64,000 nt of DNA from the NCBI GenBank assembly GCA_948567375.1, contig OX419755.1, positions 63,616,944 through 63,680,943 on the forward strand. The letters are read 5' to 3'. This document shows, in pieces, positions 1 through 64,000 of the stretch. The stretch is from Lunularia cruciata. Its lineage: Eukaryota > Streptophyta > Marchantiopsida > Lunulariales > Lunulariaceae. Numbering within the stretch: position 1 is the first letter of the stretch; each line of letters starts with the position of its first letter. The notes under the pieces are model-generated. The model was not told the origin of the DNA. It did not search any database and saw only the letters and a program-made list of their open reading frames with translations. Made by a program: the position numbers and the translations under genes.

Positions 1-1665
1 TCTCGTAATCTTCTCAAGAATTTAAATTATAATATTAATTAAATAATTCAGTAACTGAATGCTCTTGAGACTTTAATCATCCATAAATTATTTAACGGGA
101 AAATCTAACATCATCGTAAAATAACCATGGTTTCTTGTATTAAAACCCAATATATATCTTACGTGTAAACGTCTTTACTACGGACAACGGTAAGCTCTAT
201 GTGTACTATTATGTCCTTTTGGTCTTGCGAGTATTCTTGCAAGTAACAGTGTCGTTCGTACCTTCTTCGCTTACATATGATTTAGACGTTGTGGTCTCAT
301 GCACACATTATTCCTCTCTGCACTTTTAAGTACAGAAGTTTGTAAGACATTCCATTTGCACTGTGTGTGACAATTCACATGAATTGAAATTCATATATAT
401 ATGAAAATTATTCATACTCAAGACTCATGTTTTCACTTTAGAATATCTATGATATTAAATATACGCAATTAATTTGATAACTCTAAGAAGACGTCATCAA
501 AGGATACATCGTAAGTACCTTTAATGTTTAATTATTAATGATTGGACCTGTTCTCTCTTCTATCCATATAAAGATGCTGTGGTAAATTATCCGGATAAAA
601 TATTCGTATGTATAGGAAAAGAGTTCATATTCAAGCTCAATGTAGAAATTTACAGTGAGAAGTTTGACTATATGAAGTGTATAGAGTCTAATTTAGTAAC
701 TACCAATATGATATTATTCAAAAGCTATGGTACGAGCTACTATACGGTTTCGCACCCACTGGAAGAATGCAAACTAATCAACCAGGCCAAATGTCCTGTT
801 TGGCATGTGACAAGGAGAAGTACTACCGCCGCAAGTTTTTCTCTTGCAACTAAAGTCATTTGCAACACCCAAGGGTGTAGCAGAAACTGAGTTCAGGCGA
901 TTCAAAATTATCTGCACGGTACACAGCAATCTGGTCCACATTGGGAAGTCAAGTTTCATCGGTGTTGTTGGGGTAACAATCTAAGGACCATCGTCATGTC
1001 TGAGAACATTTGTACAGAGTTTTGCGGACAACCAACTCATTCTGAAATGCCCAGATCACATATAACGTGCAGAGAGGATCCCCTGCAGACAGCGTTTTGA
1101 GCTTAGCACGAATTATCTCAAATCTCCAAATTTTACAGCAACTGGTCCAGGGTAAATCCATTCACCCTGACCTTTGTTCACTTAGCGCATTCGCCTTTTG
1201 ATCAAAGAACTACAGTGCTGGTTCGAAGCATTTAACCTCGTTATGGGACTCTAAGCTAAGAGCGAGAGTGAACCGAAACAGAAACTTTCAAAGCAGTCCA
1301 ATTCTGGTCTAGACCACTTTCCTTAAGAGGACGTCCATAAGAACTCACCTGAACACTGCTAACACGTTCAGAACATCATGCATTAAACTATTTTATAATG
1401 GGTATCCATAGAAGAATAACTCGTCATGAACCTGATCCCTAAACTACATATTAACATAGCAGCATAACTTTGTTACATTCGTATAATACAGACACCTACT
1501 CCCTAACATCTACTTGAACGAATTCAAGTAGATGAGAAGTAAATGAGAAGAAGCCCGAGGGAAGGTAATAATGAGACGATGTCTAAATCGACGCCCAATC
1601 TACATTCTACTTCTCTTCACTCGCATTGCTGTACAATTTCTTCGATCACCTGAGATCTAAATGGC
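1..1665. other. AT-rich flank, no gene recognised
   Basis: No reading frame here resembles a known family. The two short frames at 579-890 and 774-959 overlap on opposite strands and have no motif. The right end (about 1500-1665) lies just past the stop of the minus-strand CPR5-like gene, so it probably holds that gene's 3' UTR. Confidence 0.5.
1507..1534. repeat. perfect 12-bp inverted repeat (hairpin)
   Basis: The arms CATCTACTTGAA and TTCAAGTAGATG are perfect reverse complements around a 4-base CGAA spacer. The site is 132 bases past the stop of the minus-strand CPR5-like gene, so it would be transcribed in that gene's 3' UTR. Its function is unknown; it could be an RNA-processing or stability hairpin, or chance. 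Confidence 0.55.
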
Positions 1666-3960
1666 TCAAGGAATCACTCGATAATGACTACTCGAAGTAC
1701 TCGGTGACCACCAGTCCAGGAATATTTGCAAAATATCCTCAGGGGATGCAAAGGGAAGGAGTCCAGTCATGAGTGGGAGAATTAAGACTAAAATTGAGTG
1801 GAAGGTAAAGCGAGCAACGGCAGAGCATATCCGAGATCCTAAAGGTGCTTTTTCGAAATAGCTTCTTGGTGGATGCCCATTAAGGAAATGATATAGCGGC
1901 GGAGTAAAGCATGTTGCGAACGCATGCAAAGAACAATAACATTCCCACAACACAACCCAGTGCAGCCCACTACCACCTAAGGTATCAATTGATAGCTTCC
2001 CTGCGAAACCACATACGCCCCCGAGGACAATGACAATAATAGTGGCGGGCATTGCTTGACTGGAACTGGTTACGCTTCGTCGAAGAAGTGTGGCAGCCAC
2101 AAAGATGATAGTGCCAAGGCCTATCGACATCCGTATAGCCTTTGTGGCCTCACAAGTGAATGCTTGCAACTGAAACGTCAGAGCATTCAAGCTGTTGTAC
2201 ACCCAATTAGTGCCCAGCCAACTATTTTGAACGTTTTCCTGCAGGCAGCAAACACCCAGTACATCAGCGGTTTAGTCGTTTTTCAGTCTATTCTTATGTC
2301 ATTGTCACGCCATGAATTCACGCATTCGTCTAATGTCCTTTTCAAACAAGGTTTACCATTTGGTTTAATACTGTGTGCGCATCTAGCAGATCTCTGGATA
2401 ATCTCAACCTACTACCTTCAAAATCGACATCTAGCAAGACCATTAGAAACTAGGATAGCCACAACTCACCCTGACTGGAGGCTGGCATACTCTCACCACA
2501 CTAGTGAGTCTTTCGTATGAAAACTTCCAAAAACTGAAACCAAGAGCCAAAAGCATTACGCAAAGCCCCGCAACTAACTGGTCAGCACAGGTTCGACTGA
2601 ACTCGTTATATGCTTTGTCCAGCTTGCGATCCTGGAACTCATTTTCCTTAAATTCTACTTTGGTGCGGCTTAAATCCACATTTTCTCTCAAAAGTGAGTT
2701 GGACTCGGAATAAAGATGCAGATGGTCTTCCTTGATAGCCAGACCCCTTATCTTGTGCGCAAGTTCCACTTCAAGCAGATAGTTGCGACGCTCTTGGGCG
2801 CTGACGTGTCTTTGAAAGAGCTCTTGCTGAAACCTATCTCCAGCGGCAACAGTATAACCAACAGCAGTAGACGAAGATCTCGCAAGCACCAGAGCATCGA
2901 GCGTGGGAACGTCTGCAGACTGGAGACTATCTGCTGAAGAGTGAACTGCCGTTCCTTGACTTTGAGCGAAAGAGTTAGTTGCAGAACCAGATCTTTTGCG
3001 CACATCTCCACCTCTTGCATACCTGCCCTGTAAACTTACACTCTGCTCAAGTTCTCGTATGGAACTGCCCCTCATATCTTCACTTGCATCTGGACTTGAG
3101 ACTTGGGGATTCTTAGAACCCAAGACGCTACCGGGTACCACTCCATCAGAACAACGTCCAATGTCATCACTCGGAGTTGCAACACCTGAGTGATCCAGGT
3201 ACTTTCCAGTAGAAGGAACATGCTCCGATATTTCTGGAGTTACAACATCTTGACCCTTGTGAAGTCCAGCCTCCCACTGACTACGCTCTGCACTAGAAAA
3301 GTCACCAGGAAAACTGCTGTAAGGTTGGGTGCGTTTACACATGGGCGAACCCTGCTCTTCAAGACCCGGATCACATACTTCATTATGACCACCAGGAGCT
3401 TCAGCATAGAAAGAGGAGTCGCTTTGACGAGCTCGTTTTGGAAGCTTGCTACTTTCTTCAAGCATAATCCATTCCTCACCACCGCTGGAGTCGTCAGCTG
3501 AGTACATGACTTCATCCTGTGAATATTCCTCTCCAAGTTTGAAGACTTCTCTTTGGCAACCTAACCCTAGTTGGGAGTGCGCACTTGCACTCACATACTT
3601 GTCCGAGCTTGTTTCCCCACAATAATCCTGCTCATCTTGTTTGGCCGCAGTGAAGAAAGAATTCTTATCGTCCTTGAATCTGGAAATGTCATTATCAACT
3701 CTGAAAGGAGAGGTTTCCCCTTCAATTGCGGGTGTCTCCCGACCCTCGTCGCAGACATCGGCGTTCCTCTCGACTACCCCAGAACGTTGTGCCTTATGAA
3801 ATTCCTGTCGTGACTTAGGTTGAGAGACTTTCCATGACTTGGAGGATGCCTGTCTCGTCGGAGTTTGTCTTACTCCTGCTTTGAAGTACGCAGATCTGAC
3901 CCTTGCTCTTGTTCTGTATGTGCTGTTGAATGAAGCCCTAAAATTCTGGACGAAGTGCAA
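1666..3960 (-). CDS. CPR5: CPR5-like nuclear-pore membrane protein, two exons
   Basis: Exon 1 is 3960-2497 and exon 2 is 2238-1666. They are joined across a 258-base intron (donor GTGAGA at 2496, acceptor CTGCAG ending at 2239) in phase 0, giving 677 aa. The first 350 or so residues are polar and low-complexity. A conserved charged helical region follows (from about RSSSTAVGY, through ELAHKIRGL and NVDLSRTKVEF), then about five hydrophobic segments: LVAGLCVMLLALGFSFW at the end of exon 1 and four in exon 2, including MPATIIVIVLGGVCGFAGK followed by DTLGGSG. Order and signatures match plant CPR5, a transmembrane nucleoporin that restrains immune signalling, cell death and cell-cycle regulators. 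Family members have a similar polar N-terminus and C-terminal membrane cluster; this copy is longer than the roughly 560 residues of Arabidopsis CPR5, mainly at the N-terminus. The start is the first ATG of the open frame; an upstream 5' exon cannot be excluded. Confidence 0.82.
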
Positions 3961-4720
3961 ACGATGGGTACCTAGTACCTAGATATGAAATATCCAGAAT
4001 CCAGCGAAGTCAAGACTAAATACAATATATAACTCTAAATCAATTCGACATCACATGTCATAACACTCTTTTAAATTTCTCTCATAGATTTTATGACATG
4101 GCGGTACTTTTAACAGACCAGAAAGCAGCTGAGACTCAACTCGTCAGATGAAAGTTCAGTGCTGAAGTAAATATTGGGCTGAGGGAGGCATATTACCGGC
4201 ATCAAAGACTCCTTGATGGCGCTTTCGAGGAGCTGAGTAGGAAAAAAGACAATAGGAAGTCAATCAGACAACACACCAAGAAAGATTTTTAAGTCGCTTC
4301 AAGTAAAACTCAACACATAGCGCACTCTAATGCATAGGAATACACACATTTGACAGGCCTTCGGCTGAAAACTGTCCTGCGAGATGATCACCATTTTGCT
4401 CCAAAACCTGAACTTACAACATATTTGTCAGATGACATGTCTAAAAACTGGAACAAGCCTGACCTGGTACTAGAAGTCCCAGATAAGGTAAAATTTTGGG
4501 AACGAGATACCTATCAGACTCCAAAGTTCACCCCTTTGAATACTTCTGATAGAATACCTAGTCTCAACCTGATCCACTGAACTAATGGTGCTAGACATCG
4601 ACATTCTGGAGTAAACGTCACAGGTCAAGACTACAGTAAGCTCAATTTAGTACCATCAGAGATGTATGCAAATCTATTTCATTTATAGTCGGTTGACTTT
4701 CATCCAGACCAAAGTGAATC
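3961..4720. other. intergenic, between two minus-strand genes
   Basis: AT-rich interval between the presumed 5' end of the CPR5-like gene and the stop of the next minus-strand gene. A 76-codon plus-strand frame at 4350-4580 has no recognisable domain. The interval should hold the CPR5 promoter and the neighbour's 3' UTR, but I see no definite element. Confidence 0.4.
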
Positions 4721-6101
4721 TTAAAAACACCAGTTCAGGATTACCGGAGAAGGTTTGGATAAGTTTAAGGTTCGATCTAAAGTAATCGGGAAAATCACCT
4801 CGAAAAACACTTGTGCAACAGCCATGCCCAGAGGCTCTGACAATTTCTGCATATCAATGTGTAACTTTTGTCCCAGCTTCGGAGTACTGCTATGAAGAAT
4901 TATGTTGGATCCTGCTTTGTCCATATCAGGCTGATTCCTAGCTCTTCCACCATCTCTTCCACGTTGCGCCCTTATTAGCATCAAGGTCAACAAACCAACA
5001 ACGGTGGCCGTAGTAATAGCACCTCCATCTCCGGGACTCGAAAGAAATTCGCTTGTAGAGGTGGTCACATTTTGTTCGTTCTGCAGTCTGCGAACAAAGC
5101 ACCAGAAAGAAAGAACCATATTCTGCTTAGCCCAATACAGCAGTTGGGGAATTATGTCGTCTCAGAGTGGCAGAAGTGCAGTACATTTACCGGTCCACTG
5201 GCAATAAAGAATCGGATGCGCAAGACTCCAAGCGTTCAATCTCTGAATTCGCCGGATGCTTGAGGTTATTGTCGGCCTGTTGAGAATTAACTTGTCCAAG
5301 AGTTGCTTTCGATCCTGCAATCCCTTCGTCCATCTCGTTCCCGGAACCTGATACAGATCCCTGGCTTTCATCACCGCCGGCAAAGAGGATACGTTTACGG
5401 CTTCTGCTCTCACTATCACTTGCTTCATCTTCTACGACATCAGCCGGTCCAGTTATAAATTGCCTTTCCCGAACATTCATAATCCCAGAAACAGTTGATG
5501 CATTATTGCTTATCTTCCACACGGAATCCCTCAAATTTCTCTCTTTACTCCGAGATAGGTCCTCCATTTCATACAGCCCTGAACCATCTACCTCTGTTTT
5601 AACAACATGCAGCAGCTCCTGAGCACCTCCAGGTTCTAAGTTTTCCTGCTCCTCCTCTCTTGTATGTAGCTTCATTGGTTCACGCCATCTAGCTTCCTGT
5701 GCTTCGACCTGTTCCGGGATCAACCAAGTATCATACTCCTCCCCAGGCTTGATCGCCGCATCAGCGTCCTGATCGTACAGCTCAAGAAATCCTGGAAGCT
5801 CAGGAGGTGACCTGATCCTTTCCACACATAACAACCAGCGTTCCAAAGCACGTTCCTCTTTGCTATCCCTTACACAATCCGTAAGCGCATTCCATGTTTT
5901 CACTTGAGGATGAGATGACGATTCCTCCTCAACGTCTCCTCCGTTACCATTACTACTCACCAATGAGGCTTGGCCAACAGGTGCAGTGGCAAGTCCAATT
6001 CCGATTCCAACGAGAATGTGCAGCAATCCAGAACAGCATCGCACGCAATTTCTGCCTCTTCTATTACTCACTAATACCCGCCGAGGCATCTTTTTCTCCA
6101 C
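4721..6101 (-). CDS. uncharacterised membrane protein, two exons
   Basis: Exon 1 is 6101-5191 and exon 2 is 5087-4721. Donor GTAAAT begins at 5190 and a pyrimidine-rich acceptor ends in CAG at 5088. Splicing restores an Arg codon and gives about 425 aa. The N-terminus is basic (MEKKMPRRVLVSNRRGR) and leads into a hydrophobic stretch LLHILVGIGIGLATAPVG, a possible signal anchor. The middle is acidic and charged with a conserved-looking patch LERWLLCVERIRSPPELPGF. A basic SRSRKR patch and acidic serines lie near residue 240. Exon 2 adds a second hydrophobic segment, AITTATVVGLLTLMLI, followed by basic residues. I do not recognise the family. The frame is intact over two spliced exons, unlike the decayed transposons nearby, so it is probably a real host gene. 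The 3' end is the least certain part: a GTGATT donor in exon 2 could allow another exon. Confidence 0.6.
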
Positions 6102-6600
6102 TCACTGCTGCATCCCCTTTCGGTAGAGCCCTGCACAAAGGACAACACAACGACAGAAACTGCAGTCGCTAAGTCCCATCACGCTCGTAATTTCGAATAT
6201 CTCATCCTTGTACGGCTTGATGGAGCCATCCCATCCTTCGCGTTTTTCTACGCGGTCGCCTTTCTCACCATTTCGAATATGTTATGAGAGTTTCTTTTCA
6301 TGCTGCCTGTGGCAACCCGCCACATGAAAGCTGTCATCTGTCTACGTGTCACCCCGGAGTCTACGTGGCTGTGGACGTTGCTCGCTAAGCACGACCACTT
6401 GTGATTCTTGCTATTACCGTTGAAAATTACTGTAGGTCTCGTCTACTAATAGTTAACGACGGTGATATTTTTCAACGACGCATCAATCTTTACACGAGAA
6501 CCAAAGTGTTACCGACGGTGGCTGGTTTCGCTGATAACATTTTAGGTCGGAATTTAATTACTGCCATCTTCCTTATAAGTATCTTTTTAAGCGATATGCA

Positions 6601-6642
6601 ATTTTTATTTTTATATTTATTTATTTATTTATTTATTTATAA
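6601..6642. repeat. TTTA/ATTT microsatellite
   Basis: Uninterrupted run of TTTA units after an imperfect T-rich lead-in. Simple sequence repeat with no apparent coding role. Confidence 0.8.
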
Positions 6643-6884
6643 TATAGTAGTCCGCAGTTGTAGCACTGACTAGGAACACCTCGGTAAACTTTTGAAGATA
6701 AGTTGCAAATCATATTATCAAACATAGATGGGTAAGTGTTCATCAACTAAAAGGTTTGTAATGATGTCGAATGCGGAAAAATATCTAGATACAATATGGA
6801 CTAGTCAAATGAATGGAATGTACCTGCAATATGATATATACGACACATAGCCTTTTAACACATGTATCAAATATTGCACAAGAG

Positions 6885-6945
6885 CTTACTATACGAAAAA
6901 GGGGAGACCATGTAGAAAACACGAAGGATGGGAAGAACCCCATCG
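6885..6945 (+). repeat. dispersed repeat, left copy
   Basis: A stretch of about 50 bases containing GTAGAAAACAC and AAGGATGGGAAGA is found again in the same orientation at about 58850-58905, on the other side of the transposon block. Probably a fragment of a mobile element whose body I cannot recognise. Confidence 0.55.
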
Positions 6946-7510
6946 AACCGTACAAGGGAGCTTACTTTACTAGGAAATAACCTCTTCGTGCCGTTGGATC
7001 AAATTTTGTACGTGACATTCTTATACTAAATAAATAAGGGTATTGCTTTCACTCTTATTTTACAGTACAGACTACTTTAAACAACAAATATCCATTGCTA
7101 TGTAGAAATTATGAACTAATACAAGAGAGCAATCGAACTAGGTAATATTTCTTTTGATACTTCAAGGAAATACAAGTGATGTGATCCGCTTCAAATTTTC
7201 ACATACTAGGGGCTCTATATACTTTAAAATCCTTTTACGGAACGTGTAAAATTCAGAAATTCTTTTTTACGGGCAGTCTGTAAACGTCTTATGGATGCGG
7301 TGCGGGAGGGGGGAGCGTGAATTTTATGGGTAATGTCCGTGGCCAAATAAAGTTTTACGTGTTGCAAACGACGTGACACATAATTTTGTACGGGGTTAGG
7401 AGTACTCTATAGAATTTAATAGGAGATTTTCAAAATAGAATGTCTAGGGACTTTACGATAATGGGACTCTTTAGTAGTGCGTATATTGCGGGACCCATAA
7501 CGAAAACTGG

Positions 7511-7640
7511 GGATTTCAAGAATGGTCAGTAAATATTAGGGGCAGAGGAAACGGGGGTTTCCAAAAATGGTCAGTAAATATTAGGGGCGAAGAAAACAGG
7601 GAGTTTCAAGAATGGTCCGTAAATATTATGGGGTTTTTCA
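7511..7640 (+). repeat. 45-bp tandem repeat, about three copies
   Basis: The core ATGGTCAGTAAATATTA starts at 7522 and 7567, and a third copy with one change starts at 7612, giving exact 45-base periods. The units also share a preceding TTTCAAGAATGG-type segment and a purine-rich linker. No coding potential; a minisatellite or part of an unrecognised repeat. Confidence 0.8.
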
Positions 7641-8218
7641 AGTCCATAAAGAATCCATCAACTCTCTTTATAGGTTGTCTACAAACATTTTATGGCCGGT
7701 GTAGAGAAGGTTACCCATGGGCTTTACAGGCTGCGGCCTAAAGTTGTAAAAGCCCTACGGGTCATGATTTTTGTGACCCGTAAGATTTCTAGATATTTTG
7801 GTACCTATAAATATTAATTGTAGTATTAATTGATAATTTCAAATGTGGAAAAGTGACCCTTATTTGCGTTTTATATGCATTTTAAAATGTAGAGATGTGA
7901 CACTGAAGGGTTTTGAAAAGAATAGGCATTATATGAGGGTCGAGGGGATTAGCTCACAATGAACATGGCCAGATATGTGGGCTCTACCGATCGATCGCAT
8001 CGCATGTGCATTTGTAGTGTTTCCCGTTGCCAAAAAATCACTCATCAATTCTTCTTTGCACCACCCTCACAGTTTATGTCGACCCAACACACCTAACCCC
8101 ATCAGAAGAACACCCAATGATAGATTTAAGTTCACTATTGATTTTAGCTCGAATCTAACATTTGCTTTGAGAATCCAACTATACCCGTAATTATCTACCC
8201 CTTCACTCAAAAGAAAAT

Positions 8219-8668
8219 CTTAGTTCAACCCATATTTTCTTTACACTAAGAGTAGACATTAAGTTTCAAATTTAACTCTACCTTATATTTTCTTTAGAGA
8301 TTCAATTTCATCTTTTAGCTTAACCTAGTATTTTCTTTCCACATCATCCATGAGAAAGTCCACATTGAGTTTCTATTTCTGGCTAAACTTAAATTTTGGC
8401 TCTCCCCAAAGGCTTAACCTTTTATCTCTTGTTCAGTGAATCATGCCACACATTAGTAGTTGAGAGTTGAAAGCATCTCACAAGGAAATTGAAAAAACTA
8501 TACACCTCACTCTAGGGTTGGAAATGGAAGAAACCTAGGATTTAGTAAATTTTAGTACAGATGACTGGGCAAGGGAGCTTCAAGGACAAGGAGGAAAGTG
8601 AGTATGACTTTGACATTGACTTGTTGGTAAAGTGGCAGGATTTTATACATAGTAGCATATATCTTACC
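8219..8668 (+). repeat. duplicated flank segment, copy 1
   Basis: About 450 bases that recur at 22816-23273 with small indels (for example around 8600) and scattered substitutions. In both places the segment leads directly into a family A LTR, so it is the original DNA flanking that insertion or part of an older element. No coding frame is recognised. Confidence 0.75.
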
Positions 8669-9152
8669 TATAATAATATGGAATTTACCCATGAGTTAGT
8701 TGAGACTAACAAAATAGCAAGTTGGCCAAATTAGCCAAGAATTATAAAAATATCTAGAAGCATCTGGAAGCTACTTGGTTACCTTCCAAGTAATGGGTTA
8801 ATGTCCATACCAAGTGGTGACTTTAGGGAGAAGTTTATTTGGAAGCTTCTCGGCTAGCTTAGCTTGCATGCCAAGTAGATTGCTTCTAGAAGGAAGCTTT
8901 CTCAACTAGCTTAGCTTGCACATCAAGTAGACATTTTTTAGAAGAAAACTTCTCAAGAAGTTTCCCAAGTACTTTGGCTTGCACTCTAAGAAAGCAGTTT
9001 ATAGGAAGCTTCTCAAGAACCTTGTATGTTTCCTATTTAATACCAAAGCCCGAGCTCATACTAAGCATTTGGAGGTTTTGTTATTTGAGAGTCCTAATGT
9101 GATCTTTCATTCCAATCTTCCATTTTCTTATTTCTCTCCTTGGTCTTTTACA
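8669..9152 (+). repeat. family A LTR (484 bp), left duplicate
   Basis: Starts with a decayed terminus TATAATAATATGG (TGTAAYAATATGG in better copies) and ends TTTTACA, like the A1 LTRs. It contains the GAAGCTTCT / TTCTAGAAGGAAG heat-shock-element-like clusters and a TATA-like motif near 9035. It is followed by a mutated primer site and gag leader, so it is a 5' LTR. The preceding bases TTACC match the flank of the second copy at 23274. Confidence 0.8.
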
Positions 9153-9676
9153 TTGGTTTTAGTGCAAGAATAGAATAGATGGAATTTATGGACCACAAAA
9201 TCCATTTCCACCAAACCATCAAGATTTTTGTATCCATGTACTACCCAAGCATCATTTCACATAGTTCATCATCTCATGGTTTGGGCAAAATTTTCTTAAT
9301 GCAATCACATTGTTTGATTAATCCTTGGTACTTCAAGTTGTAACTAATGGGGAATGGTGGGCGTGTTGTATCTACATGTTAACTTAGATAAATTGTATGT
9401 AGATTATATAGAGTAGTGGCCATAGCGGCAATGCCCAAATTTATCATTGCCATGTAGCAATAAATTAAGCACCTTACTTGATTGTTGAAAGAACAAGATC
9501 ATCAAGAATAAGAGCATGTAAATAGAGCACCATTTTGAGAAGGAGAGCAAATCCAATTTCCAAAGTCCGAGTTATTTGAAAGCAAAAACCTCTCAAGCGT
9601 AATGGAGAATTTTTTTTTTGTAAATAATATTTTGAAGCTACAAATCTTCAAGATGAACATAGATAGATTTTCTTGG
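9153..9676 (+). pseudogene. family A 5' leader and gag start, truncated
   Basis: Begins with TTGGTTTTAGTGC where A1 has the initiator-Met tRNA primer site, then follows the A1 leader and the N-terminal gag with many substitutions and stops. Similarity to A1 gag stops exactly after TTCTTGG at 9676, where family B LTR sequence begins. The missing right half of this gag has the same breakpoint at 43630. Confidence 0.75.
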
Positions 9677-10121
9677 TGTCATGCCATTTATAATATTTAT
9701 ACCTAGATTGCTCAGACTCTAGAGTAGTAGTGTTGGTAGTCAGCAGTATTTTGGTAGTTACTCATATGTTGACAAATAGATTTTGTGTTTAGGGTATTGA
9801 CTACACGGTAGGACCTACCGTCACTTGCACCATTTGGATTGTCAAGTGTGACATCAATTAGACCGTTAGGATTTGAGACCTAGCTCAAGTTCATGGAGTA
9901 TAGTTTCAAAGTGCAGCTCCAAAGAGCTCACTTCTCTAATGTTGAGCCTTCGAGTTCCTGACTAGGGTAGACGGAGATTGACAAGCATCACTTGGATTCT
10001 CTTAGCTAGAGTGGGCATGCTTGATTGTAATTGGTGCCCAATTGTTGGCAGATTATTGAGTGATAGATCAAGTATTGATCTGATTGAGTGTGATTCAAGT
10101 TTTGTAAACAAACTAATTACA

Positions 10122-10175
10122 TCAAAGAAGTGAGGTTAGGGTGAAGTCGGGTGCAGGAATTGAGAGTGTTGATGG
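10122..10175 (+). other. B0 leader, left part
   Basis: Untranslated leader following the B LTR, beginning TCAAAGAAGTG as in B1 (24913) and B2 (35164). It resumes at 15814 after the A1 insertion. No canonical TGG primer site follows the LTR directly; a TGGTATC motif lies about 50 bases in. Confidence 0.6.
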
Positions 10176-10320
10176 TGTAACAATATGGAGTTTAGCGATG
10201 AAGTCAGTCAGGCTTATGAAGTAGCACATAAGACAAATTAACCTAGAATATTCTGGAAGTATCTAGGAAGCGTCTTGGGAAGCTTCCCGGTTAGCTTAGC
10301 TTGCACCTTAAGTAAGTAGC

Positions 10321-10468
10321 TTCTAGAAGGAAGCTTCTAGAAGCTTCCAACTAGCTTAGCTTGCATGCAAAGTAGGCGGCTTCTAGAAGGAAGCTTCTTG
10401 AGAAGCTTCCTAATTAACTTGGCTTGCACTCTAAGAAAGCGGCTTGAGGAAGCTTTGTGAGAAGCTTC
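10321..10468 (+). promoter_or_regulatory. heat-shock-element-like arrays upstream of TATA (A1 5' LTR)
   Basis: At 10330-10347 the sequence is GAAgcTTCtaGAAgcTTC: four alternating GAA/TTC units at exact 5-base spacing, the textbook heat-shock factor site. It is preceded by TTCtaGAA (10321-10328). Further clusters lie at 10381-10409 (TTCtaGAA, GAAgcTTC, GAAgcTTC) and 10461-10468. All lie about 20-170 bases upstream of TATAAAT (10490). The motif match is seen directly; heat induction is inferred by analogy with heat-activated plant LTR elements such as ONSEN. Confidence 0.7.
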
Positions 10469-10489
10469 TCAAGGGCCTTGTATGCTACC

Positions 10490-10496
10490 TATAAAT
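10490..10496 (+). promoter_or_regulatory. TATA box of A1 LTR
   Basis: TATAAAT within CCTATAAATACC, also present in the 3' LTR (about 15698) and, with small changes, in the other A LTRs (48168, 54480). Its position below the GAA/TTC arrays fits a U3 promoter. Confidence 0.75.
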
Positions 10497-10602
10497 ACCA
10501 AAGCCAAAGCTCATGCTAGGCATTTGGAGTTTTCCCTCATTCAAGTGTCCCAATGTGAGTTTCCATTCTCCTATTTCTCTCCTCGATTTTGGTCTTTTAC
10601 AT

Positions 10603-10614
10603 TGGTATCAGAGC
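10603..10614 (+). promoter_or_regulatory. primer binding site, initiator-Met tRNA
   Basis: TGGTATCAGAGC, the complement of the 3' end of plant initiator-Met tRNA, begins one base after the end of the 5' LTR. This is the usual minus-strand primer site of plant chromoviruses. Confidence 0.92.
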
Positions 10615-10872
10615 AGGAATGGGCTGGATGGAATTTATGGACCACCAAATCCACTTCTGCCAAACCATTGGGACTTTCATGTCCAAATATTACCAAAGCA
10701 TCGTTTCACACAATTCATCACCTCACACTTTGGGCAGGATTTTCTACATATGATCACCGTGTCAGAGGAACCCTTGATACTTCTAGTTGTAACTTATGGA
10801 AAACGGTGGACGTGTTGTATCTATGTGTTAATCAACTACATAAATTGAGGGTAGTGGAATAGAGTAGTAGCA

Positions 10873-11800
10873 ATGGTGGCAATACCGGATGTTATCCTTG
10901 CAATGCAACAACAAATTGAGCATCTTACTTGATTGTTGGATGAACAAGACCAACAACAACGAGAACAGATAGAAAGAGCGCCAGTTCGAGATGGAGAAGA
11001 TCACATTCAATTTCCGAAACCCAAGGTGTTTGAAGGCAAGAATCTTCCAAGCACAGTGGAGAATTTTGTGTTTGATTGTGAATGTTACTTTAAAGCCACC
11101 AATCTTCAAGACAAGCGGAAACAAATTCTCTTGGCTTCTAGCCAGTTGGATGGCGTGGCAAAACTTTGGTGGCGATTCTGAGTAGAAAGAGCTGAACAAC
11201 AAATTGTTACACCAATTTTGACATGGGCAGAATTCAAGGATGCAATACTTGGTCGATTTTAGACTATAAATGCCACCCAAGCTGCACAAGATAAATTGGT
11301 GGAGTTGATGCAGATTGGTTCAGTGAGAAGCTACATCACACAATTTCAAAATATCATCATGCAAATTCCAGATATCCAAGAAGGTGAAGTTCTGGATCGA
11401 TTTGTGCAAGGATTGAAGTCACGAACCAGATTGGAGATGACCATGCAAGAGCCACAGAATGTAGAAGAAGCCATGCAATTGGCTTAGCGTTTTGATTCCT
11501 TAGTTGTGACAACTTGGTCTTGACCTTGACCTACACAAAACCTACCAATACCACAAGTGGAAGAACCGGTACCAATGGAGATTGATGATATCCAACGAAG
11601 ACCACTTGGCACAGCAGATAAAGAAAGATTACAACAAAATGGAGGTTGCTTTTATTGTCGCTAAGTTGGACATCACATTGCTAAATGTCCACTTAGGAAT
11701 GGGCGACCTCGACAAGTTGCCTAGATGGAGTTTGTGGAACAGAATGATCAGGGAAATGAAGAATCCCAGTAGGAGATTTCAAGCCGCCTATTGGGAGCTT
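10873..11800 (+). pseudogene. A1 gag with zinc knuckle, broken
   Basis: The frame opens at ATG 10873. In one frame it reads through TGA 10930, TGA 11179, TAG 11260 and TAG 11485. The retrotransposon gag core is recognisable: PKVFEGKNLPSTVENFVFDC, then WWRF, then a helix-rich part with LDRFVQGLKSRTRLEM (about 11392-11440). A CCHC zinc knuckle follows at about 11645-11690 (CFYC, then GHHIAKC) with a TAA between Arg and Gly. Each stop is one transition from Arg, Gln or Trp codons (CGA, CAG, CAA). The capsid protein would package element RNA; this copy cannot make it. Confidence 0.85.
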
Positions 11801-11879
11801 GATTAGTTCCAATGGGATTGAAGGCTCAACCTATGCAAGTTTGCTTCACTTGCAAGGTACAATATCTAATTGGGGTTGT

Positions 11880-14800
11880 AGGATTTTGGTTGATTCTGGA
11901 AGTTGAGAGAATTGCATATCTATGCAAGCAGCAAAGGAATTCGGTATTCCTATCAAGCCAGTGATTGGAAGTAGTTTGATGATGGCAAATGGTAGAAAAG
12001 GTTCTACATTCCGCACCTCACATCCTGTTACCTTCAAGATTGGGAAGGAGTATTTGGAGTGTATGAGGTTTGTAGTGGCACCTCTACACTATGATATCAT
12101 TCTGGGTCTACCTTGGCTTGAACGTCATAAGGTTCAATTTGATTGGACCCGATGTCAAATTCAAGTACAACACCAAGGTAGGAATTTCCGATTAGGTTTT
12201 CTGGCACCTCTGAGTAAGACACCTAAGAATAGTCAGTCCCAAGATGGGAAGTTTGTTGAGAAGGTAGCCATAGAGCAAATTTGGAAGGGAGATGAGTCCC
12301 AAGATGGGAAGTTTGCCAAGAAGGCAACCATGGAGTAAGCTTGGAAGAGAGATGAGTCCCTAGAAGGGAAGTTTGTTAATGAAGCAGCCATAGAGCAAGC
12401 TTTGGAGGAAGATAAGTCTGTATTCGCGGTGTGGATCAAGCCAATTGCACAAGAACAATCTGAGGAGGGCCAGGTGCCGCATCAAGCAATGATTGATTGG
12501 ATAGTTCAAGAGTTTGCAGATGTGTTTCCGGATGATCTGCCAAAGGGATTACCCTCTAATCAAGGTATGCCCTTCAAGATCGAGTTATTGCCAAGGAGTA
12601 CTCCAGTGAGTAGACCAATCTATTGGCTCTCACCAAAGGAGTTGGAGGAGTTGCGAACAACACTTACAGAGTTGTTGGAGAAGGATTTCATACGACATAG
12701 TACCTCTCCGTGGGGAGCATCGGTACTATTTGATCCAAAGAAGGATGGAGGACTTTGTTTCTATATTGATTACCATGGGCTCAATAAGCAAACCATGAAG
12801 AATGCATATCCCTTGCCTCGGATCGATGACCTACTTGATCAATTATGTGGAGCACGCTACTTTTCCAAGCTAGATCTTTGTAGCGGCTATTGGCAAATTC
12901 CTATTGAAGGAGAGACGTGCAAAAGACTGCCTTTCGCACAAGGTATGGACATTTTGAGTTGAGAGTTCTACCTTTTGGACTCACTAATGCTCCAGCAATC
13001 TTCATGGATCAGATGCATCGGGTGTTGGAGGGACTATTGGATCAGTCCGTGGTAGTGTTCTTAGATGATATCTTAATCTATAGTAGGACAGAGGCAGAAC
13101 ACAGGAATCATGTGCAAGAAGTCTTTAGACGACTACAATAGTGGAAATTTTACTGCAAGAAGTCAAAGTGTGCTTTTTGGCAGAAGGAGGTTACCTTCTT
13201 GGGTCATAAGATCTCATCAGAGGAGATCAAAATGGAAGAAGAGAAGATCAAGGCCATTACTGATTGGCCTACCCCGAAGGATGCTACCAAAGTACGAGCA
13301 TTCAATGGATTGGCCAGTTTTTACCAACGGTTCATCCATTATTATGCTCACATGGCTGCACCATTGATTGACCTCTTGGGAAAGAACTCAAGCTTCCAAT
13401 GGACCACCAAGCATGAAGAAGCATTTTAGAAGTTAAAGCATATGGTATCTTCAAGACCCATTCTTCAACCATATGATCCTCAACTACCTTGTGTGGTTGA
13501 TTTTGATGCTTCTAACTTTGCAATTGGAGCTATGTTGCAACAAGAATTTCCAGATGGACTACATCCTATTGCCTTTGTGTCTCGCCGACTAAATACAGCT
13601 GAAAGAAATTACCCTGCTTGAGATAGGGAACAACTTGCAATGGTATATGCCACTAAGGTATGGAGGCATTATCTCTTGGGGAAACAAGTGATCATGCAAA
13701 CTGATCACAAGCCATTGTTGCAGACCTTACACCTAGAGCACATGAAGAGTCAACATCATCGATGGGAAGAGCAACTCCAATTGTTCGACATCAAACTTGA
13801 GTACAAACCAGGTCGGTTCCATGTCATCCCTAATGCTCTATCACAACGACCTGATTTGAAGTCTCTTCTTCTTATCGCGGCAACAATTACGATGGTGTCA
13901 GTTGATCCCAAGATTCATAATGAGTTTTGGTTAGCTCTACAGCAAGATCCCTTCTTCCAAATGGTACATGGTTGTCTAACAACAGGTGACAAAGAGTACA
14001 ACACCTTCTCCTTCAAGGAAGGCCTTCTATTCCATGCGGACCGGATCTATGTTCTAGCCAAAGGTGATCTTCAACTTGTGCGCCTTCAAGAAGCCCATGA
14101 TTTACCCATCGCTGGTCACATGGGTGTGGACAAGACCTTGAGTACCCTCCAACGTCAATGGTGGTGGCCAAACATGACACGAGATGTTTGAGAATTTGTT
14201 CGATTATGTGAGAGCTGCCAACGTAACAAGGCCAACAACTAGAAGCCGGGTGGACTCCTTCAACTGCTAGCTGTTCCATTAGCTTGTTGGGCGCATGTGA
14301 GCTTGGATCTCATCACATCCTTGCCAAAGACAAAACAAGGACACACCGCCATCATGGTGTTTGTGGATACGCTTAGTAAGCAAATCTACTTGGCACCAAC
14401 CTGTGATACCGTGGATGCTCCAACCTTAGTGCAAATCTACTTTGACAATGTCTTCAAGCATCATGGAATGCCACGCGTACTCATCTCCGACCATGATCCT
14501 TGCTTTACCGGGAAGTTTTGGCAAGCACTCTTTCAAATACTTGGCACCAAGCTTGCTTTGTCCACGGCCTATCATCCTCAAATTGATGGACAAACCAAAC
14601 GTGCAAATCATACATTGGAGGATATGTTGCATGCCTTTGTCAATGTCCACCATACCAATTGGGATGAATGTCTTGCCGTAGCCAAATTTGCCTACAACAA
14701 TTCCAAATAGGCAAGCACCGAATTCTCTCTTTTCTTTCTCAATTTTGGCCAAGATTCACTTGTTCCAGATTCTCTTCTTGCTCCTTCTCCATCTCAGGTT

Positions 14801-15330
14801 CCTCATACTTCCACATTCTTGACCACTATATCCCAATCTCTCCAAAAAGCCAAGTCTCACCTCCTTGTTGCTTAGAATTGCCAAAAACAATATGCGGACC
14901 ACCATCGTTGAGATCTCACCTTTGAAGTCGGTGATAAAGTCATGTTATCCTCTAGTAACCTCCCTCTCCCAATTGATATCCAAGTTTGTAAACTTGCCCC
15001 TAATTGGATAGGACCCTTTGGTATCACCCAAATTGTCTCTCCTGTTGCTTATTGTCTTGCCTTGCTTTGTCACATGCGTATCCATCTTGTCTTTCATGTT
15101 TCCAAGTTGAAACCCTTTGTTCCTAACCCCTCTTCCTTTTCCTCTCGAGTCCAACCTCCCCCTCTTCCTATCCCTATCAATGATCATGAGGAGTACAAAG
15201 TTGATCGTATCCTTGCGCGTCGCCACATTCAACAAGGCCGTCGCCAACATACGGAGTACAAGGTCCTTTGGAAAAGGTATCCCCTTCATGATGCCACATG
15301 GGAACCTCTTTCTCACCTCCACAATGCATA
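11880..15330 (+). pseudogene. A1 pol: PR-RT-RNase H-integrase-chromodomain, broken
   Basis: Domains in order: aspartic protease with DSG at 11892-11900; reverse transcriptase 12500-13200 with FLDD at 13058-13069; RNase H 13480-13860, including the TDHKPLL motif; integrase with an HHCC-type N-terminus (about 14090-14230), core Asp residues in SLDLI and LISDHD, and C-terminal part; chromodomain 15188-15328 (EEYKVDRIL to WEPLSHL). A frameshift near 12915 separates the two halves of RT, and several stops interrupt the rest. The third integrase catalytic residue, normally Glu in DGQTER, is Lys (GAA to AAA). A chromodomain at the integrase end defines a chromovirus and is thought to steer insertion to particular chromatin. 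Confidence 0.92.
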
Positions 15331-15379
15331 GACGACCATCCAGGAATTTGAAGCTTCACTGGCAATGAGGATATCACCA

Positions 15380-15397
15380 ACTAGTGGCGGGGGAATA
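15380..15397 (+). promoter_or_regulatory. polypurine tract of A1
   Basis: The G-rich run GGCGGGGGAA lies immediately upstream of the 3' LTR start TGTAAC at 15398, the expected plus-strand primer position. The A host copy has AGTAGTGGAGGAATA at the same place (47741-47755). Confidence 0.8.
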
Positions 15398-15808
15398 TGT
15401 AACATTATGGAGTTTAGCGATGAAGTCAGTCAGGCTCACGAAGTAACACATAAGACAAATTAGCCTAGAATATTCCGGAAGTATCTAGGAAGCTTCTTGG
15501 GAAGCTTCTTGGTTAGCTTAGCTTGCACCTTAAGTAAGTAGCTTCTAGAAGCTTCCAACTAGCTTAGCTTGCATGCCAAGTAGGCGGCTTCTAGAAAGAA
15601 GCTTCTTGAGAAGCTTCCTAGTTAACTTGGCTTGCACTCTAAGAAAGCGGCTTGAGGAAGCTTCTTGAGAAGCTTCTCAAGGGCCTTGTATGTTACCTAT
15701 AAATACCAAAGCCAAAGCTCATGTAGGCATTCGGAGTTTTCCCTCATTCAAGTGTCCCAATGTGAGTTTCCATTCTCCTATTTCTCTCCTCGGTTTCAAT
15801 CTTTTACA
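15398..15808 (+). repeat. A1 3' LTR (411 bp)
   Basis: Same ends as the 5' LTR. Contains a perfect three-unit site TTCtaGAAgcTTC at 15543-15555 and a near-palindrome GAAgcTTCttgaGAAgcTTC at 15657-15676 above the TATA box. It is followed directly by the target duplication GATGG (15809-15813). Confidence 0.95.
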
Positions 15809-15813
15809 GATGG

Positions 15814-17096
15814 TATCTCCAATACTTGCTGATCGTTGGTAGCTCAATCGGAGTTCAAGTTTTCCCTAGTGTGCAGAAGTTATTTGATTGATGTAGATTT
15901 GGCAACAAGGCAGATGGTGTGTGGAAGTGTTGGCTAAATTTCAAGCAAAGAGAAGTAATTTTATAGTAGTGGTTGTGATTTTGAGCTCAAGAGGTGAAAG
16001 CAAGACCAATCTGGTGCAAGTTGGGCTCAAAAAGTGAAATTGAAGGTGGAGTTGGGAACCCATCTCCGTGAATTTATGATTTGGAGAAACCCGTCTTTTT
16101 GGTGAAACCCGTCTTTTTGCTTGAGTGAAGAGTTAACAGAGGATTTGGCGGTTAGCCAAATTTAGGGGTTTATGTCAAATTTTATGTCAAATTTTTGCTG
16201 GATTTTATGTTAGATTTTGTCCAAATTTGGAGGATTTTTGCTTGTTGGCCAAATCTGGAGGAATTTTGCAAATTTGAGGAGTTTTGCCAAATTTGAAGAT
16301 GGTTCAAAGTGGCAAGAAGAAAGACCTCATTTGAGCATTTAGAGGCTTTGAGGGATAGGGCTATGAGAGGATATGAAGATTTAGATGGGTCATAAAGCCA
16401 GCTTGTTAGCATGAGGCTAGCTACTTTAGAGTAGATTTTGGTCATTGTTTGGCAAATCTGCCCATCTTGTTAGATTGTGCGCAACAAGGTTTGACCCTTA
16501 GATCTTAGGTTCCCTAGATTGGTGCCCTAGCCAACTAGTCCACCCTCACTTGTTGTCCTAGTGATTGTTCCTTTATTATCTATACACATGTAGCTTTGGC
16601 TTGAAGAGATAATTTGATTATATTCTTGGTGATCATGGTAAGCATAGGAAGTAGATAACTCATATTATCCATCAAAATACTAGTGTTGATTTATGAGATG
16701 GAGGGTTTTTGTTTAGATTTCTTGTGATAAGACTCACTCCATTCTTTACTTCCTATTTGTGCACCATGTTTTTGTGAGGTGCCTTGTCTCTAGAGCGTTG
16801 GTGGTTTGGTGTGCTCTCAATAGTGAGGTTGGAGTGATGACTATTCAAACTACCTATGTTTCTCTTTGGTGAGGCAAGAAGTGATGACCTAAAGATTTTG
16901 GGAGTGCGTGTTGTGATGGCAAAGTTACAAGTTGCACTTTCCCTTAGTGTAGTTGTTGTAGTTAGAGCTATGGTAGTCTATGATATTTAGTATGTGCCAT
17001 TGGCAATTGGAGGTGCTGGCACTTGGTGGTGATTTTTGGTGGGTTTACTTGCGGTGATTCCGGTTGCGGGTTGCAATTCTTGGTTACTTTGTCATG
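15814..17096 (+). other. B0 leader, right part
   Basis: Continuation of the long family B leader after A1, alignable with 24970-26245 in B1 and 35220-35986 in B2 (with a deletion in B2). Noncoding as far as I can see. Family B leaders are unusually long, about 1.3 kb. Confidence 0.7.
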
Positions 17097-17745
17097 ATGG
17101 AGTTCTTTGGGGATTTTGGAGGAGATAGCACTACAATATGCAATGCGTTTACAGTGGTGTTTGATTTAGCTTGTATCTGCGGTCCCAATGAGGGAGGAGA
17201 TTGACTCTAGTCAAAGTTTGACAAAAGAGCTGAATTAGTTGAGAGTGCACTTGGTGTGACAACACCGTTATTATGGAGCATGGAAAAGATTTATAGTGCC
17301 TCTAAAGGTCTCAAGTGTTACTCTAGTAGGATGGGTACCATTGAGTTGAATGACTTCATCCAAGAGTTTGATAATTGGTGTGATCTATAGTAGATGCGGA
17401 ACCCAACTTTGTTCATACCCTTCATGCCATGGAAAAGATTATTTCAGCATCTAGAGGGTCCGCCAATGGACAACTACCATAAGTTCAAGAGAGCCTACTT
17501 GGAGGAGATTGAGCTATGGAGATAGTGTTGGTCTCCAAACTATATCTCCATTACTTCAGGCTCGGTTTCTAGGGGTAGATTGGCAGTACTCACAAAACCT
17601 CTAGCTCTAGTAGCATTGGTGGATATCTTGGAGATGGTGCTACTACAAGTAGAGGTACTACAATAGGAAGTGATGTAGTATTGGGGTTTGACCCCATGGT
17701 AGAGTTCTTCTTGTGTTTGAGGCAGAACTACTAAGGAGTGCAGAT
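17097..17745 (+). pseudogene. B0 gag, 5' part
   Basis: Opens with the same ATGGAGTTCTTTGGGGAT start as B1. It contains the gag block found in all B copies (FDNWCDL followed by a stop, LEGPPMDNYHKFKR, EIELW, SPNYISI) with stops where Gln or Trp codons are expected. It ends where the family C LTR begins, just after a purine-rich AGGAGTGCAGAT. Confidence 0.75.
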
Positions 17746-18437
17746 TGTAATACCCATTTGTGCATGTGTGTGGTATTGTGATATTTAGCTTTGTATTATA
17801 AATACTTGAGAGATATTATTTATATAAAGATAAAACATGGTTCTACATTAGTCATGATTAGCTAAAGTTATTCATAGCTAAGATAGTGGGGACCTTACTT
17901 TAGAGGAAGTGGAAAATATGAGCACCACTATTTTGGATTTTAGTATGTTTACTTGGTATTATTCTTAGGTGTTTGGCTCTGAGGAAAAAGTTGAGAACTC
18001 TTGGGCTCACAAGCCTTTTTGTTTTAGATTCTTCTATAACCTAAAGATAGCCCATGTGAAGGAATCTTTGACTTAGTGGTTGGGTCAAGATAAGATCACA
18101 TGCTTAGTGGAATATGCCCATGTGGATAGATATTCTTTTATACTTTTTGACTTTATTTGACTTTTAGCCTAGTAACTTGAGTTATTGTGGTAAATAGTAA
18201 CTTTAGTGTGTAACTATTTCACAAGTATATAAAAAAGGGGTGAGGAGGTACTCAACATCCTTTCATTTACAACTATCTCTCTCTCATTGAGTTCTCTAGT
18301 GAGCAATATCTTGAGTCTTGGAGTGTTAGAATTAGAGAAGTATGATGGAGTTGGGGTTCCTTGCCTTCTTAGTTCATGGTGCGCTACCATAATATCCATC
18401 AGAGGTTCATCCTAAGTGAGAGATAGGCCGACTTAAA
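17746..18437 (+). repeat. family C 5' LTR (about 690 bp)
   Basis: Begins TGTAATACCCATTTGTGC. By alignment with the solo copy at 32553-33239 it ends near 18437. A TATA-like TATATAAA lies near 18225. The sequence continues directly into the primer site, so this is the 5' LTR of a longer element. Confidence 0.85.
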
Positions 18438-18441
18438 TTTT

Positions 18442-18457
18442 TGGTTCCATTGTCGGG
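18442..18457 (+). promoter_or_regulatory. primer binding site of family C (tRNA-Asp-like)
   Basis: TGGTTCCATTGTCGGG resembles the common plant gypsy primer site TGGCGCCGTTGCCGGG, with changes that are all C-to-T or G-to-A. Confidence 0.65.
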
Positions 18458-19962
18458 ACCTCTTTAGAAGGCAAAATAATGTTCCGTGTACAATTCAATA
18501 TTAGACAGAAAGAGGCTATGAGAGCTCACTTGGAGAAAACTTTGGGGGAAGAGAGTGCTGAACTTATGTTAGAGAACTTGGACCCATATTTATACCATAT
18601 AGTTTATTATGATGTCTTTGAGGTGATGTTTTACATCTTGTACACATGAGAGGATTTGGGGAGATTGTGTGAGGTGGATTACAAATTTTGGGGATTAAGG
18701 TGATTTTGAGCAAAATCTCAAGTTTGAGATTTGGACTTTAAATTTCTACACATGATAGCTTAGGTTATCCTTTAGTTAGCACACTTGAAATTATTTTAAG
18801 AGCTATTATGCACATTGGGCTAGAATTTTGGAAAGTTGATAGGGTAAACTACTCCTACAACTGCATGCTCTCTGAAAATTGTACAAAGCTTGCCATTTCT
18901 TCAAATTCTAGTTGATTATTGTGAAACTTTCCAAGAAAATTCAATGCATTGTTTCCTACCTATTGACACAGAAATTAGAGAGAGATCATTCTTGAACATA
19001 AAAGTTATAAGTCTTTTAAGTGAGTGGTGGTTTTCAGACCAAATCTGAAATATGTGTGTTGAATAGAAAGGTGCCTAGGCCAAATGGCTCAATGAAAAGA
19101 TTTGAAATTTTGCAAGGAGGGATGCCTTGGAGTTGTGATCAAGTATGAAAAATTTTAGAGGACAATGAAATACTAGTTGAGGGTTTTGAGTGACATTGTG
19201 AGTAGGGGTCAATTCTGCAAAGTTGAGATCTTGTGTATGAGGAGCGTGAGAGCAACAAAAAGCATATTTGAGTATTTAGACTCATCTTGGGAACATGGAG
19301 TGTCACCAAGAGTGGAAATTGAGGCTATTCAAGGTTCCCCAAGGGTTTTAGGAAAATAGAGTTTAGAATAGAATTTGAAGAGAGTGTGAGAGGATTCAAA
19401 AACCTACACCACTTGGAAGAAAGAGTGAGTCTAAGTGATTTTTATAAGAGAGGGCACATATGGCAATTTCATGTCCCTTGAATTTTGAGAGCAAGAGATT
19501 GAGAGAAAGGAGAGGCCTTCTTGACTTGGGTTTGCATGTTGGACCTTCTTCACCAAGATTGGGAACGAGAAGATCTAAGATCAAGGAGTTGTGTGAGGTT
19601 TGTTGAGTGGAAGTGCTTCCAAAAAGACATGAGCATAGTGGAGTAAAAGCACTTTTGGAGACTTTGGTGAAGGATCTGGGAGAGAGTCTTAGTACAGCTA
19701 CAGAAATACTATTACTTTCATCAGCTAGTTATCAAGATTAGTGATGGAGATAATCTTTCAATTTATAGATAAACTATCCATGAGAGTTTGATTAATATGC
19801 ACTCTAGGATTTGATGTTACTATAGAAATCTTGGAGTAACATGACCTTTTGTGTTCCCTAGGGTGGATTACTCTCAAATGGTGTTAGTCATGTACATACT
19901 CTATTAGTTATAGAGTGAGAGAAAAAAAAATTAAGAGAAAAGAAAGATAGTGAGGGGTTAAG
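18458..19962 (+). other. family C leader, noncoding
   Basis: About 1.5 kb between primer site and gag start, with no frame longer than about 60 codons and no recognisable domain. Ends in an A-rich stretch with AGAGAAAAGAAAG just before the ATG at 19963. Confidence 0.5.
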
Positions 19963-20967
19963 ATGGAGAAACTTCCGGTTTTCTTTGGCAAGGATGGAGA
20001 AGATATGAAGGCCTTTGTGAGAGACTTCAAGAGAGTTTGCATATGAAACAGTTAGAGGAGGAAGAATGAATGGGCTTCATTATTATCAGATTTCTTTGAG
20101 GATGTAGCACTTACATGGTATGAGTTAGAATACCAAAAGAGAGAGAGAGAGAGTAAAGATGGGCAAGAAGAGTCTTGAGAGAGTTTGACTTCAGCACTCA
20201 TTGAGAACTTTCTATAAGATGAAAGTTATGAGAGATTGATGAGTGAGGTTACCTTTCTCAAGCAAAGAGATGGATTGAAAGTGAGATTCTATGTGGAAAG
20301 AGTGGAAAAGTTAGAGTCCAAATTTTACAAAGTATTGAGGAAGGGTAGGGATGATGTGGAGACTACAATGATTGGCATAGGGACCATGCTCACCAAGAAT
20401 TTTGTGGAGGGATTGAGAAACAAAGTGAGATATGAGAAACCTTCTTCCAAGGTTGAAGCTATCAAGATTGCAATTTGTATGGAGGAGAGTTTGGAATGGG
20501 ATGAGAGTGATTTGGTGGTGAAGAAGGTTGTGCATCCTCCTCAAGGTTACAAGTATAGTGGAACTTTTGATACTTTGATGATAGGGGTTGCACCACAAGT
20601 AGTAGTGGTTCTAGTTCTTGCACCTCTACCAAAGGATCCACTTCAAACCATCACTAAAAAACTTGCAAATCTCAAGATCAATGGAGTGCAACTATGGGAG
20701 AGGAGAGAGGTGGATCAAAATGTGGAGAGAAGGCCTAGGAGTTATAGAAGTTTTCCATATAGAGGAGGCCAACCAACCAACAATTTCAATGAGAGAAATT
20801 GTTTTGGTTGTGGAGGAAGAGGCCATATCCAAAGGAATTGCCCAAATTCCACTTACCATGGAGCAAGGGGTTATGAGGGAACCAATATAGGGAAAGAAGG
20901 AGGTAGTGAAACCCAAGTGGCTCCTAATCCAAACAAAGGTAAGGGGAACATCTATAGATGTGGTTGA
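19963..20967 (+). pseudogene. family C gag with CCHC zinc knuckle
   Basis: The frame from ATG 19963 (MEKLPVFFGKDGEDMKAFV) passes stops near 20047 and up to 20216, then is open to 20967. The gag core shows ALTWYELE and a long conserved part ending in a perfect CCHC knuckle, CFGCGGRGHIQRNC (about 20803-20844). The first half carries stops that read as former Gln or Arg codons. The open last part overlaps the protease frame by 62 bases. Confidence 0.8.
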
Positions 20968-21559
20968 GAGCAAGTATGAGAAGGGAGAGTGCTCAAACTC
21001 CAAGAGTCTTAATTTGGAGCTTTTGGCACAAAAGAAGAAGAGAGCTCATTTTGCAGAGGAGGTGCACTCTTCTCAAGGATTTACTCCTAGTAAGGATACT
21101 CCTATGTCTACTAGGAGCACTCGCACCTCAACACCATCAACAACAAAGATTCCAAGAAAGAAGCTGGGGATGGACTTCTTGATCTCCAAGCAACAATGGA
21201 ACTACAATGTGTTGGAGAATATTGGTAGTCACAAGGCTAACATCACAATGGGCCAATTGATTGCTTTGAACCCTACCTTGAGAAAAGAGCTTAGAGGTGG
21301 TCTGAGTTCTACAAGGAGCAAGAGGAAGAAGAAGGCAAAAGCTCCGATATCAATGGGGGTGGTGGATGCCAAACCGACACCATGGGAGGCTTGTGAATAT
21401 GCCTCTAAGATTGATGTGACAATGAATGGTCACAACATCAAGGATGCATTGGTTGATGGAGGATCAACTATGAATGCCATGTCAGAAAGGTTGATGAAGA
21501 AGTTGGGTATGATACTCTCTAAACCTTCAGCATTTGTGGTGAACATGGCAAACAAGTAA
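20906..21559 (+). pseudogene. family C protease region
   Basis: Frame +1 relative to gag, overlapping its end, so programmed frameshifting or a mutation could join the two. The C-terminal third has the retropepsin site ALVDGGSTMNAMSE (about 21445-21490). The N-terminal part is basic and low-complexity, with KKR runs. It ends in TAA just before the truncated RT. Confidence 0.75.
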
Positions 21560-21599
21560 CAAGTTTGACCGGTAGGGGTGATGGATAAGGTGATAAGCT

Positions 21600-22722
21600 T
21601 ACACTTTCAAGGTCATTGCTTTTGGGCTTTGCAATGCTCTAGCCACATTCCAATGGTTCATGAACAAGGTATTTGAACCTTTCATTGTGAGAGACTTCAT
21701 TGATGACTTTTGTGTCTATGGGAGCAAGGAGGAGCACTTTGAGCATCTAATCAATGCTTGGAGGAGGCAAATGCATCACTCAAACCAAAGAAGTACATTT
21801 TTGGATGTGAAGAAGATCTACTTTTGGGGCATATCATCTCCAAGGATGGAATAGCAATTGATCTTGAGAAAGTGAGGAAAATCTTAGACCTTCCATTCCC
21901 TTCAAGCTTGACAAAGTTACACCAATTCTTGGAGATAGTTGGGTACTATAGGAGGTTTATCTTCTCATTTTCCAACAAAGCTTATGCATTAACCATCTAC
22001 ATGAGGAAGGATGTAGAATACATGGTGATTTTGGAGGACAAAGGGGCTCTCAAAGCTTTTGAGGAGCTCAAGCAATCCCTTGTTGTAGCTCTTGTTCTTG
22101 CTAACTTGATTGGAGTAAGCCTTTCATCCTCTACATTGATGCTTCTAATGTAGCTGTAGGATGCACTCTTAGTCAATTAGACCAAGATAGGCATGATCAT
22201 CTGATAGCTTATGCTAGTAGGCAGATGGTTTCAATAAAAAAGAACTACTCTGTCATGGAGAAAGAAGGCTTGGCAGTGATCTTTGGTCTCAAGAAGTTTA
22301 GACACTACTTGATTGGAGGGAAAGCCACCATTGTCATAGATCACAAGGCTTTGAGGTACATCTTCATCAAGCTTAATGTGGTAGGGAGACTAGCAAGATG
22401 GATGATACTCTTGTCTGAGTATGACTACACCATTGAGGATAGGCCTGGGAAGAAACATGCAAATGCAGATTTGTTATCTAGGGCCTATGATCATGATAGA
22501 GATGAGCCAATAGATGATTCCTTCTTGAATGAAGAGCTCATGACAATCTCAATCACTCAAGAGGTTCCAATGGAGTACAAGGAGATTGTGGATTTTGTGA
22601 CAAGAGGTAACTATCCAGTAGGGATGCAAGCTAGGGAGAGGAAGACCTTTGCAACAAGATCTAGACCTTACACAATGGTGGAGTATATTCTTTTTCATCA
22701 AGGAGCAGATGGTCTACTTTGA
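21600..22722 (+). pseudogene. family C RT (partial) and RNase H
   Basis: RT starts abruptly at FGLCNALATFQ and includes FIDDFCVYG, the polymerase catalytic DD (about 21690-21720). It continues through GHIISKDGI and GYYRRFI. RNase H follows, with DHKALRYIF and the end motif KKHANADLLSR (about 22450-22480). Frames change several times. The fingers and palm N-terminal part of RT is deleted between 21559 and 21600. Confidence 0.82.
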
Positions 22723-22815
22723 AGAGAAATGGGTAAGGAAGAGTCTTTCCTACTCATAAAGGAGTTTCATGAACATTAAGTGTGTGGAAGACACATTGTA
22801 GGAAAGGTGATTGCT

Positions 22816-23273
22816 TAGTTCAACCCCATATTTTTTTTACACTAAGAGTAGACATTAAGTTTCAAATTTAACTCTACTCTATAGAATATATATCTATATA
22901 TTCTATACTCTACTCTATACATTTTCTTTGGACATTCAATTTCATTTTTTAGCTTAACCTAGTATTTTCTTCTCAGATCATCCATGAGAAAGTCCATAAT
23001 GAGTTTCTATTTTGGCTAAACTTAAATTTTGGCTCTCCCCCAAAGGCTTAACCTTTTATCCCTTGTTTTGTGAATCAGGCCACACATTAGTAGTTGAAAG
23101 CAACTCAAAAGGGAAATTGAAAAAACTATACACCTCACTCTAGAGTTAGAAATGGAAGAAGCCTAGGATTTAGTAAATTTTAGTATGGATGACTGGGCAA
23201 AGGAGCTTCAAGGACAAGGAGGAAAGTGTTGGTAAAGTGGTAGGATTTTATACATAGTGGCATATATCTTACC
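22816..23273 (+). repeat. duplicated flank segment, copy 2
   Basis: Second copy of 8219-8668, starting at TTAGTTCAACCCC right where family C sequence stops. It carries an extra stretch (about 22880-22918) and lacks one present near 8600. It leads into the A host 5' LTR, as in copy 1. Confidence 0.75.
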
Positions 23274-23771
23274 TATAACAAAATGGAATTTACCAATGAG
23301 TTAGTTGAGACTTACAAAATAGCAAGTTGGCCAAATTAGCCAAGAATCATAAAAGTATTCTAGAAGCATCTAGGAATCTACTTGGTTACCTTCCAATTAA
23401 TGGGTTAATGTCCATACCAAGTGGTGACTTTTAGGGGGAAGTTTCTTGGGAAGCTTCTCGGCTAGCTTAGTTTGCATGCCAAGTAGATTGCTTCTAGAAG
23501 GAAGCTTCCCGACTAGCTTAGCTTGCACATCAAGTAGACATTTTTTAGAAGAAAACTTCTCAAGAAGTTTCCCAATTACTTTGGCTTGCACTCTAAGAAA
23601 GCGGCTTTTAGGAAGCTTCATGAGAAGCTTCTAAAGAACCTTATATGTTTCTTATTAAATAACAAAGCCCAAGCTCATGCTAAGTATTTGGAGTTTCTAT
23701 CATTTGAGAGTCTCAATATGATCTTTCATTCCAATCTTCCATTCTCCTATTTCTCTCCTTGGTGTTTTACA
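23274..23771 (+). repeat. family A host element 5' LTR (498 bp)
   Basis: Starts TATAACAAAATGG, ends TTTTACA, with the usual GAAGCTTC / TTCTAGAAG clusters. Left flank TTACC nearly matches the bases following the 3' LTR at 48284 (TTAAC), so these two LTRs probably bound one insertion. Confidence 0.8.
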
Positions 23772-24291
23772 TTAGTTTCAAAGCAAGAATAGAATGGATG
23801 GAATTTATGGACCACCAAATCCATTTCCACCAAACCATCAAGATTTTTGTATCCATGTACTAACTAAGCATCATTTCACATAGTTCATCATCTCATGGTT
23901 TGGGCAAAATTTACGAAATGCAATCACATTGTTTGATGAACCCTTGGTAAGTCTACTTGTAACTAATGGGGAATGGTGGATGTATTGTATCTACATGTTA
24001 ACTTAGATAAAATGTATGTAGTTTATATAGAGTAGTGGCCATGGCCGCAATGCCCAAATTTATCATTGCCATGCAACAACAAATTAAGCACCTTACTTGA
24101 TTGTTGAAAGATCAAGATCATTAGCAAGAAGAGCATGTAGATAGAGCATCATTTTGAGAAGGAAAGCAAATCCAATTTCCAAAGTCCAAGTTATTTGAAA
24201 GAAAGAACCTCTCGGGCATAACGGAGATTTTTTTTATTGTAAATAATATTTTGAAGCTACAAATCTTCAAGATGAAAGTAGATAGATTTCA
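23772..24291 (+). pseudogene. A host leader and gag, left half
   Basis: Mutated primer site and N-terminal gag matching A1, including the block with TGATTGTTGAAAGA. Similarity to A stops at about 24291 and family B LTR begins. The right half of the same gag resumes at 43630. Confidence 0.75.
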
Positions 24292-24912
24292 TGTTGTTAT
24301 ATTATTTATAGCGTCACACCTAGATTACTTGGACTCTAGAGTAGTAGTGTTGGTAGTTAGGAGTATTTTGGTAGTTACTCATAGACTGCTTGTTGACGGA
24401 CAGATTTTGTGTTTGGGGTACTGACTACATGGTGGAGCTCGTCGTTACTTGCACCATTTGGACCGTTAGGTGTGCCGTCAATAGGACCTATCATGCCATT
24501 TGTAGTCTTGCATCTAGATTACTCAAACAATGGACTTGCAGTGATAGTAGTTATATGTATTTCAGCAATTTCCCATAGACTACTTTCTGATGGTCAGATT
24601 TTGTGTTCAAGGTATTTACTGTGGGACCCACCATCACTTTGCACCATCAAGTGTGCCATCAGCGTGACTATTAGGATTTCAGACCTACCTCAAGTCCAAG
24701 GGTATACTTTTGAAGTGCATCTCCAGGGAGCTCACTTCTTTGAGTTCTTGGTTATGGTGGACAGAGGCCGGCGAGCGTAACCTTGATTCTCATAGCTAGA
24801 GTAGGTATGGCTTGACTATAAATAGTACCATGTTGTTTGCAATTTATAGAGTGACAGATCAAGTACTTATCTGATTTGAGTTGATTTGAGAGTTGTAAAT
24901 GATCTGATTACA
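24292..24912 (+). repeat. B1 5' LTR (R-U5-like part, 621 bp)
   Basis: Corresponds to the LTR from TGTCATGCC to ATTACA, so it lacks the TATA-bearing first part found in 34242-34348. An internal segment of roughly 170 bases around CACCTAGATTACTTGGACTC is present twice, which explains the greater length. Its left edge is the breakpoint in A gag. Confidence 0.7.
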
Positions 24913-26245
24913 TCAAAGAAGTGAAGTTAGGGAGAAATTGGAGGCAAAAACTACAAGTGTTGGTGGTATCTCCAAGTGTAGTGGATCATTGGTAGCTCAA
25001 TTGAAGTTCAAGTTTTCCTTAGTGTGCAAAAGCTTGTTGCTTGATGCAGATTTTGCAGTAAGGCATACTGTGTGTGGAAGCGTTGACCAATTTTTGAGCA
25101 AAGAAGAAGCAATTTCCAAGCAGTGGTTGTGATTTTGAGCTCAAGAGGTGAAGGCACGACCAATTTGTTGCAAGTTGGGTTCAAAAAGTAAAATTGAAGG
25201 TGGATTTGGGAACCTATTCTTGTGAATTTGTGATTTGGAAAAAACTATTAATTCAGTTTGGCTCAAGTGGAGAGTTCATGGAGGATTTGGTGATCAACCA
25301 AATTTAGGGTTTACATCAGATTTTTTCAGGAGTTTACGTCAGATTTTGGCCAGATTTGGAGGAGTTTCAAAGTTGTAGATTTTGGCCAGAGTTGGTGGAT
25401 TTTTTGCCAAATTTGGAGGAGGTTTGAAGTGGTAAGAAGAAATGCTTCATTTGGGTGTTTAGAGGCTTTGAGGCATAGGGCTGTGGGCTATAAGAAGCTA
25501 CAAAGGCCCAGAAGTGCCAACAAGCCAGCTTGTTGGTGTGAGGCTAGCTAGTTTAGAGTAGATCTTGGTCATTGTTTTGCAAAATCTATCCATCCTGCTA
25601 GATTGTATGCAATAGGGTTTTACCTCTAGATCTCTTGTTCCTAGACTGGTGCCCTAGCCAACTGGTACATCCTCACTTGTTGTCATAGTGAGTGGCTCAT
25701 TGTTTCTATACGCTTGTAACTTTGGCTAGGAGAATCAATTTGATCTCATTCTTATTGATCCTAGTAGCTTAGGACATGGATACAAACTTCTCTTATGTCA
25801 AACATCAAATGGTGGTAGAGTCAATCTCGTGTTACTTTATGAGATAGAGGGTTTTTGTTTAGATTTTTTCTGATTGGACCTCCTCCATTCTTTGATTCTT
25901 GTTTGTGCACCATGTTTGTATGAGGTGCCTTGACTTTTGAGCATTGGTACTTTGGTGTGCTCTTGGTAGTGATGTTGGAGTGATGACCATTCAAACTACC
26001 TTTGTTTCTCTATGGTGGGGTAGGAAGTGATGACCTGTAGACCATGAGAGTGTGTGTTATAATGGTAGGTAACAAGTTGCTCTTTCCCCTAGTGTAGTTA
26101 TCTCAATTAGAGTTACATTAGTTGGTGGTGTTCCGTGGGTATTGGCACTAAGTTGTGCTCAGTTGGTGTTGGCACTTGGTGGAGTACTTGAAGTTGCAAT
26201 TTGCAGTTGCAATTTGTGGTCTTGGTTTGCGGTTACTTTGTCACG
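24913..26245 (+). other. B1 leader, noncoding
   Basis: About 1.3 kb between LTR and gag with no recognisable protein. Begins TCAAAGAAGTG and holds the uninterrupted version of the A1 insertion site (GTTGGTGGTATCTCCAAG, about 24958-24975). Confidence 0.65.
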
Positions 26246-27030
26246 ATGGAGTTCTTTGGGGATTCTAGAAGAGTTAGCCTTGTAGTACACAATGGATTCA
26301 CTCAGAGTGGCACTCAATATCAGCCCGTATCTCAGGTCCTAGTGATTGAGTTGGATGACTTCATCTAGGAGTTTGATAGTTGTTGCGATCTATAGCAGAT
26401 GCAGAACCTGACTTTGCTTACACCTTTCATGGCATAGAAGGAGTTTTTTCAGCATTTGGAGGGTCTGCCGATGGACGACTACCACGAGTTTAGGAGAGCT
26501 CATTTGGAGGAGATTGAGTTATGGAGACAATATTGGTCTCCAAACTATATCTCCATCTTTTCAGGCTTGACTGCCATGAGTAGATTGGTTGTACCCACAA
26601 GTTCTAGCTCAAGTAGTGTTGGTGGAGCTAGTGGAGGTGCACTAGCTGGAGATAGTGCTATCACAAGTCGAGGTACCAATGTAGGAGGTGGTGTGGTACC
26701 GGGGTTTAACTCCATGGTGGAGTTCTTCTAGCGTTTGAGGCAAAACTACCAAGGAGTGCGGACTGACAAGTTGAGGAGCTTGCATGAGTTCCAGTGGAAG
26801 GTTAGAGAGAGCCTACATGAGGCATACACTTGCATGAGATGGCTGATCAATTTCACTCAGGGAGTTATTGAGGCCCAAGCAGTCCAATTTTGGTATCAAA
26901 TACAAGACAAGGAGTTGTAATGTAGAGTTTGTGATGCTACGTTGTTACAAGCTATTTTTCCTACTTTGGCAATGGTCTTTGGTTTAATTGAGCGTATTGA
27001 GCTCAACATGGTGGAGAAGAGAGTGTGACA
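26246..27030 (+). pseudogene. B1 gag
   Basis: Frame from ATG 26246. Blocks LDDFI, EFDSCCDL, LEGLPMDDYHEFRRAH, EIELWRQYWSPNYIS, a Ser/Gly-rich linker, then RLRQNYQGVRTDKLRSL and AVQFWYQ: a retrotransposon gag core shared with B0 and B2. In-frame stops (for example after LDDFI and MVEFF) fit former CAG, CAA or TGG codons. The role would be the RNA-packaging capsid. I cannot assign it to a named gag clade. Confidence 0.8.
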
Positions 27031-27209
27031 TCTGGATTTGGTAAGGAGACCTCATCCATAGTTATGACTTCTTCTAGAGTATAGTAGAGTCACCAAGTCC
27101 AATTGGTTTTTGAGGATAGGGTGGACAGCCTAGGTCCTATAGAGCGAGTGGAGGGCCTACTATAGTTAGACCCTTACCTTCATTTTTGGGTAGTGTGAGT
27201 AGCAATCAA

Positions 27210-27365
27210 TGAGTACTATTGTTGCTTGTTGGACTTGTGGTGGACCTCACCATTGGAGAGAGTGTACTCAGGGCAGTGGACTTGATACCTCTGGTGCATC
27301 ATAGCCAACACAAAGCTAGTGTGAGCATTGCCATAGATTTGGTCACACTAGTGACTTGTGCGTTG
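27210..27365 (+). pseudogene. B1 nucleocapsid: two zinc knuckles
   Basis: CWTCGGPHHWREC at about 27222-27260 and CEHCHRFGHTSDLC at about 27322-27363, both CCHC type, separated by about 20 codons that include one stop. Followed by HPK, typical of the nucleocapsid end of plant gypsy gag. B2 has the same pair near 37110-37250, damaged in the second knuckle. Confidence 0.8.
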
Positions 27366-28200
27366 ACCTACACCCAAAGTTACAAAGTGGTAGGGTTGCA
27401 ATGGTAGGGTTGCAATAGAGGAGCTCTAGTTCATAGAGGAAGAGGTGGTAGAGGTGGTGGTAGAAGATCTACATGTGGTAGAGGTGCACTACTTGCCCTT
27501 ACTTCTGAAATAGCTATGGCTACTCAGATTGAGCAATTGGAGTAGAGATTAGCTTGTATGGCCATTGCTCATAGGAGATCAAATTTGGGTGTTGAGACTT
27601 CCACCTCATATGTTGGTGATAGAGATGCTTTGACTTTATGTGCAAAGCAATATAGGTGGATGTATCTACAATAGTGACTAGGAGTGCAATTCATGCTCCA
27701 AAGCCTAGAGATGCATTAGTGGAGTTGGACCCACAAAGAGAAGAGGTTGGGAGATAAGTTAGATTTCCCCAGTCTTTCATGCTCTCTAAGGCATTGCAGA
27801 CAACATCCATGGCTCCTAGATGTCCCAATGCAAGTGTGGTAGGTGGTGATGGAGTGCATGATATACTACTCGCTAGTCAATCATATGCTACTACACAAAC
27901 TAAGTCTAACATGATGTTGGAGGCGGCTCAGCTGATTATGCGGTGCCCTTTGTTTTCAGCTAGTGATATGTTTACATTGTGAGTTGACCCAACCCCAATG
28001 TTCCGGTTGGCTGCCACGCTTTGTCAGAGTAAGAAAGATGCAGCTCCTACTACTAGAGCAAAGGTGGTTGATAGTGGAGCTGACTTGGTTGGAGCATGGG
28101 ATCCATTTAGCGACCAATGGTTTATGGTAGGCAACAATGGCTAGATTAGAGGAGTTGCCAACTAGACCGGCCTTTGAGAGAGCACGGTTCACACCTGGTG
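27366..28200 (+). pseudogene. B1 region between nucleocapsid and protease
   Basis: Decayed continuation of the polyprotein. It includes a Gly/Arg-rich stretch (about 27420-27490), a conserved block ALVELDPQREEVGR (about 27712-27755) and SNMMLEAAQLIMRCPLFSA (about 27905-27960). All are also in B2 (about 37560-37830). No known domain is recognised; it may be a structural linker or part of a protease prodomain. Confidence 0.55.
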
Positions 28201-28239
28201 TTGTCTTATTGGATAACTAGAGGAGGATTTTCTGTTTGG

Positions 28240-28560
28240 TGGGACCTTTAGAGAAGGTCTATATGCTAGAGAGAGTCTTGTTAGACTTTAATGTATAGCT
28301 CCTTATGTTGGGGAAGGCTGCAGCAATTGGTCTAGAGTTACGGGAGACCGATGTAGAGAGGTGTCCATTTTAGATCTAAACATCTCTAGGTGGTGGTTTG
28401 ACACGATACATCACACATGGGGCTTGTTATCCAAGTTCAGCCTGGTCATCCAATTGATAGCTTGGTGGTGAGAGCTCAGGCTATTGCAATAATAGCTGAG
28501 TCATACGATGTGCTAGTTGGAGGAGCAATGTTATACCCCATGGGTTTCAATATTGACTAT
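28240..28560 (+). pseudogene. B1 aspartic protease
   Basis: Retropepsin-like block: LLD followed by the active-site triad, then LMLGKAAAIGLELRETDVE, SLGGG, and a C-terminal YDVLVGGAMLYPMGFNIDYW. In B1 the triad reads D-F-N (28283-28291, two changes from D-S-G); B2 keeps DSG at 38151-38159. The protease would cut the polyprotein; this copy is inactive. Confidence 0.75.
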
Positions 28561-28998
28561 TGGGAGGAGACAACCTCCTATAGACCAAGTTGGCAGTCTG
28601 GTGAGGGACGGGTATGTCATCCACCAATATGCTTCAATAGTGGCAGTCTTGGCCCACTACAGTGTGAGACCATAGCAATATCAGTTTCAGCTTTTAGTGG
28701 TGCAATTACTTGGCCTGGTGACTTGTTGGAGAGGAACGCCTATGCAAAGGATACTCTAGTTCTAGAGGAGATCACTCGGATTTTGAGTACAAGTGGGATT
28801 GTTCCATCCATCTTGGATGTTCCATTGTGGATTTCAGCGGAGGCATTGCAGTAGCATGCAGATTATTTGGTGCAAAAGGCTTGGAGTGGAGCCTTTGTAC
28901 CATCAGGAGATAAGTGTGAGGATAAGCCTCTAGAGTTGATTACCTTGAAACCTTTGGATACCACACTCATTGCTTGGTAGTATCTAGTAGAGGGGATA
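28561..28998 (+). pseudogene. B1 spacer between protease and methyltransferase
   Basis: Open for a long stretch (part of 28417-28854), with SYRPSWQSGEGR, then AFSGAITWPGDLLERN, EITRILSTSGIVPSI and VPLWISAEALQ. The same blocks are recognisable in B2 (38420-38700). It is therefore a conserved part of the element, but I do not recognise a domain. It may be the N-terminal lead of the methyltransferase. Confidence 0.55.
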
Positions 28999-29985
28999 TG
29001 TCTATTGGAGTTGTTTGGTGGAATTAGCACCAAACTAGCTGCGGTATTACAAGGGGGAATACAAGTACAAAGGTACTTGTATGTGGAGAGAGATGAGACT
29101 ACTAGGCAAGTCTCTCTACATCATGTGGCACACTTGGCCTACTGGTATCCTGAGTTATTACCCATGTCAGCAATCAGAGGTTACCAAAAGGCTCTACCAA
29201 CAAATATTTCCTTACTGGGAGTGCATGATCTAGAGAGATATGGGCTTGTTTACTTGGTGCTTTTTGGATGGCCATGTTAAGGACAAACACATGTTGGCCA
29301 AGGTTTGGATCTTCAAGATCCTCATTCTGTTGTGTTTTGGAAGATGTTACATATACTACAACATCTCCAAGTTCATGAGTCTATTTCTCTAGCTTACATT
29401 TTGGAGAACATTCCTTTGATAGGTGATTCTTGCACCAGAGTGGTGGCAATTACACATTCGGTCTATTCTTAGATGTGACTTGTTGTATTGTTAGATGTAG
29501 CTAGAGTGGGATCACTTGCCTATCATCTTTGTCTTTGGTGGACAAACCTCTTACCCAAAGAGGTTTTATAGTGTGCTTATGATGGGATTCAACAACTTGG
29601 CCACATCTTTGTTGATGATATCTTGGAAGTTGAGTGTTAGTCTCAAGCAACGGTAGTGGCTGATAGGTCATCTATGGTAGTGGTGAACCTAGTTGGATAG
29701 CCTAGAGCCGCATTTCCCACACTCATGAGTTTCCTAGGCTCTCATGCTTTTTGAGAGGAAGGACCTAGATTGGTTTGGGACTCATAGTTAAAGCAATTGG
29801 TGGAGCCCAACATTGATGAGAGAGAGTAGGTGATGGGTTTTTGCACCGGTATTACTACTATTCTAGTAGTGTTAAAGGCATCCAAGCATCAGGTGTTAGG
29901 TCAGGCTATGGACTTGAATTGTTTGACTTGGATTGTGAGCCTTGGCTTTGTAGAGCACTGTAGGATGCACTTGATATGCATCACC
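28999..29985 (+). pseudogene. B1 DNMT3-like cytosine-5 DNA methyltransferase domain
   Basis: In one frame, with C5-methyltransferase motifs in order. Motif I: LLELFGGISTKLAAVL (SAM binding, like DNMT3 LFDGIGT). Motif II region: RYLYVERDE. Motif IV: LFGWPC at about 29260-29277, whose Cys is the catalytic nucleophile; the next codon is TAA (29278) where Gln is expected. Motif VI: LENIP (Glu at 29404). Motif VIII region: ARVGSLAYHLCLWWTNLLP (29500-29556), matching the DNMT3-type end of the core. Motifs IX-X: DERE, stop, VMGF, and VLGQAMDLNCLTWIVS (29815-29940), as DNMT3 has before its C-terminus. It lies between protease and RT in the same polyprotein. It would methylate cytosine using SAM. Several stops make it a pseudogene. 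Confidence 0.85.
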
Positions 29986-30560
29986 ACTCAAACACTTGTG
30001 AGCCATGTGCCTATCGAGACGATCCAAGCACATGCTATGGGCAATAGACCAAGTGGATAGGGTATTCTTGGGATGCAACCAGTGGCTACTAAGGAGAGTG
30101 GTCTACTTGGAGTCCATCTAGGTGAGCGTGGTCTACTTGGCTTACACCCTTGGTCTACTTGGGATGCAGCTAGAGGACGTATGGAGCTTGTAGCTAGATC
30201 AGAGGGAGTTTTTCACATAGAGGTTGGAACCTCTAGTAGTTGGAAGCATGACACTATTGCTCCTAAGGGGCCAATGTAGCAGCCAGTCAGCACGTCTTCC
30301 ACTCTTACTATAGTTACATAGGATACTTGGGAGCCAGATCTTGGACCCAAACTTATAGGAGAGGAAAGATGGAGAGTTTGGAGGTTCTTGAGGAGCTACA
30401 CAAGTTATTTAGCCTTCAATATGAAGGATTTGGGTGCTCTAAAAAGACTTGGTATATGGATTGAGCTGACTAGTGATACACTAATTTTTTGACGTCCTTA
30501 TTGCTATAGTGACATGGAGAGGACATTGATTCAGAGCAAGAATAGAGACCTTTTTGAGGC
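29986..30560 (+). pseudogene. B1 spacer between methyltransferase and RT
   Basis: Contains a short repeated theme GLLGVH / LGERGLLGLHPWSTW (30090-30170), present also in B2 (39920-40000). It then runs into the RT N-terminus (about 30560) through a decayed stretch with EVLEELHKLFSLQYEGFG. No known domain. Confidence 0.5.
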
Positions 30561-31770
30561 TAGTTTGGTAGAGATCTCACATGGAGAGTATGCATTAGCT
30601 ACAGTGATGCCAGCCAAGAAGGATATGCATGACAACTACATAGATATGTAGATGTGGAGATTACTATCCTATCAATTGATAGACCAGAGTTGATCGGTAT
30701 GCCATGCCTACACTGGAGGAGTTTTTGATGCGATTGGGCATGCAAAGGTCTTCAATACTTTGGATCTTTGAGCAAGATATCATCAATTGCCAATCTAGAT
30801 AGCATTCTGGGCTATTGATCCTCACAGTAATGTTATATCAGTGTTATATTAGTGCTATAGGATGTGTTATATTAGTGGAAGTTCTTATTGTTTGGGTTAA
30901 AGAACGTTCCTACCATGTTCTATAGGGTCATGGATAGGATCCTAGCTGGATTGGATTTTTCTCAATATTATATTAAAAACATTTTGGTCTATAGCACTAC
31001 TATGGAGGAGCATGAGAGACAGTTGTTGGAGGTCTTTGAGAGGTTGAGATCTCATAGACTCAAATTACATCTTGGGAAGTGTAGGTTCTTCCATGAGCAA
31101 GTTGAGTATTTGGGTCACACTATCTACCTTAGAGGATTTGGTGTTCAATAGACCAAGGTGGAGGCTATTGTACATATTCCTTAGCTTATGGATGTGAGCA
31201 GAGTGTGAGCATTCCTTGGGTTGGTGAACTTCTATTGCCGCTATGTTAGAGGATTTAGTGTCACTGCCAAGGCCTTGACAAAGTTGACCAAGCTTACACA
31301 AGAGTGGTGTTGGGGAGATGAGCAAGAGAGAGCTTTTGTAGAGCTCAAGGAAAGGTTGACATCTACTTCTATTTTGAGGAGACCGATCAGAGGATGACCA
31401 TTTCAGGTTCATACTGATTGGAGTATGTTGGGGCTTTGAGCAGTACTCACCCAACATGATGATGAGGGGAAGGAGTTTGTAGTGGCCTTATGCTAGTCGC
31501 TCCAACAATTCAGCGGAGGCAAAGTATAGTTCATATGAGGGAGAGTGCTTGGGCAGTAGTTTGGGTAGTAGCTCATTTCCGATGTTACCTATTTGGTAAT
31601 CCCTTTACTCTCATCATTGATCATCAGCCATTGAAGTGGTTGATGGATTCTGACAAGCTTTCAAGGAAGCGTGCACAATGGACTTTGATTTTATAGGAGT
31701 ATGATTTCATGATTGTTCATTGACTTGGAGTGGTGAATGGTGATGCAGATGGGTTAAGTAGAAACCCATG
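30560..31770 (+). pseudogene. B1 reverse transcriptase and RNase H
   Basis: RT blocks include KVFNTLDL, FGLKNVPTMFYRVMDRILAGL, the palm region YYIKNILVYS and VEYLGHTIY. The catalytic DD of Y-x-D-D is changed to K-N (GATGAC to AAAAAC at about 30976). RNase H follows (HTDWSMLGL, a segment with NNSAEAKYSS, then LIIDHQPLKWLMDS and VNGDADGLSRNP, about 31400-31770). Frames switch several times. Typical Ty3/gypsy RT/RH. Confidence 0.85.
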
Positions 31771-31849
31771 TCCCAACCAGCAGGATCAGAACAGAGCATG
31801 TTGACATGGTGAGACAAATAAGGAGATGTTGCCAGGTTGACATGCATCT

Positions 31850-33600
31850 GCCTTTTTGTGTATATTTTCTAAGGCTTTGGTGGTATCTCTCTCAATGCAT
31901 ATAGGAGGAGTTATTGAGGTCACAGATCTAGAGAGTGAAGATATTGGTACAGTTCAACAATATATTTATGGTGACATCTTAGTGATGGATTATCATGGCA
32001 TTGGTGTTGTAGGTGGCATAGTTAAGGTTAAGGAGAGAGATTGTGTCCTTCAACAAACCACACAATTTAGATTGGAGGGCAAACACCTTTTGCGGGTATA
32101 GGAGGATGGTAGAGTGCAAGTAGTAGTACTACTTCCATCTTAGAGACCATAGTTGGTCCGTCATGCTCATGAGGAGCTAGGACATTTTGGAGTAAAGCAT
32201 ACATATAGCTTACTCCATAGTCATTATTGGTGGTGCAATATGCAGACCAAGGTATAGCATATTTTTGCTAGATATGTGGTTTGTGACCAAGTTAGAGCAT
32301 CATTCAATGCTCCCATGCCACAATTACATCCATTACCTATCATGAGATTGGATTACTATTGGATTTTGGACTTCTTTGGACCTTTACTGCTGACTATAGA
32401 ACATCATCGGTATGTTTTGGTTATGGTAGAGCACTTCTCCAAGTGGATTGAATCTGTGGCACTTCTTGACAAGTCTAGTGAAGGGACAACTTACTTGTTC
32501 TTGGATCATGTTCTTAGTCATTTTGGTATACAAGCCAAGGTTTTGACTGATCTATAATACCCATTTGTGCATGTGTGTGGTATTGTGATATTTAGCTTGG
32601 TATTAAAAGTATTTGAGAGATATCATTTACATAGAGATAAAGGATGTTTCTACATTAGTCATGATTAGCTAAATTTAGTCATAGCTAAGATAGAGGGGAC
32701 TTTACTTTAGAGGAAGTGGAAAAGATGAGCACCACTATTTTAGATTCTAGTGTGTTGACTTGATATTATTCTTAGGTGTTTGGCTTTGAAGAAAGAGTTG
32801 AGAACTCTTGGGCTCGCAAGCCTTTTTGTTTTTGATTCTTCTATAGTCCAAGGATAGCCCATGTGAAGAAATCATTGACTTGGTAGTTGGGTCAAGATAA
32901 GATCACATGCTAGTAATATGCACATGAGAATGGATATTCTTTTCTATTTTTTGACTTTACTTGAATTTTAGTCTAGTAACTTGAGTTACTATGGTAATTA
33001 GTAACTTTGGTTCATAACTATTTCACAAGTATATAAACAAGCGGTGAGGAGGTACTCATTATCCTTTCATTTGCAACTATCTCTCTCATTGAGTTCTCTA
33101 GTGAGCAATGTCTTGAGTCTTGGAGTGTTAGCCTTGGAAGAGTATGATGGAGTTGGGGTTCCTTGCCTTCTTAGTCCATGATGCGCTACCATAATAGCCA
33201 TCAGAGGTTCATCTTGAGTGAGAGACAAGCCGGCTCATAAATCAAGGTACAAATTTCTTGGGAGAGTTTCAAGTCTTGTGTGACAAGGCTTTGATTGATC
33301 ATTGTACTATATCTCAAGATCACTCTAAGGCAGATGGCTTAGTAGAGAGAGTGGTTCAAATGGTGAAGAGAGGATTGCAAAAGTATGGTTTGCAGAGAAA
33401 CCACTTGGGAGATTGGGATCTCCAATTACCTTGGTTGGCCATGGGCTATTGGTTCAGCCAGCAAGCCTCCTTAGCATCTTTCTTTCCTTACTCCCTACTC
33501 TATAGACAAGATCCAAATTTACCAATAGCCATTTGTCAAGATATTATTGTAGTTTTGGACTTGGATGATCCAAATGTATAGATGAGCGCTTATTCTTAAT
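31850..33600 (+). pseudogene. B1 integrase, split by a solo LTR
   Basis: HHCC-like N-terminus (HAHEELGHFGVKH ... VVCDQVRASFNAP), then the catalytic core with Asp in LDFFGPL, Asp in VLTD (about 32545) and Glu in GLVERVVQMVKRG (about 33335). The core is cut at VLTD by the 687-bp family C LTR 32553-33239 and resumes at NFLGEFQVL. The C-terminal part (GDWDLQLPWLAMGYW, LLYRQDPNLP) is typical of gypsy integrases. Confidence 0.85.
32553..33239 (+). mobile_element. solo family C LTR inside B1 integrase
   Basis: Matches 17746-18437 end to end, starting TATAATACCC (one change from TGTAATACCC) and ending CTCATA. Host integrase codons continue on both sides. The flanks GATC and AATC fit a 4-base duplication with one transition. 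A solo LTR of this kind arises by LTR-LTR recombination that removes the internal region. Confidence 0.85.
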
Positions 33601-33751
33601 GAGTAGAGATCTTTCAGAGAGTGATGTTAATGGCTTTTGAGAACTTGGCAATTGCTCAGCATAGAGATACCTTACGCTATGCTACCATTTGAGGAAGAGG
33701 TTATAGACCCTCAATCTGTGAAACTATGTATATCTACTACAGACAACACCA

Positions 33752-34081
33752 ATGACACTTGATGTTTTGATAGGCTGCACTATCTTGAAAGTGCATGAGG
33801 TTTTGCCATCTGGAGTCCTTGTGTTGGAAGGACATGATGGTGTTTGGAAGGATCAAGTGCACAATTATGCGCCATGCCACCTCCCAATCATTGATGGTAC
33901 TATGGACCCAAGCTTGGCACTTGTATGTGCATGCTTGAGGTGTATGTTATGTGGCTCTTTTGGTGGAGTTGCTACTATGTTAGTGTGTGATAGTTGTTCA
34001 AGAGGATGGCATATGGCATGTATGACTCTTCTCCTCACGGTGGTTCCTTAGTGACAATGGTTATGTCCTAGACGTACTTGA
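33752..34081 (+). pseudogene. B1 C-terminal PHD finger
   Basis: After the integrase C-terminal barrel (VLPSGVLVLEGHDGVW, CHLPIIDGTMDPS) the same frame reads a C4HC3 PHD finger: Cys 33941, Cys 33950, eleven residues, CDSCSRGWH, AC, then LTVVP, two stops, QWLCPR and TGA at 34079. The last zinc ligand is Arg in B1 (CGT) and Tyr in B2 (TAT), both one step from a Cys codon TGT. PHD fingers read histone H3 tails; this one resembles plant H3-binding PHD fingers by its GWH and TVVP-QWLCP spacing. The frame ends there, so the PHD finger was the polyprotein C-terminus. Confidence 0.82.
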
Positions 34082-34241
34082 CTTATAGCTATTTCATTCT
34101 TTATATGGTATAGATTGCAGATATGCAACTAACCATAGCACCCGGCCTTTTGATCTTTTGCTCATCATAGGGTATATCATATAATTGAAGTAGATGGCTA
34201 TCTAGAATTAGAGGGATCTAACTGCCAGCTAGGGAGGCAAT

Positions 34242-34796
34242 TGTGGCACTTTAGAGTCTATCTATGACTTATGTGTGAGTTGTGCTTCTATAGTGTATGA
34301 TGTTGACATCAATGTATGTTATGTAGTAATGTATATATGCACAAAAACTGTCATGCAATTTGTAGTGTTGCATCTAGATTGCTTGGACATTGGAGTTGCA
34401 ATGATAGTAGTTAGAAGTATTTCAGCAGTTTCCATAGACTACTTTCCAAGAGTCAAATTTTGTGTTTAGGGTACTAATTCACGGTGTGGCCCACCGTCAC
34501 TTTGCACCGTTTGCACCATCAAGTGTGCCATCAATGGGACCATTAGGGTCTTAGACCTAGCTCAAGTCTAGGGGTATACTTTTGAAGTGCAACTCCCGAG
34601 AGCTCACTTCTTTGATGTTGAGCCTTTGAGTTCTTGGCTATGGTGGACAAAGGCCAATAAGCGTCACATGGATTCTCATAGCTAGAGTGGATGTGACTTG
34701 ACTATAATCAGTACCTAATTATTAGCAATTTATAAAGTGATAGATCAAGTATTGATCTGAGTTGAATTGATTCAAGAGTTGTAAACAATCTGATTA
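34242..34796 (+). repeat. B1 3' LTR (555 bp)
   Basis: Begins TGTGGCACTTTAG after the purine-rich AGGGAGGCAAT and ends CTGATTA. TATATAT near 34331 is a likely TATA box. The same length as the B2 3' LTR (42969-43523). It is followed with one intervening base by a second LTR start. Confidence 0.82.
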
Positions 34797-34797
34797 T

Positions 34798-35163
34798 TGT
34801 GGCACTTTAGAGTATATGTATGACTTATGTGTGAGTTGTGCTTCTATAGTGTATGATGTTGATAGCAATGTATGTTGAGTAGCAGTGTATATATGCACAA
34901 CAAACCGTTAGGGCTTGAGACCTAGCTCAAGTCCATGGGGTATAGTTTCAAGTGTAGCTCCAAAGACCTCACTTCTTTGATGTTGAGCCATTGAGTTCTT
35001 GGCTATGGTGGACAAAGACCAATGAGCATTACCTGGATTCTTTTAGCTAGAAAGTGTGTGGCTTGACTATAATTGGGGTCCAATTGTTAGCTGATTAGTG
35101 AGTGACAGATCAAGTACTGATCTGATTGAGTGTGATTCAAGTTGTGTAAACGAATTGATTACA
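34798..35163 (+). repeat. B2 5' LTR, internally deleted (366 bp)
   Basis: Starts TGTGGCACTTTAG and ends ATTACA, but after GCACAACA (34902) it skips about 190 bases of the normal LTR to ACCGTTAGGG. TATATAT at about 34888 is retained. Confidence 0.8.
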
Positions 35164-35986
35164 TCAAAGAAGTGAGGTCGAGGGAAATTGGGTGTAGGAA
35201 TTGAGATTGTTGATGGTATCTCCAAGACTCACTGATCATTGGTAGCTCAATCGGAGTTCAAGTTTTCCCTAGTGTGTAGAAGCTTGTTTGATTGATGCAG
35301 ATTTGGCAATAAGGTAGATGGTGTGTGGAAGCGTTGGCCAAATTGTGAGCAAAGAGAAGCTATTTTTGAGCAATGATTATGATTTTGAGCTAAAGAGATG
35401 CAAGCAAGACCAATCTGGTGTGAGTTGGGCTCAAAAAGTGAAATTGAAGGTATTGAATTTCACTTGTAGCTTTGGATTGGAGAGACAATTTGATTCTATT
35501 CTTGGTGATCTTGGTAGCTTAAGAAGTAGATAATTGATATTATGTCAAAAGCCAAATGATGGCAGAGTAAGTCTAGTGTTGATTTATGAGATGGAGTGTT
35601 TTTGTTTAGATTTCTTGTGATTGGACCTCTTCCATTCTTTGCTTCATGTTTGTGCACCATGTTTGTGAGGTGCATTGACTTTAAAGCATTGGTGCTCTAA
35701 CGTGCTCTATATAGTGAGCTTAGAATAATGACCAGTCAGAATACCTATATTTCTCTTTGGTGAGGTAAAAGGTGATGACCTTTAGATTATGAGAGTGCGT
35801 GTTGTGATGGCAAGTTATAGGTCACACTTTCTCCTAGTGTAGTTGTCATAGTTAGAGCTACGTTAGTTGGTGATATTTAGTTGGTGGTGCTTGCAATTGG
35901 AGGTGTTGGCACTTGGTGGTGATTTTTGGTGGGGTACTTGCGGTGGTTCTAGTTGCAAGTTGCAGTTCTTGGTTACTTTATCACAG
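35164..35986 (+). other. B2 leader, noncoding
   Basis: Shorter than in B1 because of a deletion near 35450. Holds the uninterrupted A1 target sequence GTTGATGGTATCTCC (about 35208-35222). No recognisable coding frame. Confidence 0.65.
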
Positions 35987-37260
35987 CAAAATTCTTTGGG
36001 GATTTTGGAGGAGATAGCACTACATTATGCAATGGGTTTACTTGAAGTGGTGCTTGATATCAGCTTGTATCTTCAATCCCAATGAGAGAAGAGATTGACT
36101 CTAAGTCAAAGTTTGACACAAGAGCTGATTCAGTTGAGAGTGTACTTGGTGTGTCTGCACCGTTGTTGTGAGACATGGACAAGATTTATGGGGCCTCCAA
36201 AGATCCTAGACGTTACTCTGGTACAATGGGTACCTTTGAGTTGGATGATTTCATCCATGAGTTTGATAGTTGGTGTGATCTATAGCAGATGAAAAACCCA
36301 ACTTTGTTCATACCCTTCATGGCATAGAAGGGGTTATTTTAGCATTTGGAGGGTCTGCCAATGGACAACTACCACGAATTCAAGAGAGCTCACTTGGAGG
36401 AGATTGAGCTATGTAGATAGTATTGGTCTCCAAACTTTATCTCCATTACTTCAAGCTCAATTTCTTGGGGTAGATTGGCAATACCCACAAAACCTCTAGC
36501 TCTGGTAGCATTGGTATATATCTTGGAGATGGTGCTACTATGAGTGGAGGTACTAAAATATGAGTAATAGTAGTATCAGGGTTTAACCCCATGGTGGAGT
36601 TCTTCCATTGTTTGAGGCAGAACTACCAAGGAGTGCAGATTGACAAGTTGAGGAGCTTGCAAAAGTTCCAATAGAAGGCTAGAGAAAGCCTACCCAAGGC
36701 ATACACTAGCATGCGGTGGCTGATCAGTTTTACTCAAGGAGTTGTTGAGGCCCAAGCAATCCAATTTTGGTATGGGATATTGGACAAGGAGTTGCAACAT
36801 AGAGTCCATGATGCTATGTTGTCATAGGCTACTTCACCTACTTTGGCAGTGGTCTTTGGTTTGGTTGAGCATATTGAGCTCAACATGGTGGATGAGAGAG
36901 TGGTGACATGTGGATTTGGTAGAGAGACCTCATCCACAATTGTTACTTCTTCCAAATTTTAGCAGAGTGCACCCTCCCTCCCTGTTTTGGTTTTTGAGGA
37001 CAAGGTGGATAGCCTAGATCTTATGGAGTGAGTAGAGGGCCTAGTGTGGCCAGACCCTTACCTTCATTTTTGGGTCAGCAGTTGCCAATGAGTGGTGGTG
37101 TTGCTTGTTGCACTTGTGGTGGACCTCATCACAAGAGAGAGTGCACTTAGGGAAATGGACCTAACATCTTGGTGCATCATAGCAATCATAGAGACAATGT
37201 GAGCATTGCCACAAATTTGGTCACAATAGTGATCAATGCTTTGATCTACACTTGGAGTGA
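35987..37260 (+). pseudogene. B2 gag and nucleocapsid
   Basis: Aligns to B0 and B1 gag (LDDFIHEFDSWCDL, LEGLPMDNYHEFK, EIELC, NYQGVQIDKL, AIQFWYGI), with a zinc knuckle CCTCGGPHHKREC-like block near 37110-37150. The initiator ATG is lost and many stops are present. Confidence 0.75.
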
Positions 37261-38400
37261 TAGAGCTACTATGGTAGGTGGTAGAAGAGCTCTAGGTCAT
37301 GGAGGATGAGGTGGTAGAGGTGATGGTACAGGATCCACACCTAGTAGGGTGCAATACCTGCCCTTACTTTTGATATAGCCATGGCTACTTGGATTGATCA
37401 GTTGGAGCAAAGATTGGATAGCATAGCCATAGCTTAGAGGAGATCAGATTTGGGTGTTGAAGTTTCCACCTCATATGTTGGTGATAGAGATGTCTTGGAT
37501 TTCATGTGTAGAGCAGCACAAGTAGATGCATCTACCGCAATGACTAGGAATGCAATACGTGCTTTAGAGCCTAGCAAGGCATTAGTGGAGTTGGACCCAC
37601 AGAGAGAAGAGGTTGGTAGATAGATCAGACTCTCCTTGTCTTTTACACTCTCTAAGATGCTACATATGACATCCATACCTCCTAGATGTCCTAATGCAGG
37701 TGTGGTAGGTGGTGATGGAGTGCCTGATGGACTACCTACTAGTAAGCCACCTTTTATTACATATATTGAGTCTAGCACAATGTTGGAGGCGGCTCAATTG
37801 ATTATGCACTTCCCATTATTCTCAGCCAATGACATGTGTACATTGGGAGTTGACTTAGCCCCAATGTTTTGGTTGGTTGCCACACTTTGTGAGAGTAGAA
37901 TTGATATGGTCACTACTACTAGAGTAAAGGTGGTTGATAGTGGAGCTAACTTGGTTGATGAGCATGGGATCTACTCAACAACCAATGGTTTATGGCAAGC
38001 AAAAATGGCTAGATTAGAGGAGTTACCAACTAGACCGGCCTTTGAGTAAGCGTAGTTTACACCTAGGGTTGTCCTATTAGATAACCAAAGCGGGATTTTT
38101 GTTTGGTGGGACCTTCAAGGAAGGTCTATACACCATAGAAGGTCTTATTAGACTCTGGTGCACAACCTTTTATGTTAGGGAAGGCTATAGTTGTCGGTTT
38201 GGAGTTATGGAAGATCTATGTGAAGAGGTGTCCATTTCAGATCTAGACATCTCTAGGTGGTGGTTCTACATAGTACATCACATGTGGAGAGCTTGTTGTT
38301 CAAATTCAGCCTGGTCATTTGACTAATAGCTCAAGCCATTACAATCATAGTTGAATCATATGATGTGTTAATTGGGGGAGTAGTGTTATACCCCATGGGT
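37261..38400 (+). pseudogene. B2 linker and aspartic protease
   Basis: Conserved linker blocks (ALVELDPQREEVGR near 37585, MLEAAQLIMHFPLFSAN near 37780-37830), then protease with LLDSGAQPFMLGKA at 38143-38185 and YDVLIGGVVLYPMGF-like end near 38358-38402. The D-S-G triad is intact here, unlike B1. Confidence 0.75.
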
Positions 38401-38852
38401 TTTAATATTGACTATTGGGAGGAGACAACCTCCTATAGAATAGGTTGGCAATTAGGTGAGTGACAAGTATGTTGCCTACTAGTACACTTTAGTAGTGATA
38501 ATCTTGGCTCACTACATTTGGGACCATAGCGGTATCAATTTTAGCTTTCCGTGGTGTTGTTACTTGGCCTGGTGATTTATTGGAGGAGAATATCCATGTC
38601 GAAGATACTCAAGTACCAAAGGAGATCACTCGGATTTGGAGTACAAGTTGGATTGTTCCATCCACCTTGGATGTTCCTTTGTGGAGTTCAGCGGAGTTAT
38701 TGTAGCACTATGCAGATTAGTTGGTGCAACAAGCTTGGAGTGGAGCCATTGTACCACTAGGAGACCAATTTGAAGATGAGCCTCCTAAGTTGATTACCTT
38801 GACACCTTTGGATACCACACTTATTGCTTGGTAGTATCCAATAGAGGGAGTA

Positions 38853-39890
38853 TGTCTATTAGAGTTGTTCAATGGGATTAGCACTTGACTAACTACGATA
38901 CTACAGACGGGTATACAAGTATAGAGATACTTGTATGTAGAGAGAGATGAGACTATTGCATCATGTGGCACACTTGGCCTATTGGTATCTTGAGTTATTA
39001 CCAATGTCAATAGTCAAGGGTTACCAAAAAGCCCTACCAACAAACGTTTCCTTGTTGGGTGCATGATCTAGAGAGACATGGGCCTATTCATTTGGTGATT
39101 TATAGATGGCCATGTTAGGTACATACATGTGTTGGCCAAGGTTTGGGTCTTTAGGATCCCCATTCTAGTGTGTTTTGGGAGATATTATGGATACTACAAC
39201 ATCTTCAAGTTCATCAGTCTGTTTCTCCAACTTACCTTTTGGAGAACTTCCCTTTGATGGGTGAGTCTTGCACTCAAGTGGTGGCAAGTACACATCAGGT
39301 CTATTCTTGGATGGGACCTACCATGTTGTTAGATGTAGCTAGAGTGGGATCACGGGCTCATCATCTTTGTCTTTGGTGGATGAACCTCTTACCTAGAGAG
39401 GTTTTACAATGCTCTTATGATGGGATTCAACAACTAGACCACATCATTGTTGATGACATCTTGGATGTTGAGCATTAGTTTCAGATGGTGGTAGTGGCTA
39501 ATAGGTCACATATGGCAATGGTGAACCTAGATGGATAGCACAGAGCCGCTTTTCCCACACTTATGAGTTTCCTAGGCTCCCATGCTTTTTGAGGAGGTCT
39601 TGGACTTGTTTGGTACTCATAGTTATAGCAATTGGTGGAGCTCAACGCTGATGAGAGAGAGTGGGTGATGGGTTTTTGCACCAGTATTACCAATGTTCCA
39701 GTAGTGTCAAAGGCATCCAAGAGTCAAGTGTTAGATCAAGTTATGGACCTAAATTGTTTGACTTGGATTGTGAGCCTTTGCTTGGTAGAGCAGCGTAGGA
39801 TGCACTTGATAGGTATCACCACTCAAACACTTATAAGCTTTGTGCCTATTGAGATGATTTAGGCACATGTTGGGGGTGATAGACCAAGTA
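38853..39890 (+). pseudogene. B2 DNMT3-like methyltransferase domain
   Basis: Second copy of the methyltransferase. Motif I: LLELFNGIST (38856-38885). RYLYVERDE is followed by a deletion of about 12 bases. Motif IV: RWPC near 39100, followed by TAG at the place B1 has TAA. An open stretch 39170-39478 carries motif VI YLLENF (Glu 39241) and motif VIII ARVGSRAHHLCLWWMNLLP (39338-39394). Motifs IX-X: DEREWVMGF and QVMDLNCLTWIVS (39650-39775). Frameshifts lie near 38960 and 39060. Conservation of motif order in both copies shows that the domain belonged to the element rather than being captured once by accident. Confidence 0.82.
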
Positions 39891-40400
39891 GATAGTGTAT
39901 ACTTGGGACACATCCAATGGCTACTAGGGAGAATGGTCTACTTGGAGTCCATCCAGGTGAGCATGGTCTACTTGGATTACACTCTTGGTCTACTTGAGAT
40001 GTAGCTAGAGGACATATGGAGCTTGCAGCCAGAGTGGAGGGAGTTTTTCACACTGAGGTTGGGACCTCTAATGGTTAGAGAAATGACACTATTGCTCCCA
40101 AGGGCCCAATGTAGCAGCCAATTAGTGCATCTTCTACTCCTCTGATAGTTACAAAGGATACTTGGGAGGAGCCAAATCTTGGACCCAGGCTTATAGGAGG
40201 AGAAAGACAGAGAGTTTGGAGGTTCTTGGGGAGCTACACAAGTTTTTTTTGCCTTTAGTATGAAGGATTATGGTGCTCTAAAAGGAATTGGTATTTGGAT
40301 TGAGCTAACTAGCAATACACTAATTTTCTGACATCCCTATCAATATAGTGACCTGGAAAGAGCATTGATTCAGAGCTAGGGTAGTGACCTTTTTAAGATT
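39891..40400 (+). pseudogene. B2 spacer between methyltransferase and RT
   Basis: Counterpart of B1 29986-30560, including the GLLGVHPGEHGLLGLHSW repeat. No known domain. Confidence 0.5.
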
Positions 40401-41481
40401 GGTTTGGTGGAGATTTTACATGGAGAGTATGCATTAGCTAAAGTGATGTCAACCAAGAAGGATATGTATAGCAACTATACAAATAGGCGGATGTGTAGAA
40501 ATTACCATCTTATCAACCAACATACTAGGGCTGATCAATATGCTATGCCTATATGGGTGGAAATCTTTGATGCGATTAGGCATACAAAGGTCTTTAGTAC
40601 TTTGGATCTTTGAGTAAGATATCATCAATTGCCAATTAGGGAGGGAGATAAGTCCAAGATAACATTTTAGGCTATTGATCCTCATGGCAAGGATGTATTA
40701 TATCAATGGAGGTTCTTACTATTTGGGTTAAAGAATGCTCTTGCTGAGTTCTAGAGGGTCATGGATAGGATCCTAGGTGGATTGGATTTTTCTTGGTGCT
40801 ATATTGATGACATTTTGGTCTATAGCACTATAGTGGAGGAGCATGAGAGAAAGTTGTTGGAGGTGTTTGAAAGGTTGAGATCTCATGGACTCAAATTACA
40901 TCTTGGGAAGTGTAGATTCTTCCATGAGTAGGTTGAGTATTTGGGTCACACTATCTACCCTAGAGGATTTGGTGTTCAGCAGACCAAGGTGGAGGCTATT
41001 TCATGTACTCCTTGACCTACAGATGTGAGAAAATTGCATGCATTCCTTAGGTTGAAAAACTTCTATCACCACTCTATTAGAGGATTTAACACCATTGCCA
41101 AGACTTTGATGAAGTTGACCAAGCTTACACAAAAGTAGTGTTGGGAAGATGAGTAGGAGAGAGATTTTGTAGAGCTCAAGGAGAGGTTGATATTTGCGCT
41201 TATTTTGAGGAGATCGATTAGAGGACTAATATTTCAAGTTCACATTGATTGGAGTATGTTGGAGCTTGGAGTAGTGCTCACCCAACATGATGATGAGGGG
41301 AAGAAGTTTGTGATGGCTTATGCTAGTTGCTCCAACAATTCAATAGAGGCAAAGTATAGTTCATATGAGAGAGAGTGCTTGGCAGCAGTATGGGTAGTAG
41401 CACATTTTTTATGTTACCTATCTGGTAATCTCTTTACTCTTACCATTGATCATTAGCCATTGAAGTGGTTGATGGAGTCCA
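40400..41481 (+). pseudogene. B2 reverse transcriptase and RNase H
   Basis: RT retains YIDDILVYS (about 40800-40826), FGLKNALAEF, LKLHLGKCRFFHE and HTIYPRGFGVQ. RNase H has HIDWSMLELGVVLTQHDDEGK and NNSIEAKYSSYERECLAAVW, then TIDH, stop, PLKWLMES. It stops at 41481, where the family C fragment begins. Confidence 0.85.
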
Positions 41482-41680
41482 ACAAGGGGGTGAGAAGGTA
41501 TTCATCATCCTTTCATTTGCAACTATCTCTCATAGTTCTCTAGTGAGCAATGTCTTGAGTCTTGGAGTGTTAGCCTTGGAGGAGTATGATGGAGCTGGGG
41601 TTCTTTGCCTTCTTAGTACATGGTGCACTACCATAATATCCATTATAGGTTCATCTTGAGTGTGAGATAGGCCGGCTCAC
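41482..41680 (+). repeat. family C LTR fragment in B2
   Basis: Matches the last 200 bases of the family C LTR (GGTGAGAAGGTATTCATC ... GCCGGCTCAC). The left join to RNase H falls in a shared ACAAG. The right join resumes integrase at AAAGCATCATTT, so about 800 bases of B2 (RNase H end to integrase start) are missing. Confidence 0.8.
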
Positions 41681-42640
41681 AAAGCATCATTTAATGCTCC
41701 TATGCCATAGTTACACCCATTACCTATCATGAAGTTGGGTTATCATTGGAGTTTGGACTTTACTAGACCTTTATCATTGACTAAGGGACATCATTGATAC
41801 ATTTTGGTGATGGTGGAGCACTTCTCCAAGTAGATTGAGTTGGTGGATTGAGTTGGTGGCACTTCTTGACAAGTCCAGTGAAGGGACAGCTTACTCGTTC
41901 CTAGATTGGGTTCTCAATCATTTTGGTGCACCAACTAAGTTTTTGACTGATTAGAGTATAGAGTTCTTGGGGGAGTTTCAGGTCTTGTGTGACAAGGCTT
42001 TGAGTGATCATTGTACTACCTTCCGAGATCACCCTGAGGCAAATGGCTTAGCAAAGAGAGTGGTTTAGATAGTGAAGAGAGGACCTCAAAAGTATAGTTT
42101 TCATAGAGGCTACTTGGGAGATTGGGATATCCAATTACCTTGGTTGGCCATGGGCTATTGGTTCAATCGGCAAGCCTCCTTAGCATCCTTACCTTTTACT
42201 CTATGGACACGATCTAGATTTACCTACAGCTATTCACCAAGAAGCTACTATAGTTTTGGACTTGGATGATCTATATCTATGGATGAGCGTATGTTCTCAA
42301 CGTGTAGAGATCTTTTAGAGAGTGATCTTGATGGACTTTGAGAACTTGGCAATTGTTCAACATATGGATACCTTACACTATGTTACTATTCAAGGAGGAG
42401 GCTATAGACCCTTGACCTATAGACTTCATCTAGGTGACTATGTATATTTACAATAGATAGCACCGACAACACATGATGTTTCTACATGCTGGACTATCTT
42501 GAGAGTGCATAAGGTTTTTCCATCTAGAGTCCTTGTGTTAGAAGGAGGTGACGGTGTTGTTTGGAAGGATCATGTGTGCAATTGTGTGCCATGCCACTTC
42601 CCAAACATTAATGGTATGATAGATCTATGCTTGGCAATTG
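41681..42640 (+). pseudogene. B2 integrase
   Basis: Matches the B1 integrase core (SLDFTRPL, ILVMVEHFSK, LGDWDIQLPWLAMGYWFNRQ) and C-terminal part, with frequent frameshifts and stops. The HHCC N-terminus is deleted. Confidence 0.75.
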
Positions 42641-42657
42641 TACGTGTAGGCTTGTAG

Positions 42658-42799
42658 TGTATGTTATGCGGCTCTTCTGGTGGAGCTGCTACTATGTTAG
42701 TGTGTGATAGTTGTTTTGAGAGGATGGCATATGGCATGTATGACTACTCCCCTCATGGTGGTTCCTCAAGTGTAGTGGTTATGTCTTAGATATACTTGA
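42658..42799 (+). pseudogene. B2 C-terminal PHD finger
   Basis: CMLCGSSGGAATMLVCDSC (42658-42714) is intact. A one-base insertion then shifts the frame through the WH-x2-C part, and the end reads C-L-R-Y-T-stop. It occupies exactly the same place as in B1, after the integrase and before the 3' LTR. Confidence 0.8.
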
Positions 42800-42968
42800 C
42801 TTATAGTTAGTTCATCCTTCATATGGTAGAGATTGTAGACAAGCAACTAATGATGGGGCTCAATAGCACCCGGCCTCTTGATCTTTTGCCCACCATAAGT
42901 ATACCTTACACTTGGAGTAGATGGCTTTTTGGAGTTAGAGGGACCTAACCACCAACTAGGAGGGCAAT

Positions 42969-43523
42969 TGTGATACTTTAGAGTCCATATATGACTTATG
43001 TGTGAGTTGTGCTTCTATAGTGTGTGATGTTGACAACAATGTATGTTGTGTAGCGATGTATATATGCACAATAGTTGTCATGCCATTTGTAGCATTGCAC
43101 CTAGATTGCTTGGACTCTAAAGTAGTAGTATTGATAGTGATGAGTATTTTAGTAGTTACTCATATACTACTTGTTGACGGATAGATTTTGTGTTTGGGGT
43201 ATTGACTACACGGTAGGGCCCATCATCACTTGTACCATTTGGACCGTCGGGTGTGCCATCAATGAGACCATTAGGGTTTGAGACCTAACTCGAGTCCATG
43301 GAGTATAGTTTTGAACTGTAGATTCAGAGAGTTCACTTCTCTGGTTGAGCCTTCTAGTTCCAGGCTATGATGGACAAAGGCCAATGAGTGTCACTTGGAT
43401 TCTTTTAGCTAGATTGGGTGTGGCTTGATTGTAATTGGTGCCTAGTTGTTTGCAAATTACTGAGTGACAAATCAAGTACTTATTTGATTGAGGGTGATTT
43501 GAGTTGTGTAAACAAACTGATTA
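42969..43523 (+). repeat. B2 3' LTR (555 bp)
   Basis: TGTGATACTTTAG to CTGATTA, after the purine-rich AGGAGGGCAAT. TATATAT near 43060. It is followed with one base between by another LTR start at 43525. Confidence 0.82.
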
Positions 43524-43524
43524 T

Positions 43525-43629
43525 TGTGGTATTTTAGAGTCCATGTATGACTTATGTGTGAGTTTTTTTTCTATAGTGTGTGATTTTGATAGCAATGTAT
43601 GTTTTGTAGCAATGTATATATGCACAATA
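43525..43629 (+). repeat. third B LTR start, cut at the U3 end
   Basis: About 105 bases TGTGGTATTTTAG ... TATATATGCACAATA, the promoter-bearing first part of a B LTR. It stops at the point where the 5' B LTRs at 9677 and 24292 begin. The next base is A-family gag. Confidence 0.75.
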
Positions 43630-46600
43630 TTGGCTTCAAGCCAATTTGATGGAGTGGTAAAACTATGGTGGCAATTCCAAGTGGAGTGAGCCAAATGGTA
43701 GTTTATTATACTAATCTTAACATGGGAAGAATTCAAAGGTGCAATAATTGGATGAGTCCAAGCTAAAATCCCATATGAGTTGCATGAGATAGGTTGGCAA
43801 AATTAAAGTAGATTTGTTCTATAAGGAGCTATATCACTCAATTCTAGAACACCATAATTCAAATTCTATATATATTAAAAGATGAAGCTCTAGATCAATT
43901 TATGAGGGGCTTGAAATCATGCACCAAATTGGAGTGACCATGCAGGAGCCCAAAGACTTAGAAGTAAGCCATGCAAGTGGTTGAGCACTTTCATTCCTTG
44001 GTTGCAACAACTTGGTCTTGACCTTGTCTTCATCAAACTCTACACATTGGTGGAGAAGCCGACACCAATAGAGATCAATGATATCCAACTAAAACCACTT
44101 GGTTCTATAGATAGAGAAAGATTGTGACAAAATGATGGTGCTTGCATTGTTGCCAATTTTGCATTTTATTGTTGAATATCCGCTCAAGAATGGGCGACCC
44201 CAACAAATAGTCCATATGGAGTTTGTGGAGCATGATGATCAAGGAAATGAGGAATCACAATAGGAGAAATTGAGCCATCTACTAAGAACTTGATTAGTTC
44301 CAATGGGATTGAAGGCTTTGCCTATGCAAGTTTTTTCACTTGCAAGGTATGATATGTGTTTGTGGTTGTAAAATTTTGTTTGATATTTGGAGTTCAGAAA
44401 ATTGTATTCCATGTAATTAGCAAAAGAATTAAGTATTCCTATCAAGGTACTAATTGGAAGTAGATTGATGATGGAAAATGGTAGAGAGGCTTCTACATTC
44501 TATACCTCACATCCCATTACATTTAACATAGTGAATGAGTATTTAAAGTGTATGAGGTTTGTAGTGGCACCTCTATACTATGATGTCATTCTAGGTTTGT
44601 CTTTACTTGAACATCATAAGGTTTGATTTGACTGGATCCAATGATAAATTCAAGAACAACGCCAAGGTAAGAAATACCAATTAGGTTATCGAGCACATTT
44701 GATTAAGACACCTAAGAATAGTCAGTCTTGAGATGGAAAGGTTGTCAATAAAGTAGCAAGCTTTGGAGGAAGATAAGCCTATTTTTGCAATGTGGATCAA
44801 GCCAATTCTGCATGGAGAGTTTGATGAGTGTCAAAAGCCTCATCAAGCAATGGTTGATCACATAATTTAAGATTTTGTAGATATGTTTCCGAATGATTTG
44901 CCAAAGGGATTACCCTTTGATTACGGTATGCCCTTCAAGATTGAGTTATTGCCAAGAAGTACTCTAATGAGTAGACCAATCTATTGGCTCTCACCAAAGG
45001 GGTTGGACAAGCTTTGAACAACATTGATGGAGTTCTTGGAGAAGGATTTCATACAATATAGTACATCTCTTTGGAGAATATTGGTACTATTTGTTTCAAA
45101 GAAGGATGGAAGACTTCATTTTTGTATTGATTACCCTAGCCTCAATAAAAAAATAGTGAATAATACATATCTCTTGCCTTGAATTGATGCCTTGCTTGAT
45201 CAATTGAGTGGAGCACAATACTTCTCCAAGTTGGATCTTCAAAGTCACTATTGGTAAATTCCCATTGATAAGGAAGATGTGCAAAAGACTACCTTTCACA
45301 TAAGGGATGGGCATTTTGAATAGAGAGTTCTACCTTTTGGGTTCACTAATCCTCCAATAGTCTTTATGGATCAGATGCATCATGTGTTGGATGTATTAGT
45401 GGACCGGTATGTGATGATGTTCTTTGATGGTATTTTAATCTATAGAAGATGGAGGTAGGACATGTAAATCATGTACAAGAAGTCCTAAGACAACTACTTC
45501 AATGGAAGTTTTACTACAAGAAGACAAAGTGTGCCTTTGGCATAAGGAAGTTACCTTCTTGGTCATAAGATCTCATCAGAGGGATCAAGATGGAAGAGGA
45601 GAAAATCAAGGCCATTAATTATTGGCCTACTCTAAAGGATGCCATAGAAGAGTGGGAATTTAATAGATTTGCAAGTTTTACCAAAAATTTATCCACTATT
45701 ATGCTCATGTGGCCTCACTATTGAACAATCTCTTGGAGAAGACCTCAAGCTTTCAATGGACCACCAAGCATGAAGAAGCATTCCAAAAGCTAAAACATAT
45801 GATATTTTCAAGACCTATTCTTCAACCATATGATCCTCAACTACCTTGAGTGGTTGATTTTGATGCTTCTAACTTTGCCACTAGAGTTATGTTGTAGTAG
45901 GAGTTTCCAAATAGGTTACATCTCATTGCCTTTGTGTCTCACCGACTAAACGCCATAGATAGAAAATATTTTGCTTGAGATCAAGAACAACTAGCAATGA
46001 TTTATGCCACCAAGGTATGGAGGCATTATCTCTTGGAAAAACAAGTGATTATGCAAACCGATCACAAATCCTTGTTGTAGACAATATATTTGGAGCACAT
46101 GAAATGTCAATAACATTGATGGGACAAACAACTACACTTGTTTGACATCAAAATTGAGTAAAAACTCAATAGATTCCATGTCATCTCCAATGCCCTATCA
46201 CAACAATCTGATTTGAAATCTCTTCCTCTCATCACGATGGCAATTATAAAAGTGTCAATTGACTCAAATTTCCAAATCAAGTTTAGGACAAATTTACAAT
46301 AAGACCTCTATTTTTAGATAGTACAAGGTCATGACATAGCACACAATAAGGAAGAAAACACCTTTTCCTTCAAGGAAGACATTTTATTTAGTGAGAATTG
46401 GATCTATGTTCTAGCCAAGGATGATCTTTGACTTGTGGACCTTCTAGAAGGCCATGACTTACCAATCACTGGTTGCATAGATGTATACAAGACCTTGGGT
46501 ACCCTTTAAAACCAATGGTGGTGGCCCAACATTGCATGGGATGTTTGAGAGTTTGTCCAATCTTGTTAGAGCTACCAATTCAACAAGGCAAGCAACCAAA

Positions 46601-47720
46601 AACCGAGCGGCCTTCTTCAATCACTTCCAATCTCATTTGCTCAATGGGAACACATGAGCTTAGATCTCTCATCATCTCCTTGCCCGAGACAAAGCAAGGT
46701 CATACAATAATCATGGTGTTTGTGGATAATCTTAGTAAGCAAATCCATTTGGCACCTACCTTTGATATGGTAGACATTCCAACATTGGCCTAGATCTAGT
46801 TTGGCAATGTCTTCAAGCATCATAGTATATCTCGTGTATTTATCTACAATTGTGATCCTCAATTCACCAAAAAGATTTAGCAAACACTTTTCTAAATACT
46901 CAACACCAAGTTTGCTTTGTCCATGGCCTATCATCCTCAAACAATGGATACACCAAACATGAAAATTGCACCTTGAAGGATTTACTTCATGCCTTTCTTA
47001 ATGTTCACCATACCAATTGGGATGAATATCTTGCAATTGCTATCTTCAATAATTCCAAATAGCCAAACATTAGATTCTCTCACTTCTTCCTTAATTTTAG
47101 CCAAGACCAACTTTTTCTAGATTCTTTTCTTGCTTCTCCTCCATCTTATGTCCCTCATACTTTTACCCTCTTGACCACAATATCTCAATCCCTAGAAAAA
47201 GCCAAATCTCATATCCTTGTTGCTCAAATTGTTAGAAACAATATGCCGACCAACATTGTCATGATCTTATCTTTCAACTTAATGATAAGGTCATACTTTC
47301 TTCTCATAACCTACCTTTTCCTCTTGATACCCTAGTTTGTAAACTTTCTCCTCATTAGATTGGTCCATTTGATGTCACCCAAATCATTTCTCATGTTGCT
47401 CATTGACTTGCCTTGCCTTATCATATGTGCATCCACCCTAACTTTCATGTTTCCAAGTTAAAACCCTTTTTTCTAATCCATCTTCCTTTTCCTTTGTGTC
47501 TAACCTCCTCCTCCTCCTCCCACACATATCAACCATCATGAGGACCATGAGTATGAAGTTGATCATATCCTTGCACGTCACCACATGCAACATGGTCGCC
47601 AACAACATATGGAGTACAAAGTCCTTTAAAAAGGGTATCTCCTTCACAATGCCACTTGGGAGTCTTTTTTTCATCTTTAAAATAAACAAACAGCCATCCA
47701 CGAGTTTCAAGCTTCCATGG
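43630..47720 (+). pseudogene. A host gag-pol remnants
   Basis: Gag from 43630 (SQFDGVVKLWWQFQVE), protease near 44370-44620, RT 44870-45620 (FMDQMHHVLD; the FLDD region reads FFDGI), RNase H 45740-46200, integrase 46430-47050, chromodomain region 47540-47690. All match A1 at the same positions, but every domain is broken. No product is possible. Confidence 0.82.
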
Positions 47721-47755
47721 TGACAAGGACGTCACCAACTAGTAGTGGAGGAATA

Positions 47756-48284
47756 TGTAATAATATGGAGTTTATTGACAAGTTAGTCAAGACTAACAAA
47801 ATAACAAGTAGGCCAAATTAGCCAAGAATTATAAAAATATTCTAGAAGCATCTAGGAAGCTACTTGGTACCTTCCCAAGTATAGGGTAATGTGCATGCCA
47901 AGTGGTAACTTATAGGAGCTTGCACGCCATGTAGGTGATATGTTTGTGCTTAGTAAGTGGTACATTTGTGCATGGCTAGTTTAGCTTTCATGCCAAGTAG
48001 GTGGCTCCTAGAAGAAAGTTTCTTAGGAAGCTTCTTAACTAACTTAGCGTGCATGCCAAGTAGGCAGTTTCTAGAAAGAAGCTTCCCGATTAGCTTGGCT
48101 TGCAATCTAAGAAAGCAGTTTTTAGGAAACTTCTTGAGAAGCTTTGCAAGAGCCTTGTATGTTCTCTATAAATACTAGAGCCCAAGCTCATGCTAGGCAT
48201 TTGGAGTTTCCTTCATTCAAGAGTCCTAATGTGATCTTTTGCCTTGATCTTCTATTCTTCTATTTCTTTCCTTGCTCTTTTACA
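47756..48284 (+). repeat. A host 3' LTR (529 bp)
   Basis: TGTAATAATATGGAG to TTTTACA, preceded by a purine tract AGTAGTGGAGGAATA. Contains TTCTTAGGAAGCTTC-type clusters and TATAAATA near 48168. Confidence 0.85.
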
Positions 48285-48309
48285 TTAACACTAGAATAAA
48301 AATATTACA

Positions 48310-49530
48310 TTCCTTTGAATTTTTTATAAATAAATTTCATGGGCTTGAACCTCACATGTTTATAAGCCTAGTGAATATGGATATATAATACTTCTTTTCT
48401 TTAGTGGAAATCCTAAAAGATAATTATATTCTCATCAAAAAATTTAGGAACATTTACAATCCAATTTGGCTTCAAGTGATGGTGGCTCTTGATTGCTTTG
48501 GACATAATGGGAATGGTGCTTTAGTATTAAGTCAAGTGAACCTTTGGGAGTAAGTATGTGCTCTACCACCAAATTTACTAAGAAATTAATATTAGCCATA
48601 TTATCCACCATGTCAATAGAGGTTCAATGGCCCAACACGAATGAGAGATCTCAAATTTGCATTGAAGGAATTTTTGAGATGTGTCTGGTTGGTAGACAAG
48701 ACTTTATTTCCTCTTGCTCAAAGATAGACTTTATTTCCTCTTGCTATAAACAAATTATAGCAAGAAGGGATTGTATGCACTAAATGGCTAAGATTTTGTG
48801 ACAACAAAAGAAAGGTGATTCATTTTGCAAGAGGTAAGACTCACAAAGATCCCAAATCACAAGATCTTGAGTCATAGGATATAGTTGGTTTTTAGGTCTA
48901 TGAAGGTATAGGGTATTTGATATATTTCCTTGCAATAGAATTTTTGATCTTGGATCCTCATTGTCTAATGTGGTTTATTGGTTTCATATTTTCATTTGTG
49001 TTGGATGCAAGTATGCCAACTTTATGTCATGATATGACAAGTTTGAAGAAGTTCTTCTTTGGACAAATCTAGATTAAAGAGTTACAAGGAATTCTTTTGA
49101 CCTCCACAAATATTTGCTTGCAAATTTTAGGTACATTCCAATGTTGTTTCTAGTTCTAGCCTTCAAAATAGCTCATAGAGCGGACTAACAAGACTTCAAC
49201 AAATATTTATCTTGTACACAAGTAATAACAAACTTTGTATTGGAGTTATGAAGGCTAGGTAGTATTTGTTTAAACAATTAAGGGTATTAGTTGAATAGCA
49301 AACATAGAAATGCATATTTGATGAAATGGATATCAACCAATATTATTCTACATAACTTCCTTATAGATAGAAGAGACACTTGGGAATTGGAGGAAGAAGT
49401 GGAATAAGTTGATGAAGTAGATGATTGGAACTAAGATGATCATGACAATAGGGAAGTGTTAAGACCAAATGTTATGGAGAAATGTTTGCAGTTCAATATG
49501 AGGCATGGTGGTGCCTTGCATTTAAGATAA
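48310..49530 (+). pseudogene. PIF/Harbinger-like transposase relic
   Basis: Reading through stops and shifts gives KFHGLEPHMF, then LVEILKDNYILIKKFRNIY, VMVALDCFGHNGNGALV (the NGNGASV-type block of Harbinger transposases), VQWPNTNERSQI, QDFNKYLS, KARQYLFKQLRVLV-like and HNFLIDRRDTWELEEEVE (about 49340-49410). This order fits the N-terminal helical part, middle and C-terminal helix of DDE_Tnp_4 (PIF/Harbinger) transposases. The catalytic DDE residues cannot be placed. No terminal repeats were found. Confidence 0.6.
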
Positions 49531-51949
49531 AAAGAATAAAATATATTTTAGTATATTTATTGTACATTTTTGTGCTATGGTATGGATGTAAACCATATGT
49601 AAAATGAGATGTGATGTGAATTTGTGTACTTAGGTTGACTAGAATGATCAAGGCTTTGGTTGTTCATACTCTCCAGTTTGCAAGTTGAGTTTGAGTAGAA
49701 TTGAATTTACACATGTTGATTTTAGGATAGTGATGTTCACATCACTCTTGGAAAGAGATCCAAGATTCACCTAGTGGAAAGAGATCCAAGAGTCACCATG
49801 CACTATGTGACTTGATGTGTATCCAATGAAGATATAATGTTGCACTTGATTGAATATATGATTCTTGATATTCTCACTTATTCATTGAGGATTTTAGTTG
49901 CATGCTCTAATAAGTTCATTCATAATCACCATAACTTTTAGTGATTAGAGAGTTGAAAAGTCTAAAGGCATAGTCCAGAAAGTACTTATATTCATGTAGA
50001 ATTTTTTCATTCAGCCACCAACTAATCTATTTCAGTTTAAGGAGAACAAAAAGCTGATATTTTCTAGGTAAAGCTGTGTATGGACAATGTTTATTGATAT
50101 TGAGAGGTATGAAAATTAGAAACCAAACAAAATAAAGAAAATTTGAAAATTAAAATCCTAACAGGGAACTGAAAAGTTTTTAGTTTTGAGAGCTATGTTT
50201 GGAGATTTATATATTGGATATTTAGGGGCTAGAAATCTAAAACCAAAGAAAATGTATCAATATAAAAGAGTCCCACATCAATATTTTCATAATTGTGTAA
50301 AGATATTTAAGGGTTAAAACAGACCAAAGAGAAAATATCAATGTAAAAAAACTCTTTATTGATACATCTAGACACCTATAAAAGTGGAGTATGGAACTTT
50401 TCTATGCAGATTATTTTAAGGAGAGTTTAGTCTAAGGACAAGGTTGCTATAAACTTTTTGCATAGGACATGACAGATAGCAACATGTACAAGATAGGAGG
50501 ACATGATTGGGTCTTTTATTAATTTAGTTTGTGAATTGTTTCTACATAAAAGTGATTGCATAGTAGACACAAATCTACTTAGCCTTATAAACTACTTTTT
50601 TGCTTCTTGTTCTCTTTGAGTTTACTTATGATTCCATATTCCAAGGTTGTCAAGATAGAAGAGTATGTCCACCATTTTGGATAAGCTAACATGAGTGACA
50701 CTATGGAGTGGCCTTGGATTATTGATATCTACCAATTGATAAGTATCCATCAATTGAAAGTTAACATGAATTTCATTAACTTGTGTTGGTTAGAAAAGGC
50801 ATGTATCAAAATACATGGAACATATAGGAATACATTTGTGAGTTGGACCTTAATTTTTTAGACATGAAAGTGGCATTGTCATGAAGTAACCCACCCACAT
50901 ATGAGTATTACTTTTTTCTACTAAAATTTGATGAGATTATGTTTTTTAATCCCAAAATGTGGTTCAATTTTTGTGTTTTCTACCACTCAAACTAATTTTT
51001 TTGCATAAACCTATTGTATTTTTCTTGTGCATACCATTTTTCTATGTAGAACCAATTTTCCCTACCAAATTTTTGTTTGCATAGACCATAATTTCTGTCT
51101 ACATAGACAATTTCTTTCCTATATGTACCATATTATTTCCTCTATATACCAATTTTTAGCTTGCACATACCAGCTATTTTGTGTGTTTTACGTAAAAAAA
51201 ATTACAATATTGGCTTGTTCTTTGTGATTTTCTTCATGTCCCTACATGCATAAAGTTTGTTTGGACATTGGATAAGAACACTCATAGCAGAATGGTTGGC
51301 GGGAGACCCTTCACACTTTCAATTAACCTCATTAGGGAAGGTATTGCATGAGAGAGAGATAAGATAGATGGATAGATAAGAGAGAGATAATGCAAGGAAG
51401 AGGATAATTCCATACCCTTTAGTTCAAGATTGGTCCCTTGTGCAAGATTCTGTTGCTATGAGATGCTTGGACCTATAGTGTGCATATTTGGCTTGGAGAC
51501 CTTTCTTCCATATGGTGTGTTCTTTGTTTTGTTCCTTCTTGGAGGCCAAAGGTGGTTCATAGATATACAATTCTTCATGTGAATACTAATATGGCTATGG
51601 CTATTTGTAATACTTCAAGGACAAGAGAAGAGAGAAAACACAGATTGCACACTCAACATTCGATGCCCCAAGGGAACACATTCTCTTTATTATATAGACA
51701 AAGAGGATCTCCTCCAAGGAAGCTCCACCATAGGATTAGGGACACAGATAGGTGACATGTCAGCAAGCTCCACCCTTGGATTACTTACTTGGATGGGTGA
51801 CCTGTCTGGTCTAGGTCCTATCTGGTTGGTCAAACAAGCTTTGACCGGAGGGAATCTTTTAGGGAATCTTCCTGTAGGAATCTCAGAATCACGTGAGTAA
51901 GGTACCGTTGGAAAGATCTCGACAAGACAAAGCAGGGGGGAGGGAAGGC
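49531..51949. other. AT-rich repeat-like DNA, nothing recognised
   Basis: No frame with a known domain. Short imperfect duplications occur, for example ACAGATAGGTGACATGTC and its partner near 51745 and 51800. A G-run of 12-13 bases lies just beyond, at 51966. Confidence 0.4.
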
Positions 51950-53769
51950 CAGCCTTTCCTCTGTTGGGGGGGGGGGCTCTGCACATTTTCAAGGCCTAAA
52001 TTCATCCGTTTAGGCCTCCAAAATTGCCTTCAAAGATTTCAGGCATATTTTGGTTCCTACTCTATTAGTAGAAGTCCCCTTTTGGTGATACCTCTTTCTG
52101 ATCTGTTTAGTCCATCATGTGTAACATCCTTCCAGATGTTACCAAACCAATTCTCACCTTTAAATCATCTGTCTAGCTATTGGTTATAAGGTTCTCAAGT
52201 CTATTTCGGTTTTTGCCCTATTAGTAGAAGTACTCTTTTGGTGATACTTCTATTTGATCTATTTTGACCATCATGTATAACATCATTCTAGATGTTACCA
52301 AACCGAATTTCACATCTAGATCATATGGCTAACCCTTGGTATTACACTATTGATGAGGATTATGATATGGTAGATCTAATGATGCAAGCTATTGAGGTTG
52401 AGGTGGTAGTCTTACATAAATAGATCCACCACCCAAATGGCCGTAGATTCAAACAGACTTTTGTAGGGCAGATTCCCACCCATCATTTCCTTGAGAGTGA
52501 TATTATTGGTGAGGATGAGGTGAGGTGTGAGAGCCTTACAAGGGACTTGGATTACTTCCACCAAGAGGGAGAGGAGGCAAATGATGAGCATGATTGAGAG
52601 TATAGGTTACCATCATGAGAACTTTAGATTCTTTTTTGTCTATGTACCTATATTATTCGTTTTTTATATACATATATTATTATTATTTGTTTATATACAC
52701 ATGTTATTATTTTGAAAAGATGTATTCTGATGTATTTCTTATGTGATCATTTAAATCATTTGTGCATTTCTTGAGTATGAAGTAAAGTTGCTTTTTGTGC
52801 TTAGTTTTTTATCCTCATGTTGTGCATGTTGATATCCCAATGAGAGGAGATAAGAAGTTACCTCAAAAAGATACCCTAAGGAGTGATGGACATGTGAGAG
52901 AGGTGTGTGATGACTATAATATTGGAATAGGGATAGTAGATATGGAGGTAGAGGAGCCACACTCCTCTACCTCCGTGTGCATAGCTAGAGACACCTAGGG
53001 GTTGTTGAATTAGGAAAGATAGGTGCACTTGAGAGATAGGTAGATTATGTGGAGAAAAAGCATGTTATTAGTGAGAAGTTGGGGATGGAGCATATTATTT
53101 GTGAGAGGTTGGAGGCACTAGACACTGAGGTGAGGCATCATACTATATAGTTAAGGCTTATAAGATCCAAGAGAGGGAGAGGTTGGAGAGGATGCATGTT
53201 CATAGTGAGAGGCTAGACACATTAGACACACATGAGCTTGTGAGGCATCACAAGCTCATGGTTGAGGGTTATAGGATTTAATAGATGTTTTATATGATGG
53301 ATTTTACTATCAATATGGAGTGGTTGGAGAAGACCCGGGCTCAATTACTTGAGACCCAAAGTTTACTAGATAGGTGAGGACTACACTAGATGAGGTAGTT
53401 GAGGAAGGGCAATTTTTTGTCCATGAGGCTATGATTGGACTCTCTAGGCTTCACTATTATAGGTTGAATCAGACTAATAGTGAATATATAGACACTCATG
53501 AGATGCATATAGATGGTATAGACAAGGTCACTTTAATACCATTAGCTAAACATTGTCTAAAGGTGGAAATTGGCTTGGTAACATTTGGAAGGATGCTATA
53601 CATGATGGACTAAGTAGATCAGATAGAGGTATCACCAAAAGAGTACTTTCACTAATAAAGCAATAGCCAAAAACATCCTGAAAACTTTAGAGTCATTGTG
53701 GAGGCCTAAATGGATGAATTAGGTATTGAAAATGGATTGATTGCCCCCTCTATACAAGGAAAAGGCTTG
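51950..53769. mobile_element. segment bounded by about 235-bp inverted repeats
   Basis: The arm 51950-52188 is an imperfect reverse complement of 53535-53769; shared landmarks are TTAGGCCTCCA, TTTTGGTGATACCTCT and ACATCCTTCCA with their complements. The inner half of the left arm is duplicated in tandem at about 52195-52330. The 1.2-kb interior has decayed, partly open frames on the plus strand (DEDYDMVDLMMQAIEVE; a coiled-coil-like run with LEALDTEVRHH). It could be a DNA transposon with long terminal inverted repeats. Termini and target duplication are not clear. Confidence 0.5.
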
Positions 53770-53829
53770 TAGAAGAATAATGGGTGGCAAGTTGGAAGTT
53801 ATAAGGATCCAAGGCCATTTTAAAAGCAA

Positions 53830-55960
53830 TTATAAAGTTTTTTAAACATAAGAGAACAACTTACTTTACTAGTAGCCAAGCCATCTTCTTTGAGTACATA
53901 TATCAAGGAGAGCATGTTAATTGGGCAATATATTTTACTATCAAGCAAGGAATCTACACAAAATTCAAGGAAGATTGTGGAGCTACTTACTTGGTACCTT
54001 CACAATCTATTTCTACATGGGGCTCAATTTTTTATCAATGAAGGAGCGTAAGAAGTTCCAAGTCATATCCATGTAGCAAGGTACTTTACCCTGCAACTTT
54101 AAGGCAAATTGTTTATCAAGAAGTACCAAGATGCATATGCAAATTGTAACAATATGGATTTTACCAATGAGTTAGTCAAGGCTAACAAAGTAGTAAATAG
54201 GCTAAAGTAACCTTGAATGTCTTTAAAGTATCTAGGAAGCTACTTGTACCCTCCAAGTATTGAGTAACATGCATGCCAAGTAGTGACCTTTATGAAGAAG
54301 CTTCTTGGGAAGCTTCTTGGCTAGCTTAGCTTACATCACAAGTAGGTAGCTTCTAGAAGCTTACAACTAGCTTAGCTTGCACACCAAGTAGGCAGCTTCT
54401 TGAGAAGCTTTTTGGTTAACTTGGCTTGCACTCCAAGAAAGCAGCTTAAGGAAGCTTCTCAAGAGTCTTGTATACTCTCTATAAATACCAATGCCAAAGC
54501 TCATGCTAGGAATTTGGAGTTTCCCACACTCAAGTATCCCAATGTAATCTTCTAATCTCTTATTTCTCTCCTTGGTCTTGGTCTTGGTCTTTTACACAAA
54601 GTATGTAGCAACATGAGAATTTTGCTAGTGGAGGAAGAAGTGACCACCACAAAAGCAAATAAGAAGAGGATCTCTCAAGAAAAGTCCTTGAGATCAGCCC
54701 AAAGACCAAGAAAGAAACTCAGGTGATAAAAGTATCTTGTGAAGAAGAGGAGGAAGAAGAACAAGAGCAATGTTCTTTCACATTGTAGAGATTTGTCTTC
54801 AAAGATGAAGAAGAGGAGTGATACAAAGATGAAAATTTGCTTCAAACATCAAATACATTGCAAGCTATGAGACAAAGCCAAAGAAAAAGAGGAGGCATCA
54901 CATTGCTCTAAAGAACCCACAATCCAAATCAAGAAGTAGGTGTTCAAGAAGAGAAGCAAATAAATAGTAAACACCAACAAGAACAAGAACTTTGGTCTAA
55001 AGTGGAACCGAAAGCAAAACCAGAAGAAGAAGTATAAGTCCAAGCCAAAGTGGAATTAGAAGAGGAAGCTAAAGACACTCCACTAGAAGTTCAGACCAAA
55101 GTTGAAGAAGGATTAGCCCAAGCAACCCAAGTGGCAATAAAAAAAGGAGCACACTTCATCAGACTCTCAATAAGTGCAATATTACAATTTATGTAGCTCC
55201 TACTTCCCTAATATTAGAAGGAGTGCCCAAAGATAATTAGCTACACTACCTTGGTGCAAAATATGCACAAGGAGATCTACACTTGGAAGCCAAAGGAGTA
55301 ACAAGTCCAAGAAGAGATAACCAGGGCACAAAACCCCAACAAGGAGGAGGCAAATAAGGTGAATGCCTTGATGCAAGAGAACTTTGAGGTAAAAAGGAAA
55401 AACTCTTTGTTGATGGTAGGCTAGAAGAGGCAAGAGAAAGAACTTGGGAGGCTACAAATTGAACAACAAAGGATATGTAGCTTGGGTACAAAGACCAACT
55501 ACAAGCTAGGGACAAAGAAGTAGTAAGTATTTGTAGTGAGTTGGGAGAATTCCAAGGTTTGGATCATGACCTTGGATTTACAAATGGCCCAATACCAAAG
55601 AAAGGTGGCGCTCCAATTGAACCAACTAGCCAAAGACCTAAAGAAGAAGAAAGTAGAGAGTGAAGTGGATAGACTTTGAATGCTAGAGGAGGCAAAGAAA
55701 GAAGTGGGAATCTTGAACCAACACTTGGAGGAAGAGAAGTTGACGACCATCTAGCAACTAGAAGAAGCCCATGATTAATTCACAAGGATGTTGAACAAGG
55801 GAATTGAAGGGAATACAATGAAGACAAAGATACATAAATTGAAGTTGTAGGTCCAAAATTAGAATGAGGAACATACAAAGAAGAACAATTAGCACTTAGA
55901 CTTAAAAAACACACAAATAAGAAGTTCACTAAAGTTTGTGATACCTATTTCTTAGGAAAA
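53830..55960 (+). pseudogene. decayed coiled-coil reading frame, split by solo A LTR
   Basis: Left of the LTR, 53850-54140 reads FFKHKRTTYFTSSQAIFF, EYIYQGEHVNWAIYFTIKQG, then KFKEDCGATYLV. Right of it, 54640-55960 is Glu/Lys-rich with heptad-like leucines (VELEEEAKDTPLEVQTKVEE, ELGRLQIEQQ, LQMAQYQRKVALQLNQL, LNQHLEEEKLTT). Stops match former Gln and Arg codons. The protein is unidentified: possibly a retroelement ORF or a multicopy gene specific to this lineage. The amino acid bias clearly looks coding, but function is unknown. Confidence 0.45.
54145..54596 (+). mobile_element. solo family A LTR
   Basis: 452 bp, TGTAACAATATGG to TTTTACA, flanked by CAAAT and CAAAG (four of five bases match). 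No internal region follows; host coding-like sequence continues. Contains GAAGCTTCTTGGGAAGCTTC-type arrays and TATAAATACC near 54480. Confidence 0.85.
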
Positions 55961-58849
55961 AAAGTATAAGGAGTAAATAAACTACTTAGGAATTTTAAAG
56001 TTCAAGGTAGTTCTTTGTAACATGAGCGTTAGGCCAAAGATACTTCATTGAAAGAAGTTATTTGTAGTTCTAGCAATTAGGAGTAGGAAGTTATTCAAAG
56101 ACCTTCATAGTTATGAATACATTAGGAAGAATGCCTTTTGAAGTTGTAAAGAACATTCTTTGGAATTGTAAGTCCAAAGTGTTGTAAATTCAAATTGACT
56201 TGGGGAAGACTTGATACCTTTCCAAACACATGTAAGGCACCTAGTTAACCTAAATGTGATTAGGATAAGATAGGATTAGAATCTTAAGTTTGTGATGTAT
56301 GTAGCAATAAAGGATTTCCAAATAATCTGCTTAGTCTTTGGATCCCTTTGGGGAAAATCAAAAGTGTATTTAAAGCTTTTGCCCAAAGTCATTTGAGTTC
56401 ATTTCCTAGAGATTTGAAGTTCAATAAAAAGGACATTGAGTTCTTTTTAGACTATAGTCTTTTCATTCTAATTGTTGGTGAATGCTTGTGTTGAGTAATG
56501 GTGACAAATTTCACAATATGATTACAAGTGCTGGAGTGTAGAGAGGTACATTTTTACTCTATCAAGATGTATGATTTCTAAGGGTTCCACATGAGTGAAC
56601 TTGAATGTTGCAGAATTAAGCTTGATTTGGAACATTGGGAATACAACTAAATCAAAAAGCAAAGGCATTCAACCAATGCAAAGCCACCATTGGAGTTGTG
56701 TTTTTTAAGGAAGTTTAGTATGCATCTTTTTGGTCAAAGCTTTGGAGTGAAAGAGCCTTTGGAGTAAAGTGAGCTATCACCTTCAAGAATAATTTGGAAT
56801 TTACTTGTAGTGAATGTGATATTTAGTTTTCCCTTTTCCATAGTACACCACAAGCGTAACAATGTGCTCTTTTAGGGGTAGTTGCCACTCAAGAGGTTAA
56901 ATAGGAAAAAAAAGTGCAACTTAGTGATATTTAGCTTCACTTTTACTCATTGCATACTTGTGTACTCAAGGAAAAAAACCTATTCTCACAGAATTTACTA
57001 GAATTTGGTTGATACTTAGCCACCACACTATTATTAGACTTTCCTTTACACACTTTCCTTCACTCCATAAATAAATATCCTTGTCTTACTTCATTATAAG
57101 AATAAATGAGATCAAGTCTTTGTGTAATATTCCTTATGAGCTGTCATAATGTTCATCAAATTTGAATGGTACGGGGCACTTGGACACTCATGTCACTTCT
57201 AGAGTATACTCAATGAAGTCTATGAGAAGTTTCATAAAAGAATATTTACAAGGTATATATGAATAGTATCATAAATTGCATAGAAAGAAGATATTAAAAA
57301 AATACACTTAAGGTTTAGAATAAACTTCTTGAGGATCAAGTAAGTTAGCTAGGAAATTAACTCGCAAAGGAAAATAAGTTCTAATTTTCTAAGAAGAAGG
57401 TTTGTACACAACTTAAATCTAATATTAGTGCCACAAGGATCTTCAAAATATTCAATATATTCTAGTCAATGCTTGGTCCATCTCTTCTCTTGTAACCTTG
57501 ATTAACTATCTCCCATAAAGTCTTTTCTACATGACACTCAAGATCAATAAAATCTATGACTTTGAAACCAATCTTTTAGAAAATGGAAGACAATATACAA
57601 GGAATGAAAAATTTATAGACTTCAGACTGTATATTTATCCTAAATTTGCATATTTTTATGATTATTTCATGTCTAAATATTTTTCCTAAATAGTGTGATC
57701 TCTTATTCATTCCTTATCGCTTTTTCACACTAAGTTAAGGAGCATTTATGTCTTACTAATGGCTATTATCCTTTTCACTCTATCTTATTTGCAATAAATA
57801 ATTATTTGGATACTGAAATAAAATTTAGTATTTATTCTGTTTTGTCTTGATCTAATTTATCATATTTTATTGGGAATTTACTTATCAAACGCTTTTATTA
57901 AAGAGATATATATAATCTTCGATCTTTATTACTTAGTCATCTAAAATTGAGTATATATTAAATCTGGATGCTAAATAGATCCAAGTTATGATTTAAGTGG
58001 ATGATTACGATTCACCTCCTTAGTTCAACTCAAACAATTCTTAACGTCAAGGTTACATTCTTATCACCACACACGTTCTTTTTATACATAGGGTAGAACT
58101 TTTAGAAACCACTCTGCCCTTCTGCTCTTTTTAAAATAATATTTTAATCAGATCTTTCTGGAGTGGTTAGTTTTAGTCGCTTTGTAGGCATACATTACTA
58201 TTAATTCAATTCCCACATACTGCTATATAATACTATGAACTTTTTTATTTAAACATTCAGGTCATTGGTTCATTCTCTTTTGCAAAATAAAACTTAAAAC
58301 AAGATTTTCTCCAAGTTCTTTGTCAAATTGAAAACCTAGATATGATGTAATGATGAAGTATGTTGAATTTGCTGACAAATATGTTGATTGATTTTTATAA
58401 TAAATTTTCCTGTAGGAAGACCTCTTTTATTAAATTGCATCTAATTGCTTATGGGTCATTTACGTACATATATCATAATTTAAATAATATATTTTTTCCA
58501 ATCATTATTAGGAACATATTGGTTACAATATCCACAGATACAAACGAAATTGTATTTGACGATTGGTATTAGTTTTTCCACTTTTTTGGAATGGAAATAT
58601 GTACTAAGAAAATGATTTCCGAGGTAAACAGGTTGAGATGATTTTGGATGAAATGACACAAATTAGATATACTAAGAAAGCTAGAAAGAAATATATTTTT
58701 TAGAATATATTTGTAATATTCTCTAAAAATGTTCACATTTGCAACATTAGAATGCTAAAATTTTTTTCCCTCACATATTCTCTAAATCATATACAGGGAG
58801 ATGGATCGATGTTTTTATTTATCATGTAATACTATATACAAATTACAAA

Positions 58850-58905
58850 CCTCTAAGAGAAAAGGAGATCGCGTAGAAAACACCAAGGATGGGAAGACCC
58901 CAAAA
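58850..58905 (+). repeat. dispersed repeat, right copy
   Basis: Same-orientation partner of 6885-6945 (GTAGAAAACAC, AAGGATGGGAAGA). Together the two copies bracket the transposon-rich block. Confidence 0.55.
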
Positions 58906-60046
58906 GGTGAGAAAAATTAGGGAAAATGGAGCTAAGCCCCTGTCTCTAAAGGAAATATATCCCTTAGTGTATATCGCATTGTGTAAGAGAATGACCACTG
59001 CGGCGTACTCATCTTGCGAGGAAAACAACCTAACCCACTAATCATCCTGTATTGTAGTCTGTAGTCACTCCAAGTGCTGCGGATGGGGAACGTTCTTTTT
59101 GGACAAGACCATTTCCAACTTAGCCATCATTACACGACAAGAACAGCCTCCGATTTAACATTACTCCAAGACAGGAACAGCCAACCTTCACCCTCCTCCC
59201 AGTTCCACCTGCCAAAAGGGGAACAGGTCCGACAGTTAGGCCGCAATCTCAAACCCCTACTAATTCGATTCCACTGACCTAAGCGGCATTCCGATCCGGT
59301 GCGCAAAGACGTGACAAAAGCTTTGCTAACAAAGGTGGTCGGCGTACACGTGTGAAGATAGGGGAGAGACATGTGGCGACAGCTGATTGAGAAGAAGGAC
59401 CCTCTAGTGCTGGATTCGAGGAAATTGTGAGCGCGGGTGAAGGGGGAGATATTCGTCGTAAGAATCTGTGAAAGCTCCTCTCTTTCAATTTCTCGTGCTT
59501 CGCCCATGGGAAGTGCGAGGGGAGGGATTTTTCTGGCGAACATTTGATCTTAACGACCACTAGCAGAGGAGTAGAAGGGTGGGATTGATTGACTGACTGA
59601 CTGATGCTGCCTGACTGACGAACTGGTCTGGACTGGGACTGTCCGAACAACGGGAGAGTTGTACGTGGAGCCGGAGCTGCTATTTTTCATGGACTGAAGC
59701 CGTGGCGCGATGGGAATGGACGCCGCTGGAGTGCTGGTGAGCAGGGCGAAGTAGGAGCCGAAGTCTGGCTTGACAGCAGCAGCAGGAGGCTTGGAGCAGA
59801 TAGATTGATTGATTTGTTCTTCGTCGCACGCGGCGTTGTTCTATCTGTGGTGTAGGTGGTCGAATAGCCTCGTGGAATAGGGATGTGAAGGAATAGTTGT
59901 AGTTGTATTCGACGTACTGCTATTACCTGGTGGGAGGTGTTGTTGATCCAGTTGAGTCAAGGAAGAATTGGAAATGGTGGAACGGAGGAGGTTAGTAGCA
60001 GGGGAGAGCTGAAGCAGAAGATTTTGATTCGGGCACTTTAGTGGAG

Positions 60047-60069
60047 GGAGAGAGAGAGAGAGAGAGAGC
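60047..60069 (+). repeat. GA microsatellite in 5' leader
   Basis: About eleven GA units, 65-90 bases upstream of the SR-gene start codon. GA/CT runs are common in plant 5' UTRs and core promoters; a role here is only inferred. Confidence 0.8.
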
Positions 60070-60134
60070 GCAGGGCGGGTGGGAGAGGGCCAAATTGGGA
60101 GAAGCGGTGGTGATTGAGTGGACAATCTGGGGCC

Positions 60135-62611
60135 ATGGCGCCAGAGTCACCCTCTCGGCGATGGGACGAGCACGAGGAAAGAGGCGGCGGGATTGGTTTG
60201 CCGGTGCTCAATCTAAATAAGACGTTAGGGAAGGAGGAGGATCCGGAGGATGAGAGGAGGAATGGACATCATTCTCGTGTGCGAGAGGTGATTGAGGGAA
60301 ACAAAAGCGGGGAAGAGCAGGTTATGGATGATTACGAGTATGATGAGGAAGTTGGTGGCCATCGGGGAAGACGAATGAGGCGAATTGGGGGTACGGAGTC
60401 TAGTTTGGATTTGAATGGTGGGCATCTTTCACATCCAGGGCCGCCATCGATGAAGCGAAGCAGCCCTAAGTCTAAAGGATTATCTTCTCCTCTTCCCCTT
60501 CCTCCCCCTCCTCCTGCTTCATTTCGACGAGGAAGATCTCCTCCAGCGAAGAGAAGATCAATCACACCTCCTCTTCCTACCAGAAACAGAAGATCAGTGA
60601 CACCACCTCCTCACGATAGGAAATCTACGCCTATCTATACACGAAGAAGATCATCGACACCACCGCCTCCTCCCCCACCCTTGAGGAAAAGGTCGGGATC
60701 TCCACCACCTTCTGGATCCACAAGGAGAAGATCACTAACCCCACCTCATTTAGGAACTGCAAGGAGACGATCAGTGTCTCCCCCTTCCGGAGCTGGATCC
60801 AGAAGGAGGTCAGCAACTCCTCCTTTAGTTTCCGCAAGACGGAGGTCAAGGACTCCACCTCATCTACCTCCTACGAGGAGAAAATCTGGTAGCTCACCGG
60901 TTGCTGTTCCTACTAGGAGAAGGTCCTCACGGTCCCCACCTCATGTGCACATAATCAGAAGATCAAGGTCCCCGAATGGACAACACACGCCATCTCCCAG
61001 GGGGATGAGATCAGTCACGCCTGTGAAGAGGCCATTAATCTCCTCACCATCCAACAGAGCTCGCTCACCTGCAACTGCTTTCAGAAAGCGTTCTCCACCT
61101 ACTGGAGAAAGGAGACGGTCGTTGACCCCATTGAGAAGGCGGCCCTCTCCGGTGGAAGCTACAACGAGGAAGAGAGATTACCGGCCTTCAAGGTCGCCTG
61201 ATCGTGCACCCTCATTAGATGTTACTGCGAGGAGGAGAGATCATCGGCCTTCAAGGTCCCCTGCACGGGCACCCTCACTGGATGATACCGAGAAAAGGAG
61301 AGATCTTCGTCAGTCAAGGTCCCTGGAGCGGGCTGGATCATTAGAAGTTGCAGCAAAAAGGAGAGATTTTCGCTTGTCGAGGTCCCCCGTCCAAATGCAC
61401 AGAGAGCGATCTCGAACCAGAACTCCACCTCCGCGCCGCACTCGGTCTCCTCCTCTTCCTCGCAGAAGTCGATCACCTTCCTCACGTCGACGGTCTCCTC
61501 GTCGGTCGCCTCGACGAGATCGATCTCCAGGGTACGTGCCCGCACATGGATTTTCCTACTTGAACTTAATTCAGAGAGAATGCATTTCGTTTCTTAAAAG
61601 GAAATTACAGTATCTGCCACTTCCAGATTCATTGTATCTGCTCATTTGTTCACAGGAAGAGCTTCAAGGAATACATTGAATTCTCAACTTTTGCATGACT
61701 TTGAGAGCAAGTGGTTTCTGAACGTCACAATTCATGAAATGAAGTGCTTGGAAGAAAAGCTGGCGCTTACAACGCCTTCCAGATCAAGTGATTATCATTC
61801 ACGTTTCTTGACAGCTTTTAACTTGGATATCTTGTCGGAGTTGATGCTGCCTTTATAAAGGCAACGTTGTCGCCCATGAGGCTACTTGGAACTATGTAAC
61901 AACCGCACCATTGTCATGATTCTCTTACAGGGGAAGAGGATATTCACCAAGAAGACGGTCTCCAGGTAGATCACGAGGAACCAGGAGACGGTCACCAGGC
62001 CGCAGGCCATGGTCACCTCCACAAAATCGCAGCAATGGTGTTGGAAAGCCCGGAAACAACCTATTTATTGCCGGTTTCAATTTCATAACCACTGAAAGAG
62101 ATTTGGAGAGAAAGTTCTCTAAATATGGAAGAGTAATGGACGTGCGCATCGTTAGAGACAAGAGGTAAATATTGAACGCATTGACGGTTTAGAAAAATTT
62201 TGATCACATTTTACATTAAGATAAAAATTTACGTTAACGATTTGAACTCGTTAGCAAGTCGTTAGTTCTTTTTGTTTAGACAGAGGTTCAAGCTAGGTTC
62301 TGTTCTTTTTTCACATATTCACGGAACAGACGCTATTAAGCTTGCCATTTGAGACTTTTTCTTGGAACTAGAAATGCTTTGTGTCTGAACGCATTTGTAA
62401 GATTTATATATGACGTTCAGCAATGCTGATCAAATGCAAAGCAACTTACTGCGGCGCTCTTAGTTGCAGATCTGGGGAATCTCGAGGGTTTGGCTTTCTA
62501 ACTCTGGAGCGAGACGAGGATGCCGACGCTGCAATCAAGTCCTTAGATCAAACGGAGTGGAACGGTCGCATTGTTTTGGTTGAGAAAGCCAAGACTCCCA
62601 CACGTTTCTGA
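60135..62611 (+). CDS. SR45a/Tra2-like splicing factor, three exons
   Basis: Exons 60135-61531, 61931-62164 and 62470-62611 (donors GTACGT and GTAAAT, acceptors TTACAG and TTGCAG) join in frame to 590 aa. The start ATG sits in a strong context (GCCATGG). The N-terminal 100 residues are acidic and mixed. A long arginine/serine/proline domain with many RRRSxTPP-type repeats runs to about residue 500. It ends with an RRM: RNP2 is NLFIAGF, followed by TERDLERKFSKYG, and RNP1 is SRGFGFLTL in exon 3, ending KTPTRF. The RRM resembles plant SR45a, the Tra2-like regulator of alternative splicing in the nucleus. Arabidopsis SR45a has RS domains on both sides of the RRM; here the RRM is C-terminal. Reading through intron 1 gives an early stop at 61679 that would remove the RRM, a possible regulated isoform. 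Confidence 0.82.
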
Positions 62612-64000
62612 GCCTTCTTGAGATTGTCCTGTTGTTGAAAACACTTTTGACTTCAGTGGAGGCTGGTAAGCTATTAAGAGAGACCATCTAGCACCAGCTG
62701 TCTGTCTACGACTTCTTTGTGAGTCTTAGACCAGAATTCCGCTAATGGCGATAATGCAAGGCTAGGAGTTTCCTCATATTTGTGGCAGTACGTACACAGT
62801 GCTACTCTTCACTCCAACTTTGAAGTTGTGGGTGCACGGCAAGTACCTTACTATTCTGGTTGTTTATTCATTTCTCAAATGCATCCTTCACAATGCTCAT
62901 AACTTACTTTTGAGTTTCCGGCCTGAACGATATTCCGGTTCGTCTCCTCTAGCACCATGACGCAGTTGGTTTTCTTTCATTGGATGGGTAGTTGAAGTGA
63001 CAGCCTGTTTAGGAGAACGCAAGGATAGAGTACGATTTGCAGATTCGCAAAGAATTCTAAGTGTATAGAGTTTGTGTAGTAGCTTCTGGTACAGGTTTCC
63101 ATGATTGGACTAAAATAAAAATCTCAAGTGGCATGTTGAAGATCGAATGATGACATATGCTTTGCATGCAATCCTCTTACAGGGTTGCTCAAGGGCCAAA
63201 GTCCAGAGTTCGGTACCTTACCCGTTTTGCTCCCCGGGGGTCAGTTGTACGAATCTACGTAGGCTTTGTTCGTGGCATCTACTTCTTGAGTTATTCTTGG
63301 CGGTTGTGAATTGCCCACGGAACACACACATCCCCATCAATAATGGCCTAGATCAATGGCTGGGATGCTGCTTTCATGGGATGTGAGCTACCAGTTCAGT
63401 ACGCTAAGGTGCCCTTTGTTTGCCCTCGAATGGATTGTTTGGATGCACCCACCAACTAAGTTGGAATGGCTTCGAAATCTGTACACGTTCCGGTACACCC
63501 CTCAGTTTCTACTGGGCTTGCTATCAAGCGTACAAGCACCAGTTCACTCCTGATATTTTCTCGCTTCGGATCGATAATGTGCAAGTTCCGGTACACGTTG
63601 ACCTATAACATCAAGTTGAGGCAAGTCTCACACATCGGTAGCTTCTTTGTGCCTTCGTAAACACTTCTCTCAAAGAAATCTTTGTTTGAAGTTCTGCAGA
63701 CAATTCAACAATAGTGCTCCTCCAGGTAAGTGGTCCTTATCATCTCTCTTTTTCAGGTGCTAGGTTTGTTTCTGATTTTTCTTGCTGCACTATACCGAAG
63801 ATGGAGTGTATGGTAAGGAATTATGGTTTGCTAGTTTGTTCGAAGTCTGGGATGTGGTTTTTCTAACCCTAAGTTTGCCAAGAGGGATGGTTGCACTTGA
63901 GGCGTGACTTAGGCGACTGCAAAACATTAGCAACACTTGTTTCAAGAGAGACTGCGAAACGTCATTTGAGGGGATTTCGTGGACAAATCGATTGGATTCC
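62612..64000. other. SR-gene 3' region and unassigned DNA
   Basis: Begins with the 3' UTR of the SR gene. Several frames of 60-80 codons between 63147 and 63660 overlap each other in different frames and show no domain. A 10-base string TTCCGGTACA occurs twice (about 63487 and 63587). I see no supportable gene; a 5' exon or UTR of a downstream gene is possible. Confidence 0.4.

What the first reader, a model, noticed from the sequence alone, without database searches (positions are those of the whole stretch)
28999..29985. DNMT3-like DNA methyltransferase encoded inside a Ty3/gypsy polyprotein (B1)
Seen: C5-methyltransferase motifs I (LLELFGGIST), IV (GWPC), VI (LENIP), VIII (ending LWWTNLLP) and IX-X (VMGF ... 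LNCLTWIVS) in order and in one frame, between an aspartic protease and a reverse transcriptase. Known: the motif VIII and X forms resemble the DNMT3 branch. Methyltransferase-bearing retrotransposons were, as I recall, reported in dinoflagellates and charophyte algae. Inferred: in life the element could have methylated its own cDNA or genomic copies, to hide from or exploit host silencing.
Basis: partly seen in the sequence, partly recalled or inferred. Interest (0 to 1): 0.95.

Follow-up and report, generated by a model that had tools for sequence, protein, structure and literature searches.

The report
Retrotransposon carrying a DNA methyltransferase
The window holds two decayed copies of a plant jumping gene that carries its own DNA-methylating enzyme and a chromatin-reading finger, and younger copies, many with an unbroken enzyme gene, sit elsewhere in the same genome.

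Summary
The finding is real. Window 28942-29985 is a DNMT3-like cytosine methyltransferase (MTase) between an aspartic protease and a reverse transcriptase. It is a pseudogene (10 in-frame stops); a second copy lies about 9.8 kb downstream. Named relatives come from liverworts and Sphagnum, with more distant ones in Mesostigma, Chromochloris and Haematococcus. One search of the window's own genome (566 Mb) returned 111 full-length or nearly full-length MTase matches (a lower bound), 66 without stops; 48 studied differ by about 1%. In all 10 copies examined further, ORF2 had at least one premature stop.

New relative to what I could read: (1) ORF1 (gag-protease-MTase) ends at a conserved UAG-CAG-CCA, a TMV-type leaky-stop context, before an in-frame ORF2, so the MTase would be made at Gag level. 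(2) ORF2 ends in a PHD finger. (3) DIRS-like split direct repeats occur with 4-bp target duplications and a DDE integrase; this repeat layout was published for Klebsormidium KnitGypsy-Dnmt3. (4) A chlorophyte-type branch has the MTase after RNase H, with the same PHD.

Most likely the MTase travels with Gag and methylates the element's own cDNA or insertion; that step is inferred.

The parts
24491..24910 (+). B1 copy: 5' repeat A1 of the split direct repeats
   Evidence: 76.6% identity to A1 of younger copy L015
24911..26345 (+). B1 copy: leader between A1 and gag
   Evidence: 81% identity to leader of younger copy L015
26336..27022 (+). B1 copy: gag
   Evidence: tblastn Marchantia P0147, 55%, 4.5e-70
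27224..27382 (+). B1 copy: zinc-knuckle region
   Evidence: tblastn P0147, 54%, 6e-13
28125..28815 (+). B1 copy: aspartic protease region
   Evidence: tblastn P0150, two frames, 1e-46
28942..29985 (+). B1 copy: DNMT3-like C5-MTase, pseudogene with 10 in-frame stops
30277..30279 (+). B1 copy: conserved UAG (TAG CAG CCA) that ends ORF1 in the family
30328..31205 (+). B1 copy: reverse transcriptase
   Evidence: tblastn P0150/P0158
31209..31738 (+). B1 copy: RNase H
   Evidence: tblastn P0158, 5e-58
32108..33919 (+). B1 copy: integrase (H2C2, DDE core, C part), interrupted by a ~690-bp insert at about 32552-33243
33890..34078 (+). B1 copy: PHD finger
   Evidence: tblastn Marchantia P0184 63%, 2e-21; alignment
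34240..34342 (+). B1 copy: repeat B, first copy
   Evidence: 92% to B of younger copy L016
34349..34796 (+). B1 copy: repeat A2
   Evidence: 83%
34796..34902 (+). B1 copy: repeat B, second copy; end of element
   Evidence: 92%
34904..35161 (+). B2 copy: 5'-truncated repeat A1 (match starts at A position 192)
38796..39883 (+). B2 copy: MTase, frameshifted pseudogene
40112..40114 (+). B2 copy: conserved UAG (TAG CAG CCA)
40248..41486 (+). B2 copy: RT and RNase H
41681..42636 (+). B2 copy: integrase remnant
42607..42796 (+). B2 copy: PHD finger (two frames)
42967..43625 (+). B2 copy: repeats B (42967-43069), A2 (43076-43523), B (43523-43625)
9677..10176 (+). B0 copy: repeat A1 and leader start, cut by later insertions
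15811..17743 (+). B0 copy: leader and gag remnant; no MTase match there

Best explanation
SHOWN: the window carries two old, dead copies (B1, B2) of a ~10-kb Ty3/gypsy-type retrotransposon: A1 - leader - ORF1 (gag, zinc knuckle, protease, DNMT3-like MTase) - UAG CAG CCA - ORF2 (RT, RNase H, DDE integrase, PHD finger) - B - A2 - B. The same family amplified recently in this genome, and many of its MTase frames are unbroken. INFERRED: the MTase is made as the C-terminal part of the Gag precursor, so it is packed into the particle in large amount, while RT-integrase-PHD is made as a minor product by reading through the leaky UAG. In the particle or nucleus the MTase methylates the element's own double-stranded cDNA or the fresh insertion (probably at CG), and the PHD finger on the integrase binds histone H3 tails (probably H3 unmethylated at K4) and steers integration to silent chromatin, where a pre-methylated insert does little harm and draws less attention.
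For: MTase identity and context. Catalytic residues kept in relatives: of 175 rows, motif IV Cys in 122 of 125 with a letter there, motif VI Glu in 144 and Asn in 155 of 156. Recent amplification: 111 matches, 66 without internal stop by my count of the rows; 48 MTase copies 0.6-2.7% from a reference copy, median 1.0%; A1/A2 divergence 0.007-0.018 in 8 of 10 copies. Selection: MTase variants shared by 4 or more of 48 copies are 17 synonymous to 11 nonsynonymous (0.39 nonsynonymous, 0.63 expected, 4 of 1000 permutations as low); singletons 54 to 91; Fisher p=0.034. TAG CAG in 34 of 34 younger copies, with CCA in 33 and CCT in one, and TAG CAG CCA in both old copies. ORF1 ends at clade-typical distances after the MTase in relatives. 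PHD in 10 of 10 relatives that run far enough past the integrase core and 10 of 10 genomic copies; profile matches include KDM5A, PHF21A, BAZ2, UHRF1 and AIRE, readers of unmodified H3K4 (recalled). Retroelement DNMT3s of Symbiodinium DIRS methylate CG de novo in yeast (PMC5890265 section 10).
Against: No activity, packaging, readthrough or histone-binding data exist for this family. All 10 copies examined have at least one premature stop in ORF2, and 4 of 10 have stops in the MTase frame within or near gag, so no complete copy was seen; copies had been chosen by their MTase, not at random. The K. nitens enzyme gave no methylation in yeast (called inconclusive by its authors). CpG depletion of B1/B2 (o/e 0.11-0.23) is matched or exceeded by neighbours without an MTase (0.04-0.45). 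B1 against B2 shows no purifying selection. The selection signal among younger copies is modest, and copies were picked by score and mostly for lack of stops. No RNA structure downstream of the UAG (z=+1.3). The best PHD matches are MLL3 and KMT2D, so the mark read is unsure.
Confidence: 0.5

Rival explanations
1. Self-restraint: the MTase methylates new copies so that they are silenced, slowing transposition and sparing the host, so that lineages with it persist longer.
For: Conserved catalytic residues are compatible; offered as one option in the discussion of PMC5890265 (section 11).
Against: The family amplified recently here, which strong self-restraint does not predict. Not tested.
Confidence: 0.2
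2. Host-directed effector: the MTase acts in trans on host loci to blunt silencing.
For: Gag-level expression would give much enzyme (inferred).
Against: No evidence of a host target; K. nitens with such elements has a methylome like that of land plants (PMC5890265 section 9).
Confidence: 0.1
3. RNA-directed or structural role: the domain methylates or binds the element's RNA rather than DNA.
For: It sits in the Gag precursor, with zinc knuckles; RNA was considered for the LINE type in PMC5890265.
Against: The nearest solved relatives are DNMT3 DNA enzymes; the tRNA enzyme DNMT2 scores lower (1e-5 against 1e-13).
Confidence: 0.1
4. On origin: the streptophyte-type (MTase after protease) and chlorophyte-type (MTase after RNase H) elements captured host DNMT3 genes independently, into related PHD-bearing gypsy elements.
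For: The MTase sits at two different places; independent capture is the published view for K. nitens against Symbiodinium.
Against: The MTases form one family by profile and split into the same two groups as RT; against Marchantia P0150 the chlorophyte-type MTases are 33-39% and their RT-RNase H 34-50% identical.
Confidence: 0.4
5. Bacterial contaminant or a host DNMT gene beside a retroelement.
For: One hit carries a bacterial MAG label (P0100).
Against: 10 of 10 genomic copies examined have the MTase embedded in the element; no relative confirmed in GTDB contigs by a one-pattern scan.
Confidence: 0.01

Closest known systems
KnitGypsy-Dnmt3 of Klebsormidium nitens (de Mendoza et al. 2018, PMC5890265; outline, sections 9, 10, 11 and passages seen)
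   Same: Gypsy domains with an embedded non-rearranged Dnmt3-type MTase; repeats arranged as in DIRS elements but domains of gypsy (Fig. 4 legend).
   Different: There the MTase is described within the Pol polyprotein ORF; here it ends ORF1 (gag-protease-MTase) before a conserved UAG. PHD is not mentioned in the main text (0 occurrences; figures and supplements not seen). The host here groups with bryophyte elements. No K. nitens sequence could be compared.
SymbioDIRS-Dnmt3 and SymbioLINE-Dnmt of Symbiodinium (PMC5890265)
   Same: DNMT-bearing retrotransposons; split repeats in the DIRS type; SymbioDIRS DNMTs methylate CG in yeast.
   Different: Tyrosine recombinase (DIRS) or endonuclease (LINE) elements; here a DDE integrase with 4-bp target duplications.
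DNMT3A/DNMT3B
   Same: Best profile match among solved structures, canonical motif order.
   Different: Motif IV here is PCQG, in DNMT3A PCND; the PHD lies on the integrase, in the other ORF.
Chromoviruses (gypsy elements with a chromodomain on the integrase; recalled)
   Same: A histone-reading module at the C end of the integrase.
   Different: Here it is a PHD finger (PF00628 in relatives), and the element also carries an MTase.

Membership tests
Ty3/gypsy retrotransposon | order protease - RT - RNase H - integrase | tested here: met
Ty3/gypsy retrotransposon | DDE integrase and short target-site duplication | tested here: met
   PF00665 in relatives; 4-bp duplications, read by eye, in 6 of 8 copies inspected, the 3' ends of the other 2 not located by the script
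Ty3/gypsy retrotransposon | two identical long terminal repeats | tested here: not met
   Repeats are A1 ... B-A2-B: 5 of 5 copies examined and window B1; so gypsy by proteins, not by repeats
DIRS-order elements | split direct repeats | tested here: met
DIRS-order elements | tyrosine recombinase, no target duplication | tested here: not met
   DDE integrase and duplications; no tyrosine recombinase was searched for as such
KnitGypsy-Dnmt3-like elements | gypsy proteins + Dnmt3-type MTase + DIRS-like repeats | tested here: met
   against the description
KnitGypsy-Dnmt3-like elements | sequence grouping with K. nitens copies | not testable with these tools
DNMT3 family | best match to DNMT3 among C5-MTases, motifs I-X in canonical order | tested here: met
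   (among solved structures)
DNMT3 family | grouping with host DNMT3 genes in a tree | tested here: inconclusive
   only DNMT3A pieces were available as outgroup, on an end branch of 3.01
C5-MTase, active | catalytic Cys, ENV, motif VIII Arg kept | tested here: met
   in most relatives; motif VIII Arg lost in both window copies, which are dead
PHD finger | C4HC3 zinc ligands | tested here: met
   PF00628 hits; the last Cys is lost in window B1

The most novel reading that the evidence does not exclude
A single, very old lineage of gypsy retrotransposons carried both a DNA-methylation writer (MTase) and a histone reader (PHD) before chlorophytes and streptophytes split; it amplified recently in a liverwort-like plant, delivers the writer at Gag level through a TMV-type leaky stop, and combines split direct repeats with a DDE integrase. 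The K. nitens element would then be a branch of it and not a separate capture.
Probability: 0.4. Interest if true: 0.9.

Novelty: new variant of a known kind. Interest (0 to 1): 0.8.

Why it matters
It moves DNMT-bearing retrotransposons from two algal cases to a broad green-plant family that amplified recently in what is probably a land-plant genome, so why a transposon should carry the kind of enzyme that silences transposons can be studied in tractable plants (Marchantia has annotated relatives). Gag-level expression through a leaky stop, together with a PHD finger on the integrase, gives concrete testable predictions: methylated particle DNA, and targeting by histone state. Split repeats with a DDE integrase and target duplications also pose a question about how such cDNA is made.

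Tried and rejected
Rejected: bacterial contamination (short-pattern scans); ordinary host DRM/CMT gene (embedded in 10 of 10 copies; canonical motif order). Rejected: my first reading of the repeats as ordinary LTRs shared by tandem copies; searches show split direct repeats, so the 'LTR' rows are superseded names. Led nowhere: strand-biased decay (C/T 349 and A/G 369 differences); selection in B1 against B2 (MTase 0.650 against 0.683 expected, 91 of 500 permutations as low; a frame-shifted control gave 8 of 500, and integrase and PHD lay above expectation, so the test is noisy); downstream RNA structure; Rfam and tRNA scans (nothing); PDB search of two flanking ORFs (nothing); structure prediction (off); host DNMT3 gene (search did not complete). 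The amino-acid identity printed (23 of 364) is an offset artefact and is not used. Rows dropped: in the 133-row tree unnamed rows under 240 aa; and 129 rows were hand-picked. In one search rows of unknown layout were labelled as the first type, so its count of one change is not an independent test. P0185 and P0177 are long or partial rows, and RT support for the first type is only 83/77.

Literature: 10 searches. Only PMC5890265 describes DNMT-bearing retrotransposons in detail (outline, sections 9, 10, 11 and passages). Passages alone were seen of PMC12344493 (which cites it), PMC11244446, PMC9998398, PMC6453930 and PMC8616336; the rest as listings. None of what I saw describes such elements in bryophytes or with a PHD finger. 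Most subscription papers are not held.

Full report
OBSERVATION. A relative (P0001) matches window 28867-29958 on the + strand in one frame at 57% identity over 367 aa, E=1.8e-132; a second copy follows about 9.8 kb downstream in three frames. Ten in-frame stops interrupt the first copy, and the two motif VIII arginines are His and Cys: the window copies are dead. The read-through itself gives no Pfam hit and only a weak DNMT3A hit (E=0.59), so the assignment depends on relatives.

WHAT IT IS. Protein searches found 61, 643 (120 listed) and 55 relatives. P0001 hits PF00145 at 6e-11 (4 of 8 relatives hit it; some of the others are partial). A profile of 24 relatives finds DNMT3A first (1e-13), then DNMT3B (6e-12), DRM (7e-7), DNMT2 (1e-5) and HhaI (3e-4) among solved structures; the unnamed chlorophyte-type P0180 alone also finds DNMT3A first (5e-6). 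Motif order is canonical, not DRM-rearranged. No relative was confirmed in GTDB contigs (0 of 9 pattern matches) or IMG/VR (0 of 36); these scans used one and two short patterns.

ELEMENT ANATOMY. tblastn with pieces of relatives maps gag, zinc knuckle, protease, MTase, RT, RNase H, integrase and a PHD finger in order in both window copies (coordinates in the parts list). The window lies in a 565.8-Mb genome of 74 contigs, at C1:63616944-63680943. One search there returned 111 MTase matches, full-length or nearly so, at 72-74% identity to P0001, a lower bound; 66 of the 111 rows show no internal stop by my count. Ten of these copies, chosen for long open frames around the MTase or high score and fetched as separate pieces, all show gag, zinc knuckle, protease, RT, RNase H, integrase and PHD around the MTase. 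None of the ten is complete: ORF2 has at least one premature stop in 10 of 10, and the MTase frame has stops within or near gag in 4 of 10.

TWO ORFs AND A LEAKY-STOP CONTEXT. In 10 of 10 copies the first in-frame stop after the MTase lies 316 nt beyond the match. Its context is TAG CAG CCA in 13 of 14 copies (the other is CCT) and in 20 of 20 further copies, and also in the old copies B1 (30277) and B2 (40112). UAG-CAR-YYA is the TMV-type readthrough context (recalled). The younger copies are near-identical and so not independent; the old copies are the better evidence (B1 against a younger copy: K80 0.154 in the MTase). In relatives the protein ends at a clade-typical distance after motif X: 92 aa in nine rows with bryophyte-type endings (including Calypogeia and Sphagnum), 90 in Marchantia P0147, 108 in eight rows of another clade, 136-141 in several of a third. 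Some relatives (P0177, P0185) run on into RT without a stop, and some annotated Marchantia models continue into RT, perhaps as predicted gene models (inference). No special RNA fold was found downstream.

REPEATS. The ends are not plain LTRs. In 5 of 5 copies examined a 449-bp repeat A occurs at the 5' end and again near the 3' end, where a 107-110-bp repeat B lies on both sides of it: A1 ... B-A2-B. The termini read TGTC...GACA, and in 6 of 8 copies inspected a perfect 4-bp target duplication, read by eye, flanks A1 and the last B; the 3' ends of the other two were not located by the script. In two of the ten copies no A1/A2 pair was found in the fetched pieces. B1 in the window has the same layout, and B2 the same 3' end with a truncated A1. 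This is the split-direct-repeat layout of DIRS elements joined to a DDE integrase. The legend of Fig. 4 in PMC5890265 says the same of KnitGypsy-Dnmt3, which argues for common descent.

AGE AND SELECTION. A1/A2 divergence is 0.0067-0.018 in 8 of 10 copies, i.e. about 0.5-1.3 Myr at an assumed 7e-9 per site per year; for B1 it is 0.183, about 13 Myr at that rate, with its B repeats giving about 6. Among 48 MTase copies (the 8 best-scoring and 40 more chosen for lack of stops, out of 111), variants shared by at least 4 copies are 17 synonymous and 11 nonsynonymous, singletons 54 and 91; 4 of 1000 permutations are as low as the shared class (38 of 1000 for singletons, 105 for variants in 2-3 copies), Fisher p=0.034. 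RT to PHD in 10 copies shows the same direction (single 27 syn, 69 nonsyn, 17 stop; shared 16, 9, 2). This is modest support for selection on the replicating lineage. B1 against B2 shows none, as expected of two dead copies.

PHD FINGER. It occurs in 10 of 10 relatives that extend well past the integrase core; P0175 and P0192 end too soon to tell. Its profile matches PHD fingers of MLL3, KMT2D, CHD4, KDM5A, ATXR5, PHF21A, BAZ2 and UHRF1 (60 of 106 hits shown); several of these read unmodified H3K4 (recalled). One chlorophyte-type protein (P0181) has a PTM/DIR17-type Tudor domain after it.

TWO TYPES, ONE FAMILY. In 6 of the 17 proteins where both domains could be placed the MTase precedes RT; in 11 it follows RNase H. 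The 12 proteins of the second type (one without RT in view) form one side of a branch in the MTase tree (100/99), and the 10 with usable RT rows group in the RT tree (93/97); the first type is held by 83/77. Only Chromochloris and Haematococcus are named in the second type; Marchantia, Sphagnum, Riccia, Calypogeia and Mesostigma show the first layout or protease followed by MTase. Against Marchantia P0150, the second type's MTases are 33-39% and RT-RNase H 34-50% identical. Whether the MTase moved once or was captured twice cannot be decided without host DNMT3 genes.

MECHANISM. Shown: anatomy, unbroken MTase frames in many younger copies, conserved catalytic residues, conserved UAG context, target duplications. 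Inferred: Gag-level packaging of the MTase, methylation of own cDNA or insert, PHD-guided integration. CpG depletion of B1/B2 (0.11-0.23) is not special: neighbours without MTase reach 0.04-0.45, gene-like flanks 0.75-0.76.

KNOWN AND NEW. Known: DNMT-bearing retrotransposons in Symbiodinium and K. nitens, with purifying selection and, for the DIRS type, CG methylation in yeast (PMC5890265). Not seen in my ten literature searches: bryophyte or chlorophyte members, the PHD finger, the ORF1 position with leaky-stop context. Hence a new variant of a known kind.

HOST. Unnamed. Eight contigs of 60-85 Mb make up 558 of 566 Mb (lengths), and the family's MTase groups with liverwort and Sphagnum elements; a bryophyte, perhaps a liverwort, is likely but not shown.

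Noticed in passing
window 12394-15500 and 44755-47867: A second gypsy-type element without an MTase match, present twice (77.7% identical), RT/RNase H at 12429-13834.
   Followed up: partly
window 20236-22722: Another gypsy-like remnant with gag zinc knuckle, aspartic protease (Pfam, below cut-off) and RNase H, with CpG o/e of only 0.04.
   Followed up: no
window 32552-33243 and 17748-18438: A ~690-bp repeat (89% identical) inserted in the integrase of B1 and present beside the gag remnant of B0; its end also in B2 (41481-41686).
   Followed up: no
window 8841-8956, 10265-10468, 15488-15676, 23449-23559, 48013-48144, 54295-54447: A recurring GGAAGCTTCTTG-rich minisatellite-like repeat of about 46-63 bp period.
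   Followed up: no
window 1666-3960 (-): Two ORFs that recall the plant protein CPR5 (from memory; no Pfam or PDB hit for the 505-aa ORF).
   Followed up: no
window 60114-61679 (+): A 521-aa Arg/Ser-rich ORF of splicing-factor look (no Pfam or PDB hit), with an internal 63-bp tandem repeat.
   Followed up: no
L028 3600-5378: One younger copy ends in B-A-B-A-B-A-B, three A units at 557-bp spacing: tandem growth of the 3' repeat unit.
   Followed up: partly
P0100: A relative labelled as from a 'Candidatus Obscuribacterales' MAG groups inside the plant-type MTases; probably a misbinned eukaryotic contig.
   Followed up: no
P0181 1191-1239: A Tudor domain (PTM/DIR17 type) follows the PHD finger in a chlorophyte-type element.
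   Followed up: no
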